In this document: positions 1-64,000 of the stretch, one piece after another
Position numbering within the stretch: the first letter of the stretch is position 1
Layout of the letters: each line of letters begins with the position of its first letter
Assembly (NCBI RefSeq): GCF_024054035.1
Contig: NZ_JAMXQU010000001.1
Span: 62,001-126,000 of the forward strand
DNA from: Asaia lannensis NBRC 102526
GTDB taxonomy: Bacteria > Pseudomonadota > Alphaproteobacteria > Acetobacterales > Acetobacteraceae
Direction of reading: 5' to 3'
Length of the DNA: 64,000 bases
Translations under genes and position numbers: made by a program
Notes under the pieces: generated by a model
Databases searched by the model: none
Told to the model about the DNA's origin: nothing
The model's input: only the letters and a program-made list of their open reading frames with translations

Positions 1-303
1 TTCCGAGCCATTCCCAAGGATGAGCGCCTGCATCCGCTCATCCAGGTAGGTGGCAAGACGCGCGCGCAGCTTCGGTTCTGCTTCGGGATAAAGGGCCAGC
101 TTGTCGAAAAGGCCGGTAAGGGCTTCGCGCACCTGAGGCGGGGCCCCGTGGGGATTTTCATTGCTTCCGAGTTTGGCGATAGAATTGAGGCCGTATCGTT
201 CCTTGACCGCATCTGATGCAAGGCCTGCATTATAGGCTGGCAAGGCCGCTATTTCGGGGCGGCAGCATGAGACGGATGACGGGGTTCCAAGGGGAGAATG
301 CAC
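1..303 (-). CDS. Histidinol-phosphate aminotransferase-like protein, N-terminal part
   Basis: Reading the minus strand from 303 gives the typical N-terminus of the HisC branch of PLP aminotransferases: a RPEIAALPAY segment followed by GLNSIAKLGSNENPHGAP, the conserved SNENP stretch of this family. These enzymes swap an amino group between histidinol phosphate (or an aromatic or related amino acid) and 2-oxoglutarate. Only about 100 residues are present and the gene continues beyond base 1. The frame is also open up to ATG codons at 357 and 360. I prefer GTG 303 because an operator and -10-like sequence at 324-335 lie between these starts. The gene is divergent from a transport operon, so it may be a catabolic paralogue rather than the biosynthetic hisC; that is inference. 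Confidence 0.8.
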   Translation of the reverse strand, partial: MHSPLGTPSSVSCCRPEIAALPAYNAGLASDAVKERYGLNSIAKLGSNENPHGAPPQVREALTGLFDKLALYPEAEPKLRARLATYLDERMQALILGNGSE

Positions 304-323
304 GGCCGATATCCAGTTTATGG

Positions 324-335
324 TTGTATAGACAA
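324..335. promoter_or_regulatory. HutC/GntR-like operator, aminotransferase side
   Basis: TTGTATAGACAA has TTGT and ACAA half-sites around four bases, as expected for the HutC branch of GntR regulators. It differs by one base from the site at 445-456. It lies just upstream of the favoured GTG start of the aminotransferase, and a CATAAA-like -10 follows on the minus strand. Confidence 0.5.
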
Positions 336-434
336 GACTAACGATATCGACTCGCATCATGCAAGCGCGAAGATTTATAGCGCCTTATATACGATATTTA
401 TGGTGGTTATTCGCTTTTTCATTACGAAAATCGA

Positions 435-462
435 TTGACCTTTCTTGTACAGACAACATAGG
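435..462 (+). promoter_or_regulatory. Promoter with embedded HutC-like operator
   Basis: A -35 box TTGACC at 435-440 is followed by the operator TTGTACAGACAA at 445-456 and a -10-like CATAGG at 457-462. An operator in the spacer suits repression by blocking polymerase. The predicted transcript start is near 469, which argues against the upstream GTG at 477 as start of the next gene. Confidence 0.5.
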
Positions 463-497
463 CTTGCTGTCAGATTGTGTCAGGAGATCATGCCGTG

Positions 498-1304
498 ATG
501 ATGTCTGCCTCCCCCTTGTCGTCCGAACTGGTTAATGCTTTTCGTGATGACGGCGTCGTCATTCTGCGTGGCGTTTTTACGCCCTGGATCGAGTCCCTGC
601 GTGAGGGAATCGATCGGTTGATGGCATCGCCCAGCCCGCTCGAGCGATCCTATCAGCCGACCAACTCGGCACCGTTTTTCCAGGATCTCTGCAACTGGCA
701 AAGGATCCCGGAATTCCGCGCATTCATAGAAGACTCGTCCCTTGGAGTTCTGGCTGCGTCGTTGATGGGCGCGCGAGAGGCGCGATTTTTCCATGATCAT
801 GTTCTGGTGAAGGAGCCAGGAACATCGCTCGTGACGCCGTGGCATCAGGACCGTCCCTATTATTGCGTAAGCGGGCCGCAAAGCGTGAGTTTCTGGATTC
901 CGCTCGACCCGGTGCCCCAGGCGAATGCGCTGCAATGTGTCGCCGGGTCTCACCGATGGGGCGTCGATCACAAGCCCATGCGTTTTGACGGAACGCCCCT
1001 GTATGCGGGCGACGACAGTACGCCCATGCCGGATATCGATGCCGACAGGAGCGCTTACCGGATCGTCTCTGCCGTTATGGAACCCGGCGATGCCGTGGCT
1101 TTCGACTTCGGTACAGTGCATGGAGCTGCTGCGACTCTGGGCGCGGTTACAAGGAGGCGGGTGTTCTCAGCGCGGCTCGTGGGAGATAACGCGTGCTTTG
1201 CCGACAGAGGCGGCAAGGGATCGCCGCCTTTCTCCCATCTGACCCTGCAAGATGGCGAGAAACTAACAGGCCCCGATTTTCCCGTTCTCGCGACGGCGGC
1301 CTGA
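498..1304 (+). CDS. PhyH-family Fe(II)/2-oxoglutarate dioxygenase
   Basis: The 268-residue protein belongs to the phytanoyl-CoA dioxygenase family, which hydroxylates small molecules using iron, oxygen and 2-oxoglutarate. The facial triad is visible: HQD (H116, D118) and a distal histidine in GTVHG (about H208), followed by an RRR cluster that can hold the 2-oxoglutarate carboxylate. The frame is open from GTG 477, but AGGAG at 482-486 points to ATG 498 or 501. The stop abuts the next start, so it is first in an operon with an ABC importer and a permease. The substrate is probably the imported compound or a derivative; nothing in the sequence names it. Confidence 0.8.
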   Translation: MMSASPLSSELVNAFRDDGVVILRGVFTPWIESLREGIDRLMASPSPLERSYQPTNSAPFFQDLCNWQRIPEFRAFIEDSSLGVLAASLMGAREARFFHDHVLVKEPGTSLVTPWHQDRPYYCVSGPQSVSFWIPLDPVPQANALQCVAGSHRWGVDHKPMRFDGTPLYAGDDSTPMPDIDADRSAYRIVSAVMEPGDAVAFDFGTVHGAAATLGAVTRRRVFSARLVGDNACFADRGGKGSPPFSHLTLQDGEKLTGPDFPVLATAA

Positions 1305-2264
1305 ATGGCCGAACCGGCTCCCGTCGCGGCGCGCAGGTCCCGGACAGCCAGCACAACCCGTGCGCACCTATCTCAGTGCCGCTGGCAGGTGGCGCGTCGT
1401 TTTGCGTCCTGCTGTCTTCTCACTTTGGTGGCGTCGGTGACGGGCGTCGCACAGGCAGGGTGTCTTGACACGATACGTGCATCGGGGGTGCTGCGTGTCG
1501 GGAATGGGCTACTTGGCGCCCATCCCTCTCTCTGGCAAAGCCATGACCGGGTATATCACGGTATCGATGCCGACCTTCTGGACGTATTGACGCAACGCCT
1601 CGGCGTGGCGCGTTCAAAATTTATCATCACGGAGTGGCCGACCATGGTGCCCGGGCTCAAGGCGGAGCGCTGGGACATCGTTCTGAGCGACGTCAATATT
1701 ACCGAGGAACGGCGGATACGAGGGCATGTATTGTTCTCGACGCCTTATTTCATGCTCTATGACTATGTGATTGTGCTGGCGGATTCGCCAATCTGGTCTC
1801 TTGCCGATCTTAAGGGCAAGACGATTGCCTCTGTCATGGGGACCAGCGATTCAGCAACTGCGCACCACCTGGTGACTGATGGTGTGGCGGCCGATGTGGC
1901 CGATTTCGAGACGTTCGCCGATCCTTTCACGGCCCTGCGCAACCACCAGGTTGCGGCGGTGATCGTCGATCAGGGAACGCTTCATGCCCAGAAAGCGCAT
2001 TTCACCGATCTGCGCACTGTTGGCATGCCCGTTTTCTATGCCCCCAAGCCGCGCTGGGCCGCGATACAGGCCAAGGCCCGCTATCGTCTTGGAAGCGAAG
2101 GGGTAGTCATTTCCGATCGCTGTCCTGATTTGAAGGTTGCCGTCGATAAGGCGCTGGACTCAATGCGTCGGGATGGCACAATAAGAACGATACTGAAACG
2201 TTACGGTGTGTGGGAGCCGCAGCAGGACCACCTTATCCTGCCCGACCGTACTGATTCGGAGTAG
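1305..2264 (+). CDS. ABC importer substrate-binding protein, family 3
   Basis: Periplasmic binding protein of the polar amino acid (SBP_bac_3) type, 319 residues. A basic start is followed by a hydrophobic stretch ending in GVAQA, a likely signal peptidase site. The mature part begins CLDTIRASGVLRVGN, the usual first strand of this fold, and a DVNITEERRI segment matches the family hinge. It begins directly after the stop of the dioxygenase gene and is followed by its permease and ATPase, so the three make one importer. The ligand is probably an amino acid or similar small nitrogen compound; the exact one cannot be read from the sequence. Confidence 0.85.
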   Translation: MAEPAPVAARRSRTASTTRAHLSQCRWQVARRFASCCLLTLVASVTGVAQAGCLDTIRASGVLRVGNGLLGAHPSLWQSHDRVYHGIDADLLDVLTQRLGVARSKFIITEWPTMVPGLKAERWDIVLSDVNITEERRIRGHVLFSTPYFMLYDYVIVLADSPIWSLADLKGKTIASVMGTSDSATAHHLVTDGVAADVADFETFADPFTALRNHQVAAVIVDQGTLHAQKAHFTDLRTVGMPVFYAPKPRWAAIQAKARYRLGSEGVVISDRCPDLKVAVDKALDSMRRDGTIRTILKRYGVWEPQQDHLILPDRTDSE

Positions 2265-2272
2265 CTGTTTCC

Positions 2273-2989
2273 ATGCTGGATTTCCTGGCTGAGGCGGGCG
2301 AATATCTGCCCTTTCTCCTGCGCGGGGCGCTCGTCACGATCGAGCTTTCCCTTGTCGCGATGGCGCTCGGGACAGTGACAGGGTTTTTCATTGCCCTTGG
2401 CCGTCGTGCCAAGACGCGGTTGTTGCGATGGCCGCTCAATGTGTTTGTCGAGATCATGCGTGATACGCCTTTGATCGTGCAGTTGCTGATCATCTATTTT
2501 ACGCTGCCGCGCTGGGGCCTGACACTTGGTGCCTTCCCGGCTGCCATTGTGGGTTTGTCTTTCAACCTGGCGGCTTATGTGTCGGAGGTATTCCGGAGCA
2601 CCATCAATGCCGTTGATCGCGGGCAGAGAGAAGCAGCTATCTCGCTGGGAATGTCGGGAGTGCAACTCTATCGGCGCGTGATCATGCCCCAGGCGGGGCT
2701 GGCGGCATTGCCGATACTCGGGGGCTATTTCATTGCCCTGTTGAAAGATTGTGCACTGGTGTCATTCATTTCGGTCAACGAGCTTCTGCGCAATGCGAGC
2801 ATTGTCATTTCGGACACGTTCGATGGGGGTAACATTTATCTGCTCGTGGCGATCATCTATTTCATCATGAGCTTTGCCTCGTCACGTCTGATTCTCCATC
2901 TCGAGAACCGGCTTGCCCATAGTCGCCGATCCGGACCCGATACGATGTCTGGCACAGTTCTGACCATGGAGAAGGAAGCCATACGATGA
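2273..2989 (+). CDS. Amino-acid ABC transporter permease, HisM/GlnP type
   Basis: Inner-membrane permease of 238 residues with about five hydrophobic segments. The conserved cytoplasmic loop reads REAAISLGMSGVQLYRRVI, the EAA motif (EAA-x3-G) that docks the ATPase. An early FVEIMRDTPLIVQL stretch is typical of the HisM/GlnP family. It lies 8 bases after the binding protein gene and overlaps the ATPase gene by four bases. Only one permease gene is present, so the channel is probably a homodimer. Confidence 0.9.
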   Translation: MLDFLAEAGEYLPFLLRGALVTIELSLVAMALGTVTGFFIALGRRAKTRLLRWPLNVFVEIMRDTPLIVQLLIIYFTLPRWGLTLGAFPAAIVGLSFNLAAYVSEVFRSTINAVDRGQREAAISLGMSGVQLYRRVIMPQAGLAALPILGGYFIALLKDCALVSFISVNELLRNASIVISDTFDGGNIYLLVAIIYFIMSFASSRLILHLENRLAHSRRSGPDTMSGTVLTMEKEAIR

Positions 2990-3762
2990 ATCCTGTCCTG
3001 ACGGTCAGACAGCTTGGCAAGAGTTATGGGGGCAGAGCGGTGCTCGATGGGGTGGACCTCGTTGTTAAAGAGGGTGAAATCGCCTGTCTCATCGGTCCGA
3101 GCGGGGCAGGAAAATCAACCATCCTGCGTTGCCTGAATTTTCTCGAAACGCCGGATCGTGGCGAGATCACGTTCCGGGGCGAACGCCTCTGTTCCGAAGA
3201 TGGCAATCTTTTCCAGATATCCCCCAGGCGCCAGTTACAGGCGGCGCGGGCCCGCATGCCGATGGTCTTCCAGCATTTCAACCTGTTTGCCCATCGTACC
3301 GTGCTTGAAAATGTGATGGAGGGTCCCTGCGTGGTTCAGGGGCGCCCGAAGGAGGAGGCACGCATGATGGCCAGTGCCCATCTCGACCGGGTGGGAATGC
3401 TGGGCTTCGCGCGGCATTACCCCGATCGTCTCTCTGGGGGGCAGAAACAGCGTGTGGCGATTGCTCGTGCACTGGCCATGTCACCCGCCCTGATTCTTTT
3501 CGATGAGCCGACCAGTGCTCTCGACCCGGCGCTGGTGCGCGAGGTCGAGAGCGTGATGCGCGACCTGTCACGCGATGGGCTGACCATGATCGTGGTCAGC
3601 CATGACATGCGCCTGGTGCGCAGCATTGCCTCGACCGTTCATTTCTGCGCTGACGGCCATATCGCCGCAAGCGGACCGGCCGGGCAAATGCTTGGGTCGC
3701 AGGCCCCTCAATCGATGCGGGTTTTTCTCGAGGCAGTGTCCGACCATGCCGGGCAGGAGTAA
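2986..3762 (+). CDS. Amino-acid ABC transporter ATP-binding protein
   Basis: ATPase subunit of 258 residues powering the importer. Walker A (GPSGAGKST), the signature LSGGQKQR, Walker B ([13 protein letters not shown]) and the switch histidine in VVSHD are all intact, so it should be active. It is closest in layout to GlnQ/HisP. Translation is coupled to the permease by an ATGA overlap. The stop is two bases before the start of the NCS1 permease. Confidence 0.92.
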
Positions 3763-3763
3763 C

Positions 3764-5185
3764 ATGATGAAGCATCCCCCTCTCGATCGGAGCGCCACAT
3801 CGATATCTGCCGGGCATGCTCACCCGGATGACGGAAGCATGACCGAAGTCGAATTCGAAACGATCTATCCGATTGCGCCATCGAGACGTCATGGAAAGCC
3901 GTCGGACCTATTCGGCTTGTGGTTTGGCGCCAACATGACCATGCTGGCCGTCGCCACGGGCGGGGTCATGCGTGGAGAATTCCATTTGACCCCCCTGATA
4001 GCCCTGCTCGCGGCGCTCATAGGCAATGCCGTGGGCGGTGTGTTCATGGCGCTTCATGCGGCGCAGGGGCCACATCTCGGTATTCCGCAGATGATCCAGT
4101 CCCGCGCCCAGTTCGGCATGATTGGGGCAGCCCCCATGACCGCGCTGATCGTGCTGATGTTTCTTGGTTTTGCTGCGTCGAATCTGGTTTTGGGTGCGCA
4201 GGGGCTTGCCATGATGCTCCCGTTTCTGGGAGGCAGGTCGGGCATGATCGCAATTGCTGTCATTTCAGCCGTTCCTGCCGTGCTGGGTTATCGCGCTATT
4301 CATCGCCTGACCCACTACATCGCCCTGCTTTGTGGGGGCGCGATCCTGCTTTGTCTGAGTGCTGTATTATTCGTTCCCTCTGCCCCGAGCATTGCACTGA
4401 CAACCGGGGGGCATGACACGGTTTCCGGCTCTCTGGGGGCCATATCCATTGCCGCACTCTGGCAGATTGCCTACGCACCTTATGTTTCGGATTATTCGCG
4501 CTATCTGCCGCAGACGCGCGAAGGTGAGAAACAGGCTTTTCATGCGACCTACTGGGGCTGTGTGCTTGGCTCTCTTGTCGCGATGGTCGTTGGGGCTCTC
4601 GCCGGACCGGCCGTCAATGATCGCCTGATTCTCTGCCTCGGTTTTGCGGCCGCGCCCGTTCTGGGAGTGCTGTCGCTGGGGCTGGTCGTGGCGAACGCCA
4701 TGACGCTTTACTGTGGCGCGCTTTCCTCCATCACCGTGCTTCATACCCTCGCCCCGACGCATCGTTTCGGCAAAAATTGGCGTGGAGCGGTGACCCTGGT
4801 TCTGCTCGTCCTGTCTTTCGGGCTGGCGCTGCTCATGGCGGGCCGGTTCGAGACCGCCTATGCAAGCTTCCTCGAACTGCTCATGTCGATCATGGTGCCA
4901 TGGTCCGCGATCAATCTGCTCGATTACTATATCCTGAGGCATGGAGCTTACGATCTTCCGTCACTTTTCAGGCGCGACGGAGGTATGTACGGACGATACA
5001 ACGTTCCGGCTCTGGTCGCCTATACAATTGGGTTGGCTTCACAAGTCCCGTTCATATCGACGGGACTGTATACCGGGGCTATGGCGCGTTTCCTGGGTGG
5101 GGCCGATCTCTCATGGATAGCCGGACTGGCTGTGACCAGCATGATTTATCTCGCGACAGCCCGTATGTCGAAACATGTAAGATGA
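3764..5185 (+). CDS. NCS1-family nucleobase/cation symporter
   Basis: Integral membrane protein of 473 residues with about twelve hydrophobic segments. The SDLFGLWFGANMT start of the membrane domain is typical of NCS1 carriers (cytosine, hydantoin, allantoin, thiamine). The frame opens at 3602 inside the ATPase gene, but ATG 3764 follows GGAG with good spacing and starts just after the ATPase stop. It ends the transport operon. A second uptake system of a different class next to an ABC importer suggests either two related substrates or a high- and low-affinity pair. Confidence 0.85.
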   Translation: MMKHPPLDRSATSISAGHAHPDDGSMTEVEFETIYPIAPSRRHGKPSDLFGLWFGANMTMLAVATGGVMRGEFHLTPLIALLAALIGNAVGGVFMALHAAQGPHLGIPQMIQSRAQFGMIGAAPMTALIVLMFLGFAASNLVLGAQGLAMMLPFLGGRSGMIAIAVISAVPAVLGYRAIHRLTHYIALLCGGAILLCLSAVLFVPSAPSIALTTGGHDTVSGSLGAISIAALWQIAYAPYVSDYSRYLPQTREGEKQAFHATYWGCVLGSLVAMVVGALAGPAVNDRLILCLGFAAAPVLGVLSLGLVVANAMTLYCGALSSITVLHTLAPTHRFGKNWRGAVTLVLLVLSFGLALLMAGRFETAYASFLELLMSIMVPWSAINLLDYYILRHGAYDLPSLFRRDGGMYGRYNVPALVAYTIGLASQVPFISTGLYTGAMARFLGGADLSWIAGLAVTSMIYLATARMSKHVR

Positions 5186-5209
5186 TTACGAATCCAGATC
5201 GAATTTAGT

Positions 5210-5237
5210 TGACCATACTCGTATATACATCTTAGCG
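5210..5237 (+). promoter_or_regulatory. Promoter with HutC-like operator before the TonB receptor
   Basis: TTGACC at 5210-5215 is followed at the same offset as in the 435-462 promoter by TCGTATATACAT (5220-5231), another GTAxAxACA palindrome, and a weak -10 (CTTAGC). The matching layout suggests that one GntR/HutC-type regulator controls both transcription units. The regulator gene is not in the window. Confidence 0.45.
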
Positions 5238-5340
5238 TTGCATCATGGTCAGCCTTTTCCGGGGCAGGCCCTTCCTCCTTCGAGTGCAGCTCGCCCGTCT
5301 TCGGCCGCGAGCCGCCAGCACAGCGCGACGGTGACTCATC

Positions 5341-7791
5341 ATGCGGATCATTTCGTTTTCAAAACTTTGTCTGATCTCGACCATGCTCGTTTCTGCCGCA
5401 GCCCCCCACGCCATGGCACAGACCAAGCCCGCTCCAGCGCATGGCACGAAGGCGAAGGCAGGAACCCGGACCTCACCGCCTGCCGCTCGTGCAAAAGTGG
5501 CGGCGGTCATGCCTCAGGCCGTCGGGAAGTCGGCAGTTTATCTAAGCTCGACTTCCGAGACGTTCGACGTCAAGGCCAAGCATATCACGCGTGGCGCCCT
5601 CGTGACTGTAAGCCAGAAGCTCCTGTCTCAGGCTCCAGCCGGCACGAACCCTCTCAAGGTGCTATCGCAATTGCCAGGCATCATGTTCCAGTCTGCCGAG
5701 CCCCAGGGTGTCGACATCTGGTCGCAGCAGCTTTTCATGCACGGCTTTCAGCAGCAGGAAATCGGTTTCACGTTGGATGGTATGCCGCTGGGTGAGCAAT
5801 CCCTGCGTAATTATAATGGTCTAAATACACTGCTTGCGATTTCGGCGGAGAATATCTCCCGCATCGATATCTCCCAGTCCGCTGGTGCCGAGGATGTGGC
5901 TTCGACCAGCAATCTCGGCGGGTCGCTGGCTTATATATCACGCGACCCGGCGCACAAGCTGGGCGGGACGATCAATCAGGGTTTCGGCAGCTACGCCAAT
6001 TACCATACCTTCCTCCGCTTCGACAGCGGCGATCTCAATCGGACCGGTACGCGGTTCTATACCTCTTATAGTCGGCAGGACGGCCAGATCTGGAAGGGTA
6101 CGGGTGATCAGTTCATTCAGCAGGTCAACGCCAAACTGGTGCAGCCTCTCGGGCAGGAGAGCTATTTCTCGACCTATTTCGACTGGGCCGATGAGCATCA
6201 GTTCTCGACGCCTGATACCTCACCTGAGGTTATCCAGAAGGTCGGCTACAAGGTGGCCAATTATTATAATGGCAAGCAGAGTGGGCTCCAGGCGGCCATC
6301 AATGCAGCGAACGGGATTTTTCCTTCTTCCTTTGCCGGACTGGAGGATCCTGAGGACTCGGCCTACTACGATGCGACCCTCAACAGCGCCGATTATCTGG
6401 GGGGCATGCGGGCGCATCTGCAACTCACGGATCACTTGCTGTGGGATAGTACGGCCTATGGTCATGGAGAGACCAATCAGGCCACTTGGACCACGCCCTA
6501 TTACCCCTCGCCGAATGGCTCACCGCTTTCCGAATTGCGCAAGGCGCCGGGTATAAAGCGCCTCGGGTTTTTCTCGCGTGTGCAGTATGAAACTCACGAC
6601 AACACGCTGGGCGGCGGTGTCTGGTATGAGAACAACAGCTACCAGTCGCCCGAATATGTGTTTCAGATGCCCAACATCGTGAATGGCCAGCTAACCGAGA
6701 AGCTACCCAATCCGCTGGATTACTGGAAGCATCCCTTTGCGAAGATTTTCAATCAGGACTACAGCACAAATACTTTCACGGCTTTCGTACAGGACACGTA
6801 TCGTCCCATCGAGCATCTGGCACTCCATTTCGGTTTCAAATCCGTGCTGAGCACCACACGCGTGGGTAATGGCTATGCCAATCCGGACTATTATTCACCG
6901 ACCACACAGCTCGCGAGTGGCGTCGGTCTGACCACGGCTGAGGCATTCCTGCCGCATATCAGTGCAGACTGGCATTTCCTCACGCATCATGAATTGTTCT
7001 TTGATATTTCGGAAAATGTTCATACCTATGCGCAATGCGGTTACAAGCTTTGTGCTTCTCCTTTTGCCGTGACACAAACGGCATTCGATCAGGGTAAATC
7101 CTCGTTCAGGCCCGAGACGGCCTGGACCTATGCGGCGGGGTATCGTTATTCAAGCCAGTATGCAGGGCTCTCGATTTATGGGTATCGCACGAACTTCAAC
7201 AACCGGCTCCAGCAGGTCACTTCGGGCTCTTCCGTAAACCCCATTTCCACAGTTTCGAATGTGGGTGGGGTCACGATGAATGGTGTCGATACAGCACTGA
7301 CCATCATGCCGGTGCGTAATCTCGTATTCACCAACAGCTTCAGCTATGACCATGCGACCTACGACCAGAATATCAACGAGGCCGGAACGGTCTATCATCT
7401 CAAGGGCGCGCAAATCGTCAATTATCCGCGCTATATGTACAAAACCCGCCTCTCCTATGACTGGCAGGGTCTGACTGCCTATGTCGATGCGAGTTTCAAC
7501 AGTAAGCGCAACTTCAGCTATACGGGCGACGTCAAGGTGCCGTCCTATTGGCTCTCCAATCTGGGGATTCAGTATAATCTTACCCATATCGGCGCGATCA
7601 AGCGGAGCCTGCATCCCCTGAAGGATCTGACCCTTTCGCTGAGCGTCACCAATCTGCAGAACACGCATTACATTGCAACGATGGGAGAAAACGGGAATCC
7701 GCTCAACATTGCGAATGGCGCATTATCCTACCAGTCTTTCCTGATCGGCGCGCCACGCATGGCCTTCGGCTCGATTAGCGCAAACTTCTGA
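5341..7791 (+). CDS. TonB-dependent outer-membrane receptor
   Basis: Receptor of 816 residues. The signal peptide runs from MRIISF to PHAMA. A possible TonB box lies near SETFDV, then a plug domain (LKVLSQLPGIMFQ, TLDGMPLG, ISRIDISQSAG, SNLGGSLAY) and a 22-strand type barrel ending in phenylalanine (ISANF), as needed for Bam assembly. It imports a bulky substrate with TonB energy. It follows the uptake operon by 155 bases and has its own promoter of matching layout, so it probably supplies the same substrate class across the outer membrane. The barrel loops do not resemble a siderophore receptor I can name. Confidence 0.85.
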   Translation: MRIISFSKLCLISTMLVSAAAPHAMAQTKPAPAHGTKAKAGTRTSPPAARAKVAAVMPQAVGKSAVYLSSTSETFDVKAKHITRGALVTVSQKLLSQAPAGTNPLKVLSQLPGIMFQSAEPQGVDIWSQQLFMHGFQQQEIGFTLDGMPLGEQSLRNYNGLNTLLAISAENISRIDISQSAGAEDVASTSNLGGSLAYISRDPAHKLGGTINQGFGSYANYHTFLRFDSGDLNRTGTRFYTSYSRQDGQIWKGTGDQFIQQVNAKLVQPLGQESYFSTYFDWADEHQFSTPDTSPEVIQKVGYKVANYYNGKQSGLQAAINAANGIFPSSFAGLEDPEDSAYYDATLNSADYLGGMRAHLQLTDHLLWDSTAYGHGETNQATWTTPYYPSPNGSPLSELRKAPGIKRLGFFSRVQYETHDNTLGGGVWYENNSYQSPEYVFQMPNIVNGQLTEKLPNPLDYWKHPFAKIFNQDYSTNTFTAFVQDTYRPIEHLALHFGFKSVLSTTRVGNGYANPDYYSPTTQLASGVGLTTAEAFLPHISADWHFLTHHELFFDISENVHTYAQCGYKLCASPFAVTQTAFDQGKSSFRPETAWTYAAGYRYSSQYAGLSIYGYRTNFNNRLQQVTSGSSVNPISTVSNVGGVTMNGVDTALTIMPVRNLVFTNSFSYDHATYDQNINEAGTVYHLKGAQIVNYPRYMYKTRLSYDWQGLTAYVDASFNSKRNFSYTGDVKVPSYWLSNLGIQYNLTHIGAIKRSLHPLKDLTLSLSVTNLQNTHYIATMGENGNPLNIANGALSYQSFLIGAPRMAFGSISANF

Positions 7792-8063
7792 TTGCTCAGG
7801 CTCAGTATTTATCGTCGGTACGATACAGTTGTTGCGAGAAAGATAAAGGTGGGCCCGTCCGTTCGGACAGTTTGTGGGCTATACCCTGATGTCGTTATGT
7901 CACCCGTCTGACGGCGCTGGTACGTCATAATACGCCTCATCGGGCGAACATCCGGCCAGCGCCTAGGCTCAGGACCCATTGATTTGATTTTGGAAATCTG
8001 ATTCAGGCTCTGTGAGGAGACTGTAGGTGAGCGACCCTTTTTAGCTGACAGACGAACAAACAA
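7792..8063. other. Intergenic debris before the IS5 remnant
   Basis: No gene is supported here. The segment probably holds the end of the receptor transcript and the left part of the IS5-type element. I could not find a terminal inverted repeat that pairs with the right side. Confidence 0.4.
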
Positions 8064-8788
8064 ATGGAACGTCTGCGGCCGTTTTTTTCCAAGAGTCACG
8101 GCAAACCTCGCCTTGATGACCGCTATGTGCTGAGCGGCATCATTATTGTGAACCGCAATGGTATGCGGTGGCGTGATGCGCCCCGGGAATACGGTCCGCA
8201 CAAGACGCTGTACAACCGCTGGAAGCGTTGGGGCGACATGGGCATTTTCATGCGGATGATGGATGGCATAGCTGGTGCAAAGGCCGAAGCCCGGCCCCTC
8301 ATGATTGATGCGACGTATCTCAAGGCGCACTGCAAGGTTTCAAGTCTGCGGCTAAAAAGGGGGATCCAGGCCGCCTGATCGGTCGTATTAAAGGCGGCAT
8401 GAATACCAAACTGCATGCGGTCACCGATCAGAACGGACGACCGCTGAGCTTTTTCATGACTGCGGGGCAGGTCAGCGATTTTACCGGCGCCGTTACCCTG
8501 CTGGACAGTCTTCCTGCAGTACAATGGATGCTGGGAGATCGCAGGTATGACGCCGGCTCGTTCAGGGACGCCCTGGAAGAGAAAAGAATAAAACCTTGCA
8601 TTCTAGGACGAAGATCCCGCGGAAAACCAGTCAGATACGACAAGCGAAAAATATAAACGTCGCAACCGGGTCGAGATCATGTTCGGAAGGCTCAAGGACT
8701 GACGGCGTTTTGCAATGGGCTACGACAGATGCCTCATCTTCTTCTTCTCCGCCATATGCCTCGTCGCAACCGTCATGTTCTGGCTATG
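8064..8788 (+). pseudogene. IS5-family (IS427-like) transposase, inactivated
   Basis: The parts of an IS5-type DDE transposase are spread over three frames. The N-terminal part has NGMRWRDAP and MIDATYLKAH (first Asp). After a frame change in the run AAAAAGGGGG near 8350-8362 comes MNTKLHAVTD and GDRRYDAG (second Asp). A further shift at about 8648 leads to NRVEIMFGRLKD (Glu), where a tryptophan codon is TGA (8691-8693). The first shift could be the programmed frameshift this IS group uses. The other two lesions kill it. Confidence 0.85.
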
Positions 8789-8977
8789 AGTCTCGAGCCG
8801 ATTCGCATAATCACCGTTCTTTTTCGGCCATTTCCATAGTTTGAGAGCGTCACCCAATGGAACGGTGTGACCTTTTTCAGCGTCGGAATGTTCCACCCAA
8901 GGGCGTCGTTTATCTCATGCCACCTAACGTGACATTGCCACTTAACCGCGCGATATGCGCTGTCTTCCTCGCCTGGC
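8789..8977. other. IS debris with an IS6-like end
   Basis: No gene seen. Near 8922 the stretch CCTAACGTGACATTGCC resembles the terminal repeat of the IS6 element at 21,734-22,529 (TTAACGTGACATCACC), so this is probably a fossil IS6 end beside the integration module. Confidence 0.4.
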
Positions 8978-9011
8978 CCTAATTACGATAATAAAAATTA
9001 TTGGAATTAGG
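8978..9011. repeat. dif-like palindrome A
   Basis: Fourteen-base arms CCTAATTACGATAA and TTATTGGAATTAGG (two mismatches) surround a 6-base centre TAAAAA, the 11-6-11 spacing of Xer sites. It shares CGATAATAAA and ATTATTGG with site D at 63,183. It begins 16 bases past the integrase stop, so a terminator role is the alternative, though the stem is AT-rich. Confidence 0.5.
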
Positions 9012-9026
9012 TGGGCGATCGAGCAT

Positions 9027-10175
9027 CTATTCTATACGCGTTGGTTCATTCGCCTCAATCTTGTCCGCAAGTTCCTGCATGATGGGCTGGTAATATCGGT
9101 CGAGCGATTTCAGATCGCGATGTCCGGTGACCCGCATCAAATCGAGCGGGTTCGCGAGATAGCGCGCGAGACGCGACGTAGCCTCGTGACGAAGATCATG
9201 AAAGGTGAGGTTGGTCAGGCCCGCCCGTTTTGTCATCCGGCCAAAGCGGACGGAGAACGCCTTCTCATTGCCGATATCGAAGATCTTCTCATGCGGCTCC
9301 GGCCTATGCGACATCTGCTCGAGTTTCTCGACGAGGAGGCGCCGTGCACCAGGTGTCAGAGGACGCTTCTCAGGGCCGAGCTCCTCCCGGTGTCGCTCGA
9401 TTTTCACTCTGGCAAGCGATAGCGTGCGACTGCGGAAATCGATGTCTTTCCAGCAGAGAGAAACGGATTCCGATAAACGGCAGGCTTGTTCGATCGACCA
9501 TTTGACGAGCCATACATCGTCCGCATGCTCAGAGGCCGAAACAACGTCTACCAGCCGGTCATATTTACTCTGATGAGTGTTGTCATTGTCGAGCATGGCC
9601 AGTCGCCTATTACGCTTCCTGTCAGCGCCTTGTGGCCGTTTCACAACCCTGCCCGAAGCATGATTGACCGTATGGATATCCCATTCACTGATCGCATGCT
9701 GATTGATGCTGGCGAGAAGATTGAGCCGCTTGACCACGGTCGCTGGCGCATAGCCGTCCGCAAGCATGCGATCACGGAAGGCCCGAACGTTAGCAGGCTG
9801 CCATCTACTCACCATGACATTGACGACAGGGTCATCGAGCAGGGCAGGGATGTGGCCCGTACGGTCCGCCTGGCGATGGGCCATGCATTCGTCGCGGTAG
9901 CGTTCCACCAATCGTCTGAGAGGTGTCTTGTCGAGGGACGATGTGTCCTTGAACTGACGAAGATCGACCTCGGCACGTTTTTCAGTGAGCCAGCGACGAG
10001 CCAGAGCTGAGGATGCAAAGGTCTTTCTCAGGCGTTTGCCATCGACCATCTTGCGGGCCTGATACTGACCTGCGCCGCGGAACCATACGCCCTTGGGCAG
10101 TGGTTTACCTGTGGCAGGATCGATGCCTGATCTTTCTGCTTCGCTCATGCGAAGCCCTTGATACCAAAGAGCCAT
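9027..10175 (-). CDS. Tyrosine recombinase (phage/ICE-type integrase)
   Basis: Site-specific recombinase of 382 residues. Catalytic residues are visible: Arg in QACRLSESVSL, HDLRH, the GH of TGHRDL, and the nucleophile Tyr in LDRYYQP. The N-terminal third has an arm-binding-type domain (VWFRGAGQYQARKMVDGKRLRKTF) and a SAM-like core-binding domain. An internal ATG at 10,148 is an alternative start. A tRNA-Glu 3' fragment lies 91 bases upstream of the start, with TTGGCTCA repeats around it that could be arm sites. This suggests integration into tRNA-Glu. Confidence 0.9.
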   Translation of the reverse strand: MALWYQGLRMSEAERSGIDPATGKPLPKGVWFRGAGQYQARKMVDGKRLRKTFASSALARRWLTEKRAEVDLRQFKDTSSLDKTPLRRLVERYRDECMAHRQADRTGHIPALLDDPVVNVMVSRWQPANVRAFRDRMLADGYAPATVVKRLNLLASINQHAISEWDIHTVNHASGRVVKRPQGADRKRNRRLAMLDNDNTHQSKYDRLVDVVSASEHADDVWLVKWSIEQACRLSESVSLCWKDIDFRSRTLSLARVKIERHREELGPEKRPLTPGARRLLVEKLEQMSHRPEPHEKIFDIGNEKAFSVRFGRMTKRAGLTNLTFHDLRHEATSRLARYLANPLDLMRVTGHRDLKSLDRYYQPIMQELADKIEANEPTRIE

Positions 10176-10185
10176 GTTTTCCTGA

Positions 10186-10436
10186 TTGGCTCAAATTCAA
10201 CACTCTGGTAAATCAGGATTTTGCTTCGACTTGGCAACATCCCGCAGAGAACTGCGGTAAATGCCGTGGTGTCCCGTACGGGATTCGAACCCGTGTTACC
10301 GCCGTGAAAGGGCAGTAAGAAACTTTGGTATTCCTGAGGTTTAGAAGATAATTACCTGATTATCGAGTGTTTTGTATCACCATTGGTCACTGTTTGTCAC
10401 CCCTGATCTTCCTCCGTTTGGCTCATGGTTGGCTCA
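10186..10436 (+). repeat. TTGGCTCA direct repeats around the tRNA fragment
   Basis: TTGGCTCA occurs at 10186-10193, 10418-10425 and 10429-10436, always in the same orientation. The last two are tandem copies of TTGGCTCATGG. TCCTGATT (10180) and AATCAGGA (10211) form an inverted pair next to the first copy. The arrangement around a tRNA core fits arm-type binding sites of an integrase or excisionase. Confidence 0.4.
10267..10315 (-). other. tRNA-Glu(TTC) 3' fragment, probable att core
   Basis: The minus strand carries the 3' part of a tRNA: an anticodon arm with a CTTTCAC loop (anticodon TTC), variable loop, a T-arm with GGTTCGAATCC, the 3' acceptor strand ACGGGAC and an encoded CCA. The 5' half (GTCCCGT acceptor strand and D-arm) is missing, so it is not a working gene. 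Integrating elements that use tRNA genes carry exactly such 3' fragments as attachment cores. Confidence 0.85.
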
Positions 10437-10512
10437 TGGCTCAGCCACATTCAGTTGACGTGTCTATCATCTGACGGCTTAATAAGAGGCTTCGTTTCCG
10501 AACGCTGGACTC

Positions 10513-10836
10513 ATGGCCGATACACCTGATCCTCTCCGACCGGCCGTGCTGAACTACGAGGATGCTGCGCGCTATCTCGGCATTTCCCCTGGGCGCTTAC
10601 GCAATCTCAAGTGGATGGGTATCGCTCCGAAATCCATCAGCTATGGCAGACGCGACGTGCGCTTTCGCGTGACTGATCTGGACGCATGGCTCGACCAGAA
10701 AGCAGGCGTTGCATCGCCACCCGAACCAGCGCGTAAACGCCCCAAGAGACCGCGCAGAGGTGTCACCGTCTGGCTTGTTCCAGCCCTACTAGGTCTCATT
10801 GGCCTCATCATCTGGCTGATCAATCTGTTCCTGTGA
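10513..10836 (+). CDS. AlpA-like DNA-binding protein with C-terminal membrane anchor
   Basis: Protein of 107 residues. The N-terminal half has the helix-turn-helix seen in AlpA/excisionase-type proteins (YEDAARYLGISPGRLRNLKW, then a wing with DVRFRVTDLDAWLDQ). A basic RKRPKRPRRG linker leads to one hydrophobic helix at the extreme C-terminus (WLVPALLGLIGLIIWLINLFL region). A membrane-tethered excisionase-type protein is unusual. It lies between the att fragment and the mobilisation genes and may control excision or relaxase expression. Confidence 0.65.
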   Translation: MADTPDPLRPAVLNYEDAARYLGISPGRLRNLKWMGIAPKSISYGRRDVRFRVTDLDAWLDQKAGVASPPEPARKRPKRPRRGVTVWLVPALLGLIGLIIWLINLFL

Positions 10837-10864
10837 CGTATTCGGGTCTGGTCTAATCTGACCA

Positions 10865-12826
10865 TTACGGCTCAAAAACGGAAGATGGTTTCACCGAGCA
10901 GGGAGCTGGAACCTCGGCGAAGGGGCTAGCTTTTTCGCTCTTCATCTCCTCTGCCAGTCGTTCTGCCTCAGCCTCGTCCAACTTCCTCAAAGCGACTCGC
11001 GTCACGTATTTGGCTTTTTCAAGATTGCCGGTCAGCTTGCATTTCATGATCTCTGCCTGTGTCTCACGAGGCAGTTTTGCTGGCGGCATCCAGATAGCCT
11101 CCAGCAGATCCAGATCTCTCCTGGCCCTATCGCACTGTGAAACATGGCGTGCTTTCCATGCGGCGATCTCCTCTTGCCTGCGCCTGTCGGCCTCGCGGCA
11201 GAGCGTGACAAGCCATTCCCTGCATGTATCCCGTCTGACGATCTTCTGAAGCAGCTCACGGTTCTCTCTCCGCAGCCGTGCATTGGCTTCTTCGCGTTCG
11301 GTCGGCACAGGCAGGCAAAGTGGTTCGGGTGGCGTAGAGCGCAGGCCGAGATGCCAGAATACAGTCTCCAGAAGATAGCGCAGGATCTCGGCCAGCATTT
11401 TCGAAAGCCGTTCGATTTCCTCATCGAGGTGGGAGAGGCGTTTCTTCTTTGATAGGACGAACACCTTCGTACGCAGGGCGTCACGCTCCTGTTGTGTTTC
11501 CTGCAGCTGTTTTCCCGTCTGCCAGAGCTGCCTGCGCGTGTCTTCTATCTGCGCAAACAAAGCCGCGCCTTGTTCATCGACAGAGCGCCGTGGACCATAC
11601 TCCTGAGGCGGTCTTGCATTCAGTACCGTGCGGCACGCCCTGGCTTCATGCTTCCACTGCCGGATGTAGTGAGCGAAGTTTGGTGGCAGTAAATCGATAC
11701 AATCCAGCGAGACGATCCTCGGCTGTTTTTCCGCAGGTTGTGACGGCCCTCCTTTGGCAGCCGCTCTCGCAAATGCTTCAGGGTCACGCCTGAGTTCCTC
11801 AAGGGGCGGCAGAAGCAGACCGCTCCGCTCTCCATGATGCACCATCGCTGCCATCTCCAGAGGGGCACGCTCCAGGAGCGGTTTGACTGCTGCCCGGATA
11901 TCTCCGCATTTCGGTCTGGTCGCTTCACCCACCAGAAGCTGGCGGAAATCCTTCATGCGTGTCTTCGTCAGGCGCGTGAAAGACCCGATCAGCACACCAT
12001 CAGCCGTCTCGATGATATGCGCATCCTTGCGGGTATCCTGCCGGTCTCCAGCACGCATGACCCAGCCCCTTGTCTTCAGCAGAGCCCGAAAACGATACAG
12101 CTGATTATCCGACTGCGCCCAGAGAGAGGCGATAGCCTTCTTTGCTTCAGCAAGATCCAGCCCCTGTCGCTCGGCTATACGACGTGATTGCGAGGTATAG
12201 GCTGCACGTGGAAGGGGCTGGGGTCCGAGTTTGGATGCGGATGCTGCTGGAGAGAGGGGTGTGTCAGGATATGCTGGGGCAGGGGCGGGGAGGTTTGCAC
12301 TATCGACTGCTGGTCCCTGCAGGACCGTCTCAACCCGTCCTGCTTCTGTCGTCTTTCCCTCCTGACGCAGGGCTTTGACAATAGCCCTGTCATGTCGCCC
12401 CGGCACCAGCTGATGCCCGAGACGCAGTTCCTCGAGACGGGCGCATTTCTCCAGACGCTGCCACGAGAAGCGCGAACTCAGCACATGGTCGTCCTGCCAT
12501 TCGGGTAGGAGAAGATGACCATGGGTGCTGCCATTCTTCTGATGCACGACGAGCGTCATACGCTCCCTGTCCGCCTGCAGTTCATCGCACAACCTGGCTG
12601 CAAAAGAGGCGAGGGCCTCGTCACTCATGGGCTCGGCAGGGTTGAAGGCAATATGACGCAGGCCATAGCGTATGCCTTCGCGCCTTGCTTCCTTCATCCA
12701 ATCGGCCAGACACCAGTCACTGCCAGAGAGAACGCGTATCGCCTCATTCCTCGCGCCCTTTAGCACGTGCCGGGAAACGGCCTGATGGCCGCTGGTCGTC
12801 CGGATACGGGTTTCCTGCACAATCAT
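10865..12826 (-). CDS. Relaxase / mobilisation protein
   Basis: Protein of 653 residues. The N-terminal domain fits a MOB relaxase: a possible catalytic region early on, and HGHLLLPEW (about residue 105) with the metal-binding HxH that nicking enzymes use at oriT. The C-terminal half is charged and partly coiled-coil (EIERLSKMLAEIL, RRENRELLQKIV), without helicase or primase motifs I can recognise. A MobC-like gene lies directly upstream on the same strand. No type IV secretion genes are present, so the element would be mobilised in trans. Confidence 0.75.
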   Translation of the reverse strand: MIVQETRIRTTSGHQAVSRHVLKGARNEAIRVLSGSDWCLADWMKEARREGIRYGLRHIAFNPAEPMSDEALASFAARLCDELQADRERMTLVVHQKNGSTHGHLLLPEWQDDHVLSSRFSWQRLEKCARLEELRLGHQLVPGRHDRAIVKALRQEGKTTEAGRVETVLQGPAVDSANLPAPAPAYPDTPLSPAASASKLGPQPLPRAAYTSQSRRIAERQGLDLAEAKKAIASLWAQSDNQLYRFRALLKTRGWVMRAGDRQDTRKDAHIIETADGVLIGSFTRLTKTRMKDFRQLLVGEATRPKCGDIRAAVKPLLERAPLEMAAMVHHGERSGLLLPPLEELRRDPEAFARAAAKGGPSQPAEKQPRIVSLDCIDLLPPNFAHYIRQWKHEARACRTVLNARPPQEYGPRRSVDEQGAALFAQIEDTRRQLWQTGKQLQETQQERDALRTKVFVLSKKKRLSHLDEEIERLSKMLAEILRYLLETVFWHLGLRSTPPEPLCLPVPTEREEANARLRRENRELLQKIVRRDTCREWLVTLCREADRRRQEEIAAWKARHVSQCDRARRDLDLLEAIWMPPAKLPRETQAEIMKCKLTGNLEKAKYVTRVALRKLDEAEAERLAEEMKSEKASPFAEVPAPCSVKPSSVFEP

Positions 12827-12853
12827 GCGTCCCCCTCCGGAGTTCGAGGGGGC

Positions 12854-13381
12854 TTAGTGTAGTGTTGTGGGGGCGGTCGCTATCGGCTTGGACACCTCCG
12901 CCTCCGCCTCCGCCTCCGCCTCCGCCTCCGCCTCCGCCTCCGCCTCTGTTTCTGGTTCGACCATCTCCCGCTGTCGGGACGTCCTCCTTGTCCTCGTCAC
13001 CCGCAGGGATTTGAGCAGGACATCGACCCGGTCCTTTGTCTCTTCCAGCGCATCCAGAACATTCCCCGCCCGGACAGCGTCACCACAATGGGCAGAATGG
13101 GCCAGCTGGTTGAGGTTGTTGCCAATGCGCCCAAGCTCGCCCCGCAGCTTGCGCAAGGAGACGCTCACCGCCAGCCCGTCGTGACCGGTCAGGTCGGCCT
13201 CTTTCAGCAGGGATCGCACCCAGAGGGCTGTGGTCTCATGACCCAGAAGACGCGCTGCGCCGGCCCAGTCAGCCAGCTCCTCAGGTGAGGCACGAACCGA
13301 CAGGCGGGAGGAGCGGGCAGGGCGGGACAGGCTGGGGACGGAAGGCGTCACCGGGACGGGAACATGGGGTGAGGCAGACAT
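12854..13381 (-). CDS. MobC-like mobilisation accessory protein
   Basis: Protein of 175 residues. The central segment SLRKLRGELGRIGNNLNQLAH carries the G-x-N-x-NQ signature of bacterial MobC proteins, which open the oriT and assist the relaxase. A proline-rich N-terminus precedes a ribbon-helix-helix-like region (SRLSVRASPEELADWAG). The C-terminal tail is a run of Glu-Ala repeats encoded by a hexanucleotide tandem repeat. It ends 27 bases before the relaxase start and is preceded by an oriT-like hairpin. Confidence 0.8.
   Translation of the reverse strand: MSASPHVPVPVTPSVPSLSRPARSSRLSVRASPEELADWAGAARLLGHETTALWVRSLLKEADLTGHDGLAVSVSLRKLRGELGRIGNNLNQLAHSAHCGDAVRAGNVLDALEETKDRVDVLLKSLRVTRTRRTSRQREMVEPETEAEAEAEAEAEAEAEAEVSKPIATAPTTLH
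12895..12948. repeat. Hexanucleotide tandem repeat (CCTCCG)n
   Basis: Eight perfect CCTCCG units and one CCTCTG unit lie inside the MobC gene, coding for alternating Glu and Ala on the minus strand. Unit changes keep the reading frame, so slippage would vary tail length without disrupting the gene. Confidence 0.95.
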
Positions 13382-13429
13382 GGGATGCGCTTTCCATCAA
13401 GGGGGTCAACGGGGGCGACAGCCCCCTTG

Positions 13430-13474
13430 CCAGCTGCTTCGTGCACCCAACGGGTAGCCACGAAGCACTGCTGG
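13430..13474. other. oriT-like inverted repeat upstream of mobC
   Basis: CCAGC-TGCTTCGTG and CACGAAGCA-CT-GCTGG form inverted arms around a 15-base loop containing AACGGGTAGC. A second small hairpin (GGGGGC/GCCCCC at 13411-13426) lies beside it. A hairpin just upstream of a mobC-relaxase pair is the normal place for an oriT. The nick site is not identifiable by eye. Confidence 0.45.
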
Positions 13475-13646
13475 CTCAGGGGAGCCAACCCACGAGCTCA
13501 TGATAGAACAAGACAGGAACGAATGCCGGAAAGAGCAGGCGACTTCTGACAAACACCGAGCATAATGACAGGAATTTTCTGCCCTCCGTCTGCGAGGAAA
13601 CCGCTCTCTTGCGGGCTGTCCCCTCCGCTCTCCCGGAGGGCTTACC

Positions 13647-13961
13647 TCAGTTTTCCGCGGTTTCCTGTGAGGCAGTCTCGGCGGTATCAGCATTGGCAGC
13701 GGCATCGGCGGCAGTCTTCGGTTCCTCGACGGCCTTCAGTCTCACACCGGGGCCGAACTGCTCATCCGCCGGGATGAACACTGCCCCGCAGGCCTCCAGC
13801 GTCTCACGCATGGCCCGCAGCGTGCGGATATGGGGTGTGCGGGCATTTGTCTCGAAATCGGCCACGGTGCGATGCGCCATCTCGGCCATCCTGGCCAGGT
13901 CACGCTGCGAGAGCCCCAGCATGGCGCGGGCGGCACGGCATTGTGAAGCAACAAGCGTCAT
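13647..13961 (-). CDS. XRE-family transcriptional regulator
   Basis: Small regulator of 104 residues with an N-terminal Cro/C1 helix-turn-helix (CRAARAMLGLSQRDLARMAEMAHRTVADFE...) followed by a short ligand- or dimer-type segment and an Ala/Glu-rich tail. The helix RTLRAMRETLEACGAVF is typical of the short XRE proteins found on mobile elements. It lies between the mobilisation genes and the first resolvase and probably represses one of them. Confidence 0.8.
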   Translation of the reverse strand: MTLVASQCRAARAMLGLSQRDLARMAEMAHRTVADFETNARTPHIRTLRAMRETLEACGAVFIPADEQFGPGVRLKAVEEPKTAADAAANADTAETASQETAEN

Positions 13962-14154
13962 GGAGGGCTCCGTAGAGGTAAGGGCAGGAGATGGAAGAGA
14001 AGAGGGAGAGAGACAGGCGGTAGGGACAGAAAGAAGGGCAGGGATATTAATGCCGATACTGCATCATATGAGCTGCTTTCGGAAGGCGTTCAGTCGGTTT
14101 TCTGAAAAAAGGCCGGTGTTTTTTCGCGGGTTAGGGTGCTGAGAATCTAATTGC

Positions 14155-14206
14155 GAGTCCATATAGGATTGTAGGGAGTCCAAATATGATTTGGAGTCCA
14201 AATATG
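14155..14206. repeat. GAGTCCAAATATG direct repeats before the resolvase
   Basis: GAGTCCATATAG (14155), GAGTCCAAATATG (14176) and GAGTCCAAATATG (14194) are spaced about two helical turns apart. TTTGGAGTCCAAA at 14190-14202 is a perfect palindrome. The position just upstream of a serine resolvase suggests a res site or an autoregulatory operator. Confidence 0.55.
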
Positions 14207-14261
14207 TTGACTGTGACCTAAGAACGCCGCTATCTGTCGTCTCGAGAAGGAGAACGCAGTC

Positions 14262-14861
14262 ATGGCGCGCTATGGATATGCCCGTGTGTCGACCGATATG
14301 CAGAGTGTCGATGCCCAGCTTCCCGCCCTCGAAGCCGAAAAGCTGGACATGATTTTTGTTGAGACCGTGTCAGGTGCCGTGCCCGCCAGAGAGCGTCCCG
14401 TTCTCGCCTCGCTGCTGGACCGGCTTCAACCTCACGACAGTCTTGTGGTGGTGCGTCTCGACAGGCTCGGGCGCGATGCAATCGATATGCTGCAGCTCGT
14501 CTCCGCGCTGGATGAGCGCAACGTCAGAGTGCGTATTCTCTCGCTGGGCATCGAGACGGGCACGGCCAATGGACGCCTGTTCCTCACTATCCTGATGGCC
14601 ATTGCGGAGTTTGAACGCGAGCTCATTCGCGAACGTACCCGGGCGGGGATTGCTGCAGCGCGAGCGGCGGGGCGTCACATCGGACGGCCCCGTGCCCTGA
14701 CACCGGCGCAGACCCGGCATGTCAGGGCATTGGCGGCACAGGGTCTGTCCATCCGGGACATCGCGTCCGTCATGAATGTCGGGCGCGCCACCGTGCATCG
14801 AGCGCTGCAGGGTGAGGCCGGTCCGCGGCAGGCCACGCAATCCTCCAGCGCCGCAGCCTGA
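14262..14861 (+). CDS. Serine recombinase (resolvase/invertase family)
   Basis: Protein of 199 residues. The N-terminal catalytic domain has YGYARVSTDMQ with the nucleophilic serine, the RLDRLGRD motif and the E-helix FERELIRERTRAGI. The C-terminal helix-turn-helix (GLSIRDIASVMNVGRATVHRAL) binds the recombination site. Length and domain order match Tn3-type resolvases and invertases. AGAAGGAGAA precedes the ATG. The repeats just upstream are its likely target. Confidence 0.93.
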   Translation: MARYGYARVSTDMQSVDAQLPALEAEKLDMIFVETVSGAVPARERPVLASLLDRLQPHDSLVVVRLDRLGRDAIDMLQLVSALDERNVRVRILSLGIETGTANGRLFLTILMAIAEFERELIRERTRAGIAAARAAGRHIGRPRALTPAQTRHVRALAAQGLSIRDIASVMNVGRATVHRALQGEAGPRQATQSSSAAA

Positions 14862-14887
14862 GCCTGACGCTGGAGTGGTGTGTTGCC

Positions 14888-15793
14888 TCAATGACGGGGC
14901 CTTCGCACCAGCGTGAGACCTGCCAGACCGCAGGCGGCGACAAGCGCAAGCCAGTAGCCGCTGTTCCATGAGGTCGCATCAACCAGCGCGGTGGCCTGTT
15001 TCTGTACCATGGCCTGCAAATCATGCTGCATGGCGGCACTACCGCCAAAACCGCCAAGAAGCTGACCCGTGCTCTGGGCTGCTTCGTTTGCGAGATGATG
15101 CAGCCTCGCATGCACGACCAGAGGCAGGGCGAGCAGCAGGAGTATCGGCAGGGGATTGAGCAGACGCGCCCGGGCAAAACCGAGCCATGGTGTCACCCAG
15201 GGCAGGAGCGTGATGGCGCAGCCGAGCAGACGCCAGAAGCCGAATGTCATAGTGATGTCCGCGCCACCCGTCTGAACACCGAGCAGCTGGTTCAGCGTGT
15301 AATCGAGCCTCATGCCCAGCATGGTGTTACCCGCATCGAGCGTCCATCCAGGCAGAATGTAGAACCCAAGCAGCAAGGCACCTGACATGACCATGCCAGG
15401 CAGGGTCATGCGGTCCCTCTGCTGGCGCAGATAGGGCAACATCACAGCTCCCACTGAGCCACCATTGCTGCGCAGGGTCTGACCGAATGCGCTCAGCGTC
15501 TTATTGGCCAGGACATCACGCCCCAGCACATGGATGGACGCGATGCGTCCTTCCGGTGTCAGGGTAAAGCTGACTTTCTGGTTCAGGGCCGGAGCTGCTG
15601 GTCCCTGCCAGATGCCGGAGAGCATAAACTCATGCTGTTTCCCGTCAGACACGAGAAGGCCCGGCTGGGCGTCGGGAATACGGATGATTGTGCCGCGACT
15701 GGCAGCGCCCGGCTGTGAATCAGTGGGTGCATGGGCTGCGGAGCTGGCGTCATGGGTATCACCAGCGCTGGGCAAGGAGGAGGGATGGTTCAT
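14888..15793 (-). CDS. Membrane protein with N-terminal OB-like domain
   Basis: Protein of 301 residues, function unknown. After a low-complexity start, residues of about 35-90 (GTIIRIPDAQPGLLVSDGKQ to VSFTLTPEGRIASI) resemble a cold-shock/OB-like beta barrel. The rest has about four hydrophobic segments (MVMSGALLLGFYIL, FWRLLGCAITLLPWV, PLPILLLLALPLVV, YWLALVAACGLAGL). The frame is open to 15898, but that would overlap the upstream gene, so ATG 15793 is preferred. It lies 10 bases after the secreted-protein gene, as a two-gene operon between two resolvases. Confidence 0.6.
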   Translation of the reverse strand: MNHPSSLPSAGDTHDASSAAHAPTDSQPGAASRGTIIRIPDAQPGLLVSDGKQHEFMLSGIWQGPAAPALNQKVSFTLTPEGRIASIHVLGRDVLANKTLSAFGQTLRSNGGSVGAVMLPYLRQQRDRMTLPGMVMSGALLLGFYILPGWTLDAGNTMLGMRLDYTLNQLLGVQTGGADITMTFGFWRLLGCAITLLPWVTPWLGFARARLLNPLPILLLLALPLVVHARLHHLANEAAQSTGQLLGGFGGSAAMQHDLQAMVQKQATALVDATSWNSGYWLALVAACGLAGLTLVRRPRH

Positions 15794-15803
15794 CGGTCTG
15801 TCC

Positions 15804-16649
15804 TCACAGGGCGGGCTTCGCGGTGGCATGCGCGAGTTTGGCGTCGATGGCTGCATTGAGCTGCCGGATGATCTCGGCTGTGATCGCCTGTTCGGCACCG
15901 ATATCCTCGGTCGTGAGGGTCAGGCTGCGCACGGCGGACGGGTTTTGCGGGACGACGCTGACAGCGATGCGCAGCCAGGCCTGTGTCGTGGCAGCGCGCG
16001 GGTCTGACGAGGGCGAAGGATCAATCCCGGTGCCATCTGCTTTCTCGATGACGTTGCCGTTTTTGAGAGCGTAGAGCGCGGTCGTGGCACTCCCGCCCGA
16101 TAGCGGCGGCAGATGCGCCGTGTAGTGCGCATTGAGTTCGGTCTTGAGGGTATCGTATCCGGGTGCATTAAGAGGCGGGTAGGAGACAGTGCGCTCGACG
16201 CGGGTCACCACGCCGCCCATGACCGGTGGAGCGAGGGTGACATCGATCCTGTCGTTCTCGCGCTGGCAGGCCAGCGATGCCGGATAGGGCTGGCTCTCGA
16301 TATCCACGCCCTTATGCGATGTCCGTAGCGTCTCGGTCCGGATGCTTGGTTCTGTCTGGCAGTACTGGCGCAGCACGGTAGTAGCTTCGGGCGCGGACAT
16401 GCCGAGCGAGAGACCGAGTATGGAGGCCTGACCGAGCGCATTGCTCATTCTTGAATAGGTGAGCTTCTGCGTGAGCGCGACGCCGCCATTATCCTGTGTC
16501 GCAGGAGAGGTTGGAGGTTGCGCGACGTGCCCCTGACCAAGCGCATTGGCCGCATTGACCATGTTGCGGCGGAAAGCCTCCATATCCTGAGCCTGAGCAA
16601 GCGGCGCTGAGGCCGCAGACAGCAAGAGGCAGGCGATGACGCGTTTCAT
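15804..16649 (-). CDS. Predicted periplasmic protein, unknown function
   Basis: Protein of 281 residues with a clear signal peptide (MKRVIACLLLSAASAPLAQAQ). The mature part has no domain I recognise. It contains two cysteines about 45 residues apart (RQYCQTE and SLACQRE) that could form a disulphide. It is cotranscribed with the downstream OB-like membrane protein, so the two may act together in the envelope. It is cargo of the mobile element, flanked by serine recombinase genes. Confidence 0.6.
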   Translation of the reverse strand: MKRVIACLLLSAASAPLAQAQDMEAFRRNMVNAANALGQGHVAQPPTSPATQDNGGVALTQKLTYSRMSNALGQASILGLSLGMSAPEATTVLRQYCQTEPSIRTETLRTSHKGVDIESQPYPASLACQRENDRIDVTLAPPVMGGVVTRVERTVSYPPLNAPGYDTLKTELNAHYTAHLPPLSGGSATTALYALKNGNVIEKADGTGIDPSPSSDPRAATTQAWLRIAVSVVPQNPSAVRSLTLTTEDIGAEQAITAEIIRQLNAAIDAKLAHATAKPAL

Positions 16650-16925
16650 GGTTTCCCCCGGAGTGATGTGACGCAGGCCATCACAGGGCCGGGGCAGGTG
16701 TCAGTCTGAGCCACCCCGAAAGCCATGACAGGACAATGGTGGGGTTATGGGTGAGCGGAAGCCCGACCTTGCAAAACCCTTGCTCTGACTGACTTTGTGG
16801 CGGCTCGACCCTGTCCTGGCCGGTTGGTGATGACCGGTTCACAATCCGTCGGTTTCGGGACGGCTCGGCATCGGGCCGGGTGTCCTGTCTCCAAACCGTG
16901 TTCCGAAATCAGCGAGGGGGTTTTC
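16650..16925. other. Intergenic region upstream of second resolvase, with repeats
   Basis: No gene. ATGACCGGTTC at 16830-16840 recurs at 17558-17568, so direct repeats flank the second resolvase. GGTTCCGGGACAG also occurs twice downstream (near 17503 and 17564). These may be resolvase subsites. Confidence 0.35.
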
Positions 16926-17540
16926 ATGACACGGTATGGCTATGCGCGCGTCTCGACCGATGAACAGACGCATGATCCGCAACTGGTGGCACTCGAGCGG
17001 GAAGGGGTGAGGGAAATCGTGCTCGACACGGTTTCCGGCGGGGTTCCGGCGGCATCACGACCGGGTCTGTCAGGGCTGCTGGCGAAGCTGCAGCCGGGCG
17101 ACAGTCTCGTTGCAGCGCGTCTCGACCGGCTGGGCCGGACCATGCTCGACGTGATGGGGCTGGTGGGCACTCTCGTGGAACGTCAGGTGCGCGTGAGGCT
17201 TCTCGATGTCGGGATCGAGACCGGCACGGCAAACGGGCAGCTCTTTCTGACCATCCTTGCCGGGTTTGCGGAGTTCGAGCGCGAGATTATCCGTGAGCGA
17301 ACGCGGACCGGACTGGAGGCGGCCCGGCGTAGCGGGTCACGGCTGGGGAGGCCTGCGCGGCTGACCGAAAGGCAGTGCAGGCACGCGGTTGAACTGCACG
17401 CATCAGGAAAATCTCTGCACGAAATTGCAAAGATCATGGGCGTCTCGAAAACCACGATCTGGCGCGCGGTTTCCTGCGGGGGAAAGTGTTCCGGAAACGG
17501 AGGTTCCGGGACAGGTGTCCGGGCCGCCCGGTCGGTCTGA
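16926..17540 (+). CDS. Second serine recombinase (resolvase family)
   Basis: Protein of 204 residues, a paralogue of the recombinase at 14,262. It has YGYARVSTDEQ with the active-site serine, RLDRLGRT, FEREIIRERTRTGL, and a C-terminal helix-turn-helix (GKSLHEIAKIMGVSKTTIWRAV). The frame is open from 16797, but ATG 16926 follows GAGGGGG at good spacing and gives the family N-terminus. The two resolvases differ enough to recognise different sites. Confidence 0.92.
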   Translation: MTRYGYARVSTDEQTHDPQLVALEREGVREIVLDTVSGGVPAASRPGLSGLLAKLQPGDSLVAARLDRLGRTMLDVMGLVGTLVERQVRVRLLDVGIETGTANGQLFLTILAGFAEFEREIIRERTRTGLEAARRSGSRLGRPARLTERQCRHAVELHASGKSLHEIAKIMGVSKTTIWRAVSCGGKCSGNGGSGTGVRAARSV

Positions 17541-17904
17541 TTGACACCGACACGATAATGACCGGTTCCGGGACAGAAGAACGTGGCTAGAGGCGCGGGG
17601 TTTGGCGCGAAAGGTCGGCGTTGCGGTGCTGATGCGCAGGAGCGGACATCTTTAGCTAGTCCCGAAAATATATGAACGGGGGCAATTCGTCGCATCAGCG
17701 CTTCGGACGCGGTGGTCTTGGCCCGATGCGGGCCCAAGCCAGACCCTGTCGTGAGAAAACCCTGGCAGTGAACACGCGATGATGCTTTATAGCACGATGC
17801 TCGTGAAACGGGCATGGGTCCGTCTCACTCGCGAAGACGCGCAGGCAATGAAAACGCGAACGATAGAGGACGCCCAAACCGGCCTTTCTGCATTTTTGAT
17901 GCCT
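17541..17904. other. Intergenic region, no supported gene
   Basis: Short open frames exist on both strands, but none has a ribosome binding site plus recognisable protein features. The right part leads into the heat-shock gene promoter. Confidence 0.35.
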
Positions 17905-17933
17905 CTTGACACCATGCACGGAGTTCCCAGATT
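17905..17933 (+). promoter_or_regulatory. Candidate RpoH (sigma-32) promoter for hsp20
   Basis: CTTGACA at 17905-17911 and CCCAGATT at 17926-17933 are 14 bases apart, close to the sigma-32 consensus (CTTGAAA, then CCCCATNT). The start codon of the Hsp20 gene is about 80 bases downstream. Confidence 0.4.
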
Positions 17934-18011
17934 GAATTTGCCGGCCGCCGAAGGGGTCGGCAGACAGAACTATCAGTTTTGATCTTGTGTCCATGTTGCT
18001 CAAAGGAGGAT

Positions 18012-18500
18012 ATGGCTATGAGAGCCACCGTTGATTTTGCTCCCCTGTTCCGTTCGAGCGTGGGTTTTGACAGAATGCTCAATGCCCTTGATCTCGCCAG
18101 CCGGATTCCGACGGTCGATAACTGGCCGCCTTACGATATCGTCAAGACCGGTGAGGATGATTACCGGATTGACATGGCGGTTGCCGGACTTGCCGAGAAC
18201 GACCTTACGATCACACAGGAGCGCAATACTCTTGTCGTGACAGGACGAAAGGCGCCGGAGCCGCAAAGCGCCGCCGAATATCTCCATCGGGGTATTGCGG
18301 GCAGAGAATTCGAACGCCGCTTCGATCTGGCCGAGCATATGAAAGTCACCGATGCGCACTTCGAGAACGGACTTCTGTCCATTACCCTGAAACGTGAGAT
18401 ACCCGAAGCTATGAAGCCGCGTCGTATCGCGATTACGTCCTCTACAACACGTGCGGAGGAAGCCGTGCCCCAGATCGAGGCGCGGAAAGAGGCAGCCTGA
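18012..18500 (+). CDS. Small heat-shock protein, Hsp20/IbpA type
   Basis: Holdase chaperone of 162 residues. The alpha-crystallin domain runs from PPYDIVKTGEDDYRIDMAV to GLLSITLKREIPE, with the conserved G-L-L motif near its end and the IbpA-like EFERRFDLAEH segment. AAAGGAGG at 18001-18008 selects ATG 18012 (or the in-frame ATG 18018). It is first in a small stress cluster with a secreted protein and PsiE. Hsp20 plus PsiE recalls the transmissible locus of stress tolerance found on other mobile elements. Confidence 0.9.
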   Translation: MAMRATVDFAPLFRSSVGFDRMLNALDLASRIPTVDNWPPYDIVKTGEDDYRIDMAVAGLAENDLTITQERNTLVVTGRKAPEPQSAAEYLHRGIAGREFERRFDLAEHMKVTDAHFENGLLSITLKREIPEAMKPRRIAITSSTTRAEEAVPQIEARKEAA

Positions 18501-18516
18501 TGGCGTGACGAAAACT

Positions 18517-18546
18517 CTCCCCCGGCCATTCATCCGGCCGGGGGAG
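18517..18546 (+). terminator. Hairpin after hsp20
   Basis: An 11-base perfect stem CTCCCCCGGCC/GGCCGGGGGAG with an 8-base loop lies 17 bases after the hsp20 stop. There is no long T-run. It may end or attenuate transcription before the next gene. Confidence 0.6.
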
Positions 18547-18560
18547 AATCTCGAAAGGTC

Positions 18561-18917
18561 ATGAGCGTGAAGAGGATGAAAATATCTCTGTCGTGCGCTG
18601 CTCTGAGCTTGTCTCTACTGAGCCAGTCGGGCGCACATGCTGGTGATATTGTCCGGACGGCTGCAACATCGTTCGATGCGAGGGCGACTGAGGGAACGTC
18701 CACAATCCCCAAAACCGGGGCTCGCACTCATTACGAAGACGGCACAGGTGATATGCTGGTCGACAGCTTGAACGCAAGCCAGTTGGATCAGAACTACAAG
18801 GGGCCGGTCTATTATCCCGGACAATTCATTCCGCCGTTCTGGCCCATCGACACAGATCATCTGGCACCGTCAGGGTCAGAGACGGCGAAGAAGACGTCCT
18901 CATCGCACGGGACGTAG
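18561..18917 (+). CDS. Small predicted secreted protein
   Basis: Protein of 118 residues with a basic start and signal peptide (MKISLSCAALSLSLLSQSGAHA), cleaved before GDIVRTA. The mature part is short, polar and proline-rich near its end (YYPGQFIPPFWPIDTDH), with no domain I know. The position between hsp20 and psiE suggests an envelope stress role, which is inference. An in-frame ATG at 18576 is an alternative start. Confidence 0.55.
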   Translation: MSVKRMKISLSCAALSLSLLSQSGAHAGDIVRTAATSFDARATEGTSTIPKTGARTHYEDGTGDMLVDSLNASQLDQNYKGPVYYPGQFIPPFWPIDTDHLAPSGSETAKKTSSSHGT

Positions 18918-18927
18918 TGGGGATTGA

Positions 18928-18956
18928 GTAAAGGCGGCGTTATAGACCGCCTTTAC
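18928..18956. terminator. Bidirectional terminator-like hairpin
   Basis: Perfect arms GTAAAGGCGG and CCGCCTTTAC around a 9-base loop sit between the convergent secreted-protein and psiE genes, so it can serve both. Confidence 0.7.
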
Positions 18957-18965
18957 CTCGATTCT

Positions 18966-19523
18966 TCAGGATGAAGACCGTTCAGGCTCACAGCGGGCCG
19001 CAGGATTATCTTCGAGATGCGCCTGTTCCCTGGCATCGCGCGCGACACGCGCATCCTGCTCGCGGACCAGCCAGTAGACGATGCCCAGCGCAAGAACACC
19101 CGCCGAGAGAGCGAACAGTTCCATGGCAGTCACATCATGCAGATCCAGCAGGATGAATTTGCGGGCAATCGCCAGGAGGGCGATCAGGACGATGGTCCGC
19201 ACCCGGATGACGTTCTCATGCTGGGCAAGAACGACCAGCAGGGAGTGTTTGAACTCAAGAGCGATGATAACAGTAAAGATTGCGCCAAAAATCGCCTGGA
19301 AGGTCGTCTGGTTGATCGGATCGATTCCGACATCGACGACCAGATGCCATACCGCGCCGATCAGATGAATCGTCGCGATGGCGGTGACCAGCATGATGAG
19401 CGCAATCAGGGTCAGAATGATCGCCTGTTCAAAACCCTCGTAGAATGTCAGGCCCCTGAACAGCTTGATGAAGCGGGACCAGTCCCTGCTCTGCCAGGAA
19501 CGTTTCATGGAGAGGTCTTCCAT
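18966..19523 (-). CDS. psiE: PsiE-family phosphate-starvation-inducible membrane protein
   Basis: Protein of 185 residues with four hydrophobic helices (AIILTLIALIMLVTAIATI, FQAIFGAIFTVIIAL, VRTIVLIALLAIARKFILL, LFALSAGVLALGIVYWLV). ALEFKHSLL and RKFILLDL match the PsiE family. The frame reaches GTG 19562, but ATG 19523 has a better ribosome site. Its function is not established; it recurs in mobile heat-tolerance loci beside hsp20, as here. The last 30 residues are charged. Confidence 0.85.
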   Translation of the reverse strand: MEDLSMKRSWQSRDWSRFIKLFRGLTFYEGFEQAIILTLIALIMLVTAIATIHLIGAVWHLVVDVGIDPINQTTFQAIFGAIFTVIIALEFKHSLLVVLAQHENVIRVRTIVLIALLAIARKFILLDLHDVTAMELFALSAGVLALGIVYWLVREQDARVARDAREQAHLEDNPAARCEPERSSS

Positions 19524-19562
19524 AGCCGTTTTCCCATCTATTAATTGCGTTATAGTTCCCAC

Positions 19563-19877
19563 GTCCTGGGTCTGGTTTTTCTTTTAGTGATGGAGAATGT
19601 CCCCATGCAGGACACGTTACGGATCATGGGCGCTCACCGCCCGTTCGAACCGCCTCCGCTGCTTCCTTCTCGGGAGAAGAAACAGCGCTCGCGTCCGGCG
19701 CACATCCGGGTCAGAGCCGGTGCCAGCATGGCAGACGACAGGACAATGTTCTGGCATGGTCTCACACGGCCTTTGGCAAGGCCGATGTCAGCTGGTTTTC
19801 GAGGTCTCCCAACGACCGCGACCAGCCCAAGGCCTTGTCCATGTGCGTGCGGTCAGCGCCAGGCAGGAGTTTTCGGA
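19563..19877. other. Region without a convincing gene
   Basis: A plus-strand frame is open across this stretch, but it has no signal, domain or good ribosome site and runs antisense into the next gene cluster. I leave it unannotated. Confidence 0.35.
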
Positions 19878-20087
19878 TCACGGCGACGGTCGTCCCTTCC
19901 GGATCTGACGCGGTTTTCCAGCGAGAAACCCGATCGTAAATCCGGCGATCGGCCGCCCGACGCCGTTATATCCTTGGTCTTTTTCCTGGTCGCTGAGATG
20001 GTCGGCCAAGAAGACCGCCAGATTTGTGCCGATCTGAACGGTCGAAAGCGACTTAATTCTGTTCGGCCTGTCCGTGTGAAGAGTCAT
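19878..20087 (-). CDS. Micro-ORF coupled to the STN-domain gene
   Basis: A 69-residue frame whose ATG overlaps the stop of the STN-domain gene (ATGA overlap), the usual sign of translational coupling. The sequence has a polar start (MTLHTDRPNRIKSL), a mildly hydrophobic stretch (QIGTNLAVFLADHL), a glycine-rich stretch (IAGFTIGFLAG) and a basic tail. I do not recognise it. It could be a small membrane partner of the STN protein. Confidence 0.45.
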   Translation of the reverse strand: MTLHTDRPNRIKSLSTVQIGTNLAVFLADHLSDQEKDQGYNGVGRPIAGFTIGFLAGKPRQIRKGRPSP

Positions 20088-20551
20088 GATGCAGTCCTCA
20101 GGCCGGGGCGCGCGTGGCCCGATGTTAGAGCCGTCGCATCCAGAGGGCTGACGCTTAAGCCCGAAACAGTGGCGGTGACGTCGACATGCACGGACCCGAA
20201 CAGATGCAGGAGGGCGGCCTGAGGCGTATAGGCACCCTTGACGGCTGCCGAGGTCCGGCCATCCATAAGGATTGGGTCGACAAGGACCGGGCACCCGGTC
20301 TGCTGGCCCAATATCTCGATGGCGCGGGCCAGTGGCATGGATGGAATGTTTACCGGCTGCTTTTCTGTCTCGCACGACAGCACATCATGCGGCGCATGAG
20401 CCGATGCCTGCGAGGCCATTCCGACCAGCAGCATGAGGACGAGACCCACAGCAACGTGTGGTCTCTCCCTCTGCCGAAGGCGCCGAGGTTGCTTGGCCGT
20501 CTGTTCCGCTCGCTCCGTCTCTCCGGCGGAATGCGACCAAACTGGCCCCAT
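20084..20551 (-). CDS. Stand-alone STN (secretin/TonB N-terminal) domain protein
   Basis: About 155 residues. A hydrophobic export segment (VAVGLVLMLLVGMASQASA) precedes one STN domain: VNIPSMPLARAIEILGQQTGCPV, then KGAYTPQAALLHLFGS. STN domains normally sit at the front of FecA-type receptors or secretins, where they contact an anti-sigma factor or the inner-membrane machinery. Here the domain ends the protein. It could be a receptor fragment or a genuine free-standing partner. The coupled ORF behind it favours a real gene. The start is uncertain because the frame is open to 20872. Confidence 0.6.
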   Translation of the reverse strand: MGPVWSHSAGETERAEQTAKQPRRLRQRERPHVAVGLVLMLLVGMASQASAHAPHDVLSCETEKQPVNIPSMPLARAIEILGQQTGCPVLVDPILMDGRTSAAVKGAYTPQAALLHLFGSVHVDVTATVSGLSVSPLDATALTSGHARPGLRTAS

Positions 20552-20792
20552 CGTCCCAAGTGAACAGGGCACGGGAGGATGGTTATTCCAATAGTACTGA
20601 AGCGCCTTCAGGTTGAGAAACTGGATAAAACTCGACATCTCCCTATTCTCCCTGCTTTCAACCTCACCTTCAGAGACGCGGGGCCTCCGATGGAAGGCCC
20701 GGCTCCACCCTCTCATTCGTGCGGTCGTTCCAGAAAAGATGGCGCTTCCGCTCGGAGAAGGCGTTTCTGATCTAACCGGCGCGGTCAGTGCC

Positions 20793-21062
20793 TTACGCCG
20801 CGACCGGAACTGGCGGTGCGGCTCTTGCCCGCATGGGGAGACGGAACGCGAGATCAGAGGCCAGGGGATCACACCCGGCAGGGGCGACCGCGCCCGCCTG
20901 GACCAGGCGTTCCAGCGTGGAGCGAAGTCTGATCCCCGGTATACCGGTATGGGCCACCAGAGATGTTAGCGTCACGCCACGTCCGTCATGACCGAGGCGG
21001 CGGAGCACGGAGAGGGCACGCGGAGCGAGCGGATCGTCTCCGAAAAGGGCGCGCGTTACCAT
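20793..21062 (-). CDS. Small winged-helix-like protein
   Basis: Protein of 89 residues. The segment LSVLRRLGHDGRGVTLTSLVAHTGIPGIRLRSTLERLVQAG looks like the helix-turn-helix of IclR/MarR-type winged helices. The frame is open to 21158 from a GTG, but ATG 21062 follows GAGGGAGG at 8 bases. It lies upstream of the STN gene on the same strand and may regulate it. Confidence 0.5.
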   Translation of the reverse strand: MVTRALFGDDPLAPRALSVLRRLGHDGRGVTLTSLVAHTGIPGIRLRSTLERLVQAGAVAPAGCDPLASDLAFRLPMRARAAPPVPVAA

Positions 21063-21459
21063 GATACGCCTCCCTCTAGTCGGTTGCGCCATCTCCGAGC
21101 GGCTGTGCGCAAGGAGCGGCGATAGCGGGAATAAAGTCCTTTCAGTGTCGACATCCACATCCTCCGATTAAAGCAACATGGATTTCAGTTGTCTGGCTCA
21201 CAGAGCCTATGCCGGACCCGATGGCCTCCAGCGAAAGCAAGATTGGAAGAGATGCTTGCCTCGTCAAGAGGGTACGAAATGCAGATTCTTTTCATAAATA
21301 AGTTTATTATTTTTATTTGCATTTATTTTCTGTGGCGGTGTTGTAGACAGAAATTACATGGGTTTTGTTGATTTTCGTTAACCGTCATAGCGATGATCGC
21401 AGAAAATCAATATATTTTATTTCTATGATGGTGGCTCGGGGTTTTCCGGCCACCATCTG
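21063..21459. other. AT-rich intergenic region
   Basis: No gene seen. Bases 21280-21350 are strongly AT-rich compared with the surroundings. A 9-base stem (GATGGTGGC/GCCACCATC) near 21427-21457 lies directly beside the IS630 end. Confidence 0.4.
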
Positions 21460-21733
21460 TCTAGAGCGTTTTCTGCGCGGATAGAATCGACAGGGATTCC
21501 TAATCTGGCGGTGATCTGATTCAATATGACGGCCGTGAAGCGCGCGGCCGGGTCGGTCGGTGTCAGCTTCTTCGGTACGACGGGCGTCGAAGCGCCGAAC
21601 GCGACATCGTCCAGCGTTTCTAGAGCGTTTTCCTCTCAATCTGGCTTGTATCCAGCGGCGGTGAAGAAGTTGGCGCATTCTGCGGGCGCGACCTGATTGA
21701 TGAGTTTGCCGATCCTGTCCCAAAGCCCGTCTC
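21460..21733. mobile_element. IS630-family fragments left of the IS6 element
   Basis: TCTAGAGCGTTTTC, an IS630 terminal sequence, appears near 21459 and again near 21612. The second copy starts a reverse-orientation 3' end that matches 22,690-22,826 with a few base differences, so it is a separate IS630 copy. It is cut at 21733 by the IS6 end. Confidence 0.65.
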
Positions 21734-22529
21734 GGTGATGTCACGTTAACTGACGGGGGTTAGCCAAAGCCCGTGGAAGGGATATTCAGATGCTGAGAGC
21801 GGTTACGCTGCTCCATTGAGCGAAGGCGCTGATCCGATGGATGTGGCGCGAAAGAGCGGTGGTGATGGAGGCAGGTGGAACAAAGAGATTGCGGATGGCT
21901 GAGAAGACGGACACGAAACGCTGGCATCCGCCTGGTGAACGGAAGTGCTGCATAATGCGTTCGCGTTTTCGCAAGGGAAGATGGTTGTTCTCTGCCCGGT
22001 TGTTCAGCCCCTTGTGCGAGAGGTGCCCTACGGAAAGACGCATTCTGCGTCTGGCTGCTCCATAGGATTTCAGCTTGTCGGTGATCAGGCGACCGGGGCG
22101 CACCCCCTGCTGTTTTAAAAGCCGGGTCAGTAGACGCCTTGCTGCCTTGGTGTTCCGACGGGTCTGCAGGATCTCGTCGAGAACATAACCGTCCTGATCG
22201 ACTGCCCGCCACAGCCAGTGAGGCTGGCCACGGATCACGATCCGCACTTCGTCCAGATGCCAAATATCATCCGGTCTTGCCGCCTTGCGTCGCAGGGAGC
22301 GAGCGTAAGCTGTGCCAAACTTCAGGCTCCAGCGACGGATCGTCTCATACGAAACCACGATCCCCCGCTCGAGCAGCATCTCCTCCACAAGACGAAAGCT
22401 CAGGGGAAAGCGGAAATAGAGCCACACCGCATGCGCTATCAGTCCACGCGGAAATCGATGCCGTTTGTAGCTCACACATAACGCTCTCATCGTCAGCGTC
22501 TAACACGCCGCACTTAACGTGACATCACC
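21734..22529 (-). mobile_element. IS6-family insertion sequence
   Basis: A 796-base element bounded by GGTGATGTCACGTTAA (21734-21749) and TTAACGTGACATCACC (22514-22529), perfect 16-base inverted repeats. It encodes one transposase. The flanks (CCCGTCTC and CCCCGGCG) are not an 8-base duplication, so the copy has taken part in a rearrangement. Confidence 0.9.
21786..22490 (-). CDS. IS6-family transposase
   Basis: DDE transposase of 234 residues. Catalytic residues lie in WHLDEVRI (first Asp), LITDKLKSYG (second Asp) and NRAENNHLPLRKRER (Glu). The N-terminal RHRFPRGLIAHAVWLYFRFPLS and YETIRRW segments are typical of IS6/IS26 proteins. No frameshift is seen, so it should be active. IS6 elements move by cointegration and often invert or delete neighbouring DNA, which fits the inverted IS630 pieces on either side. 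Confidence 0.92.
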   Translation of the reverse strand: MRALCVSYKRHRFPRGLIAHAVWLYFRFPLSFRLVEEMLLERGIVVSYETIRRWSLKFGTAYARSLRRKAARPDDIWHLDEVRIVIRGQPHWLWRAVDQDGYVLDEILQTRRNTKAARRLLTRLLKQQGVRPGRLITDKLKSYGAARRRMRLSVGHLSHKGLNNRAENNHLPLRKRERIMQHFRSPGGCQRFVSVFSAIRNLFVPPASITTALSRHIHRISAFAQWSSVTALSI

Positions 22530-22826
22530 CCCCGGCGACATCGTCGTCATGGACAATCTCGGCTCGCACAAGGGGCCGGGCGTGCAGGCGGCGATCGAGG
22601 CCGCCGGAGCCAGCCTGCGGTTCCTGCCGCCCTACAACCCGGACTTCAACCCGATCGAGATGGCGTTTTCCAAACTCAAGGCCCATCTCCGCCGCGCCGC
22701 CGAACGCACCCGAGACGGGCTTTGGAACAGGATCGGCAAACTCATCGATCAGGTCGCGCCCGCAGAATGCGCCAACTTCTTCACCGCCGCTGGATACGAG
22801 CCAGATTGAGAGGAAAACGCTCTAGA
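22530..22826 (+). pseudogene. IS630-family transposase, C-terminal half
   Basis: The remaining frame encodes the end of an IS630 DDE transposase: [11 protein letters not shown] with the second Asp, [12 protein letters not shown] with the Glu, and KLKAHLRR. Translation into it begins within the IS6 end, so the N-terminal half is lost. The element ends at GGAAAACGCTCTAGA, which touches the stop codon of the neighbouring LysR gene. Confidence 0.85.
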
Positions 22827-23724
22827 TGTTTCTAACGAGCAGGGTTAATCGCTCTCTCACCCATCGCTGCACCGGATGCGTCGTAGTTCGGTCATGCCAA
22901 AGCAACGCTAGTTCGAAACCTGGTACACTGATCGGCGGATTGAGAACCTGCAGCCGCCCTCTTTCCTCACGGACAATTCGCGCTGGCACGACTGCGATCA
23001 TATCAGAGTTCGCGACGATCCGGGGAACGATAAGGAAGCCCGGGGTGGAGAGCACAACACGTCGTGAGCGGCCCATAGCTTCGAGAACAGTATCGGTGGG
23101 TCCGGCGAAGCCCCCCCCGTCGGGTGATACGATGATGTGATCAAGACAGCAAAACAGGTCGAGATCGATAGTGCTCTTGATATGAGGGTGCCCGTTTCGC
23201 GCAATCAGAACATAGTCTTCACGACAAAACGCACGCATCCGCAACTGCCCTGGCTCCACTTGCGGCAGGTCTATGGCGAGATCAACCACTCCGCGCTCCA
23301 TCTGGCTGTGCAGCGCCGTGAGGTCGAGGTTGAGCCACGCAATACGAAGACCAGGCGCTTCGCGCCGTAAGATATGGACCAACGGCAGGAGCAGGGCGCT
23401 TTGCGTGTAATCGCTGGCTGCAACACGGATGGTGCCCTTCGCCCGGGATGGATCAAATGCAGTGTCTGTTGCCACGACTTGGCGGACGGCTTCGAGTGCC
23501 TCGTGTAAACGCGGCTGTAATTCCAGCGCTTTCTGTGTCGGCACCATCCCGCGTTGCTTCGGAATTAGCAGCGGATCGTCGAAGATGTCGCGTAAGCGTG
23601 ACAAGCGCGTCGACAGTGCAGGCTGGCTCATGTTCAATCGCCGAGCAGCACGGGTGACATTTCTCTCGGCCAGCAGCGTGTCGAGAGTAACAAGCAGATT
23701 AAAGTCGAGCCGGCTCGTATCCAT
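22822..23724 (-). CDS. LysR-family regulator, NodD-like
   Basis: Regulator of about 300 residues with an N-terminal winged helix (LDFNLLVTLDTLLAERNVTRAARRLNMSQPALSTRLSRLR) and a C-terminal effector domain. The frame is open to 23787, but ATG 23724 gives the normal start (MDTSRLDFNLL). The divergent gene is a quinone reductase, the usual arrangement for a LysR regulator and its target. The stop codon lies in the TCTAGA where the IS630 remnant ends, so the last residues may have been changed by the insertion. Confidence 0.88.
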   Translation of the reverse strand: MDTSRLDFNLLVTLDTLLAERNVTRAARRLNMSQPALSTRLSRLRDIFDDPLLIPKQRGMVPTQKALELQPRLHEALEAVRQVVATDTAFDPSRAKGTIRVAASDYTQSALLLPLVHILRREAPGLRIAWLNLDLTALHSQMERGVVDLAIDLPQVEPGQLRMRAFCREDYVLIARNGHPHIKSTIDLDLFCCLDHIIVSPDGGGFAGPTDTVLEAMGRSRRVVLSTPGFLIVPRIVANSDMIAVVPARIVREERGRLQVLNPPISVPGFELALLWHDRTTTHPVQRWVRERLTLLVRNI

Positions 23725-23836
23725 ACCGTGGATACCAGCACATAGAATATTTGATTTCAAGAATGACGAGCAGGCTCCTAACTTCAAGGCGAACGGTCGA
23801 AAGCCGCCTCTTCCACTTCTTGTTCAGGATCGCCGT

Positions 23837-24682
23837 ATGAGCAACGTTCTGATTGTCCATGCCCATTCCGAAGCCCAGTCACTCACCAGTTCCTTGAAGA
23901 ACCTTGCGGTTGAGACACTGACCGCGCAGGGCCATCAGGTAGAGGTTTCGGACCTGTATGCCATGCACTGGAAGGCTGTCGCCGACGCAGCTGATTTCCC
24001 AACGCGTAAGAACGCCGACAGGCTGCATTATGCATCTGAATCGGGTAACGCCTTTGCAACGGGCACGCAGCCCGCTGACGTCGTGGCCGAGCAACAGAAG
24101 CTACTGTGGGCGGATGCGGTTATTCTCACCTTCCCGCTGTGGTGGTACAGCACGCCGGCGATCCTAAAAGGCTGGGTCGAGCGCGTCTATGCGCTTGGCT
24201 TCGCCTACGGTGTCGGTGAGCACGGTGGAGAGCGCTGGGGTGACCGCTTCGGCGAAGGGACGCTCGCCGGGCGGCGGGCGATGGTTGTCGTCAACATTGG
24301 GGGTCGCGAGCCGCACTATAGTGAACGCGGCGTGAATGGCCGTCTGGATGAGATCCTGTGGCCCATTCAGCATGGGCAGCTCTTTTATCCGGGTATGGCG
24401 GTCATGGAGCCCTTCCCGGTTTATCAAAGTGACCGCATGTCGAAAGAGCGTTGGCTCGAAGTCGCCGCCGCCTTCAAGGTCCGGATGGAAAATCTCTTCA
24501 CCGACACGCCGATCCCGTATCGCACTCAAAATGGCGGCCACTACGACGGCCAGCAAGTGCTCAAGCCCGGTCTTGGTGGTGATGAGACAGGTGTGCGGAT
24601 CCATCTGGTGCAGCCTGGCGATCCCAATGAGGATCTCGGTGCGTCCCGAACGGATACTGCCGAAGTAGCCAGCTACATTTGA
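23837..24682 (+). CDS. NAD(P)H-dependent quinone reductase, flavodoxin-like
   Basis: Protein of 281 residues of the NQO1/MdaB type. The flavin-binding start MSNVLIVHAHSEAQSLTSSL and FPLWWYSTPAILKGWVERV are typical. Such enzymes reduce quinones or related compounds by two electrons, avoiding radicals. The frame is open far upstream, but ATG 23837 gives the family start. It is divergent from the LysR gene with 112 bases between, so induction by a quinone-like effector is likely. The C-terminal 50 residues are an extension without a match I know. Confidence 0.85.
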   Translation: MSNVLIVHAHSEAQSLTSSLKNLAVETLTAQGHQVEVSDLYAMHWKAVADAADFPTRKNADRLHYASESGNAFATGTQPADVVAEQQKLLWADAVILTFPLWWYSTPAILKGWVERVYALGFAYGVGEHGGERWGDRFGEGTLAGRRAMVVVNIGGREPHYSERGVNGRLDEILWPIQHGQLFYPGMAVMEPFPVYQSDRMSKERWLEVAAAFKVRMENLFTDTPIPYRTQNGGHYDGQQVLKPGLGGDETGVRIHLVQPGDPNEDLGASRTDTAEVASYI

Positions 24683-26054
24683 GCTCAACGCAAGTAAGCG
24701 CGTCGTCTCATGGCGCGGACAGTTGGAAAAAAGATCTACCAGTAGTCGAGTGTGACTGTACCCCATTCTGCGCATCGGAGGTCTCCATATCCATCGCGGA
24801 ATATGGAGATCAACCAGATGGACTAGGTGTGGCGCTGGGATATTGCCTGTATCTCGACGCAAAAGGGACCTCTTTGCCTAATGGCGATCATAACTAGGCA
24901 ACCCGCAAGGTGGTGTACCGGCGGTTTTCGCACACAATGGCTGACGAATTTCGCATTGAGACGCACTGGAAGTCTCTGATCCGCTACGACGCACCGAAGA
25001 TCTTCGATACGGACTCGGGCTCACAATTTACGACACCTCGGTTCAGAAACGTGCATCAGCGAAAACGAGAGCAACCGCAGGCCGGAGGAACGCCTGATGA
25101 GAAGGGTCATGATACGTCAGCAGCAACGAAACGGGCCATACGACCGTATCCATAGATCGCATAGCAGGACCACAATACTGTCCGAACGGATGGGTTGACC
25201 TCATACTGCAATAGTCGAGTGCTGTATGTGGCGGACGTACGTGACCGTGAAGGGATGCGGATGTCACGCGTGAGTAGGACCAACCAATCATTCGAAGCGA
25301 AGACAACAACCAATGCTGCGCCGTTCAATACTCGTTTGAACAGCCGTCGTGGTTTGTCGGCCCGTAGCGTTTTTTGGCGTGCCGGGGGCTTCGCCTTGCA
25401 ACCTGCTGGTTGACCGGAGACGGCTTAATAAATGGCTGACTAGCACATCTCCGGCCAAAATGCCTGCTTCCATCCAGAGCTATGAACATGCTGATCAGGC
25501 GAACGTAATCTGATCCGCCTCTGCATGAAGTTCCTGCCAGACGGATCAGACGGATATCAAGCTCTCCCTGGTGATAATCGTTGCATTGGAGAGATTTGAG
25601 ATCGTAACTTTGGCCTTGTTTTTGACAACGTCCAAGGATGCCTGATTGAGGGGAGCCTGCGTCCTCGACCATGAGGCCGTGTCAAACCTTCGTTCGTCAC
25701 GAAGGAGCGGGATAAATCTCCCGCGAGACAGTTGTTTTGATCGGACGCAAGCGTTTCCTAGCCGCGCAGCATGCCTGTAGCCCGCTCGCCATGCAAGAAC
25801 GTTCGAGTATCCTTCCTACCAGGCCAATACTTTCATAATCAAAATCAGCTTATGAAGCGAACCAACAAATAAGTCGTTGACTCAAACATAGGATGAATTG
25901 CAAGAATGGGCGTCGCCGACGGCTCCATCCGTTCAGATCTGATTTGCGTCACTCTAGTCAGAGCCCTGGGAATGAGGGCTCAGTTCACCACCCGCCCATT
26001 GCAGTGAACGCGAAGAACACCGTCGGACGCACCGATATCAAAAGACTGTTTTCC
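24683..26054. other. 1.4 kb with only a transposase fossil
   Basis: Around 24,990-25,045 the plus strand encodes APKIFDTDSGSQFTTPRF, the DDE core of an IS3-type transposase (usually IFNTDQGSQFTS), with no intact frame on either side. The rest shows short random frames only. CATAGGATGAATTG at 25887-25900 recurs near 33,484. Confidence 0.55.
25887..25900 (+). repeat. 14-base repeat, left copy
   Basis: CATAGGATGAATTG here and at 33484-33497 are identical and in the same orientation. The two copies bracket the acyltransferase/kinase genes together with the GntR and LysR regulators. Confidence 0.6.
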
Positions 26055-26070
26055 GAAGAGGTTAGTGCCA

Positions 26071-28521
26071 ATGAGCAGCAGTCCGAAAAATGAAGCCCGT
26101 GAAACTACTATTAAAGGCCAGTCAGTTGAGCAGACGCCTGCGCCTGGCCTTAACGCGATGCGGCCAGTCGGTTTCTTTCCCGGACTAGGCAGCCGCGCGG
26201 CGTATCGCGAACTCGAACGTGATTTGTTCGAGTGTGGCGTGCCTGTTGTTCGACAAGTCTTCTCGGAAGCAGGGGCAGCTTTGGGCTGTGATCCCGAGTG
26301 CCTCGTCTTGCGGGATTCGAATATTCCTGATGATCGGATAGAGCGACAGGCATTCCTGGGAGCCGCGCTGCTGGCTCACGGGATCGCCTTGCACCGCTAT
26401 CTCGTCGATGTCTTGCAACGAAACGGGACGGACATTCATTTTGTGTCGTTCACCGGCGAAAGCTTCGGCATCATCACTGCGGCTGTCGCCGCGGGCGCCT
26501 TGTCATTAGCCGACGGCGCAAAACTTGCCCATGCGCTGGCCCCGTTCATCCTCGTCGGCGCCGAAGGCGTGTCATCGCCGTCAGCCCTGCAGGTGCGTGT
26601 CGCCGAAATGCTGGCCGCTGTTGGCGTCACACAACCTCTTGTGCTCCAGCCCGCTCATGTCGTGGCGCTGACGGGTCATCCGGACACCTTGAATCGCGTC
26701 TTGGTGGCAATCGGTGATGTCTATGACGTGTCCGACGTGGAGCTGCACAAGACATACGCCGCGAATCAAGCGAATATCTATGTCCGGACGGGTGCAAGGG
26801 AAAGCTTTGGGCTCTTCATGCGCAACTTTGCGGACGTCGCGGTGACAGAGTTGAAAGAGCCGACGTGCTTCATGGCCCATGCTGCCCGCATGGCGCCGGT
26901 CCGGGAAGCATTCGCTCGGATGATGGACAGCGAAGGCATCCGGTTCCAGAATGCACATACGCCGCTGATCTGCAATCATGCCAATCGTATCGTCCATAAG
27001 GCTGCGGACGTGCGCGATGCCGTTTTATCCATCATCGACTCCGTTATGGAATCGCGCTGGACCGCCAACAATTGCGAGCATGTCGGCGGCAATATCGTGC
27101 TGGAACTTGGCCAAGGCGGCAAATCGGTGCAGCTTCTGGTAGACAATGGTCTCACTCTGCCGGCGATCGCCTATGCTGGCGGACAGGAGAATACAGACGC
27201 CCTCGTGGCGGCCGCAACGCTGCTGCAGCAGATTGACTGCGTTACAGCGCGAGATACCGCTGGGAGGGCACATCTCCAAGACGGTGATTTGGCCGTGTTG
27301 AGGCGAATGTTTGGCGTGCCGGCACGCTATCCGGTGGTTCGGGAATTCATGCTCCGGGAATTCACACGTATGGTTGCTACCTTTCAAGTGACTGCCCCGA
27401 GTTCTTTATCACCCTCTCTACGACGGTTTCTGGAGATCTACCAGCACACCTCCGCCGCGCGCGACGATCTCGACCTCGCGGGAGGAGAACTTGCGCTTCA
27501 GGTACAGGCGAAGAAAAGTGTCGTGGGTGATAGCCATACGCTGGGGCGGGTGACTACAGAAATCAAAGTCCTCAAGCCGGACGGTTCGGTGACGGCCCGG
27601 TGTTCTGCTGGTCGCTGGACGCCGGAAGCACTGGTCTTTTATTTCAGCCGTTTGGACGACGCTCCAGTGCTTGACTTGATCCGCAGTGCCAGACGCATGG
27701 CTGAACATCATGATGAGGTCGCAGCACTCTATGAGAAGTTCACGTCCGCGCTGTCGTTTGACATCACCGCAGCGGGGCCGGGTCAGGCCGCGGTGATGTC
27801 CCCGCAGGCAGTTGCGACGTTTCAGATCCTCCATCAGCTTGCACTGTTGATCCTGTTGCGGGCGGAACGTCCGGCGATTTTCCTTTCACACGACTATTAT
27901 TTCGCGAGCGGCGACGTATTAGGATGGTGCGTAGCGCTCTGCGCTGCGGATGCGCTGGATCCCAAAGACGCCGTAACGCTGTATTCCGATTACCTGCGTG
28001 GTGCTATCCAGGTGGACACAACGTTCAATACCGGACACAATGACGTTCTAAGGCGGCTTCGGGAAGCTTCGGCCCCCCTTGTCTCGGCGGCTGGCGTACC
28101 GATGACGGCGGCCAAGGATATTGCGTCCGCTACGCGGGGCCTGTTTGAACTTCCCCTTGCTAAACAACGGCGCTGTTCGCTTCGTCTCAACGGCGATGTC
28201 CAGATTGTTTGCCTGGGCGCGGATCCCGGCGAGGGGATATTCGACACGGCACCCTATGGCAGCGCGGTAACCGTCGTATCTACAGCGGAGCAGATAGCTC
28301 AACGCAGCCATAACGCGTCCCTCGAAGCTTTGGAACATGGCTGTGTTTCGTCCCTCACCAGCGACAACCAGCGTGTTCTGCATTTCGCGCGCGGCCGGAA
28401 GATTCTTAGCAGTACAGTTTTTTCCTACGTCAAACTGGGCGAGCGCGTCCTGGGTTTTGGGAAGGGCGGTAGTGAATCCATGACCATGTTCGTCACCGCG
28501 GAGGACCACCATGCAGCATGA
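26071..28521 (+). CDS. Tandem acyltransferase-like protein
   Basis: Protein of 816 residues. Residues 30 to about 330 follow the malonyl-CoA:ACP transacylase fold: GFFPGLGSRAAY at the start, FTGESFG with the nucleophile Ser131 (usually GHSxG), AAGALSLADGAKLA, and a FMAHAARMAPVREAF segment where the family has its catalytic His. From about residue 590 a second, weaker copy appears (ATFQILHQLALLILLR, then SGDVLGWCVALCAADALDPKDAV), in which the GHSxG serine is not recognisable. The middle (about 400-540) is unassigned. GAAGAGG at 26055 supports ATG 26071. It overlaps the next gene by 11 bases. It may load an acyl group onto an unknown carrier. Confidence 0.65.
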   Translation: MSSSPKNEARETTIKGQSVEQTPAPGLNAMRPVGFFPGLGSRAAYRELERDLFECGVPVVRQVFSEAGAALGCDPECLVLRDSNIPDDRIERQAFLGAALLAHGIALHRYLVDVLQRNGTDIHFVSFTGESFGIITAAVAAGALSLADGAKLAHALAPFILVGAEGVSSPSALQVRVAEMLAAVGVTQPLVLQPAHVVALTGHPDTLNRVLVAIGDVYDVSDVELHKTYAANQANIYVRTGARESFGLFMRNFADVAVTELKEPTCFMAHAARMAPVREAFARMMDSEGIRFQNAHTPLICNHANRIVHKAADVRDAVLSIIDSVMESRWTANNCEHVGGNIVLELGQGGKSVQLLVDNGLTLPAIAYAGGQENTDALVAAATLLQQIDCVTARDTAGRAHLQDGDLAVLRRMFGVPARYPVVREFMLREFTRMVATFQVTAPSSLSPSLRRFLEIYQHTSAARDDLDLAGGELALQVQAKKSVVGDSHTLGRVTTEIKVLKPDGSVTARCSAGRWTPEALVFYFSRLDDAPVLDLIRSARRMAEHHDEVAALYEKFTSALSFDITAAGPGQAAVMSPQAVATFQILHQLALLILLRAERPAIFLSHDYYFASGDVLGWCVALCAADALDPKDAVTLYSDYLRGAIQVDTTFNTGHNDVLRRLREASAPLVSAAGVPMTAAKDIASATRGLFELPLAKQRRCSLRLNGDVQIVCLGADPGEGIFDTAPYGSAVTVVSTAEQIAQRSHNASLEALEHGCVSSLTSDNQRVLHFARGRKILSSTVFSYVKLGERVLGFGKGGSESMTMFVTAEDHHAA

Positions 28522-29890
28522 GAATGTCATCGTTCGAAAGATCCTGAGCGAAGCCCTAATAGCAGTCGGCTGGAATCCGGAGGGGACCGGCGTCATGCTG
28601 CCACCCTTCACCAAGGCCAAGCGGCAGGCTGAATTCCTGCAGGCCCTGCCGGACCCGGCACGGCGCTACTTTCCGCACGTATTTGATATCCTTGAGCGCG
28701 AGATTCAGGTGCCGACCCACTATCTAAAGGAAACGGACCGGCTCACATTCAAGGAACTAATCTATGAGATGAGCTTCGTTCCGGGGGAGGAGGTCAGCCG
28801 CTATGTCGAGCGTTGCAGCCCGCCGCCTGCGATCATAGCCCGCATCTACGAGCAGATCGCTCTCGTGCTGCGCAATGACGTGCACAGCCTGCGGCGTGTA
28901 AGGTCTCCTGGCAATACCCTGGAGACCTCCTATTTCCGTAAGATCGAAGACCGCCTTGATCTATGCCGCAGCACAGCGCCAAACACTTTCAACGAAAAGC
29001 TGTTGGATACGAGCCACATTATTATCAACGGGGTACGCTACCGAAACTTCCGGACAATCCTGAGCATCCTGCGAGGAAACGCGGCCTATTGCGACATGCT
29101 CGAGCCACACTTCCATGCCCTCGTCATGGGTGACACCAATACTGAAAATATCAAGATCAATGACGTAGCACCTTTGGTCCGTGCTCAAGCGCTGATTGAG
29201 GCAAGCGCACCGGCGGCAGATATCGAGGCCGCGCTAGACGCGATTACGGCAGCCTCGATCGATTTGCGGTTCCTCGATCCGCGGGCGATCGGTTTCAACA
29301 GCGAAGGCGCTGAGACGCGCGACGACCCAATGTACGACAACAAGCCTTGGCACAATTCGCTCGGTCACTATGACGAAGTGCATCACGAGCGCTTCGATCT
29401 TTCAGTCTCGGTCGGGGAGGGACGCTCACCAGAGGTCGAAATCCGGTATGAACCGGGTAATCCGTATGAGCGCTCCTATAGGGTCGAGGATCTGACCGAG
29501 CGCAACATTGATGTCGACGAACGTCCTGATGTTACGGGGATGGAGCGCTACTTCGCGCCAGTGATGCGCAAACTCTATGACCTCGACAATCCCCAGTCCG
29601 CCGCTGTTGCCGAGGATCCGCATTGGCTGGTCCGGTTCGTTTTCATGATGGGCGCTCATTTCACCGCCATGCCGCCATTCCATTTCCAGATGGAACTCGA
29701 CGGCAGCCTGATCGACTCGTATCTCGTGCAGCGGCGCCCGGTCGCTATCTTCTGCGAGGGAGTCCGCTGGTTAAACTGGGCACTCGAAATGCTCGAGGGT
29801 AAGCGCAGGAGGTTCCTAGGCATCCCCGTGCCCGATTACGGAGGAGCGTCTCTATCCGAACCGGCGTCAGCAGACATGATGGAAGCGTAA
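28511..29890 (+). CDS. Kinase-like protein of aminoglycoside-phosphotransferase fold
   Basis: Protein of 459 residues. The segment HALVMGDTNTENIKI matches the catalytic loop of the APH/choline-kinase superfamily (usually HGDxxxxN): Asp208 and Asn213 are in place, with Met in the position of His. LRFLDPRAIG (Asp256) fits the metal-binding DFG-equivalent. The N-terminal part has the helical features of the family but no clear glycine loop. About 150 extra C-terminal residues follow. It overlaps the acyltransferase gene, so the two are probably made together. The substrate is unknown. Confidence 0.65.
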   Translation: MQHENVIVRKILSEALIAVGWNPEGTGVMLPPFTKAKRQAEFLQALPDPARRYFPHVFDILEREIQVPTHYLKETDRLTFKELIYEMSFVPGEEVSRYVERCSPPPAIIARIYEQIALVLRNDVHSLRRVRSPGNTLETSYFRKIEDRLDLCRSTAPNTFNEKLLDTSHIIINGVRYRNFRTILSILRGNAAYCDMLEPHFHALVMGDTNTENIKINDVAPLVRAQALIEASAPAADIEAALDAITAASIDLRFLDPRAIGFNSEGAETRDDPMYDNKPWHNSLGHYDEVHHERFDLSVSVGEGRSPEVEIRYEPGNPYERSYRVEDLTERNIDVDERPDVTGMERYFAPVMRKLYDLDNPQSAAVAEDPHWLVRFVFMMGAHFTAMPPFHFQMELDGSLIDSYLVQRRPVAIFCEGVRWLNWALEMLEGKRRRFLGIPVPDYGGASLSEPASADMMEA

Positions 29891-29974
29891 CTAACGAATT
29901 GACGGCTCTCCTGAGACCAAGTTCTCGGGCGGACATAGTCGCCGGCCGCTGAGGCACCTCGAAGGAAAAATATT

Positions 29975-31483
29975 ATGGTCACAACGCCCAATTCCGCATT
30001 GTCGCGCTTCGGTATGGCGGCTCTGGCTCCCGAATCTCGTGTTATTTGCACGCCCTGGAGCAGGATGGTACGCGGGCTCTCCCTCGGTCAGTATCCCGTC
30101 GATTATAATGAGCATCTCGGATCCCTCGTTCATCAGGCGCGTGATATCCTGCTTCGCAAAATTCCCGCCCCTAAAGGCTATCTACGTTTCGCGCTACTCT
30201 TGGCAGATTTTGCAGTTGAGGTATCTAATCCGGACGTCGTAGTAAGTAACGACCGCCTAATAACGACCACATGCAAACTCACGGATGCGCTACGGTCAGA
30301 GAAAAATCCGTATTACGCTGTCGTCGGCGCTGGTATACTATTTGACGCTTTTGCCAAACTGCATCTCGACATCGCCTTGCTGGTCAATGCCGAGTACGAT
30401 TTCGCCGAAGAGATGCTGGCAATGGTCGATCGCATCCAACCAGACCAGATCAGGGACGAGAATGCCGGCAACCACGGTGAATACGAGAAGTTGTTCGCCT
30501 ACACGTCGCTCTTTCTGGGGATGGGGCAGGCGGGACTGCAAGAGAAACTGACTGCGGGCCGCCGCAATCGTGTCCGGGAGGCGCTAAGCCTGATCCAAAC
30601 CGTTCCTTCCCCCTTTTTCAGGGGGCGTGGATGCTCGATGCTGTTTTCGGTGCTGTCAGCGGTCGGACTGGACGGGATGATTTTCGACGACGGTTATGAT
30701 TTCATGAGGGACGTGCTAGAATACGTCGATCAAGATGACGAGATTAACTTTCCGCTGCGCTTTCCACAGCCGATCTCGCCGGCCTACGTCAAGATCTACC
30801 CGCGTGTAACGATGCTGAACGCGATCGCGGTTTCGGGGCGTACATCCTACGTGACGATGGGGCACGATCGGCTGGCCGAACTGAGGCCGCTATGGGCTGA
30901 GCTAGAACCAGCGGAGAAGATGCACCAGGGATTGTATTACCTCATCGCCTTGCATAACCTTGGCAAGATTTCAGAGGAAATCGGCGCGGAGAGAGTGATT
31001 GTCGACGATCTGGTTCGTTTTCTCGATATTGTAGATCCCGGTGCCAACTTTTTCCTCAACGGCTTGTCACATGCCTATATCGTGGAGACCGCGATGGTCA
31101 CGGGCCAACTCGATGCGATCTCCGATCGGGCGATCAATCGCATCGCCGATTGCTTCGCGCACATGGACGCGACCCCGCTCGACCGCCTTAGCCGGGCCTA
31201 TCCGTTTGCCTATAATCTTAACGCCTTGGGCGAGGTGGGCGAGGCAGAAAAGCTGTTCGAGCCACGAGCAACATATGGCGGTGTCTCTGCGTTCTCCTGG
31301 CTTGTCGACCAGTTCTCATCGGAGGGTCACGCTGAAGGCAGTCGGATACTGATGCTCGGGAATGCTCTGATCGGGTTGGGACTGCGCTTACGTGGTGCAG
31401 AGAACGACACCACACCAATGTTTGATCATCTCGCCAAGCGATTGGGATGGCAAAGATCGGATGCTCGGGTCTCAACGATGTGA
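29975..31483 (+). CDS. 502-residue helical protein of unknown function
   Basis: I do not recognise this protein. It has no signal peptide or clear membrane span. It is rich in helices (LLADFAVEVS, FAEEMLAMVDRI, VREALSLIQTV) with repeated Leu/Ala patterns such as an alpha-alpha barrel would show. Acidic clusters FDDGYDF and VDQDDE lie near residues 230-255. It sits 84 bases after the kinase gene, on the same strand, and is the third member of the cluster. A terpene-cyclase-like or glycosidase-like barrel is possible, but only as a guess. Confidence 0.55.
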   Translation: MVTTPNSALSRFGMAALAPESRVICTPWSRMVRGLSLGQYPVDYNEHLGSLVHQARDILLRKIPAPKGYLRFALLLADFAVEVSNPDVVVSNDRLITTTCKLTDALRSEKNPYYAVVGAGILFDAFAKLHLDIALLVNAEYDFAEEMLAMVDRIQPDQIRDENAGNHGEYEKLFAYTSLFLGMGQAGLQEKLTAGRRNRVREALSLIQTVPSPFFRGRGCSMLFSVLSAVGLDGMIFDDGYDFMRDVLEYVDQDDEINFPLRFPQPISPAYVKIYPRVTMLNAIAVSGRTSYVTMGHDRLAELRPLWAELEPAEKMHQGLYYLIALHNLGKISEEIGAERVIVDDLVRFLDIVDPGANFFLNGLSHAYIVETAMVTGQLDAISDRAINRIADCFAHMDATPLDRLSRAYPFAYNLNALGEVGEAEKLFEPRATYGGVSAFSWLVDQFSSEGHAEGSRILMLGNALIGLGLRLRGAENDTTPMFDHLAKRLGWQRSDARVSTM

Positions 31484-31713
31484 CTCACATCACCCTCGAT
31501 CTGTCGCCGCAGATCCCATAATTTTGCAGATAGCCACGACTGCCAGAATTCAATCTCAGAACAAAGTCTTGTTGCACTGGGAGCTTCAGACGCAGCGAGC
31601 GCTTGCGCGCCTCTGTCGAAAATCGTCTGCGTCTGGCAGAGAGGGCGAATGATTGTCAATTTTATGGACTAATACCTTCGGCGGACAATGTCCGACCAAA
31701 GATTGGAAAGATA

Positions 31714-32487
31714 ATGTCTGAGGTTTTTCTCGCACCGCATATGCCTATCCTCACCTCGACCCGACGTCAGTCTCTCGTGGACTCTGCCCTTGACGCCTTG
31801 AATCAACGTATAGCCTCAGGAGTATGGCAGCTCGGTGAGAGAATTCCCACGGAGGGAGAGCTCAGCGAACTACTACAGGTTGGGCGCAATACAGTGCGCG
31901 AAGCTATTCGAGTGCTGTCTCACGCAGGCATTCTTGAAGTCAGGCAGGGGGACGGTACCTATGTGCGTTCCCAAGATGACCCCGCTGCGATGATGCGAAC
32001 GCTACGTCGGTCTAGCCTGCGTGAGCATTTTGAATTGCGGGCTATGTTAGAAGTGGAGGCGGCCAGACTCGCGGCCCTACGACGCACAACAACTGACCTG
32101 AAACGGATCAAGTCACGACTCGATGCCCGAGGGTACTGGGTTGAAGGCCAGAGTGTTGACATGTTTCTTGAGCGAGATTCGGCCTTTCACTGTGCAATTG
32201 CAGAGACCAGCCGAAATCGAGCCCTGATTGAGCTCTATCGGTATTTCCTTGGCACCGCCCGTGATGCTGCGCGCGCGGCGATGGTCGAACACGGCGTTAC
32301 AGAGCCAAGTTTATCGCTTCACGACGACCTTTACCACGCGATCAAAGCTGGTGATCCCATCCAGGCAGCACACGCCGCACTTGCAATCCTTCATCCGCTG
32401 ATAGATGCCTTCAGTCTTGACCATAGAGTTCCAGACATACCTATATCCGAGCGCAACATTTCTGGGATATCTAAGCAGGGGCGTTAA
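31714..32487 (+). CDS. GntR-family regulator, FadR subfamily
   Basis: Regulator of 257 residues. The N-terminal winged helix reads ALDALNQRIASGVWQLGERIPTEGELSELL then GRNTVREAIRVLSHAGILEVRQGDGTYV. The C-terminal all-helical FCD domain (FELRAMLEVEAARLAALR, ERDSAFHCAIAETSRN, SLSLHDDLYHAIKAGD) binds a small effector, often a carboxylate, with a metal. GGAAAG before ATG 31714 sets the start. It follows the helical protein by 230 bases and is the nearest candidate to control the cluster. Confidence 0.9.
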   Translation: MSEVFLAPHMPILTSTRRQSLVDSALDALNQRIASGVWQLGERIPTEGELSELLQVGRNTVREAIRVLSHAGILEVRQGDGTYVRSQDDPAAMMRTLRRSSLREHFELRAMLEVEAARLAALRRTTTDLKRIKSRLDARGYWVEGQSVDMFLERDSAFHCAIAETSRNRALIELYRYFLGTARDAARAAMVEHGVTEPSLSLHDDLYHAIKAGDPIQAAHAALAILHPLIDAFSLDHRVPDIPISERNISGISKQGR

Positions 32488-32513
32488 ACCAGCGCCACTC
32501 GCGTGTTTATTAC

Positions 32514-33455
32514 CTAGACTGTTGACCCTCTCGCAACGTGACTTCGACACATGACCTGCATCACAGTGCGTCGCAGCCACTGATGAATCAGGTCGTTCTC
32601 GTGCCGAGGGTGCCAAGCTTGAAAAATAGTTACGGGATCAAGCTCGATCGGCAATGGAAAAGCGAAAAGTCCCAAACGATCGAGTCGTGAGGCGTCGATG
32701 ACGATATCGGGTACTGAGAGAACGAGATCGGTCTGCGATAGACCTTGAAGCGCAGCATAGAAAGAAGTGAGTAAAAGAGCGACGTTGCGTGTCAAGCCAT
32801 ATTGATCCGAGAGTATCTCGTCGATCGGTCCCCGTCGTCGCCCCCGGCGTGAGACGGCAATGTGATCGTAAGTCACCAGGGTCTGAGGTGTGATGTCGCC
32901 CAGCAGAAGGGGATGGCCAGCCCGTACTACGCCGCGAAATCGGGTCTCGAACAAATTCCGCCGCATGATCTCAGGCCGCAGGAACGCTGTGGCTCCAATA
33001 TAGAGATCTATCCCTTCCTGACGCAAAAAATCGCTATCGTCGCTGCTGGACTCTGCTGTGAAAATCAATGTGGTGGCGGGACAATCGACGCGCAACGCAC
33101 GAAGCAGCGCCTCGGCATATGGACCGATCACCACGTCAGCGGCCCGGATACGGAAAATCGGCGCCAAGCCCGTGAAATCTAGTTCACGGCGCGGGTGATA
33201 GAGGTCACCGATAGCAGCGAGGATCTGATTGAGTCGCGGCTGCATCTGCAGGGCGCGTGGTGTCGGCACCATATGACGACCTGACTGCACCAGAATGGCA
33301 TCTCGAAATGTCTCGCGCAGACGCGACAACGTGCGGCTCATGGTTGCGGCACTCACCTGTAATCTCGCGGCTGCCCCAGTGACGCTCGCTTCTTCGACTA
33401 AAGCGTTCATCGCCTTCAGGAGATTGAGGTCGTAGCCGCTTGTTATGTTCCCCAT
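32514..33455 (-). CDS. LysR-family regulator
   Basis: Regulator of 313 residues with the N-terminal helix-turn-helix (YDLNLLKAMNALVEEASVTGAAARLQVSAATMSRTLSRLR) and an effector domain of the NodD/PcpR branch. It is divergent from the EmrB-type transporter at 33,682 across 226 bases, so it probably controls that efflux pump. CATAGGATGAATTG lies 29 bases upstream of its start codon. Confidence 0.9.
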   Translation of the reverse strand: MGNITSGYDLNLLKAMNALVEEASVTGAAARLQVSAATMSRTLSRLRETFRDAILVQSGRHMVPTPRALQMQPRLNQILAAIGDLYHPRRELDFTGLAPIFRIRAADVVIGPYAEALLRALRVDCPATTLIFTAESSSDDSDFLRQEGIDLYIGATAFLRPEIMRRNLFETRFRGVVRAGHPLLLGDITPQTLVTYDHIAVSRRGRRRGPIDEILSDQYGLTRNVALLLTSFYAALQGLSQTDLVLSVPDIVIDASRLDRLGLFAFPLPIELDPVTIFQAWHPRHENDLIHQWLRRTVMQVMCRSHVARGSTV

Positions 33456-33483
33456 CGAATATTCCCCTGCTTAAAGATCCGAT

Positions 33484-33497
33484 CATAGGATGAATTG
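33484..33497 (+). repeat. 14-base repeat, right copy
   Basis: CATAGGATGAATTG, identical to the copy at 25887-25900. It lies in the LysR/efflux intergenic region, so it could be an operator as well as a boundary repeat. Confidence 0.6.
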
Positions 33498-33681
33498 TGT
33501 TGTATCTTTGTTGCGTTGTTTCCGGACAAGCTGGCAGACACTTCGCCCTGTCGCAATCGATATCTGACACTGCCCAATTCCATATTTGCTCTCAGACGAT
33601 TGCATAATTGAGTGTTCACAAAGATGGGATGTTTCTTCAAATTGGAAAGCATTCTTCAATGATCCCGCGGCGAGGTGTCCC

Positions 33682-35340
33682 ATGGACCACGCAGATAGTA
33701 TGACATGGTCCCTAGCCGGCGGCGCCACGGAATTGACCCGCATACCGATCCGTCCCGAAGCACCCCCTAAGGCGCCGGTGTTCGGTCTGCGCCTGGCCAC
33801 GGGGTTGGCGGGTGTGTTGCTGGCAGTCCTGTTGGCGGGCTTCAACGAGCACACGACCGAGGCGGGGCTTGCCGATATAAGGGGCGCGTTCCATCTGGGG
33901 CACGACGAGGGAACCTGGTTCACGGCCCTGTTCGAGGCCTTCAACATCGCCGCGATGGCGTTTGCGCCATGGTGCTCGGTGACGTTCTCCATCCGCCGCT
34001 TGACGATCGCGATGACGGGACTAGTCGGCGCGCTTGGTATGATCGCCCCTTTCATGCCCAACCTGACATCGCTTTTGCTGCTGCGCTGCGTGCAGGGGAT
34101 GGCATGCGGCTGTCTGCCGCCAATGCTGATGACAGTTGCGCTGCGCTTCCTGCCGCCCAACATCAAGATCTACGGCCTGGGTGCCTATGCCCTAACCGCG
34201 ACCTTCGGGCCGAACCTGGGCGGCGCGCCGCTGGCGGGATTCTGGTTCGAGTATGTCGGCTGGCCGTTCCTGTTCTGGCAGATCGTGCCGCTATGTCTCG
34301 TTTCCATGATATGCGTGGCATGGGGCCTCCCGCAGGACCCGATCCGGCTGGAGCGTTTCCGTCAGTTCGACTGGCGTGGCCTTCTCACCGGCTTGCCTTC
34401 AATCTGCATGCTGGTGATTGCGCTGGAACAGGGGGACCGGCTGGATTGGTTTCGCTCGCCGTTGATCACTCATCTGTTCTTTGGCGGCGGATTTCTTTTC
34501 GTTCTCTTCATCGTCAATGAATGGTTCCATCCGGTACCATTTTTCCGAATCCAATTGCTCAAGCAGCGCAACGTGACAGATGCGTTGCTGACATTAGCGG
34601 CGGTTCTGGTGTTGGGCGCGGTCACAGCGGAAATTCCTGCAGTCTATCTGGAAGAGGTGCGCGGCTATCGCCCGATCCAGATCGCGCCGGTCATGCTGAT
34701 CCTGGCGGTACCGCAGGTGCTGGCGCTGCCGCTGGTCTCGGCCTTGTGCAATATCCGCCGGGTAGATTGCCGTCATGTGCTGATGACGGGCCTTGCGATC
34801 CAAGGGCTGTCTTATTTCCTGGGCACCTGGATCGATGCCGACTGGGTCCGCGAGAACTTCTACGCCATGCAGTTCCTGCAGGTGGCCAGTGAGCCCATGA
34901 TGGTCATCGCAATCCTGATGCTGGCAACGATGGGGTTGGGCCCGGCCGACGGGCCGTTCATCTCCGGCATGTTCAACATGACCAAAGGAGTGGCCAACGC
35001 GATTGCGGCGGCCGTCATTTCCGCGTTGCTGCGCCGGCGTGAGCAATTCCATTCCACCATGCTGCTCGACACATATGGCACCAACCATAACGGTTTGCAG
35101 CCCTGGGGCGACCCTGCGCATGCGCTTCTGGCGCCGCATATCGCAGATCCAGCCCGACTTGACTGGAACATGATCGTCCTGCTGCACGGCGAGGTATCGG
35201 AGCAGGCGCTCATTCTCGCCTGTGCAGACATCTACACGATCATGATCGGCGTCTGCGCGGTCTTGCTCGTCCTCAATCTGGTTCTGCCGCAACGGGTCTA
35301 TCCACCCCGCGCGCTCTCCACCACCGCTCCCGCTCGCTGA
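33682..35340 (+). CDS. MFS efflux transporter, DHA2 (EmrB) type
   Basis: Inner-membrane drug/proton antiporter of 552 residues with about 14 hydrophobic segments. TGLAGVLLAVLLAGFNEHTTEAGLADIRGAF is the DHA2 first-helix region, and RCVQGMACGCLPPMLMTVA and GPNLGGAPLAGFWFEYVGWPFLFW fit motifs of this family. ATG 33682 was chosen over the upstream frame start because it follows a GAGG and gives the usual N-terminus. It works with the membrane-fusion and outer-membrane genes that follow. Confidence 0.9.
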   Translation: MDHADSMTWSLAGGATELTRIPIRPEAPPKAPVFGLRLATGLAGVLLAVLLAGFNEHTTEAGLADIRGAFHLGHDEGTWFTALFEAFNIAAMAFAPWCSVTFSIRRLTIAMTGLVGALGMIAPFMPNLTSLLLLRCVQGMACGCLPPMLMTVALRFLPPNIKIYGLGAYALTATFGPNLGGAPLAGFWFEYVGWPFLFWQIVPLCLVSMICVAWGLPQDPIRLERFRQFDWRGLLTGLPSICMLVIALEQGDRLDWFRSPLITHLFFGGGFLFVLFIVNEWFHPVPFFRIQLLKQRNVTDALLTLAAVLVLGAVTAEIPAVYLEEVRGYRPIQIAPVMLILAVPQVLALPLVSALCNIRRVDCRHVLMTGLAIQGLSYFLGTWIDADWVRENFYAMQFLQVASEPMMVIAILMLATMGLGPADGPFISGMFNMTKGVANAIAAAVISALLRRREQFHSTMLLDTYGTNHNGLQPWGDPAHALLAPHIADPARLDWNMIVLLHGEVSEQALILACADIYTIMIGVCAVLLVLNLVLPQRVYPPRALSTTAPAR

Positions 35341-35593
35341 CGGCGGCGGGCAGTATGTCATGTGAGACTAATATGAAGACCAGTTCGTATCGGAATGCTC
35401 GCCGACTGCGGCATCGAGACATCCTATCATCGGATTATACGAGCTGCTCGATAGCTCCGAGGTGGACGCTGCGTGACCGGATCGAGGGCTACTTCGTGGC
35501 CCTCGTCGTGACGATCTACCTGAAGCTGACCTGACGGTCCCGCGCAATCCGCGACAGACAATGCGGCCAGCGGGGCCGCCAGAGGGAGTATTC

Positions 35594-36670
35594 ATGAACG
35601 CAACAACGAAGGTCTTGCTGCTAGTGGCCGGCGTCGTGGTGCTAGGAGCGGCGGCCTGGGGCGGCGATCGGCTCGTGCTCGGCGATGGTGTCAACGTCGA
35701 GACGAATGACGCCTACGTGTCGGCCTATTCCTCCGTCGTCGCTCCCAAGGTCGGCGGGCGCGTCGATGCCGTGATGGCGCAGGACAACGAGCGCGTCCGC
35801 AAGGGGGAGGTGCTGGCCCATATAGAGGATGACGACTACCGTGCGGCACTCAAGGTGGCGCAGGGCAACGTTGCCGCCGCGCGGGCGGACATCGTCAACC
35901 TGCAGGCGGAATTTTTGCGGCAGGACGCGCTGATCTCCGCCGCGCGCGCTGCGGTACAGTCCGACGACGCCTCACTTACTTTCGCCCAGCAGGACGAGGC
36001 GCGCTACCGCACGCTGGCCGCAGGCGGCGCCGGCTCGATCGAGCAGCGCCAGCATACGGTCGCACAGACCCGCCAGGCCATGGCCGCCAAAGCACGCGAC
36101 GAGGCCGCCGTACTGGCCGCAATACAGGAAAAGGACGTGCTCACAGCCCAGATCGAGCGCGCCAAAGGGAATTTGATCCGCGCCGAGGGCGAGCAGCAGC
36201 GGGCGGCGCTGGACCTGTCTTATTGTACCATCCCGGCCCCGGTGGACGGCGTGGTCGGCGCTCGCGGCGTGCGCGTGGGCAATTACGTCAATCCCGGCAG
36301 CGCGCTGATGGCTGTCACCCCGGTCCAGGACGCCTTTGTGGTCGCCCATTTCCAGGAGACGCAACTCACGCATGTCGTGCCGGGGCAGAAAGCGACGGTC
36401 TGGGTCGATACATTCCCAGGTCAGCCTCTCCATGCCCATGTCGACAGCATCCCGCCGGCGACCGGCGTGGCCTTCGCGCCTATCCAGCCAGACAACGCCA
36501 CCGGCAACTTCACAAAGGTGGTCCAGCGCCTCCCGGTGCGCATCGTCCTCGATCCCGGCCAGACTCTGGCGGCGCGGGTCAGGATCGGGATGTCGGTCGA
36601 AGTCCGGATCGACACGGCATCGCATCCCGAGGGCGTAAGGGCGAACGATCCCCGCTATTTGTGGCGGTGA
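35594..36670 (+). CDS. HlyD/EmrA-family membrane fusion protein
   Basis: Periplasmic adaptor of 358 residues anchored by one N-terminal helix (VLLLVAGVVVLGAAAWGG). The biotinyl-lipoyl-like halves read TNDAYVSAYSSVVAPKVGGRVDAV and DLSYCTIPAPVDGVVGARGVRVGNYV, with an alpha-hairpin between them. It bridges the DHA2 pump and the outer-membrane channel. GAGGGAG before ATG 35594 sets the start. The 250 bases upstream hold no gene. Confidence 0.92.
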   Translation: MNATTKVLLLVAGVVVLGAAAWGGDRLVLGDGVNVETNDAYVSAYSSVVAPKVGGRVDAVMAQDNERVRKGEVLAHIEDDDYRAALKVAQGNVAAARADIVNLQAEFLRQDALISAARAAVQSDDASLTFAQQDEARYRTLAAGGAGSIEQRQHTVAQTRQAMAAKARDEAAVLAAIQEKDVLTAQIERAKGNLIRAEGEQQRAALDLSYCTIPAPVDGVVGARGVRVGNYVNPGSALMAVTPVQDAFVVAHFQETQLTHVVPGQKATVWVDTFPGQPLHAHVDSIPPATGVAFAPIQPDNATGNFTKVVQRLPVRIVLDPGQTLAARVRIGMSVEVRIDTASHPEGVRANDPRYLWR

Positions 36671-36680
36671 GGAACGGATC

Positions 36681-38246
36681 ATGACCATAGGCTTTAGCCA
36701 ACGCACGCTCTCCCTGGCGAGCATGCTCCTAATCGGCGCCTGCACCGTTGGGCCCGACTATAACAAGCCCGATATCGCAAGCGGGCCGCACTGGCATCGC
36801 AGCATGACCGATGCTGAAAGCCGACCCGAGGAAAGTCCCGCCGATCCGCAATGGTGGACGATCTATCGCGATCCGGTGCTGACCGCACTGGAACAACAGG
36901 TCGCGTCCGCCAACCTGGATCTGCGGGCAAGCGCCTATCGCCTTGCAGAAAGCATCGCAGAGCGGCGGATCGCAAGTGCGGCACAGTTCCCGCATATGGA
37001 GGGGAATGCCTCCTATGCCCGCGAGCGGGCTAGTACCAACGGTATCCTCGGCTTGCTCGGCACGCTGGAACGCGCGGGCGCGGGTGATGTCGCCAGCGGC
37101 GCGCAGGGCTTCGGTCCCGTGGCCATGCCGGGCACAGTCGGCAATCCTTCCTTCAACTTACCCCAATACGGCATGAGTGCGTCCTGGGAAGTCGATCTCT
37201 GGGGTCATGTCCGACGCCAGGTCGAGGCCGCAACTGCGGCGGTCCAGGCGACGCAGGACATGCAGCGCGACGTGTTGGTCTCGCTTATGGCCGAGACCGC
37301 GCAGGACTATCTCGATCTGCGCGGCGTGCAGGCGCAGATCGCAATCGTCGAGCGCAATATCGACACCGCGCGCCATAGTGTCGATTTGACGACGATGCGC
37401 TTCACGCAAGGCGCCTCCACGCAACTCGACGTGGCGGATTCCCGTGGTCAGCTCAGCGGATTCCAGTCGCGCCTGCCGATCTTGCGCGCACAGGAAGTGC
37501 ATCTGATCAACGCGCTGAGTTTTCTGGTAGCACGTGAGCCGGGAGCGCTCCGAACACAGCTCGGCACGCCGGCACCGATACCGCCGGTACCCGATACGGT
37601 GCCCGTCGGTCTGCCGTCACGACTGGCGGAGCGTCGGCCCGACATTCGCATGGCAGAAGAACAGTTGCATGTTGCCACCGCCAGCATTGGCGTGGCTGTA
37701 GCGGATTTCTTTCCGCGCATCACCCTCTCCGGCAGTCTGGACGTGCAGGCGCTGCAGTTCAGCGGGCTCGGCTCCTGGGCCTCGCGGCAATATGGTTTCG
37801 GCCCGACCATGACGCTGCCGCTGTTCGAAGGCGGCCGCCTGACGGGGCAGTTGCGCCTGCGCCGTGCGCAGCAGAGGGAAGCGGCGATAACCCTTCAGCG
37901 CACCATCCTCAAGGCATGGCAGGAAATCGACGATGCCATGGCTGACTTCTCGGCCGCCCAGCAGCAGCGTGACCGCCTGAGGGAGACCGTGGCCCAGAAC
38001 GAGATGGCCGTGCGCCTCGCCCAGTTGCAATATGTGCATGGGGCGTCAGACTTTCTGAATGTGCTGACACTACAGAACGCGCTTTTGACAAGCCAGAGCC
38101 AGCTTGTGCAATCGACAACGACGGTTTCGGTTTCTGTGGCACGTCTCTACCGCGCACTTGGTGGAGGCTGGGAACCACGATATCCTGTCGCTACGACGCA
38201 GCAGGCGGTTCTGAAATCAGCCAGCGATAAAAGGCGGGAGGGATGA
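36681..38246 (+). CDS. Outer-membrane efflux lipoprotein, NodT/OprM type
   Basis: Channel protein of 521 residues. The lipobox LIGAC follows a short signal sequence, then VGPDYNKPDI, the standard opening of NodT-type channels. Two OEP repeats with the long helices DLRASAYRLAESIAERRIASA and GVAVADFFPRITLSGSLDVQAL complete it. It is the third gene of the efflux operon, 10 bases after the adaptor, and overlaps the next gene by four bases. Confidence 0.92.
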   Translation: MTIGFSQRTLSLASMLLIGACTVGPDYNKPDIASGPHWHRSMTDAESRPEESPADPQWWTIYRDPVLTALEQQVASANLDLRASAYRLAESIAERRIASAAQFPHMEGNASYARERASTNGILGLLGTLERAGAGDVASGAQGFGPVAMPGTVGNPSFNLPQYGMSASWEVDLWGHVRRQVEAATAAVQATQDMQRDVLVSLMAETAQDYLDLRGVQAQIAIVERNIDTARHSVDLTTMRFTQGASTQLDVADSRGQLSGFQSRLPILRAQEVHLINALSFLVAREPGALRTQLGTPAPIPPVPDTVPVGLPSRLAERRPDIRMAEEQLHVATASIGVAVADFFPRITLSGSLDVQALQFSGLGSWASRQYGFGPTMTLPLFEGGRLTGQLRLRRAQQREAAITLQRTILKAWQEIDDAMADFSAAQQQRDRLRETVAQNEMAVRLAQLQYVHGASDFLNVLTLQNALLTSQSQLVQSTTTVSVSVARLYRALGGGWEPRYPVATTQQAVLKSASDKRREG

Positions 38247-38914
38247 TCACGGTACGACACCCTGACGAACTGGTTCATATGGTCAAGCACGATATCACAA
38301 TTGGCGGTCATTTTTCGTTTAGGAACTGTAGCGACCATGCATTCAGGCGCTGGGGGCGAATAGGTGTGACTGAACCGATCAAACTGAGGACCGACGCGGC
38401 CTTTAGGCTGGGACGCGAAACTGCTGTCGACATTGGAACTTTTGTACTTGATGATACGGTTATAACGGCGACAAATGGGGCGGACAGCGCCTGTCTGAGG
38501 TCCGGCGACTGCCTGGTCCTTAGCGCTGGTGCAGACATAATCTTGGGGACGTGGGCAGCCAAAGGTGACCCGGCTGTGCTGTTTTCATTCAGGCTGATGT
38601 CCGAAGAGGAAGGCTGCATGTCTGATGTCGGCTTGCGCCACGTCAAAAGTCGCTCTTGGCAACACACTGCTCTGCGCGCCAGCCGCTTTTTGGTTGATGA
38701 TCCAGAGGAAACAAAGGCGGGACAACGAGGTGACTCACTGGCCCTAACGATAAGGCCCCCTGTCTTGCCCCTCGCTGCCCACGAACGGACAAGCACTATC
38801 CCGACCTATACGTATCAATACACCTGCGCGTTCGATATAACGGATCGAGCGCAGATACTTGGGCACGAATCGGACCTGGGGAGCAGTAAAGCAATTACAG
38901 GATACACAACATAG
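38243..38914 (+). CDS. Unknown protein coupled to the efflux operon
   Basis: Frame of 223 residues whose ATG overlaps the stop of the channel gene (ATGA), so it is probably translated with it. Part of it (LRSGDCLVLSAGADIILGTW) looks like a cupin-type ligand-binding fold such as precedes AraC DNA-binding domains, but no helix-turn-helix follows. It may be a regulator that has lost its C-terminal half. The last 60 residues look random, in keeping with decay. Confidence 0.45.
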   Translation: MITVRHPDELVHMVKHDITIGGHFSFRNCSDHAFRRWGRIGVTEPIKLRTDAAFRLGRETAVDIGTFVLDDTVITATNGADSACLRSGDCLVLSAGADIILGTWAAKGDPAVLFSFRLMSEEEGCMSDVGLRHVKSRSWQHTALRASRFLVDDPEETKAGQRGDSLALTIRPPVLPLAAHERTSTIPTYTYQYTCAFDITDRAQILGHESDLGSSKAITGYTT

Positions 38915-38982
38915 ACCGCTTACGCATTCGAAGCATCCGCCGCGATCATTTGTGATCACGACAGACAGGCGAGGATTCAGAT

Positions 38983-39843
38983 ATGAAATTATGCCGTTAC
39001 GGAGAGCCGGGAAAGGAATTACCGGGCCTGGTGGATCAAGCTGGCCTATTGCGAAGCTTGACCGGTGTCATCGAGGACGTCTCGGCGTCCGTCTTAGCCC
39101 CTAGGCGGCTAGCCGAATTGGCTGCTATCAATCCATCAAGTCTACCCTTGGTTAAGTCTAATCCCCGTCTGGGTGTCCCAGTTTCAGAAATCGGAAAATA
39201 TATCTGCATTGGACTTAACTACCGCGATCACGCGGAAGAGGCGGGTCTTCCTCTTCCAGCAGAGCCAATCATATTTCTGAAGGCGATCACCGCATTGTCG
39301 GGACCCAATGATCCAATCATAATGCCCCAAGGCGCCACAAAACTCGATTGGGAGGCCGAACTCGCCATCATAGTCGGCACGCGCGCGCGAAATGTGACAG
39401 AGGATGAGGCACTACGCTATGTCGCTGGCTATTCCATCGCCAATGATGTTTCCGAGCGTGCTTTCCAAATGCAATCCAGCCAATGGGACAAAGGAAAAGG
39501 CTGCGATACATTCGGTCCACTCGGCCCATGGCTTGTCACGAAAGAGGATGTACCTCGACCTCAAGAGCTGGATATCTGGCTGAACGTAAACGGGCGTCGG
39601 ATGCAAACAGGCAATACCTGCGCAATGATTTTCTCTGTGGCGCAGATAGTGGCCTATGTTAGTCGCTATATGACTTTGCTCCCGGGCGATGTTATCGCCT
39701 CCGGCACCCCACCGGGAGTAGGTATGGGGATGAAACCAAATCCGATCTATCTTGGTCCTGGAGATGTTGTCGAACTCGGAATCGGCGGGCTCGGACAGCA
39801 GAAGCAATACGTCGTGCGGCAAATAGATGAAAAATCATGCTGA
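38983..39843 (+). CDS. Fumarylacetoacetate hydrolase-family enzyme
   Basis: Protein of 286 residues in the FAH fold. GLNYRDHAEEAGLPLP, DWEAELAIIVG (metal-binding Glu) and GYSIANDVSER are the family landmarks, with a closing GTPPGVG. Members cleave or isomerise beta-diketo acids, including ureidoglycolate lyase and homoprotocatechuate-pathway enzymes; the sequence does not choose between them. It stands alone, 180 bases before a LysR gene on the other strand, so it may be controlled by that regulator only indirectly. Confidence 0.88.
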   Translation: MKLCRYGEPGKELPGLVDQAGLLRSLTGVIEDVSASVLAPRRLAELAAINPSSLPLVKSNPRLGVPVSEIGKYICIGLNYRDHAEEAGLPLPAEPIIFLKAITALSGPNDPIIMPQGATKLDWEAELAIIVGTRARNVTEDEALRYVAGYSIANDVSERAFQMQSSQWDKGKGCDTFGPLGPWLVTKEDVPRPQELDIWLNVNGRRMQTGNTCAMIFSVAQIVAYVSRYMTLLPGDVIASGTPPGVGMGMKPNPIYLGPGDVVELGIGGLGQQKQYVVRQIDEKSC

Positions 39844-40027
39844 AATCTACTTGGATATTGCTCTAGTTACTTAAAAATGACTAATTTATGCATGTAAGTT
39901 TGTGAAAAAAGATGGCGTACATAACTTTCAATAGTCTTACTTACCCCTCCCAAGGAACCCCTATGTCTTCCAACGCTATCCTTGTTGCGGATTGTCTTGA
40001 ACGCAGCAATCATGCCTTGGTATTTGT

Positions 40028-40906
40028 CTAGCTGAAACTGGACAGAAAAGTCCGCACAAGAGGTGGCAAAATTTCACGACGCGTTACCAGAGACGCCACA
40101 CATATCGCTTCATCACCACGGACTTCAACATAGGAGACCCCATTTACGCTGGTAGCGGTGAGCAACTCCGGAACAAAGCCACATCCTGCGCCGGAAGCGA
40201 CCATTGGGGCGAGAGATAACAAGTCGATATCGTGATTGAGGTTGGTTTTTACTGCACTCTCGGGTGGAAATAGATTTTCCATCATGTCTCCAAAGTATTT
40301 ATTGCGATATTTTGACGGACTCAATATGTGTTTATAATCGACATCGTAAATGCTCTGGTAGAAGCTATTTTTTTTAGAATTTTTGTCTGGTATTACCGCG
40401 AATATTTTTTCTTGAAGTATAATTCTGCTCGTAAAATTATCATCGTCAACCTCTCCCCAAATTAGAGCGACGTCTACCGCCCCATCTTTGAGCATAGCGA
40501 TAATATTTTCATTGCAGTCGTGCTTTAATCCGAAAATTACCTGAGAGTCAAAAGACCTCATGACCATCATGGATTTTATGAGCCGGTCGAGATTATGTAA
40601 ACCATCTGCAAGTCCTATATTTATCTTGTGGTTGTATTCTCTCCTGGAGATTTCTATAATACTATCTAATATATTTATTTCCTCCACGATTCGACTTGCG
40701 TGCCGACTCAATACAGAACCAAGCTCGGTAAGTCTCATCCCAGTTCGCGATCGAGTGAAAAGGTCAAAACCGACCTCTTTTTCAAGAGACGAAATCTGTC
40801 TGCTCAGCGGCGGTTGCTCGATGTGCAAATGACGCGCAGCACGGGTCAGACTCCCGAGTTGCGCCACAGCCACGAACGATCGAAGTCGCCTTAGATCCAT
40901 ACCCAT
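40028..40906 (-). CDS. LysR-family regulator with AT-rich effector domain
   Basis: Regulator of 292 residues from the preferred start. The helix-turn-helix reads LRRLRSFVAVAQLGSLTRAARHLHIEQPPLSRQISSLEKEVG, like that of regulators of aromatic or nitrogen metabolism. The effector-binding domain (about residues 90-240) is unusually AT-rich and Lys/Asn-rich (NSKKNSFYQS) compared with its neighbours, a possible sign of transfer or relaxed selection. It is divergent from the repeat-rich secreted protein at 41,036. Confidence 0.85.
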   Translation of the reverse strand: MGMDLRRLRSFVAVAQLGSLTRAARHLHIEQPPLSRQISSLEKEVGFDLFTRSRTGMRLTELGSVLSRHASRIVEEINILDSIIEISRREYNHKINIGLADGLHNLDRLIKSMMVMRSFDSQVIFGLKHDCNENIIAMLKDGAVDVALIWGEVDDDNFTSRIILQEKIFAVIPDKNSKKNSFYQSIYDVDYKHILSPSKYRNKYFGDMMENLFPPESAVKTNLNHDIDLLSLAPMVASGAGCGFVPELLTATSVNGVSYVEVRGDEAICVASLVTRREILPPLVRTFLSSFS

Positions 40907-41035
40907 TCGGCATGAATAAGACATTAATCGGTATAATGGTAGGATGATAGGATGTTGCATAATCCCAGCTGATGTCGTTGAGCAGGACCCCTGACATGCT
41001 TCCTGCTTTTAACGCTTTATGCTGGAGGCGGCCAC

Positions 41036-42457
41036 ATGAGCATTGTCACTGTAGTTGGTTCGTCGGGCATGACAGTCCAGGTCACAGTAGACGGGGCCCG
41101 GATGGAAAGCCTGGCGTCCGCTTACGCGAAACAGATATTTGATGCCGCTAGTGGTGGATCGTTTGGATCGATTGATCTCGGTAGGGGTTTGGGCACGGTA
41201 TCGAACATCACCACGGGTACTGCGCAAGGTGTCGTGACCATTGGTGGCTCTTTCGCCATGAGCGGTAATTACACCAATCTCTTGATTGGCTCGGAAAACA
41301 GCGCAAGCGGCGCCATCAGTCCCCTGGGACTGCCTGTCACCGTTAATGGGAGTGGTATAACGTCAAATAGCCTCTCCGTGCTGGCGGGCAACACGGCGAG
41401 CACGAGTTTCTACGCCGGGAACTACAACGGAACTTTCGTATCGACGGCTGGCAATAACCTTTTCGACGGTACTGGCCGGAGCGGAAACTGGACGATTGCA
41501 ACCGGTTCGGGCGACGACACCATCATTGCCGCACGTGGCGTCAACAATATTCGTCCTGGAGAGGGGCGCAATCTCATCACGCTGGGCACGGGGACGAATT
41601 TTGTGGCGTCCGAGGGTCAGGACACGATCACAGGTGTTGAAAATGGGTCCGATACGGTCACCCTGATCGGCGGAGATTCGAGCGTCACTCTCAAGTCCAA
41701 TGCATTAGTCGTCGACACGGCGCTCACAGGCAGCGACATATCGGTTGGAACCAATAGCTCCGTTTTTGGCGGTACGGGATCGACTGTAACTTTTACTGGC
41801 GAGACAGGAACCATCATCGGGACAGTCGGAGACACGATTTCTGCGGCCGGTGACTTGCAGGTCTATCACGGGACAACGCAGGCCATTAGCGTCTCTGGTG
41901 CGCTGCAATTCATCTCCGGTACCGGCGATACATCCATCAATGCGGGTCTAGGAACCATCTGGGGCGCTAACAGCCTGCACGCGACGGTCGATACAGCCGG
42001 ACGTGCACTATTTACGGCCAATCAACCCAATACCACCGGGGATCAATATATCGACGCGTCCTCATCCAGAGGGACGCTGGAGGCTTGGACAGGGGCGGGC
42101 AACAACACGCTCATCGGTGGGTCGGGCTCTGATCACTTTGTGTTTGGAACACAATTCGAAAACGCGAACGGAAACAGTTATGCAACCGTCACCGGCGGAA
42201 ATGGTGCGGCCAATAGTTTCGGTGTTCTTGCCGGGCATAATGGTGGAGATATCACCATCACCGATTTTGGCAGCGCCGCCGGAAACATGTTTTTCATGTA
42301 CAACTACAAGCCCGCAGATGCCGATCAGGCCGTCAAGAACCTGTTGGATACCGCAACAGTTTCGGGCGGCAATACGACGCTACAACTCGACAACAATATG
42401 AAGGTGACCTTTCTAGGCGTGGGAGATCTCAAAGCGTCCAGTATCACCATTTCATAA
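41036..42457 (+). CDS. Repeat-rich secreted protein, RTX/adhesin-like
   Basis: Protein of 473 residues rich in Gly, Thr, Ser, Asn and Asp, with short beta-roll-like repeats (GSGDDTIIAARGVNN, GEGRNLITLGTGTN, GSGSDHFVFG) similar to RTX proteins secreted by type I systems. No signal peptide is seen, which fits such a route. GGAGG before the ATG supports the start. No type I secretion genes lie in the window. It heads a three-gene group with a small protein and the Hint-domain protein. Confidence 0.7.
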   Translation: MSIVTVVGSSGMTVQVTVDGARMESLASAYAKQIFDAASGGSFGSIDLGRGLGTVSNITTGTAQGVVTIGGSFAMSGNYTNLLIGSENSASGAISPLGLPVTVNGSGITSNSLSVLAGNTASTSFYAGNYNGTFVSTAGNNLFDGTGRSGNWTIATGSGDDTIIAARGVNNIRPGEGRNLITLGTGTNFVASEGQDTITGVENGSDTVTLIGGDSSVTLKSNALVVDTALTGSDISVGTNSSVFGGTGSTVTFTGETGTIIGTVGDTISAAGDLQVYHGTTQAISVSGALQFISGTGDTSINAGLGTIWGANSLHATVDTAGRALFTANQPNTTGDQYIDASSSRGTLEAWTGAGNNTLIGGSGSDHFVFGTQFENANGNSYATVTGGNGAANSFGVLAGHNGGDITITDFGSAAGNMFFMYNYKPADADQAVKNLLDTATVSGGNTTLQLDNNMKVTFLGVGDLKASSITIS

Positions 42458-42516
42458 TTCAAACCGGATGGGGGCCGGGATCGCCCGGTCCGAATTTCGC
42501 GGACAAGGAGACAGGG

Positions 42517-42852
42517 ATGAGCAAGATCAGCCGAAACGACAGGACTGTCAGTACTGAGCGTGCAGCCGATGTCGGCACCCCGAGTGGCGCTGGCGAGACC
42601 AAGCGTATTGTGATGACAAATATCGACAATGCCCCGATGATATTTGCCGATAAAGTGCCCGTCTATGGGACCATCGGCGACGTAGTCACCGTCACTCTGG
42701 CGGCAGAGCGGCCGGTCGGCGAGAATATAGCAGTCTCGGCAACTGTACATCTCCGCCTGACCCGAGACGCGACCAAAGTGCTCGCAAGATCGTTGCTCGA
42801 GGCTCTCGCAATGATCGACCGCAATAATTTACCGGCGGATCGTCTGAACTGA
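42517..42852 (+). CDS. Small protein between the two repeat proteins
   Basis: Protein of 111 residues with no domain I recognise. The middle (FADKVPVYGTIGDVVTVTLAAERPVGENIAVSATVHLRLTRD) looks like a small all-beta fold, followed by a short helix ending DRNNLPADRLN. AAGGAGACAGGG precedes the ATG. It lies between two large repeat-rich secreted proteins on the same strand and may help their regulation or surface assembly; that is inference from position only. Confidence 0.6.
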   Translation: MSKISRNDRTVSTERAADVGTPSGAGETKRIVMTNIDNAPMIFADKVPVYGTIGDVVTVTLAAERPVGENIAVSATVHLRLTRDATKVLARSLLEALAMIDRNNLPADRLN

Positions 42853-42923
42853 ACTCTCAAGACAGGCGACGGCACTTGAGCTGAACGGATGCTGCGACAG
42901 CAGCCTGCCGGGAGTATTCCCAA

Positions 42924-44780
42924 ATGACGAATTACAAAAACGCCAGTGGCGTGACTTACGGCCTTACCTATCATTCCGGGCTGCTCGGTATAGGGGCGAC
43001 TTACGACCTTCTCATCACATACGCGAATGGCGGGACGAATACGGTAACCGGAATTCCGGCCAGTAATGTTCTCACCACATCCAACACAACTCTCAGCATT
43101 GTATCCATCCTGGGACTTGGCGGCGGCACGTATGTGATTCCCCCCGGGTTCTCAGGCACCGTGACCACCGTTCTGAGCGCTCTCTCAGGCGCCACGATCC
43201 ATGTCGGGGGTACGGCGGTCATATCTACCGGTGCGTCGGCGCTGAGCGGCACTACGATCGATGTCGATGGGGGCAACGCCACCCTGGCATCCGGTCTTGT
43301 GGCGAACGCCCTGAGTGGCACAACCGTCAACATCAATAGTGGAGGTGTGTTCAGCAACGGGAGCGGGTTGCTCAGCCTTTTGTCAGGGAGCACAATCAAT
43401 TTCGGCCAGGGTGGTGGGACATTCATAGCCAATGCCGGAGGGGCTCTGGTCAATCTGTCATCGACAACGATTACAGGGTTTGACGCCGCGCGTGACATCA
43501 TACAGTTCACGAACCTGTCCTCGACACCGGCCGCTTACCAGATTGCGACGTCGGGTAATTCCCAGACGATTACCGTCACCGATAGTAGCGGCAACACCAT
43601 CGCTTCAATAGCGGTCGCGGGCACAAATTTCACAGCCGGAACCTACTCGACGTCCGGCCGTGGCCCACTCACCATCAGTAAAACGGGTAAAACGTTATCG
43701 ATCGAAGCTCTGGCGAGTGTGTGCTTCCTCGCGGGGAGCATGATCCGCACGCCTGATGGTGACAGACCTGTCGAAACGCTCGAGAGCGGTGACAGTGTCA
43801 TTGTGAGTGCCAACGGTGAACTGGCAGTGCGAAAGATCATCTGGGTGGGGAGTAGACACAGGACAATCAATCCGGATCGCCCGGATGATGAAGCTGGCTA
43901 TCCTGTAAGGATAAAAAAACATGCTATTGGAAATGACAGGCCTTATCAAGATCTGCTGGTCACTTCGGAGCATTGTGTCTTCATTGACGGACGGTTCATA
44001 CCGGTACGTATGCTGGTGAATGGTGAAAATATAGTTTATGATCGGACACTGACGGAGTATCGTTACTACCACCTTGAAACTGCCGAGCACGCTGTCATTT
44101 ATGCAAACGGCGCTGAAACCGAGAGTTATCTTGATACGGGCAATCGCATCGCATTCTCGTCATCAAGCGGAGCAACGCCTATAAAGACGCCGCGCGATTG
44201 GTCTCGCTCTGCCGCCCCCCTCTGCGTGGATCGTGCGTTTGTCGAGCCGGTTTTCAAAGCATGCAAGGCGCGTGCCATAGCGTCCATGCCCTCCTGTGAC
44301 GGGGTGCCCTTCATAACGGATGATTGGGACATCAAGTTGGTTACCGAAGATCAGTCGATATTATGGCCCCGACGCATCTTTCCGGACCGTGTAGTTTTCT
44401 CTTTGCCTCCCGATATCCAGGTCTTGAGGTTGCGGTCCAATGTATCACGGCCCTGTGACGCCATAGGTCCCTTCGTGGATGACCGTCGATATCTTGGTGT
44501 CTTGGTAAGCAAGATCACTCTGTTTGAAGCGAGCAAAACCAGTGAGATCCGTATTCATCTGGAAAATAACCACATCGCAGGCTGGCATCCGCTGGTGGAA
44601 GCGAACATGCGATGGACAGATGGCGACGCGACGCTCGTTTTGCCAGTACGGTACCCGACATCGTTCGCGATACTATGTATCGATATTCTGGCAGGCGGCC
44701 CCTATCCCCTCAAGCAGCCGGAGAAGATGAGGGGGGATACAGTTGGGCGTAATCCCGCTGTTGCAAAGACTGCCACTTAG
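42924..44780 (+). CDS. Secreted protein with Hint domain (Hint_2 type)
   Basis: Protein of 618 residues. The first 260 are a low-complexity, Thr/Ser/Gly-rich repeat region. A Hint domain follows: VCFLAGSMIRTPDGDRPVETLESGD, then KIIWVGSR, LVTSEHCVFIDGRFIPVRML and YYHLETAEHAVIYANG with the histidines of the family. Hint domains self-cleave or cross-link. The cysteine at the start of the domain, needed for cleavage, is present. Repeat-plus-Hint proteins are common in acetic acid bacteria; their role is not established. The final 200 residues have no match I know. Confidence 0.8.
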   Translation: MTNYKNASGVTYGLTYHSGLLGIGATYDLLITYANGGTNTVTGIPASNVLTTSNTTLSIVSILGLGGGTYVIPPGFSGTVTTVLSALSGATIHVGGTAVISTGASALSGTTIDVDGGNATLASGLVANALSGTTVNINSGGVFSNGSGLLSLLSGSTINFGQGGGTFIANAGGALVNLSSTTITGFDAARDIIQFTNLSSTPAAYQIATSGNSQTITVTDSSGNTIASIAVAGTNFTAGTYSTSGRGPLTISKTGKTLSIEALASVCFLAGSMIRTPDGDRPVETLESGDSVIVSANGELAVRKIIWVGSRHRTINPDRPDDEAGYPVRIKKHAIGNDRPYQDLLVTSEHCVFIDGRFIPVRMLVNGENIVYDRTLTEYRYYHLETAEHAVIYANGAETESYLDTGNRIAFSSSSGATPIKTPRDWSRSAAPLCVDRAFVEPVFKACKARAIASMPSCDGVPFITDDWDIKLVTEDQSILWPRRIFPDRVVFSLPPDIQVLRLRSNVSRPCDAIGPFVDDRRYLGVLVSKITLFEASKTSEIRIHLENNHIAGWHPLVEANMRWTDGDATLVLPVRYPTSFAILCIDILAGGPYPLKQPEKMRGDTVGRNPAVAKTAT

Positions 44781-44832
44781 TTTTTTGATACCCTATCGAG
44801 TGCAAGGTGCTTTCCTTGAAACGACACCGCCA

Positions 44833-45110
44833 ATGATCTATCGCTTAGCCGCTGAACGGGACGAGTGTCCATTCGGTCGGTGGCGCCCACAACTTCACCT
44901 AATCGTCGCACTTCGTGAATTGGTGAGCGGCACAAGCACGCGACGCACATCTGCCGTACTCTGCTGTGAGTCAGTGAGTGCTTTCATCACAATACTCCGC
45001 AAATCAGCGGCTGCACGCTCTCTCGTTATCTGCCTGATTTGCTGGACCGAGCACGACCGGACTCATGCAAAGTATCCAGAGCATCGGACGAGTGTATGCG
45101 CGTGGAATAG
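44833..45110 (+). pseudogene. Deleted copy of the AraC regulator at 53,272
   Basis: The frame aligns with the AraC gene at 53,272-54,120: it begins at IYRLAAERDE (53,614 in the parent), jumps from GACGAGTGTCC to ATTCGGTCGGTGG, and continues through LVVALRELVSGTS to the end with many changes. About 230 bases of the middle are missing. The helix-turn-helix is mutated, so it is non-functional. It sits at the end of the Hint-domain region. Confidence 0.85.
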
Positions 45111-45141
45111 GTACTTCGTCTTCTCGCGAAGCCGAAGTACC
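45110..45141. terminator. Hairpin beside the AraC relic
   Basis: GGTACTTCG and CGAAGTACC form a 9-base stem around a 14-base loop. It lies between the AraC relic and the minus-strand VOC gene and may act as a bidirectional terminator. Confidence 0.45.
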
Positions 45142-45177
45142 TATGGTTGGTAGAACTCCCCAATCTCCCGGAGGGTT

Positions 45178-45585
45178 TTAAAGCGGCCCACCGGCATACG
45201 CTTCCTCAGGGCGGATTGGCGTCACCGTCGTGACTTCAATAAAATAACCGCCCTTGGCCCGGAAGTAGAACGACCAGGCGCCATGCGTTTTGTGCGGCAT
45301 CTGAGTTTCCCAGCCATCCACCTTCAGTCGAGCGAACAAAGCATCTACTGCTTCGCGGGACCTCAGAATGAAGCCGATATGCAAAATATCGAGATTTCTT
45401 GGGTATTCGAACCCATCGAGTTGCCTATCGAAATGATTCACGATCAAGATAAGACCGTCATCATCTTGCATAATCGCCATCCTGCTTCCGCGTACGACGA
45501 GTGTTTGCAGGCCGAAATACTGCTCGAACATGACGCGGTCAGCTTCCATGTCATGGCTGTAGAGATTAATGTGATTGAGCTTCAT
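45178..45585 (-). CDS. VOC-family (glyoxalase-like) protein
   Basis: Protein of 135 residues with two beta-alpha-beta-beta modules. Likely metal ligands are the His in LNHINLYSHD, the His in LDILHIGF and the Glu in YFIEVTTV. Members cleave rings, break down lactoylglutathione-type adducts or bind antibiotics. The frame reaches 45624, but ATG 45585 gives the family start (MKLNHINLYS). No operon partner is obvious, and the substrate cannot be told. Confidence 0.8.
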   Translation of the reverse strand: MKLNHINLYSHDMEADRVMFEQYFGLQTLVVRGSRMAIMQDDDGLILIVNHFDRQLDGFEYPRNLDILHIGFILRSREAVDALFARLKVDGWETQMPHKTHGAWSFYFRAKGGYFIEVTTVTPIRPEEAYAGGPL

Positions 45586-45903
45586 GAATCGTCCCTTTCC
45601 GTTATTGAGACGGACACGAGCCAATCGCGATGCAGACAGCGACGACCGACCACTAACGAGGCCAATCCTCGTTGTGTCCGGCCATGGCCAAAAGCGGGTT
45701 CAAACGCTCAAGCGTGACTGTCTCCAGAGAGACCGCAGGTTGTCACCATACCTACATCGCTGTCTTTTTAGGCAACGCTACCGTAGCTGAAGAACGTGGT
45801 AGGTCAAGGCTTTAGACACTGATCCAACGTTGCGGATACTCTCATAGATCTCGAGCACAACAAACTTATGTCCTAGTATCATTCCCATTCATCACCGTTC
45901 CGT

Positions 45904-45955
45904 CGCCATTCCCCTACTTCCGATAATAGAAAGAAGCGGAAGTAGGGGAATGGCG
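45904..45955. repeat. Palindrome B with dif-like core
   Basis: A perfect 19-base inverted repeat (45904-45922 and 45937-45955) around a 14-base loop. The left arm plus loop contains TACTTCCGATAA, also found in sites C and D. Read with a 6-base centre (TAGAAA) the sequence gives arms ACTTCCGATAA and GAAGCGGAAGT. It lies between divergent genes, so it is not their terminator. Confidence 0.65.
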
Positions 45956-46061
45956 GGAAACAGCCATTTTCTCCGATCGTCGATCTTATCACCCTAACCG
46001 CCCATACGCTCGACGTAACGATCATCTTTACATCGTTGATGTAATGCATTACCTTACACGC

Positions 46062-46352
46062 ATGGAGATCGAGAGCATCAGCCACAAAGGCCTCCGACGC
46101 TTTTTTGAGACGGGAAATGCCAAAGGGCTGGTCGGCGATGTAAGCCAGTTACGAAAGATGCTCGCCTTCATCAACGCTGCGGAATCACTCGATGAGCTCA
46201 CGGTGCCTCCAAATTATAGCCAGCATCCTTTGGTCGGAGAGCGGGCAGGCACCTGGTCCATGACCGTCACTAAAAACTGGCGGCTTACTTTTCGTCTCAA
46301 TGAGCAGGGACAACTCTGCGATATGGCTTTGGAGGACGACCATGGCGCTTAA
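46062..46352 (+). CDS. higB: HigB-type toxin, RelE superfamily
   Basis: Protein of 96 residues. HKGLRRFFETGNAKGL, LRKMLAFINAAESLDEL and GTWSMTVTKNWRLTFRL are characteristic of HigB mRNA interferases, which cut ribosome-bound mRNA. An upstream in-frame ATG (46044) is possible. The antitoxin follows with an 11-base overlap, the toxin-first order typical of hig. The pair is enclosed by palindromes B and C. Confidence 0.92.
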   Translation: MEIESISHKGLRRFFETGNAKGLVGDVSQLRKMLAFINAAESLDELTVPPNYSQHPLVGERAGTWSMTVTKNWRLTFRLNEQGQLCDMALEDDHGA

Positions 46353-46671
46353 GATGCATAGCTCGCTCGCAGTCCATGTCGGGGACTGGATCAAAACCGA
46401 GCTTCTTGAGCCTCAGAATATCAGGATCAACACCGTCGCCGAGCATCTGGGGGTTTCCCGCCAGGCGATCAGCGCCCTTCTGAATGGGAGGTGTGGGCTA
46501 ACCGCAGAGATGGCGATCCGCTTCGAGAAGGCCTTTGGCGTACGAGCCGAAACGCTGATGCGCATGCAGAGCACCTTCGACCTTGCTCAGGCCAGAGCAC
46601 ATGCGAGCAATTTGTGCATTCAGCATTTCGGAATCCCAAATCGGGCAAATACCCTAGAGCGGCGGGTATGA
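46342..46671 (+). CDS. higA: HigA-type antitoxin, XRE family
   Basis: Protein of 109 residues with a helix-turn-helix (HVGDWIKTELLEPQNIRINTVAEHLGVSRQAISALLNGRCGL) in the HigA/VapI arrangement. It neutralises HigB and represses the operon. The start at 46342 (MALKMHSSLAVHVG) overlaps the toxin gene by 11 bases. The region around 46,020-46,060 is the probable operator. Confidence 0.92.
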   Translation: MALKMHSSLAVHVGDWIKTELLEPQNIRINTVAEHLGVSRQAISALLNGRCGLTAEMAIRFEKAFGVRAETLMRMQSTFDLAQARAHASNLCIQHFGIPNRANTLERRV

Positions 46672-46928
46672 AGCAGCATATTATCATGTAGACAGGGCAG
46701 GGGTTTATTCGACTGCCCCTCCCAATTCATCTCGACTGCTTCATCTGGCGTGCGAATTGGGGACGACTTAATCCAGGCGATAAGCGAGAGAGCCGTGCTT
46801 TCTCCCAACCTCTCGATCTTTCCGTGCTAGACTGCTGGCCTTCTGAGTATCGTCGCCACGCGTAACGCCCGGCTTGTATGATCCGGCTTAGCCCATGGGC
46901 ATACGGTGCTGCCCCAATGGAGCTCTAT

Positions 46929-48407
46929 ATGCGTCTGCTTCTACCGATTGTCTTAAGTCTGCTGACCTCGACGGCATCTGCGGCCGCCTCGTTTGACCGC
47001 AAAGCGTGGCAACAGGATTATTCACAGCTCAAATCCGAGCTGGTGGACCGTTACGCTAATCTCGCATGGAAGGCGTCCGACGCCGGCGGAATCGACTTGC
47101 CTGCGCTTGATCGTAATACTGCGGCTGCAGTGGCGTCGGCAAATGACGACACCCAGGCGGCCGACGCCATTCGCGCTTTTATCGCTGGCTTTCATGATGG
47201 ACATCTCTCGGAGTTGCCGTACCTCGCTGTAGCGACGACACCTCCGATTGAGCCCAGCCGGCCTGCTCTTGATCCGGCGGCACCGATCGAAGGATGCGCA
47301 GCGCTGGGATACGCCTCGACCGGATCAGTCGCTTTTTCTTTGCCACTGGAAGGGCTACCCGGCTTCAAGTTGATATTGGACGGGCTTGGCTCGACGTTCA
47401 GGACCGGCACAATCACGCGATCGGGCGTGACGCTTGGTATCCTCCGCATCCAGAACTTCCGTGCCCGCGCCTTTCCTGCCGCCTGTTTGCATGCCTGGGC
47501 AGACCTGCGGCAGGCTGGCAGGGCAATCACTCCCAATTCAGTGCGTGAAGCGGCGGAGTTACGCTGGTTTCATGATATGGCGGCTGAGATCAGGGCGCTG
47601 CGTCACACCGGGGCCACGGCCCTTGTCGTTGATATTGGCAATAACAGCGGAGGCGACGATAGCGGCGATTGGACGCCCCGTCTCTTTACGGACAGGCCGG
47701 TACGATCCGCACGGCTTCTAATGGCAGACGCATCCGATGCCGGTCGCTACTTCGCTGACGAGATCAGAGATATTAACGAAGCGCTCGCCGCCACTCAGTC
47801 GCACGACGCCAGGGCTGCGCTCACAGATGCACGATCCTTTTTCTCCCAGCAGACCGCGGCGATTGGTAAGCATCGTTGCGACTTGTCATGGGTCTGGCGC
47901 GAACAACGCGCCTGGTCGCCGACGAATTGCAATCGGCTACTCTCTGCGGGCTATGCTGGAGGCTACTCCGCTGGGCTGGCCCGAAACGCCCTAGGCGACA
48001 GCAAAGCTGCAGCCGCTCTTTCTTCTGCATCCACAGTTCAGTCATTCTTTGGCAGCTGGACCGGGCCGACTTACGTTCTTGCCGACCAGCGCCCCTATTC
48101 GTCGGCTGAAATGTTTGCAGCCGTTATGCAAGACAACCGGATCGCGAAGCTTGTTGGCAATCGCACAGGTGGAGATGGGTGCGGCTTCATGACGAAAAGC
48201 GACCCCATCATCCTTCGACATTCGCGTCTTCGTTTCCGAGTGCCGAATTGCATGAGATTACGTGCGAAGGGTGCAAACGAGGAAGCTGGCATTGTGCCCG
48301 ACATTTCCGTGCCACCAACTGAAGGCGAAAGCGAACGGGCACGGGCCGAACGGGCTTTACTGGCGATCACCAACGATCTGGCAGGCGCTTCTCGAAAACC
48401 CCACTAG
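46929..48407 (+). CDS. S41-family peptidase, exported
   Basis: Protein of 492 residues with a signal peptide (MRLLLPIVLSLLTSTASAAA). The catalytic core of S41 (C-terminal processing) peptidases appears as ALVVDIGNNSGGDDSG and later RPYSSAEMFAAVMQDN, where the Ser before Ala-Glu is the nucleophile, followed by GNRTGGDG. The frame is open to 46878, but GGAG at 46919 favours ATG 46929. It follows the HigBA pair and is the main cargo between palindromes B and C. Confidence 0.8.
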   Translation: MRLLLPIVLSLLTSTASAAASFDRKAWQQDYSQLKSELVDRYANLAWKASDAGGIDLPALDRNTAAAVASANDDTQAADAIRAFIAGFHDGHLSELPYLAVATTPPIEPSRPALDPAAPIEGCAALGYASTGSVAFSLPLEGLPGFKLILDGLGSTFRTGTITRSGVTLGILRIQNFRARAFPAACLHAWADLRQAGRAITPNSVREAAELRWFHDMAAEIRALRHTGATALVVDIGNNSGGDDSGDWTPRLFTDRPVRSARLLMADASDAGRYFADEIRDINEALAATQSHDARAALTDARSFFSQQTAAIGKHRCDLSWVWREQRAWSPTNCNRLLSAGYAGGYSAGLARNALGDSKAAAALSSASTVQSFFGSWTGPTYVLADQRPYSSAEMFAAVMQDNRIAKLVGNRTGGDGCGFMTKSDPIILRHSRLRFRVPNCMRLRAKGANEEAGIVPDISVPPTEGESERARAERALLAITNDLAGASRKPH

Positions 48408-48573
48408 GCGCAGATTTTGGCAAGAATTGGCGTTCACGCTTCTCGATCCCAACTAGAAGAGCTTATGGCAGCGGCCCAACCACAACTTACTCGTTATCGC
48501 ATACGCGATTCTGTTCTGCTTGTTGCTCTCGAGGTAACTTTCCAATTCGCGCGTCGCAATTTTCTGCGTATTT

Positions 48574-48617
48574 CACCTACTTCCGATAATGTTCGATGGT
48601 TATCGGAAGTAGAGGTG
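48574..48617. repeat. Palindrome C with dif-like arms
   Basis: TACTTCCGATAA (48578-48589) and TTATCGGAAGTA (48600-48611) are perfect 12-base inverted arms around a 10-base centre. Similarity continues outward to CACC and GGTG. It lies 22 bases past the end of the efflux operon, so a terminator role is possible. The sequence identity with B and D points to a recombination site. Confidence 0.6.
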
Positions 48618-48638
48618 CATACGCCAAGCTGGCGGACA

Positions 48639-50033
48639 TCATTCCCATCCTCCGCCAAGGGCCAGGAAAAGATCGATTTGTCGATCAATCAGATCGATGC
48701 GCGCAGAGGAAAGGTGTGTTTGTGCATTCGCGTAACTGGCCTGCGCATTAAGCACATTGAGGAAGGGTGTGCGCCCAAAACGCTGAAGCAATCTGGCCTC
48801 GTCGCTTGCCCTGCTAGTAGATTGGGCTGCTCGTTCCAACACATCCAGACGTTCCTGCGTGCGTGTATAGGCAGACAGGGCAGTCTCCGTTTGCTGCAGT
48901 GCGAGAAGGACTGCGCCATCAAACGCAGCCAACGCGGCCTCTGCCTGTGTGTCGGCCTCGTCGATCTTCACCCGCGCAAGGACGCGATTGGGAAAAGACC
49001 AGGAAATCATCGGGCCGACGCTTACGCCAAATGACGACAGAGAAAGCGCGTGGCCAACCGACGTGTTGGTCCCAGCCGAGCCACCGAGACTGACTTTCGG
49101 ATACAGATCGGCTCTGGCCACGCCGATACCCGCAGTCGCCTCAGCAAGTAATCGTTCTGCTCTTCTTACGTCGGGACGACGCATCAGCAGCATCGCCCCG
49201 TCTCCGACAGGCAGCGGACGAGATAGGGAAGGGATAGTCGCGCATTCTTCAAGTCGGCGCGGATAGTCTGATGGCACGCGCCCCATCAAAGTCGCCAACA
49301 TGAACAGGGCGGTCCTACGATCAGCAAGGATGTCGGGTATAACGGCTTCGCTAGTGGAAGCCGCCGCATCAGCGCGATCAATATCAAAACGGGTCCCACG
49401 ACCTGCCCGAGCCATATGACGAGCTACATTTAGAGTTGCCTGTTGGATAGCAACAACACGCCGCGCAGCGGTCAAAGCTACGCCGTCAGCGCAGACACGA
49501 GCATAACTGCGAGCAACAGCGGCAGCTACCACGACCCTGACCTGATCACGCGCCGCACGAGCCGCCTCTGCCTGGGCATTGGCGGCCTCGATGCCACGCC
49601 TGATCCCCCCTGCCAGATCGAGCGGATAACTGGCGCTGATGCCCAATGCATAACTGAAGGGTGCTGGCAGAAACCGTGTCGGGCCACCTAGACGCGCACC
49701 GGTTGTCTGACCGCTGATATCAGTCGTCGGGATTCGTGCTGCCTCTGCCTCGCGTATGAGTATGCTCGCACGACGGAGATTGGCCGCGGCGCTACGGAGA
49801 TCAGTATTTGCCCTTAGGGCTGCAGCAACAAGAACGTCAAGTTGCTGATCATTGTAGAGGCGCCACCAGTGTGCAGGTAACGCCGCGCGGGCCAGGCCTT
49901 TGGTCTTATCTCCGAGAAATGGGGCCTTTGCACCACCCTGATTGATCATTGCCTTGCCAGGAATGCGATAATCAGGACCTGCCACGCACCCCGCTACGAG
50001 TAGCGCCAGTAAAGGGGCAAGAAGGGGTCTCAA
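48639..50033 (-). CDS. Outer-membrane efflux lipoprotein, NodT type
   Basis: Channel of 464 residues. The lipobox LLVAGC precedes VAGPDYRIPGKAMINQ, the usual start of NodT proteins, followed by two OEP repeats (LRSAAANLRRASILIREAEAAR and IGVARADLYPKVSLGGSAG). It is last in an operon with FUSC, DUF1656 and HlyD-type genes, and overlaps the adaptor gene by four bases. Confidence 0.9.
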   Translation of the reverse strand: MRPLLAPLLALLVAGCVAGPDYRIPGKAMINQGGAKAPFLGDKTKGLARAALPAHWWRLYNDQQLDVLVAAALRANTDLRSAAANLRRASILIREAEAARIPTTDISGQTTGARLGGPTRFLPAPFSYALGISASYPLDLAGGIRRGIEAANAQAEAARAARDQVRVVVAAAVARSYARVCADGVALTAARRVVAIQQATLNVARHMARAGRGTRFDIDRADAAASTSEAVIPDILADRRTALFMLATLMGRVPSDYPRRLEECATIPSLSRPLPVGDGAMLLMRRPDVRRAERLLAEATAGIGVARADLYPKVSLGGSAGTNTSVGHALSLSSFGVSVGPMISWSFPNRVLARVKIDEADTQAEAALAAFDGAVLLALQQTETALSAYTRTQERLDVLERAAQSTSRASDEARLLQRFGRTPFLNVLNAQASYANAQTHLSSARIDLIDRQIDLFLALGGGWE

Positions 50034-50926
50034 CTGCCGCTCTCCACCCTAGGCGAGAGAGGCGCTGGAATGATCTCTATCGTAGCGGTCCGCCCGGCGA
50101 TAAGCTTTGTTCCTGATGGTACGTGATCTATGTGTATTCGAACCGGAATACGCTGAGCGAGCCGCACCCAGGAGAATGTTGGTGATACCTTTGGCAGGAG
50201 GTTGACAGTATCATTGCGTTGGTCGTCGGCTATCGCGGCCGCAATGCTCTCAACATGACCAGCAATATCGGAACCATCTCCCATCAGGCGGATACGGGCC
50301 CTGTCGCCAACCGAGACACGCCCCAACTTCGTTTCCTCGAAATACCCCTCTACCCGTAGCGACCCGATATCGACCAGAGCCATGGCCTGCGTTCCGACAG
50401 ACAGGTAGTCACCAGGATGAAGGTCAAGATTCGTCACGATGCCGGCAACGGTAGCGCGGATCTCAGTGCGCTGGAGATCAAGGAGCGCTATATCCCGGTC
50501 AGCACAGGCGCGTTTCAACGCCGCTTCCAACGTTCTTGTTTTGGCGACATTCTGCTCATGCGCCTCGGTTGCGACGAGATTGCCCAAAGCGAGATCCCGG
50601 CGCGCCTCCTTGCGCGCCTGATCGAGCTGAGCCCGCGCCTCTGCGATAGCTGCCTCTGCGTGGCCTAAAGCTGCCGCACGGCGCGGCCGATCGATGACGA
50701 TCAAAAGCTGCCCCGGGCGCACAACCTGATTGTCGTGCACCAGAACCTGCGTGATGAGACCACCAACATCCGTCGTCACTCGCACTACGTCGGTGCGAAC
50801 ATGGCCGTCGCGTGTCCATGGTACATGTTCGCTGCGATCCCACAAATCCAGCGCTACCAGCGCAGCGATAGCGACGAACACCAAAGTAACGGCGTAGCGG
50901 CTCAAAAGGGCGAGGTAATGTTTCAT
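50030..50926 (-). CDS. HlyD-family adaptor, AaeA-like
   Basis: Membrane fusion protein of 298 residues with a single N-terminal helix (YAVTLVFVAIAALVALDLWD), a lipoyl-like domain (TRDGHVRTDVVRVTTDVGGLITQVLVHDNQVV) and a beta barrel. The opening is typical of AaeA, the adaptor of the p-hydroxybenzoate efflux pump. It overlaps both neighbouring genes by four bases. In the pump it links the FUSC permease to the outer-membrane channel. Confidence 0.88.
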   Translation of the reverse strand: MKHYLALLSRYAVTLVFVAIAALVALDLWDRSEHVPWTRDGHVRTDVVRVTTDVGGLITQVLVHDNQVVRPGQLLIVIDRPRRAAALGHAEAAIAEARAQLDQARKEARRDLALGNLVATEAHEQNVAKTRTLEAALKRACADRDIALLDLQRTEIRATVAGIVTNLDLHPGDYLSVGTQAMALVDIGSLRVEGYFEETKLGRVSVGDRARIRLMGDGSDIAGHVESIAAAIADDQRNDTVNLLPKVSPTFSWVRLAQRIPVRIHIDHVPSGTKLIAGRTATIEIIPAPLSPRVESGS

Positions 50927-51138
50927 GGATGTGGTCCGATGATGGAAATGGCCCTAACAAGCAGGCCTAAAAGAATGATGAAGACGGCAATTTCGACGAT
51001 GCTCCGTGTGGTAAACCATCGCGACGCGCCTGTGATGGAGAACAGGTGCAGCGCCGTGACGGTCATCAGCAGAGCCAAACACGTGACGATAAAGAAGCCA
51101 GGTATGTAGACGCCACTCAGGCAGAGATCGGGAATCAT
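50923..51138 (-). CDS. DUF1656 small membrane protein, AaeX-like
   Basis: Protein of 71 residues with two hydrophobic helices (VYIPGFFIVTCLALLMTVTA, IVEIAVFIILLGLLVRAI), the DUF1656 pattern that always accompanies FUSC/HlyD efflux genes. Four-base overlaps join it to the FUSC gene before and the adaptor gene after. Its function within the pump is not known. Confidence 0.88.
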   Translation of the reverse strand: MIPDLCLSGVYIPGFFIVTCLALLMTVTALHLFSITGASRWFTTRSIVEIAVFIILLGLLVRAISIIGPHP

Positions 51139-53195
51139 GCTTGCACCTGCCCGTCCAAGACAGGCGAAAGCGCGAAGCGGAGATCGATGAGGTGATTCCG
51201 CAAATCATGATCCGCATCGCCTGTCAGTGTCGCCGAGGCTATCAGCATGTCCACTCGACGTTTCAGCACTTCGAGCGAGGACTCATCTTTATCGAAATAC
51301 TCTGCGAGATCACCGAGCAATAAGCGCAGTTCTCCATTCCTCGCCGTTTCGCCTCGCTCCAAGCAACCGCGTAGACGGTTCGACGACCGACCAATACGCA
51401 CGTCGCGAACGATTGCCTCTGCAGTTCCCATAGCAGAGCGTGGCGAGAACCCAAGCCGAGGAAGCAACAAGGCGATACGATCGACCATCAGACCATTCCA
51501 GGCTGCCTCGCCGGGCCCTATGCCCCGAGCGAGCCGCGCCACGTCCCGACGCCCCAGTCGAACCAGCCGGTCGATTACGACATCTGGAGACACAGTCTGC
51601 AAAAGCGCCATGCTCGCTGCCGCGAAACCTATTCCGAGGAATAAGGCGATGCCGCTATTGATGGCTTCAGCAAAATATCCGCCATATAGAGGACCTAGCC
51701 CGACAAGGATCGGCGTCGTCAGCGTGATACCGAGCGCCATAAATGCGGTCGCCGGCCGTGCCTGCAATGATCCCGCAAACAGAAACACGGGAGCGAGCAC
51801 CGCAACGAGAACATCGAAATCGAAGACGCGCGGTAGGACTACGAAGCTATATATCAGACTGATCACCACGCCGTAGAAAGAGCCGACGAGATACTTGCGG
51901 ACGTAAGGCACGGGCGCGTCGACATTACCGAACAGCGCACAGGTAACGCCCACCACTGATACGGCCAATCCGCCATCCGGCCACGCTGACCAGATCCAGA
52001 TGAGACAGCCGATGCCAATCCCCACCGTCGCGCCCAAGGCAGCACGTCCTGCCATCAAGACATCACGATGGAAAACATAACCCCTGGGGACCTTCTCGCC
52101 ATGCAATCGCAGCGGAGTTCTCATTCCTGGGTACGTCGCAGCAGCAAGCTGCTCCACATCGGCGATGAGATCGATGAGATCGGCGAGATGACGGGCGATG
52201 TTACCTGCCAGCATCCCCGAGGGGGCAGGGGCATCAGCATTGGCAAGCGATCTCGCATCATGACTCAACGCGCGCACTTCCGCCTCACGTTCGTCTCGCG
52301 TACCCAAGGTAAGCCACTGGCATACTCGGCCTAGAAGATGATCGAGATCCGGCGGCATCCCGAGGGTTTTAACGGCCTTGAGCTGGGCCTCGAGGTCCGA
52401 CAGAAGCGGCAGGAACCGCACCTGACGATCATGCATCAGACGCAAGGTCCTATCGTGTGGAACGACAATGATCGGATCGTACGGCAGGTGGGTCTCTAAT
52501 CCCCTTAACGCAAGAAGATCCAGAGCCAACCGATACCGGTCATTACCACAAGAACCGGTCAGCACGTCGCCAGCTAGTCTGCGCACGTCACAAGAGATCG
52601 CCATGACCTTGGACAGAAACTGACTGGTGAGCCTCCGAGGTAAGATATAACGATGAACCACAACAGAGCTGAAGATGCCCAGAGCGACTTCCTGAACGCG
52701 CACCGAAGCAATATCAAATACGGTACCGGGAGATGCTAGGGCAGGGAAACCTATCAAGCTGGTGGTATAGCCGGATAAAACAAACGCGTAGGCGCGCGGC
52801 GTACGGTCGAGTAGCGACACGAACAGGCCAAGACCGATCCAGCAGGCGAGCACCACGCTGCAAACTATCGGCTCGTTGACAAAATTAGGGACGATTGCAA
52901 CAGTCGCGATAGCACCGATAAAAGTACCTGTAAGGCGATATAGCCCGCGACTGAGCGACGCCCCGGCGCTAGGTTGGGATACGAGATAGACGGTAACAAT
53001 CGACCACGAGGGGCGCGGCAATCCAATACGAAGCGCTATAAAATACGCCAGCATAGCGGCTGCGAAGCACTTGCCGGAATAAAGCAATGCATCAGCGTCC
53101 GTCCTGAGCCCTGCTATCCTTGGGTGATGGATAAGGTGCAGTAGCCTACGGATAGGCCCATTACACCCGGCCAACCTATGAAAAGTTAATGTCAT
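51135..53195 (-). CDS. FUSC-family efflux permease, AaeB-like
   Basis: Inner-membrane protein of 686 residues with two sets of about five to six hydrophobic helices separated by a large cytoplasmic domain, as in AaeB and related aromatic-acid exporters. RPSWSIVTVYLVSQPSAGASLSRGLYRLTGTFIGA is the FUSC signature region. It is first in the four-gene operon, and a divergent AraC regulator begins 77 bases away. Aromatic carboxylic acids are the likely substrate by family. Confidence 0.88.
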   Translation of the reverse strand: MTLTFHRLAGCNGPIRRLLHLIHHPRIAGLRTDADALLYSGKCFAAAMLAYFIALRIGLPRPSWSIVTVYLVSQPSAGASLSRGLYRLTGTFIGAIATVAIVPNFVNEPIVCSVVLACWIGLGLFVSLLDRTPRAYAFVLSGYTTSLIGFPALASPGTVFDIASVRVQEVALGIFSSVVVHRYILPRRLTSQFLSKVMAISCDVRRLAGDVLTGSCGNDRYRLALDLLALRGLETHLPYDPIIVVPHDRTLRLMHDRQVRFLPLLSDLEAQLKAVKTLGMPPDLDHLLGRVCQWLTLGTRDEREAEVRALSHDARSLANADAPAPSGMLAGNIARHLADLIDLIADVEQLAAATYPGMRTPLRLHGEKVPRGYVFHRDVLMAGRAALGATVGIGIGCLIWIWSAWPDGGLAVSVVGVTCALFGNVDAPVPYVRKYLVGSFYGVVISLIYSFVVLPRVFDFDVLVAVLAPVFLFAGSLQARPATAFMALGITLTTPILVGLGPLYGGYFAEAINSGIALFLGIGFAAASMALLQTVSPDVVIDRLVRLGRRDVARLARGIGPGEAAWNGLMVDRIALLLPRLGFSPRSAMGTAEAIVRDVRIGRSSNRLRGCLERGETARNGELRLLLGDLAEYFDKDESSLEVLKRRVDMLIASATLTGDADHDLRNHLIDLRFALSPVLDGQVQA

Positions 53196-53271
53196 CCCTT
53201 GTTGATAACGACTTGCAAGAACTTATAAAATTAGATATCCGGACATTCAATCACTGAAAACTGCCAAAAAC

Positions 53272-54120
53272 TTGGTTCATCCCCCATCAGTCATCACCCT
53301 TGTTGATCCGGATAGCTCGAATGCGATTGCGATCGCTCATCGGCTAGACTTTACTGATCAGGCGTCCGAAGTCCCGACGCATAGGCATAGCAAGGGGCAA
53401 CTGATTGTAGCCTCCTACGGCGCGGTTACCTGCACCGCTGCTGGTGATGTGTGGATCGTTCCACCAAATTGCGGGATCTGGATTCCAAGCGGGGTGATGC
53501 ACAGCGCGAGAGCAACCGAGAACGCTCGGGTCGATTATCTGTTTGTTGCAAGGGATGCCAGCCGTCTTCCTGACCATTGCTGCGCATTAGAGATAACGCC
53601 GATGATCCGAACGATGATCGATCGTTTGGCCGCCGAACGGGACGAGTATTCCCCTGACAGCCACGCCGCACGAATAGCGCGAGTGATGCTTGACGAACTC
53701 GCTACGATGCCACAACAGCGGCTCAATTTGCCCGTTTCAGACCACATAAAAATCCGCGCGATCGCCGACGCTTTGACGGCGAACCCGGCAGATCGGAGTA
53801 CTTTGGCCGAATGGGCTGGGCGTATCGCGATGAGCGAACGATCGCTGGCAAGGCTGATGATCCGTGAGACCGGACTAACATTCGGTCGGTGGCGTCAACA
53901 ACTGCACTTGGTTGTCGCACTCCGTGAATTGGTGAGCGGCACAAGTGTGCAGCGCGTATCTATCGCGCTTGGCTATGAGTCAGTAAATGCTTTCATCACA
54001 ATGTTCCGCAAATCGGTCGGCTACACGCCCTCCCGTTACCTGCCCAACCTGCAGGATCGATCACGACCGGACACATGCAAAGTCTCCGGAACGTCGGACA
54101 AGCGTATGCGCATGGAATAG
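53272..54120 (+). CDS. AraC-family regulator, likely of the FUSC operon
   Basis: Regulator of 282 residues: an N-terminal cupin (HRLDFTDQASEVPTHRHSKGQLIVASYGAVTC, WIVPPNCGIWIPSGVMHSA) and a C-terminal pair of helix-turn-helix units (TLAEWAGRIAMSERSLARLMIRETG and VQRVSIALGYESVNAFITMFRKSVGYTPSRY). The first codon is TTG; no better start was seen. It lies divergent from the efflux genes and probably activates them on sensing an aromatic acid. A deleted copy lies at 44,833. Confidence 0.88.
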   Translation: MVHPPSVITLVDPDSSNAIAIAHRLDFTDQASEVPTHRHSKGQLIVASYGAVTCTAAGDVWIVPPNCGIWIPSGVMHSARATENARVDYLFVARDASRLPDHCCALEITPMIRTMIDRLAAERDEYSPDSHAARIARVMLDELATMPQQRLNLPVSDHIKIRAIADALTANPADRSTLAEWAGRIAMSERSLARLMIRETGLTFGRWRQQLHLVVALRELVSGTSVQRVSIALGYESVNAFITMFRKSVGYTPSRYLPNLQDRSRPDTCKVSGTSDKRMRME

Positions 54121-54253
54121 GTGGAGGGATCGAAGAACCGTTGGTTGATGGAGCTGGCTGGTGATTTAGGGCTTTGTCATTCTGACTGACGGTTTCCGGG
54201 GTGACTTTTGGTCTGCGCTTTGGGCAGATCGGGCGCTGTTTCCTCCGGGATGG

Positions 54254-55333
54254 CTACGCGCTCGCGTTCAGTCTTTCGAGGAAGAGGAAGCGGCGCATGT
54301 TGTAGACGATATTGGCCAGACCGATCCTCATGGTGGCCCGGGTGATGCCCATGGTCCGGACGAACAGACCCGTCTGCGATTTCTGATCGGCAAAGACATG
54401 CTCGACACGCGACCGGATCACCGACTTCCCTGCGTTGGACCGCTGGATGTGGCGGGGCATGGGCTTGAGATGCGGCTTTTTCCTGTGAACCTTCGAGACG
54501 AAGCCCTCCTTGTCCATGAAGGCCTCATTGGCTTTGGAGCGATACGTCGTGTCTGCCCAGACGCCTGAGGCCGTATTGGTTTTATCCAACAGCCCCTCTC
54601 TTAATCGCGCGCCATCACTGGCGGCGGCATCCGTCGCTTTCCATTTTCGGATGAACCGGAACTTCCGGTCGATGGAGACGTGGGATTTGTAGCCAAAGAA
54701 TGGGATGGCGAGATCACTCGACGGCATGGTTCCATCGTCCTGCCGCTTCGCTTTCGTGAACTTCAGCGTCCAGCGCGCATGCCTGTCCTTATGGGACAGC
54801 TTTGCCGGCTTGTCTTCCCAGCCTTCGGGGATCCGCCCTGCCCGAAAATCGGCCTTCTCCGCATTGGTATTGCGCTGCCTGAGCGCTGCCGCCAGCGTGG
54901 CATCCAGGATCTGGCCGGACATCGGCAAATACCCAGCGTTGCGCAGGGTAGCATCAAACCGGTCAAACAGTGTTTGGATGGCGCCCGCCTCGGTCAGATG
55001 CTCGCGAAACAGCCAGATTGTTTTGGCATCGGGTACCCGATCCGATAACGCCAGACCCAGGAAACGCATGAAGGACAGACGGTCGTTGATCAGATACTTC
55101 GTCCGTTCATCGGAGAGATTGTTCAGTGTCTGGATAACCAGTATTTTGAACATCAGCACCGGATCGAACGGCGGACGCCCGCCCTTGCTCCCGTCCGAGT
55201 AAGCCAGAGCCTTCTTCAGATCAGGGCGGAACGCCTCGAAATCCACAGTCCGGGAAAGCGCTTCGAGCTGGTCACCAAGCCCGCTCAACCGCGCAAGCCG
55301 CTCCTCAACATCAAAGAAACCCGGCTGCTTCAT
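54254..55333 (-). CDS. IS5-family transposase
   Basis: DDE transposase of 359 residues. GGRPPFDPVLMFKILVIQTLNNLSDERTKYLINDRLSFMRFLGL is the N-terminal IS5 region, then QILDATL, VWADTTYRSKANEAF and VEHVFADQKSQTGLF with the acidic residues. No frameshift is seen, so it could be active. The frame is open to 55390, but MKQPGFF at 55333 is the family start. I could not pair terminal repeats or a CTAG-type target duplication, so the ends are undefined. Confidence 0.9.
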   Translation of the reverse strand: MKQPGFFDVEERLARLSGLGDQLEALSRTVDFEAFRPDLKKALAYSDGSKGGRPPFDPVLMFKILVIQTLNNLSDERTKYLINDRLSFMRFLGLALSDRVPDAKTIWLFREHLTEAGAIQTLFDRFDATLRNAGYLPMSGQILDATLAAALRQRNTNAEKADFRAGRIPEGWEDKPAKLSHKDRHARWTLKFTKAKRQDDGTMPSSDLAIPFFGYKSHVSIDRKFRFIRKWKATDAAASDGARLREGLLDKTNTASGVWADTTYRSKANEAFMDKEGFVSKVHRKKPHLKPMPRHIQRSNAGKSVIRSRVEHVFADQKSQTGLFVRTMGITRATMRIGLANIVYNMRRFLFLERLNASA

Positions 55334-56003
55334 CAGCCACCCCCCCAACATCACAGCTGGGATAGAATCACACCAGCAGCCCCAGACCACAGGGGTTTTT
55401 CGAACCCTCCACTGGGTTTCTTCTGCCGCCTAAACGCAGGCATTGGGCCGAACAACGTACGTGACATGTCCTGCTGAGAACCCTGGTAGAAACAGGGCCG
55501 ACCGACCACTGGCAGCATCGCAATCCTGATATTCGCGGGGCACGGGGGCAAACAGGAAGGCTCACAGGACAGATTTTTGCTAAAACCTGATTTGGGTTTA
55601 CTAAAAATGTCATTCCAAATACGTAATCTGGGGTCGTCCTTTCGGCTTTGTACCTGCTGGCGGGTATGTCTCGGACTATAAAGCCGTGAGTGCCCCAGTG
55701 TTCCCTTTAGATCTCAACTCGTAGTGTATGCGGGCTGGCAGATGCTATGGGAGCCACAGCGTCTGCCTGAACCTACTGATCCAGGGGATACCCCCGGTCA
55801 CTCCATAACGCAAAGGCCGTAGAAGCGCTTCTGCAAACAGGCTTGCAACGCTACGGGACCGAAATCGTATTGGGCGGATGTACGTGGGTCCCAAGCAACT
55901 GCCCCGTATCGCGATTTGCTACGACATGTCCGCCTAGTCCTTGAAACGTTTCCGCAATATCGCCGCCGTAAGGCTTTGGATCAACTCTTTCTATGAGCAA
56001 GGC
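55334..56003. other. Region without a supported gene
   Basis: About 670 bases with short frames only. Bases 55,380-55,640 may be the IS5 end plus debris. Around 55,900-55,995 a plus-strand frame encodes LLRHVRLVLETFPQYRRRKALDQLF, which could be the tail of a lost transposase. Nothing further is recognisable. Confidence 0.4.
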
Positions 56004-57311
56004 CTAGACAAATAGAGAGTGTTCAGCCTGTAGCGCTTTTACCAACGCGTCTATGTCAGACGGGCTGCTATAAAGCCCGGGAGTCACGCGAATCACGGGT
56101 CCCTTGGCAATGCCGCCGCGCCAGACTGTATGAACGTTGTGTTTCTGCAGCAGTACGCGCTGCAAATGTAGTGCATCGGCCTCTGTCGTCATGCCTTTGA
56201 GACGAAAGCTAGTGATTGTGCAATAGCGGGCGGGATCTGCGGGTACACATATTTCGACATTTCGAAGGTCTGCCACAGCATCGACCCATCCATCACGTAG
56301 TGCTCGCAAATGTGCTTCCTTCGCCGCAGCTCCTACAGCAAAATGGAAATCAACTGCCTTGGGGATCGTCAGTATGGCCGCAAAATTGATCGTCCCTGCA
56401 GGCACACGTGCCTGTATTTTGCTAACTGGAATATGATGGTTGTCGTAAGCAACGTCTATGTCCTCAAGTCGGCTAGAACGGATATACATCGCTCCTGTCC
56501 CTAAGGGCGCTGACGTCCATTTGTGCACGGACCATCCAGCAAAATCGGCGCCAATATCCTCAATCTTGAAATCAAGGCAGGCGATGCCGTGCGCTACGTC
56601 CACCACGGTATCCACGCCACGTTCCCGTGCCATGGCTACAATTTCCTTGACCGGCGTCACCAAGCCTGTCCGGTTAGAAACCTGTGTCACAAGCAGAAGC
56701 TTCGCATTGGGTGTGCGTTCTAGCACATCATGATAAGCTTGCAGTATATTGGCTGTCGTCGCGGGTTCCGGCATTGCAAAGCGCACGACCTTTGCACCAC
56801 GATGCGTACCGAGCCAGTTCATCGCATCGATCATCGCATCGTAATCCAGGTCACAATAGATCACAGCTTCACCAGCTTTTAGCAGGCGATAATTAACTAT
56901 GAGCAATTGTAAAGCGTCTGACCCACTGCGTGTGACGGCGATTTCTTCGGGTGAGCAGCCAACCTGTCTCGCGATTGCCGCCTGAGCTTCCTGTCCGCCT
57001 CCTGCCAGGCACGAGCCGCTTGGAAGCACGTTGCGTGCCCATATAGAGTTATCGCGGTTCACCATAGTGATCTGTCGTGAGTATTCCGCAGCTATCGTAC
57101 GCGGCATAACTCCCCAATAGCCATTCTCCAGATTATGGATGTCCCGGTTCACGTCGTAATGAAACGGAAGCTGCGAAACAGGGATCGAGCCAGGCACAAG
57201 GGCGGCCTCTTGCGGATGGTACGGAGCTGCAACGGAGCTTGATGCCAGCAACGCTGGAGCACCTGTAGCGAAGGATTTAAGCAGGAAACGACGGTTGGGA
57301 GAGGTAGTCAT
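56004..57311 (-). CDS. Tat-exported class V aminotransferase-fold protein
   Basis: Protein of 435 residues. The N-terminus NRRFLLKSFATGAPALLAS has the twin-arginine pattern RRxFLK, so it is predicted to be exported folded with its cofactor. The fold is that of isopenicillin-N epimerase/cysteine desulfurase: TRSGSDALQLL, VVDVAHGIACLDF and VHKWTSAPLGTG, where the Lys would bind PLP. Exported PLP enzymes are uncommon. Its substrate is unknown. It stands alone between an IS element and a metal-transport region. Confidence 0.8.
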   Translation of the reverse strand: MTTSPNRRFLLKSFATGAPALLASSSVAAPYHPQEAALVPGSIPVSQLPFHYDVNRDIHNLENGYWGVMPRTIAAEYSRQITMVNRDNSIWARNVLPSGSCLAGGGQEAQAAIARQVGCSPEEIAVTRSGSDALQLLIVNYRLLKAGEAVIYCDLDYDAMIDAMNWLGTHRGAKVVRFAMPEPATTANILQAYHDVLERTPNAKLLLVTQVSNRTGLVTPVKEIVAMARERGVDTVVDVAHGIACLDFKIEDIGADFAGWSVHKWTSAPLGTGAMYIRSSRLEDIDVAYDNHHIPVSKIQARVPAGTINFAAILTIPKAVDFHFAVGAAAKEAHLRALRDGWVDAVADLRNVEICVPADPARYCTITSFRLKGMTTEADALHLQRVLLQKHNVHTVWRGGIAKGPVIRVTPGLYSSPSDIDALVKALQAEHSLFV

Positions 57312-57700
57312 GACGTTGTCCCTAGGTAAAATTAAAGAGTAAAAAAGAAACTAGTGCTGATTTTATAAATATAACTTATGATCTATCTATCTATAATATT
57401 ACGATTTTCCATTCGAAGATTTGATATATTCAATTATAAATATGATACGGGTATCAAAAACAGAATATGGTTCTTTCTCATGTCTTGTATCTCAGCTGCT
57501 GGGCCGGCGGTCTGCATTCGCTCACATTTGTATAGGTCAGATCATCATCCAAATCCGGGTTTGAGCACTTATAATCCGAGTTCTCAACAGAAGCATCCGA
57601 ATGGATTTGAAGGTAAGAGGCGAAACCTTTTTCGCAAGTTATATCCTCGACTGTATCAGAAATAACTCCCACCTACGATTACTTTTGATGTGATATTAGT
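57312..57700. other. AT-rich intergenic region
   Basis: About 390 bases, clearly more AT-rich than the neighbouring genes for the first half. A plus-strand frame of 95 codons exists (57378-57665) but has no ribosome site or known feature. I treat it as non-coding. Confidence 0.4.
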
Positions 57701-58540
57701 TCATTTTTTATTTTCGGACAGGCTTATCCTTCGACTGACCCAGCGCGCCCAGATGAGCATTAGGACGACTGACAGCGCAGCAGTCAAACCAACTGCCGTG
57801 AAGCCAATATCTCCAATCTCTATCTGAACGCCAAGGGCTTCTAGTAACGCGAATAGTGCCATCCCGTATGATAAAGTCACAATAAGCCAACCTACAATCT
57901 GACGGTAGCGTTGGACTCCGGCTCCCCCATCGCGTGTCGTCCTGAGTAATTGGCTGACGATTTGACTATCGCATGTATCGGCGAGCAACATACCAAACGT
58001 AAATGCGAGGGTGATTGAAGCCGTTGCGAGGATTCCTCCATGTGTAGTCGCGGCTGCACCCCATGCAGCAGCTTGGGTTGCCGTGTCGAAGACCAATCCA
58101 AAGATAACTCCAATCAACATTACGGCGGCCGGATGGGTGCTGCTACGCAGCGGAGCTGGTAACAACCGTGAGCGCCAGCCGACTGGAACGTACTCTCTGC
58201 GACGCAGGAGCGCGACAACATTGAGTGTGCCGACCAAAGTCAGAAGCGCGATCACCATGGCGTCGATGACGCCCCCTATCCAGCTTGGTAACGCGATCCA
58301 AACCGACAGGACCGAAACACCCAATACGACGGCTGCAACGGCGAGGCCGTGCCCGAACGCAAACAGAGTTCCAGCCCATCCGGACAGGCGCGGACGTATC
58401 TCGACCATGCGAAACACTATATTATCGATCACGGCGACATGATCAGGGTCGAGCCCATGCCGTACACCTAGCACGAACATCAGGCTCAGTGCTGGCAGCG
58501 TGGTGTCGATCAAAGAGCGATCTCCGGCACGAGGTTGCAT
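57701..58540 (-). CDS. Nickel/cobalt-type transporter (NiCoT/HoxN family)
   Basis: Membrane protein of about 279 residues. VRHGLDPDHVAVIDN carries the HxxxxDH metal motif of NiCoT proteins, and GLVFDTATQAA and FGMLLADTCDS are further family motifs. The frame is open to 58675, but a palindromic operator occupies 58656-58673, so an internal start such as ATG 58540 is more likely. A Zur-like operator upstream suggests zinc-responsive control. The metal could be Ni, Co or, if Zur-regulated, possibly Zn. Confidence 0.8.
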   Translation of the reverse strand: MQPRAGDRSLIDTTLPALSLMFVLGVRHGLDPDHVAVIDNIVFRMVEIRPRLSGWAGTLFAFGHGLAVAAVVLGVSVLSVWIALPSWIGGVIDAMVIALLTLVGTLNVVALLRRREYVPVGWRSRLLPAPLRSSTHPAAVMLIGVIFGLVFDTATQAAAWGAAATTHGGILATASITLAFTFGMLLADTCDSQIVSQLLRTTRDGGAGVQRYRQIVGWLIVTLSYGMALFALLEALGVQIEIGDIGFTAVGLTAALSVVLMLIWARWVSRRISLSENKK

Positions 58541-58655
58541 TGCGCTCGGGAGATGAGACAAAGCTGCATGTTCATTTGTATCGGCATCGCCCCTGCGATC
58601 ACCGGTGAAACGACGACTAAGATCGCACCGGTAGCGGGCACTTGAACCCATAATC

Positions 58656-58673
58656 GTTATGTTATAACGTAAC
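58656..58673. promoter_or_regulatory. Zur-box-like palindrome
   Basis: GTTATGTTATAACGTAAC is an 18-base palindrome with one mismatch per half, close to the Zur operator (GTTATGTTATAACATAAC type). It lies between the NiCoT gene and the divergent TonB receptor gene, a normal place for a zinc-uptake operator. Confidence 0.6.
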
Positions 58674-58829
58674 ATTAGTTCCTTCCATCGCTAAGGTCAA
58701 TCGCCTGGCAGGCCAGCCGGCTGACGCTGTGATTGCGCATCACGAAAGACCAAAATCTTGTATCGACGAGGCAATGAAGCAGCAGTGCTGATTAAGCCCA
58801 AATTCCCCCACTTGTTTGTAAGGTATGGC

Positions 58830-61130
58830 GTGAAAGCGAGGAGATTGATTGCCAGTACCGGTCTTTCTCTGGCATCGCTGAGCATCGCGACAGCAGCGGC
58901 GCAGCCTTTGCGACCTGCAAACATGTCACTATCTCACAGACGACCTGCCACCGCTCGCCCGGTTTCTGTAGCACGGGATGCGCAATCGTTAGCTCCCCCT
59001 TCGCCTGCTCAGGACGAGACAATCGAGACAGTGGGGCGTCATCAGCGTTTGCGCGCCACGGTGGCTGTAGGTGGTCGCCTCGGGCTGTCGCTGCAGCACA
59101 GCCCGGCAACGATAGACATCATCCAGCGCTCGGTGATGCTCGAGCGCGGCTACACCCACGCGGAAGATGCGGCAGACAGCGCGCCTGGCGTCAGTTCGGG
59201 AGGATCTCCAGGTAATCCGGCGCAGCTTCTGATGCGCGGCTTCACCGGCGATCAGATCCTGATGCTGCGCGACGGCATCTACTACGGCCCGACGACGACG
59301 GTGAACCGCCCCCAGAACACGTTCAACCTTGAGAGCCTTCAGATCATCAAGGGGCCATCCTCGGTCATCTACGGCCAGGGGGCGGTCGGCGGCACGGTGG
59401 ACATGACGACGCGCGATCCAGCGCTGGATGCAGCGCACGCAAACGCCCTGGTGTCCTACGGCAGCTTCAACACCTGGAACGCCGGCATCGGTGGCTCGCT
59501 GCCGCTGACGAAGACGCTGGCGATCCGCGCCGATTTCAGCCGCACGTCGTCGGACGGTTACGTCAAGGGTGCCGACCCCCATAGCAACGACCTGACGGTT
59601 GCCCTGCTCTGGAAGCCGAGCAATACATTCACCGCGCGCCTAGGCATGGACTACCTGACCGATCAGCTCTCAACCTATTACGGCACGCCGCTGGTGCCGA
59701 CGGCACAGACGGGGCCCCCGGCGCACGGATTGCTGCAGTCCACGCAGGGGCTGGGAGTCGCAAGAGCCTCTCTGTGGCGTTACTACAACGTGCGCGATCC
59801 GCGCGCGGCCAGCACCAATGCGACACCGACACTGCGCCTGTCCTGGCAGCCGCGTTCCGATATGGCGTTCACCAACAAATCCTATTTCGTTTACGCCAAG
59901 CGGCGCTGGGACAACGCGGAAGCCTACACCTACATAGGCGGGCCGGGTAGCGCGGATGCATCTGGCAATCCGATCGCGCCGGGCAGGATCGGCCGCGATC
60001 GGTTCTATGTCTATCAAAACCAGCATCAGGTGGGCGACACGCTCTACGGCCAGTTCGACCAGCATCTGGGATCAATCCGAAACCGTGTTGTAGTGGGCGG
60101 AGATGCGTATTATATCCGCTTCATCCGCAACCGAGGCTTTCCGGATGCGAGCTATGCCGACAGCGTTTCGCTCGTCAGCCCCGAGGGTGGGGCGCTGGGC
60201 GCCTTTTCTGGTGAGTTACCGTATCGCAAATCGCCTACGACACTGCGGGACGCTGCCGTCTTCTTCGAAGACGTGTTGACGTTTCACGACAATCTGCGCC
60301 TTGTCAGCGGCTATCGCTACGACTGGCTCTATCTGGACCGGCAGAATTATGCGCAGAACGGCGCCTTCCTGCCCGGTAGTAGTTTCACGGGGCACTATAA
60401 CCCGAGCAACTTTCGTATCGGCCCTGTCTGGGATCTGGCGCCCAATCTGAGCCTTTACGGCACATTCACCACGGCCGAAGACCCACCAGGCTCCAGCCTG
60501 TTTCTGGCCAATCGCGGTCAGTTCACGCGGCTCGCTCGCACACGCCAAGGCGAGATCGGTCTCAAAGGCAGCTTCTGGCAGGACCGAGTGACAACGACGC
60601 TCGCACTGTATGAAATCCGCCGCAGCCACATCCTGGTGGCTACCGGCCCTGACACGGTTGCTCAAGGCGGCGCACAGGTCTCGCGCGGCATCGAATTGCA
60701 AAGCGACCTGACTCCCATGCACAACTTCAGGATTTCTGGTAACGTCGCCTACACCTATTCGCGCTATCGCAACTTCTTTCCCTATGCGGGCGTGAACGCG
60801 TCAAACAATCAGGTGCCGGACGTCCCGTCCGTCACGACCAATCTATGGGGGACCTGGAGCCACGTCGCGGGGCTGCCCGCTGACCTTGGTGCAGGCCTGC
60901 GCTATGTCTCGCAGCGAAAGGGGGACTATGCCAATACCCTGACGCTGGATCGCTATGCGCTGGCCAACGTCTTCGCGGCCTGGCACTTTCAGAAGCACGT
61001 CACTGTCTATGGTCGGATCGATAATCTGGCGAACAAACATTACATTCAGTGGGCCGATGTCAGCTATCCGAGCGAAGTGCTCCTCGGCGCGCCGCGATCC
61101 TTCTCCATCAGCGTGCAGGCCGGCTTCTGA
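58830..61130 (+). CDS. TonB-dependent receptor, possible metallophore or metal receptor
   Basis: Receptor of 766 residues. GTG 58830 is chosen because TAAGG precedes it and the signal peptide (LIASTGLSLASLSIATAAA) then starts normally. A TonB box-like DETIETV is followed by a plug (TIDIIQRSVMLERGY, QLLMRGFTGDQILMLRDG, IIKGPSSVIYGQGAVGGTV) of the FhuA/FecA siderophore type, and the barrel ends in Phe (VQAGF). A PepSY-type membrane protein follows one base later, as with iron-siderophore reductase pairs. The Zur-like operator in the divergent region hints at zinc instead. Confidence 0.85.
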   Translation: MKARRLIASTGLSLASLSIATAAAQPLRPANMSLSHRRPATARPVSVARDAQSLAPPSPAQDETIETVGRHQRLRATVAVGGRLGLSLQHSPATIDIIQRSVMLERGYTHAEDAADSAPGVSSGGSPGNPAQLLMRGFTGDQILMLRDGIYYGPTTTVNRPQNTFNLESLQIIKGPSSVIYGQGAVGGTVDMTTRDPALDAAHANALVSYGSFNTWNAGIGGSLPLTKTLAIRADFSRTSSDGYVKGADPHSNDLTVALLWKPSNTFTARLGMDYLTDQLSTYYGTPLVPTAQTGPPAHGLLQSTQGLGVARASLWRYYNVRDPRAASTNATPTLRLSWQPRSDMAFTNKSYFVYAKRRWDNAEAYTYIGGPGSADASGNPIAPGRIGRDRFYVYQNQHQVGDTLYGQFDQHLGSIRNRVVVGGDAYYIRFIRNRGFPDASYADSVSLVSPEGGALGAFSGELPYRKSPTTLRDAAVFFEDVLTFHDNLRLVSGYRYDWLYLDRQNYAQNGAFLPGSSFTGHYNPSNFRIGPVWDLAPNLSLYGTFTTAEDPPGSSLFLANRGQFTRLARTRQGEIGLKGSFWQDRVTTTLALYEIRRSHILVATGPDTVAQGGAQVSRGIELQSDLTPMHNFRISGNVAYTYSRYRNFFPYAGVNASNNQVPDVPSVTTNLWGTWSHVAGLPADLGAGLRYVSQRKGDYANTLTLDRYALANVFAAWHFQKHVTVYGRIDNLANKHYIQWADVSYPSEVLLGAPRSFSISVQAGF

Positions 61131-61131
61131 C

Positions 61132-62718
61132 ATGAGCGCCTCCATTCCTCGCGAGGAGGCGCTTGCCGCAGCGAGGAAGGCTCCAACCACCGGTCGGACG
61201 GCGCGATCATGCCCCCGTGTACCACGCTGGTTCGCGCTGCTGCATCGCTGGCTCGGGATCGGCATGTGCCTGTTCTTCGCCATGTGGTTCACGAGCGGCA
61301 TCGTCATGATGTTTGTGCCCTATCCATCGCTGGATCCGGCGGCGCGTTATCGTGGTGTCCCTGCGCTCGACATGCGGATGGTCCGACTGGCGCCCGGGGA
61401 TGCATTGACACGGTTGGGACTGCACAATCAGACAATAGAGCGTTTGATATTGCTTCCAAGACCTGTTGGTGAAGCATCCCGTCACACAGCTATGGATCAC
61501 CCGACCTATGTCATCTGGTCGTTACATAACAGAGCGCGAGTGATCGACGCCGCGACCGGCGCCATATTGCCTCTACTTGAGGCCGATGGGGCGCGGTTTC
61601 AGGCGGAACGGTTTGCGGGCGGTATGGCGCGCACTGTGAACGGCCCGTGTGGGGACGATCAATGGACTGTCGCCCAAGGCTACGACCCCTATCGCCCGCT
61701 TTGGCGCGTCGATCTCGCGGACAGCGCGGGCAGCGAAGTTTACGTCTCGGCCATCTCTGGCGAGATCGTTCTGGCCACGACCCGGATGGAACGTATTGCC
61801 AATTATGCTGGCTCTGTCGCGCACTGGATCTATCCAACGTTACTGCGACGTTATCCAGGCTTTTGGGCGAATACTGTATGGTGCCTATCAGGGATCGGCG
61901 TCGTGCTCGCGCTCAGCGGCATGGTCCTCGGTATTCTGCGCAGCATGATCTCGTTGCGCAACATGCGTCGGCCACGGCTCAGCCCGTTTCTTAGGACCCA
62001 CCGACTGCACCATCTGCTTGGTCTGTCCGCTGGCCTGTTCCTGACCACCTGGATCGTCAGCGGATGGCTATCAGTGGATCACGGACTGATTTTCCCAACC
62101 GGGCAACCGGATGCGGATCAGAGCAAGGCTTATCAGGGAAGATCCTTGGAAGCGGCGGTTGGCGAGATTGCGATCTCGGCGCTGAACCGGATAGCCGGTC
62201 CTTCAGCACTTCGCTTTACCTCGGTTGGCGGGATGACCATTGTAGAAGGGAGCGATGCGAGCGGCATACGTACTACATGGAATGCGCATGGAGATCGTCT
62301 CGCATTTGTACCTGACGTAACACTTCTTCATGCCGCCGCCGCAGCCTGGCCATTAGCACGTCCAACGCGTGTAGATGCAATCAGCCCAGACGACCTTTAT
62401 GGACATCTGATCTATCAGGGCCTACCGGAGGGTGCCGTGCGGATGCGCTTGGGCAACATCCATGGACTGCCTGGCAGCACGTGGGTCGACGTGGACCGCA
62501 CAAGTGGTGCGTTGCTGGATGTGATGGACTGGCGGCGTCGGCTGTATCGTTGGCTGTTCAACGGGTTGCATACGTTCGATGTGCCGGGACTGAGCCATCA
62601 CGGCGTTCTTCGCCGACTCATCATGGCGCCTATTCTGCTGGCCGGGCTGGCTTTGAGCGTTACGGGTATAATTATTGGCATGAAGCGACTACGCGTCCAG
62701 CCCCGTAGGCTGCGCTGA
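61132..62718 (+). CDS. PepSY-associated membrane protein (siderophore reductase type)
   Basis: Protein of 528 residues with four or more transmembrane segments. WFALLHRWLGIGMCLFFAMWFTSGIVMM is the PepSY-TM opening with the conserved histidine, then two PepSY-like domains, and RLHHLLGLSAGLFLTTWIVSGW and IMAPILLAGLALSVTGIIIG near the end. Such proteins pair with TonB receptors and in some cases reduce the metal-siderophore in the inner membrane. It begins two bases after the receptor stop, so the two are cotranscribed. Confidence 0.8.
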   Translation: MSASIPREEALAAARKAPTTGRTARSCPRVPRWFALLHRWLGIGMCLFFAMWFTSGIVMMFVPYPSLDPAARYRGVPALDMRMVRLAPGDALTRLGLHNQTIERLILLPRPVGEASRHTAMDHPTYVIWSLHNRARVIDAATGAILPLLEADGARFQAERFAGGMARTVNGPCGDDQWTVAQGYDPYRPLWRVDLADSAGSEVYVSAISGEIVLATTRMERIANYAGSVAHWIYPTLLRRYPGFWANTVWCLSGIGVVLALSGMVLGILRSMISLRNMRRPRLSPFLRTHRLHHLLGLSAGLFLTTWIVSGWLSVDHGLIFPTGQPDADQSKAYQGRSLEAAVGEIAISALNRIAGPSALRFTSVGGMTIVEGSDASGIRTTWNAHGDRLAFVPDVTLLHAAAAAWPLARPTRVDAISPDDLYGHLIYQGLPEGAVRMRLGNIHGLPGSTWVDVDRTSGALLDVMDWRRRLYRWLFNGLHTFDVPGLSHHGVLRRLIMAPILLAGLALSVTGIIIGMKRLRVQPRRLR

Positions 62719-63182
62719 TAGACGAGCTACTGGGTTTACCTGAGGCCTGGTTCGTGTGATGCCGGTTGGACGAGAAGCGAATCGACAAGATATGGCATGA
62801 GGTTATCTGACGGATTGGGAATCTCACACGATTCAATCTGCGCGGAAAACGCTCTAACACTACTTTGGCAGAAAACATTGGGAAGGGATTCCCTTGACGC
62901 CCGATCGCTGATTGATAGGAAACCGGATATGATGAGGGCTGGCGATGGACGGGGATTGGCGAGCGGATCTGGATGCATGGCTTGACCCCAGTTAACGTGA
63001 CATCACCGCATCTCTTCCACAAGGCGAAAGCTCAAAGGGAAGCGGAAATATAGCCTTACCGCATGAGCGATCAGCTCAAGAGAAAATCGGTGCCGTTTGT
63101 AGCTCAAACTGGACGCGCTCATCGACCGCTTTTACCATGCCGCAGTTAATGTGACAGTGCCCCTGCCGTTTCGCGCCCATTT
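62719..63182. mobile_element. IS630 and IS6 remnants before site D
   Basis: Near 62,805-62,850 a stretch ending in GGAAAACGCTCTAA resembles the IS630 end at 21,460-21,530. From 62,990 an IS6 end (GTTAACGTGACATCACC) abuts the N-terminal coding region of an IS6 transposase (63,007-63,120, matching 22,377-22,490) and its other end near 63,145. Neither element is complete. Confidence 0.6.
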
Positions 63183-63216
63183 CACCTACTTCCGATAATA
63201 AAGATTATTGGCGGTA
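63183..63216. repeat. dif-like palindrome D
   Basis: ACTTCCGATAA, a 6-base centre TAAAGA and TTATTGGCGGT follow the 11-6-11 spacing of Xer sites. The left arm with its CACCT flank is identical to that of site C, and the inner part differs from site A by one base over 19. It sits immediately after the IS6 remnant. Confidence 0.6.
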
Positions 63217-63399
63217 CGTCGACATATTGGGAGGCGATTCCAAGGATCTCTGTCTGGAATGGGGGGGGCGAGCCGTCGGTCCGCTTTCAGGAGGCAATGG
63301 GTCGTAGCTGCCGTCCCGATTGGAATCGTTCATCGGGGAAGTCGAAGCTTTCCTGAAACTCATTCGCAGCGCCCTTGCGGGAACGCTGCTCGCCTGACG
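63217..63399. other. Short region without a gene
   Basis: No supported frame. Bases 63,260-63,400 look like debris of a transposase or regulator, with no intact feature. Confidence 0.3.
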
Positions 63400-64000
63400 T
63401 TACTGCCAGTCCTGCAACCATCCCGCACCGGCAAGAAGGTGTATGGCCTCCCTAATCCGATCCGGAGCAGCGGTTTCGAGCGCTGCTACGTCCTCACCCA
63501 TCAGGGCGCGCATCTGGTGCGGCGCGAACACAAGGTCGATTAACTTCGCCGCCAGCGGAAGCGCACGCGCCAAGGTGTCGGGTAATACGTCTTGCTGGCC
63601 GATAATGGCAGCGGCGACCCGAAGCATTCCGCCTTCGCGTCCGATCCTGTCGGCGAGGCGGGCCAGTTCGGGCATCCTGTGCGCCGTCGACATTACGACG
63701 CGCATCAGGGCGATTACCTCGGGCCGAAGCGAGTGCGACAGGATCGATTGCCCCGCCACCATCAGCCGCGCCTCCAGCGGAAGATGCCATGGCACGTCGG
63801 TCGCCGGGGCGAGGCCGCGATCGACATTATCCCGGATGACGGCGGCGAACAGTTCCTCCTTATTGGCATAGCGCGCATAGATGCTTGCCTTGCCCGCTCC
63901 AGCCAGCGCCGCGACCTGATCGCAACTGGTCGCGTCAAACCCACGATCGAGGAACAGGCTCGTTGCAGCGTTAAGGATGCGGCGGTCGACCTCTCCGGCC
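63400..64000 (-). CDS. TetR-family regulator, 5' end outside the window
   Basis: The minus frame reads from the window edge: VDRRILNAATSLFLDRGFDATSCDQVAALAGAGKASIYARYANKEELF, the TetR helix-turn-helix, then a helical ligand-binding domain ending AGAGWLQDWQ. At least 199 residues are present and only a few N-terminal residues are missing. Its target is probably beyond base 64,000. Confidence 0.88.
   Translation of the reverse strand, partial: AGEVDRRILNAATSLFLDRGFDATSCDQVAALAGAGKASIYARYANKEELFAAVIRDNVDRGLAPATDVPWHLPLEARLMVAGQSILSHSLRPEVIALMRVVMSTAHRMPELARLADRIGREGGMLRVAAAIIGQQDVLPDTLARALPLAAKLIDLVFAPHQMRALMGEDVAALETAAPDRIREAIHLLAGAGWLQDWQ

Follow-up and report, generated by a model that had tools for sequence, protein, structure and literature searches.

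A gene set for an acyltransferase, a kinase-like protein and a helical partner recurs in acetic acid bacteria and on Streptomyces and Acinetobacter plasmids and may make a small exported molecule

We found that three adjacent genes in Asaia lannensis recur in the same order in seven loci from hosts in two phyla, and we read them tentatively, at somewhat short of even chances, as a self-contained cassette that may make a small molecule, which would be acylated, phosphorylated and then exported. The core of this cassette would be an enzyme with an acyltransferase (AT), a degenerate AT-like and a kinase-like part, together with a helical-repeat partner, usually near an exporter. The genes lie in a window of 64,000 nucleotides (the whole stretch of DNA that was analyzed, C1:62001-126000) with the following features, in window coordinates:

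26065/26071-28521, forward strand: gene 1, encoding protein 1 (818 aa from the GTG, 816 aa from the ATG at 26071)
26170-27255, forward strand: FabD-like AT domain, about residues 34-395 (GESFG 129-133, His270 in AHAARM, Asn302)
27748-28275, forward strand: probable degenerate second AT-like domain, about residues 560-735 (hhalign to FabD)
28438-28494, forward strand: glycine-rich hairpin FGKGGSESMTMFV at the C-terminus of protein 1, read as kinase strands 1-2
28500-28504, forward strand: GGAGG, 6 bases before the ATG at 28511, within the end of gene 1
28511-29890, forward strand: gene 2, encoding the kinase-like protein 2 (459 aa ORF)
29975-31483, forward strand: gene 3, encoding protein 3, predicted to be a helical-repeat protein (502 aa ORF)
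31603-32487, forward strand: GntR/FCD regulator (294 aa; GntR and FCD domains by Pfam)
33586-38246, forward strand: DHA2/EmrB-like MFS, EmrA-like adaptor and outer membrane efflux protein (NCBIfam matches below curated cut-offs)

An ORF check reproduced the coordinates given in the initial annotation, including the 11-base overlap of genes 1 and 2 (28511-28521), the 84-base spacer between genes 2 and 3 (29891-29974) and the FadR-type GntR neighbour, and the motifs on which it had relied, GESFG in the first protein and GDTNTEN in the second, are both present. The ORFs are not chance, because homologues occur in other genera and in another phylum and dN/dS lies between 0.06 and 0.17 for all three genes (9 comparisons that set the window against L004, L005 and L006, three other loci), so that purifying selection acts on each of them in acetic acid bacteria. 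The set had been called unrecognised, which agrees with what we found: neither the second nor the third protein falls within a curated family, and no description of the gene set turned up in open-access papers, a weak sign of absence. PADLOC gave no matches for the three proteins, and Rfam at gathering scores gave none in 20000-42000. Neither a promoter scan (5 against a shuffle mean of 5.6) nor a terminator scan (7 against 7.5) showed an excess.

The seven loci belong to two Asaia, Gluconacetobacter sacchari, Nguyenibacter vanlangensis, two Streptomyces plasmids and one Acinetobacter larvae plasmid. Genome contigs were scanned with exact peptide patterns of the window protein only, which would miss distant copies; the helical-protein query retrieved the same three plasmids as the kinase query. 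In every one of the seven the parts follow each other in one order (L006 is truncated on both sides, and in L009, the Acinetobacter locus, the front of the AT lies in frame pieces), as expected if the three genes stay together in other genomes. In both Streptomyces plasmids (L007 and L008), moreover, the first two proteins are a single protein of 1240/1257 aa, and in Acinetobacter one open frame runs through the join of gene 1 and gene 2. That three genes of separate pathways came to lie side by side by chance is contradicted by this fusion, by the continuous Acinetobacter frame and by the shared order, and has nothing in its favour beyond the lack of a known function; we regard it as very improbable.

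Because of the Streptomyces fusion and the open Acinetobacter frame, the set looks like one multidomain enzyme plus a partner, with the enzyme split into two polypeptides in acetic acid bacteria. In these bacteria a stop (TGA, 28519-28521) and a restart divide the glycine-rich hairpin from the remaining kinase-like domain, with which it is continuous in the single protein of L007 and L008 and in the open frame of L009. The kinase role of the hairpin is one that we presume from its motif. If the kinase does draw its glycine-rich hairpin from the end of the neighbouring gene, gene fission would have cut through a catalytic domain. At the junction, a programmed frameshift is unlikely, since the second ATG has its own GGAGG, with bases identical in L004, L005 and L006, and a +1 or -2 shift would lack a recognised slippery site.

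Protein 1 consists of the AT, a stretch without a family, the degenerate AT-like domain and the hairpin. The acyltransferase fold proposed for it is supported by profile matches to FabD/MCAT: the AT domain aligned to 30 FabD sequences with a probability of 98.0 (hhalign, E 1.5e-13), protein 1 matched TIGR00128 at E 8.4e-11 (41.9 bits, with the cut-off far above at 260.9), and a family profile matched PDB MCAT chains to E 1.8e-09. With the residue register taken from the PDB MCAT alignments and our own alignment, the nucleophile Ser in GESFG and the catalytic His are kept, His270 of AHAARM aligning with PSHCALM of FabD. The only Pfam match for protein 1, a sub-threshold one to 'Phosphatase' (PF15698, residues 195-286, 17 bits against 28.4), falls inside the AT and was taken as chance. 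At the column of the malonyl-binding Arg, three acetic acid bacteria have Leu and the two Streptomyces copies have Phe (L006 and L009 do not reach into this region). An Arg that binds the malonyl carboxylate (Arg117 in E. coli) is a criterion for MCAT in PMC11775670, and a malonyl transacylase is therefore an unlikely identity for this AT. Over residues 34-395 the AT thus has Ser in GxSxG, His and Asn in common with FabD/MCAT (TIGR00128) and PKS acyltransferases, but it differs from them in this Leu/Phe, in the degenerate AT-like and kinase-like domains that follow and in a window without a carrier domain.

No PP-binding domain (PF00550) was found within the window, in line with the earlier claim that it encodes no carrier protein. 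Across the genome there are 7 matches, of which the sole one on the window's contig lies at C1:427124-427318; carrier domains on other contigs lie, among others, in frames of 2120 and 2903 aa. These would suit an accessory role in editing or loading a carrier protein elsewhere, with the AT as an acyl hydrolase-like proofreader on host acyl-ACP and the kinase modifying the released acid or the carrier. The FabD-like, Arg-less AT also fits the acyl hydrolases of trans-AT systems (PedC, PksD), for which the absence of the Arg is described as diagnostic in PMC11775670. However, the usual residue in those enzymes is Gln or His according to the same text, whereas Leu or Phe is found here, the window has no carrier domain, and no synthase is annotated around L007-L009, where the plasmid gene tables are incomplete. 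We consider such an editing role improbable.

The initial annotation had described protein 1 as tandem acyltransferase-like. This description stands in part: residues about 560-735 score 31.6 against FabD, above all of 40 shuffles (at most 20.9), but with an HH-suite probability of only 22.7%, and the second copy is degenerate, with V, L, A or F at the Ser column and no room for the His-bearing small subdomain. A degenerate second AT-like domain probably follows the AT, with moderate support from this comparison. Residues 650-740 alone scored 13.6, no better than shuffles, and an AlphaFold2 model of residues 385-816 from four close rows was uninformative (pLDDT 37.3, pTM 0.33).

The kinase-like protein is the most conserved part of the set, with 59% identity to Streptomyces and 53% to Acinetobacter, compared with 37% to Streptomyces for protein 1 and, for the helical protein, 45% to Streptomyces and 32% to Acinetobacter. 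Its motifs are K10 (VIVRK), the hinge YEMSFVPGEE, the catalytic loop GDTNTEN (207-213) and FLDPR (254-258), and K10, D208, N213 and D256 are invariant in seven sequences. We take D208 to be the catalytic Asp, N213 and D256 to bind Mg, and K10 to be the kinase Lys. The order of hairpin, Lys, hinge, GDxxxxN loop and later Asp is that of APH/choline-kinase-like phosphotransferases (PF01636), from which the set differs in that protein 2 has no Pfam match and acetic acid bacteria encode the hairpin in another gene. The APH fold proposed for the second protein has motif order and key residues in its favour, and profile comparisons lend it little: protein 2 found no Pfam family at E<=1, the L007, L008 and L009 proteins found no APH match in Pfam at E<=10, a profile search of the PDB with the kinase alignment gave 0 matches up to E 10, and a comparison with APH proteins by hhalign, in which the hinge and the catalytic loop fall in register, scored a weak 23.4 (probability 1.4%) that 1 of 40 shuffles reached. 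A kinase fold is therefore suggested weakly, the motif order being good and the profile support weak. NCBIfam gave just two sub-threshold matches: one had E 0.028, and the other, to a model named diacylglycerol kinase, had E 0.13 (11.4 bits, cut-off 302). The DPR motif and the MYDNKPWHNSLGHYDE stretch presumably resemble capsule-type phosphotransferases. No relatives were found among phage records with the L007 kinase part (E<=0.01) or among viral contigs with the kinase alignment.

The third protein had been described as helical, and its AlphaFold2 model (pLDDT 62.5, pTM 0.61) agrees, having no strand of >=3 residues; as modelled, it is a helical-repeat protein. Self-comparison gave off-diagonal matches of up to 41.4, and the first half matched the second no better than shuffles did. 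Foldseek found no match to the model in PDB and BFVD at E<=0.001, the best in PDB reaching E 0.025 with TPR proteins among the weak matches there, and a PDB profile search with the helical alignment gave 0 matches up to E 10. Helical repeats beside a kinase and an exporter resemble the logic of class III-V lanthipeptide synthetases, in which a kinase works with a helical partner and an exporter, a likeness in working only. By analogy, the kinase could phosphorylate Ser/Thr of a peptide, the helical protein could be a LanC-type toroid and the AT could acylate the product. Unlike those systems, the set includes an AT, and the Pfam and NCBIfam matches include no LanC, lyase or lanthipeptide-kinase model; nor did inspection by eye of the upstream ORFs, listed for five of the seven loci and L009, find a precursor-like small ORF shared among acetic acid bacteria, Streptomyces and Acinetobacter. 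A peptide- or protein-modifying role of this kind seems to us quite improbable.

The neighbourhood of the set suggests mobility and export. Between the two Streptomyces plasmids, the genes for the response regulator, ArsR, MFS, AT-kinase and helical protein are 80-87% identical, whereas the nearby ScbA, ScbR and SDR are 40-56% identical and arranged differently, and the cassette is therefore a unit of its own. When 18 genes of the L007 neighbourhood were queried, only the MFS, AT-kinase and helical genes matched the 12-kb Acinetobacter plasmid; that copy may be non-functional, because its recorded sequence interrupts the reading frames of both AT and MFS. In five of the seven loci a drug-type exporter lies near the set, and these exporters belong to unrelated types with only 24-26% identity between them: a Cmx/AraJ-type exporter directly upstream in Streptomyces and Acinetobacter, and a DHA2/EmrB-like one two (regulator) genes away in Asaia, where the MFS, adaptor and outer membrane protein possibly form an export pump. 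The Nguyenibacter contig is too short to show an exporter, and the MFS upstream in G. sacchari, set apart by a transposase, may be unrelated to the set. We also rejected a link to the upstream sugar-phosphate-cyclase genes of G. sacchari, as the transposase intervenes and, save for SDR similarity of 28-40%, comparing them with genes of L007, L008 and the window gave no match. The GntR regulator, noted earlier as a neighbour, does adjoin the Asaia copies, but it is not part of the core, being absent from the L004 ORF list and from the annotation of L007-L009.

The main rival to our reading is detoxification or resistance, in which the exporter, O-acylation and O-phosphorylation would inactivate and expel a foreign compound and the helical protein would bind it or scaffold the enzyme. 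This would fit carriage on plasmids and on a block present in only one of eight congeners, the ArsR, GntR and LysR regulators near copies of the set, and the Streptomyces exporters, whose closest matches are the Cmx/CmrA chloramphenicol pumps (at 341.1 and 333 bits, below the cut-off of 400). On the other hand, inactivating enzymes are, to our knowledge, simpler than an AT-kinase fusion with a constant 500-aa partner. In addition, the two Streptomyces plasmids carry genes for butyrolactone signalling, which more usually accompany production genes, at about 16 and 5 kb from the set; the point is weak, given that these genes are less alike than the cassette. We judge detoxification unlikely, though a serious contender.

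For the production of a small exported molecule, which we prefer, we infer the kinase activity, all substrates, the order of steps and the role of the helical protein. The molecule would be built from precursors common to most cells, and since the core has no synthase, the acceptor must come from elsewhere. Acyl-CoA (or host acyl-ACP) would donate an acyl group without a carboxylate to the Ser of the AT, and the AT would hand this group on to a small acceptor at a hydroxyl or amine. Phosphorylation of the same molecule by the kinase would give the end product or convert a hydroxyl to a leaving group. The helical partner might bind, hold or cyclise the intermediate, and the exporter would remove the product. 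The set would in this way make an acylated, phosphorylated metabolite, as the initial annotation had proposed. AntB of antimycin biosynthesis reportedly acts after NRPS/PKS and is not fused to a kinase. Its likeness to the AT is one of working only, and the precedent it offers is that of a discrete acyltransferase acylating a small-molecule hydroxyl from acyl-CoA (PMC3869250).

A bolder version, which we think rather unlikely, is a compact carrier-free natural-product synthase. Here the fused AT/dead-AT/kinase and its helical partner would turn primary metabolites into a finished signal or antibiotic that is acylated, phospho-activated and perhaps then cyclised, the cassette of two or three genes with its exporter would move between phyla, and the acetic-acid-bacterial kinase would work only with the hairpin from the neighbouring polypeptide. 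If a metabolite is made, the pathway would be very small, with one multidomain enzyme and one partner, hosts in two phyla and no carrier protein of its own nearby, and could escape synthase-based search tools. The hosts suggest a possible role for the product in communities that live with insects: Asaia and G. sacchari are insect-associated, and the recorded source of Acinetobacter larvae is a moth larva.

The three-gene set and the neighboring regulator gene are arranged in the window as follows:

26071-28521, + strand: gene of protein 1, an acyltransferase (AT), 816 aa from ATG or 818 aa from an upstream GTG
28511-29890, + strand: gene of protein 2, kinase-like, 459 aa
29975-31483, + strand: gene of protein 3, helical, 502 aa
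31603-32487, + strand: GntR/FCD (FadR-type) regulator, 294 aa

The open reading frame positions in the initial annotation are all correct in the window sequence, including the 11-base overlap between the first two genes and the 84-base gap between the second and third, and the 294-aa product of the FadR-type GntR neighbor named there contains GntR and FCD domains. Each protein of the set has one match in the 3.22 Mb window genome (C1:62001-126000 being the window). The set falls outside the curated families searched and its parts are of known kinds; we know of no case in which AT, kinase-like, and helical parts are combined, and found no published description of the gene set in the open-access library searched. 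We judge the set to be real, with an anatomy sharper than first described (a fusion, the loss of an arginine, and a probable degenerate AT-like domain). Approximately 130-200 bases 5' of the AT start, at 25876-25945, TTGACTCAAACAT and the following bases are kept in the Asaia copies and Gluconacetobacter sacchari, possibly as a promoter or leader.

On both Streptomyces plasmids carrying the set, proteins 1 and 2 are a single annotated protein (1240 and 1257 aa), and in Acinetobacter larvae the open frame is continuous from inside the AT into the kinase. Against one fused Streptomyces protein (L007), window positions 26152-28509 align to residues 29-799 and positions 28520-29833 to residues 798-1233, which places the split at a single position, directly after FGKGGSESMTMFV and directly before VIVRKIL. 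Judging by motif, we take the former to be the glycine-rich hairpin and the latter the ATP-binding Lys strand of the kinase N-lobe. The sequence GGAGG lies 6 bases ahead of the second ATG, in an arrangement identical in G. sacchari, Asaia krungthepensis, and Nguyenibacter vanlangensis. Both halves are under purifying selection: in comparisons with these three, protein 1 has a dN/dS of 0.11-0.17 and protein 2 one of 0.06-0.07. The helical protein gives 0.11-0.14. The plain reading is that of a split kinase that would be put together from two polypeptides. In the public record of A. larvae plasmid pRW1 (L009, 1-2400), the AT front and an MFS gene are scattered over several reading frames, from either decay or sequencing indels; the kinase and helical frames are open.

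The initial annotation of protein 2 as an APH-fold kinase holds in part. In its favor, K10, D208, N213, and D256 are invariant in the seven sequences, and the motif order is that of APH-like kinases. The fold assignment itself fares less well, as no Pfam or PDB profile matched, and a profile alignment to 16 APH proteins from related genomes scored 23.4, a value equalled by 1 of 40 shuffles; in this weakly scoring alignment the hinge and catalytic loop are in register. NCBIfam gave two sub-threshold matches, including one to a model for diacylglycerol kinase (E 0.13). Protein 2 is thus graded as likely, not proven, to be a kinase. Within the set it is the best conserved, with 59% identity to Streptomyces and 53% to Acinetobacter, which suggests that the kinase substrate may be the same in all carriers.

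Residues 34-395 of protein 1 are FabD-like (TIGR00128, E 8.4e-11; hhalign against 30 FabD proteins, probability 98.0, E 1.5e-13) and retain the GESFG Ser, the AHAARM His, and one Asn. We rejected filing the domain as FabD (TIGR00128, 41.9 bits versus a cut-off of 260.9). At the site equivalent to E. coli FabD Arg117, three acetic acid bacteria have Leu and the two Streptomyces rows have Phe; the N. vanlangensis and A. larvae rows do not cover this region. This Arg binds the malonyl carboxylate, and in trans-AT systems its absence marks acyl hydrolases, which usually have Gln or His instead (PMC11775670). The loss of the Arg makes malonyl transacylase activity unlikely, and the domain more likely takes a non-carboxylated acyl group.

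The acyltransferase had also been described as tandem, a word supported by residues ~540-740. They score 31.6 against the FabD profile (40 column shuffles, at most 20.9; elsewhere in the three proteins, 14-17) and 33.0, in a collinear stretch, against the first AT; the HH-suite probabilities are only 22.7% and 28.7%, respectively. The longer stretch 400-760 scored 27.0 (probability 4.2%), and residues 650-740 alone reached 13.6 (FabD) and 16.8 (first AT), which is shuffle level, though the register is as expected. Among PDB profiles, 3im8 matched (whole-sequence E 6.3e-05, best stretch 615-657), and 2qc3 and 2qj3 matched weakly (E 0.85 and 0.95, residues 558-661). Two active sites are not borne out, as the seven sequences have V, L, A, or F in the Ser column. 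Two blocks that are spaced ~170 residues apart in the first AT are ~55 apart here, which would leave no small subdomain to carry the catalytic His. The region is probably a dead second acyltransferase. Residues 395-560 carry no domain assignment.

The AlphaFold2 model of protein 3 (pLDDT 62.5, pTM 0.61) consists of helices, without a strand of at least 3 residues, and had no match at E<=0.001 among solved or viral structures. Comparing its profile with itself gave off-diagonal matches of up to 41.4 at offsets of ~100 and ~50 residues, but an alignment of its two halves to each other scored 18.3, inside the range of six shuffles. We read the modeled protein as a putative helical-repeat toroid or solenoid. 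It contains invariant polar motifs, TPWSR and HGxYEK among them, which suggest that it has an active site or a binding site.

The set is rare. Among acetic acid bacteria it occurs in the window, A. krungthepensis NRIC 0535 (close to the end of contig 37), G. sacchari, and N. vanlangensis, where the AT and helical genes are both cut by the ends of a 4.6-kb contig; in the congener genome G004, presumably this same A. krungthepensis strain, the kinase lies close to the end of contig C37. Kinase matches were found in 2 of 60 relatives, 2 of 299 family genomes, and 1 of 397 phylum genomes, and a helical profile match in 1 of 385 class genomes, the window genome counted each time, in overlapping draws that did not target Streptomyces or Acinetobacter. 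Each of the three proteins matched the same 3 of 72,556 plasmid records: Streptomyces sp. NBC_00388, Streptomyces sp. NBC_00503, and A. larvae BRTC-1 (by record, from a moth larva). Phage records and viral contigs yielded no relatives of the kinase.

Of eight congeners, G004 alone matches window positions 22,822-26,000 and 31,600-36,074 (96-97%), the other seven lack the kinase, and an IS240-type DDE transposase (PF13610; 21786-22490, - strand) lies at the left edge of the block common to G004 and the window genome; together these suggest that the block was probably acquired. Efflux homologues occur at 64-69% in 6 of the 7 remaining congeners, G006 having a 132-base match only. Sequence resembling the transposase is found at several places in congeners, and a resolvase-type recombinase (PF00239; 16797-17540, + strand) lies in a region 90-91% identical in 4 of 8 congeners.

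Transporter genes of unrelated types lie near the set in five of its seven loci. The two Streptomyces plasmids share a response regulator, ArsR, a Cmx/AraJ-like MFS, the fused enzyme, and the helical protein at 80-87% identity; ScbA, ScbR, and an SDR lie ~16 and ~5 kb away, 40-56% identical and differently arranged. On the A. larvae plasmid, an MFS of the same type (four frame pieces, 55-69% identity to that of Streptomyces) lies directly upstream, and of 18 L007 neighborhood genes queried only the MFS, AT-kinase, and helical genes matched there. In Asaia, a DHA2/EmrB-like MFS, an EmrA-like adaptor, and an outer membrane efflux protein lie beyond the GntR and LysR genes; in short stretches, the two MFS types are 24-26% identical. 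Neither GntR nor a DHA2/EmrB-type pump was seen among ORFs inspected in the 7 kb downstream in G. sacchari.

The best-supported reading, which we hold tentatively, is a self-contained cassette that acylates, phosphorylates, and exports a small acceptor: one multidomain enzyme would transfer an acyl group to the acceptor and phosphorylate it, the helical partner would handle the modified molecule, and the product would leave the cell by export. AntB of antimycin biosynthesis, a discrete acyltransferase that moves acyl groups from acyl-CoA to a small-molecule hydroxyl, offers a precedent for such an AT (PMC3869250). The main rival to this biosynthetic cassette is detoxification, which we consider rather unlikely. 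Both roles are putative.

Elsewhere in the window, a 223-aa protein (38243-38914, + strand) behind the outer membrane efflux gene had no Pfam or NCBIfam match, and a 473-aa protein (41036-42457; no Pfam match at E<=0.0001) adjoins a Hint_2-domain protein (42924-44780, + strand). Contig C13 of the window genome (2377-15894) has three carrier-domain matches, two within one 2903-aa open frame that by its size looks NRPS- or PKS-like. In G. sacchari (L004, 3937-7696), upstream of a transposase, four co-oriented genes encode an AroB-like sugar-phosphate cyclase (195.8 bits, cut-off 305), an SDR, an MFS-like protein (judged by eye; no NCBIfam match), and a HAD phosphatase, perhaps a small cyclitol cluster.
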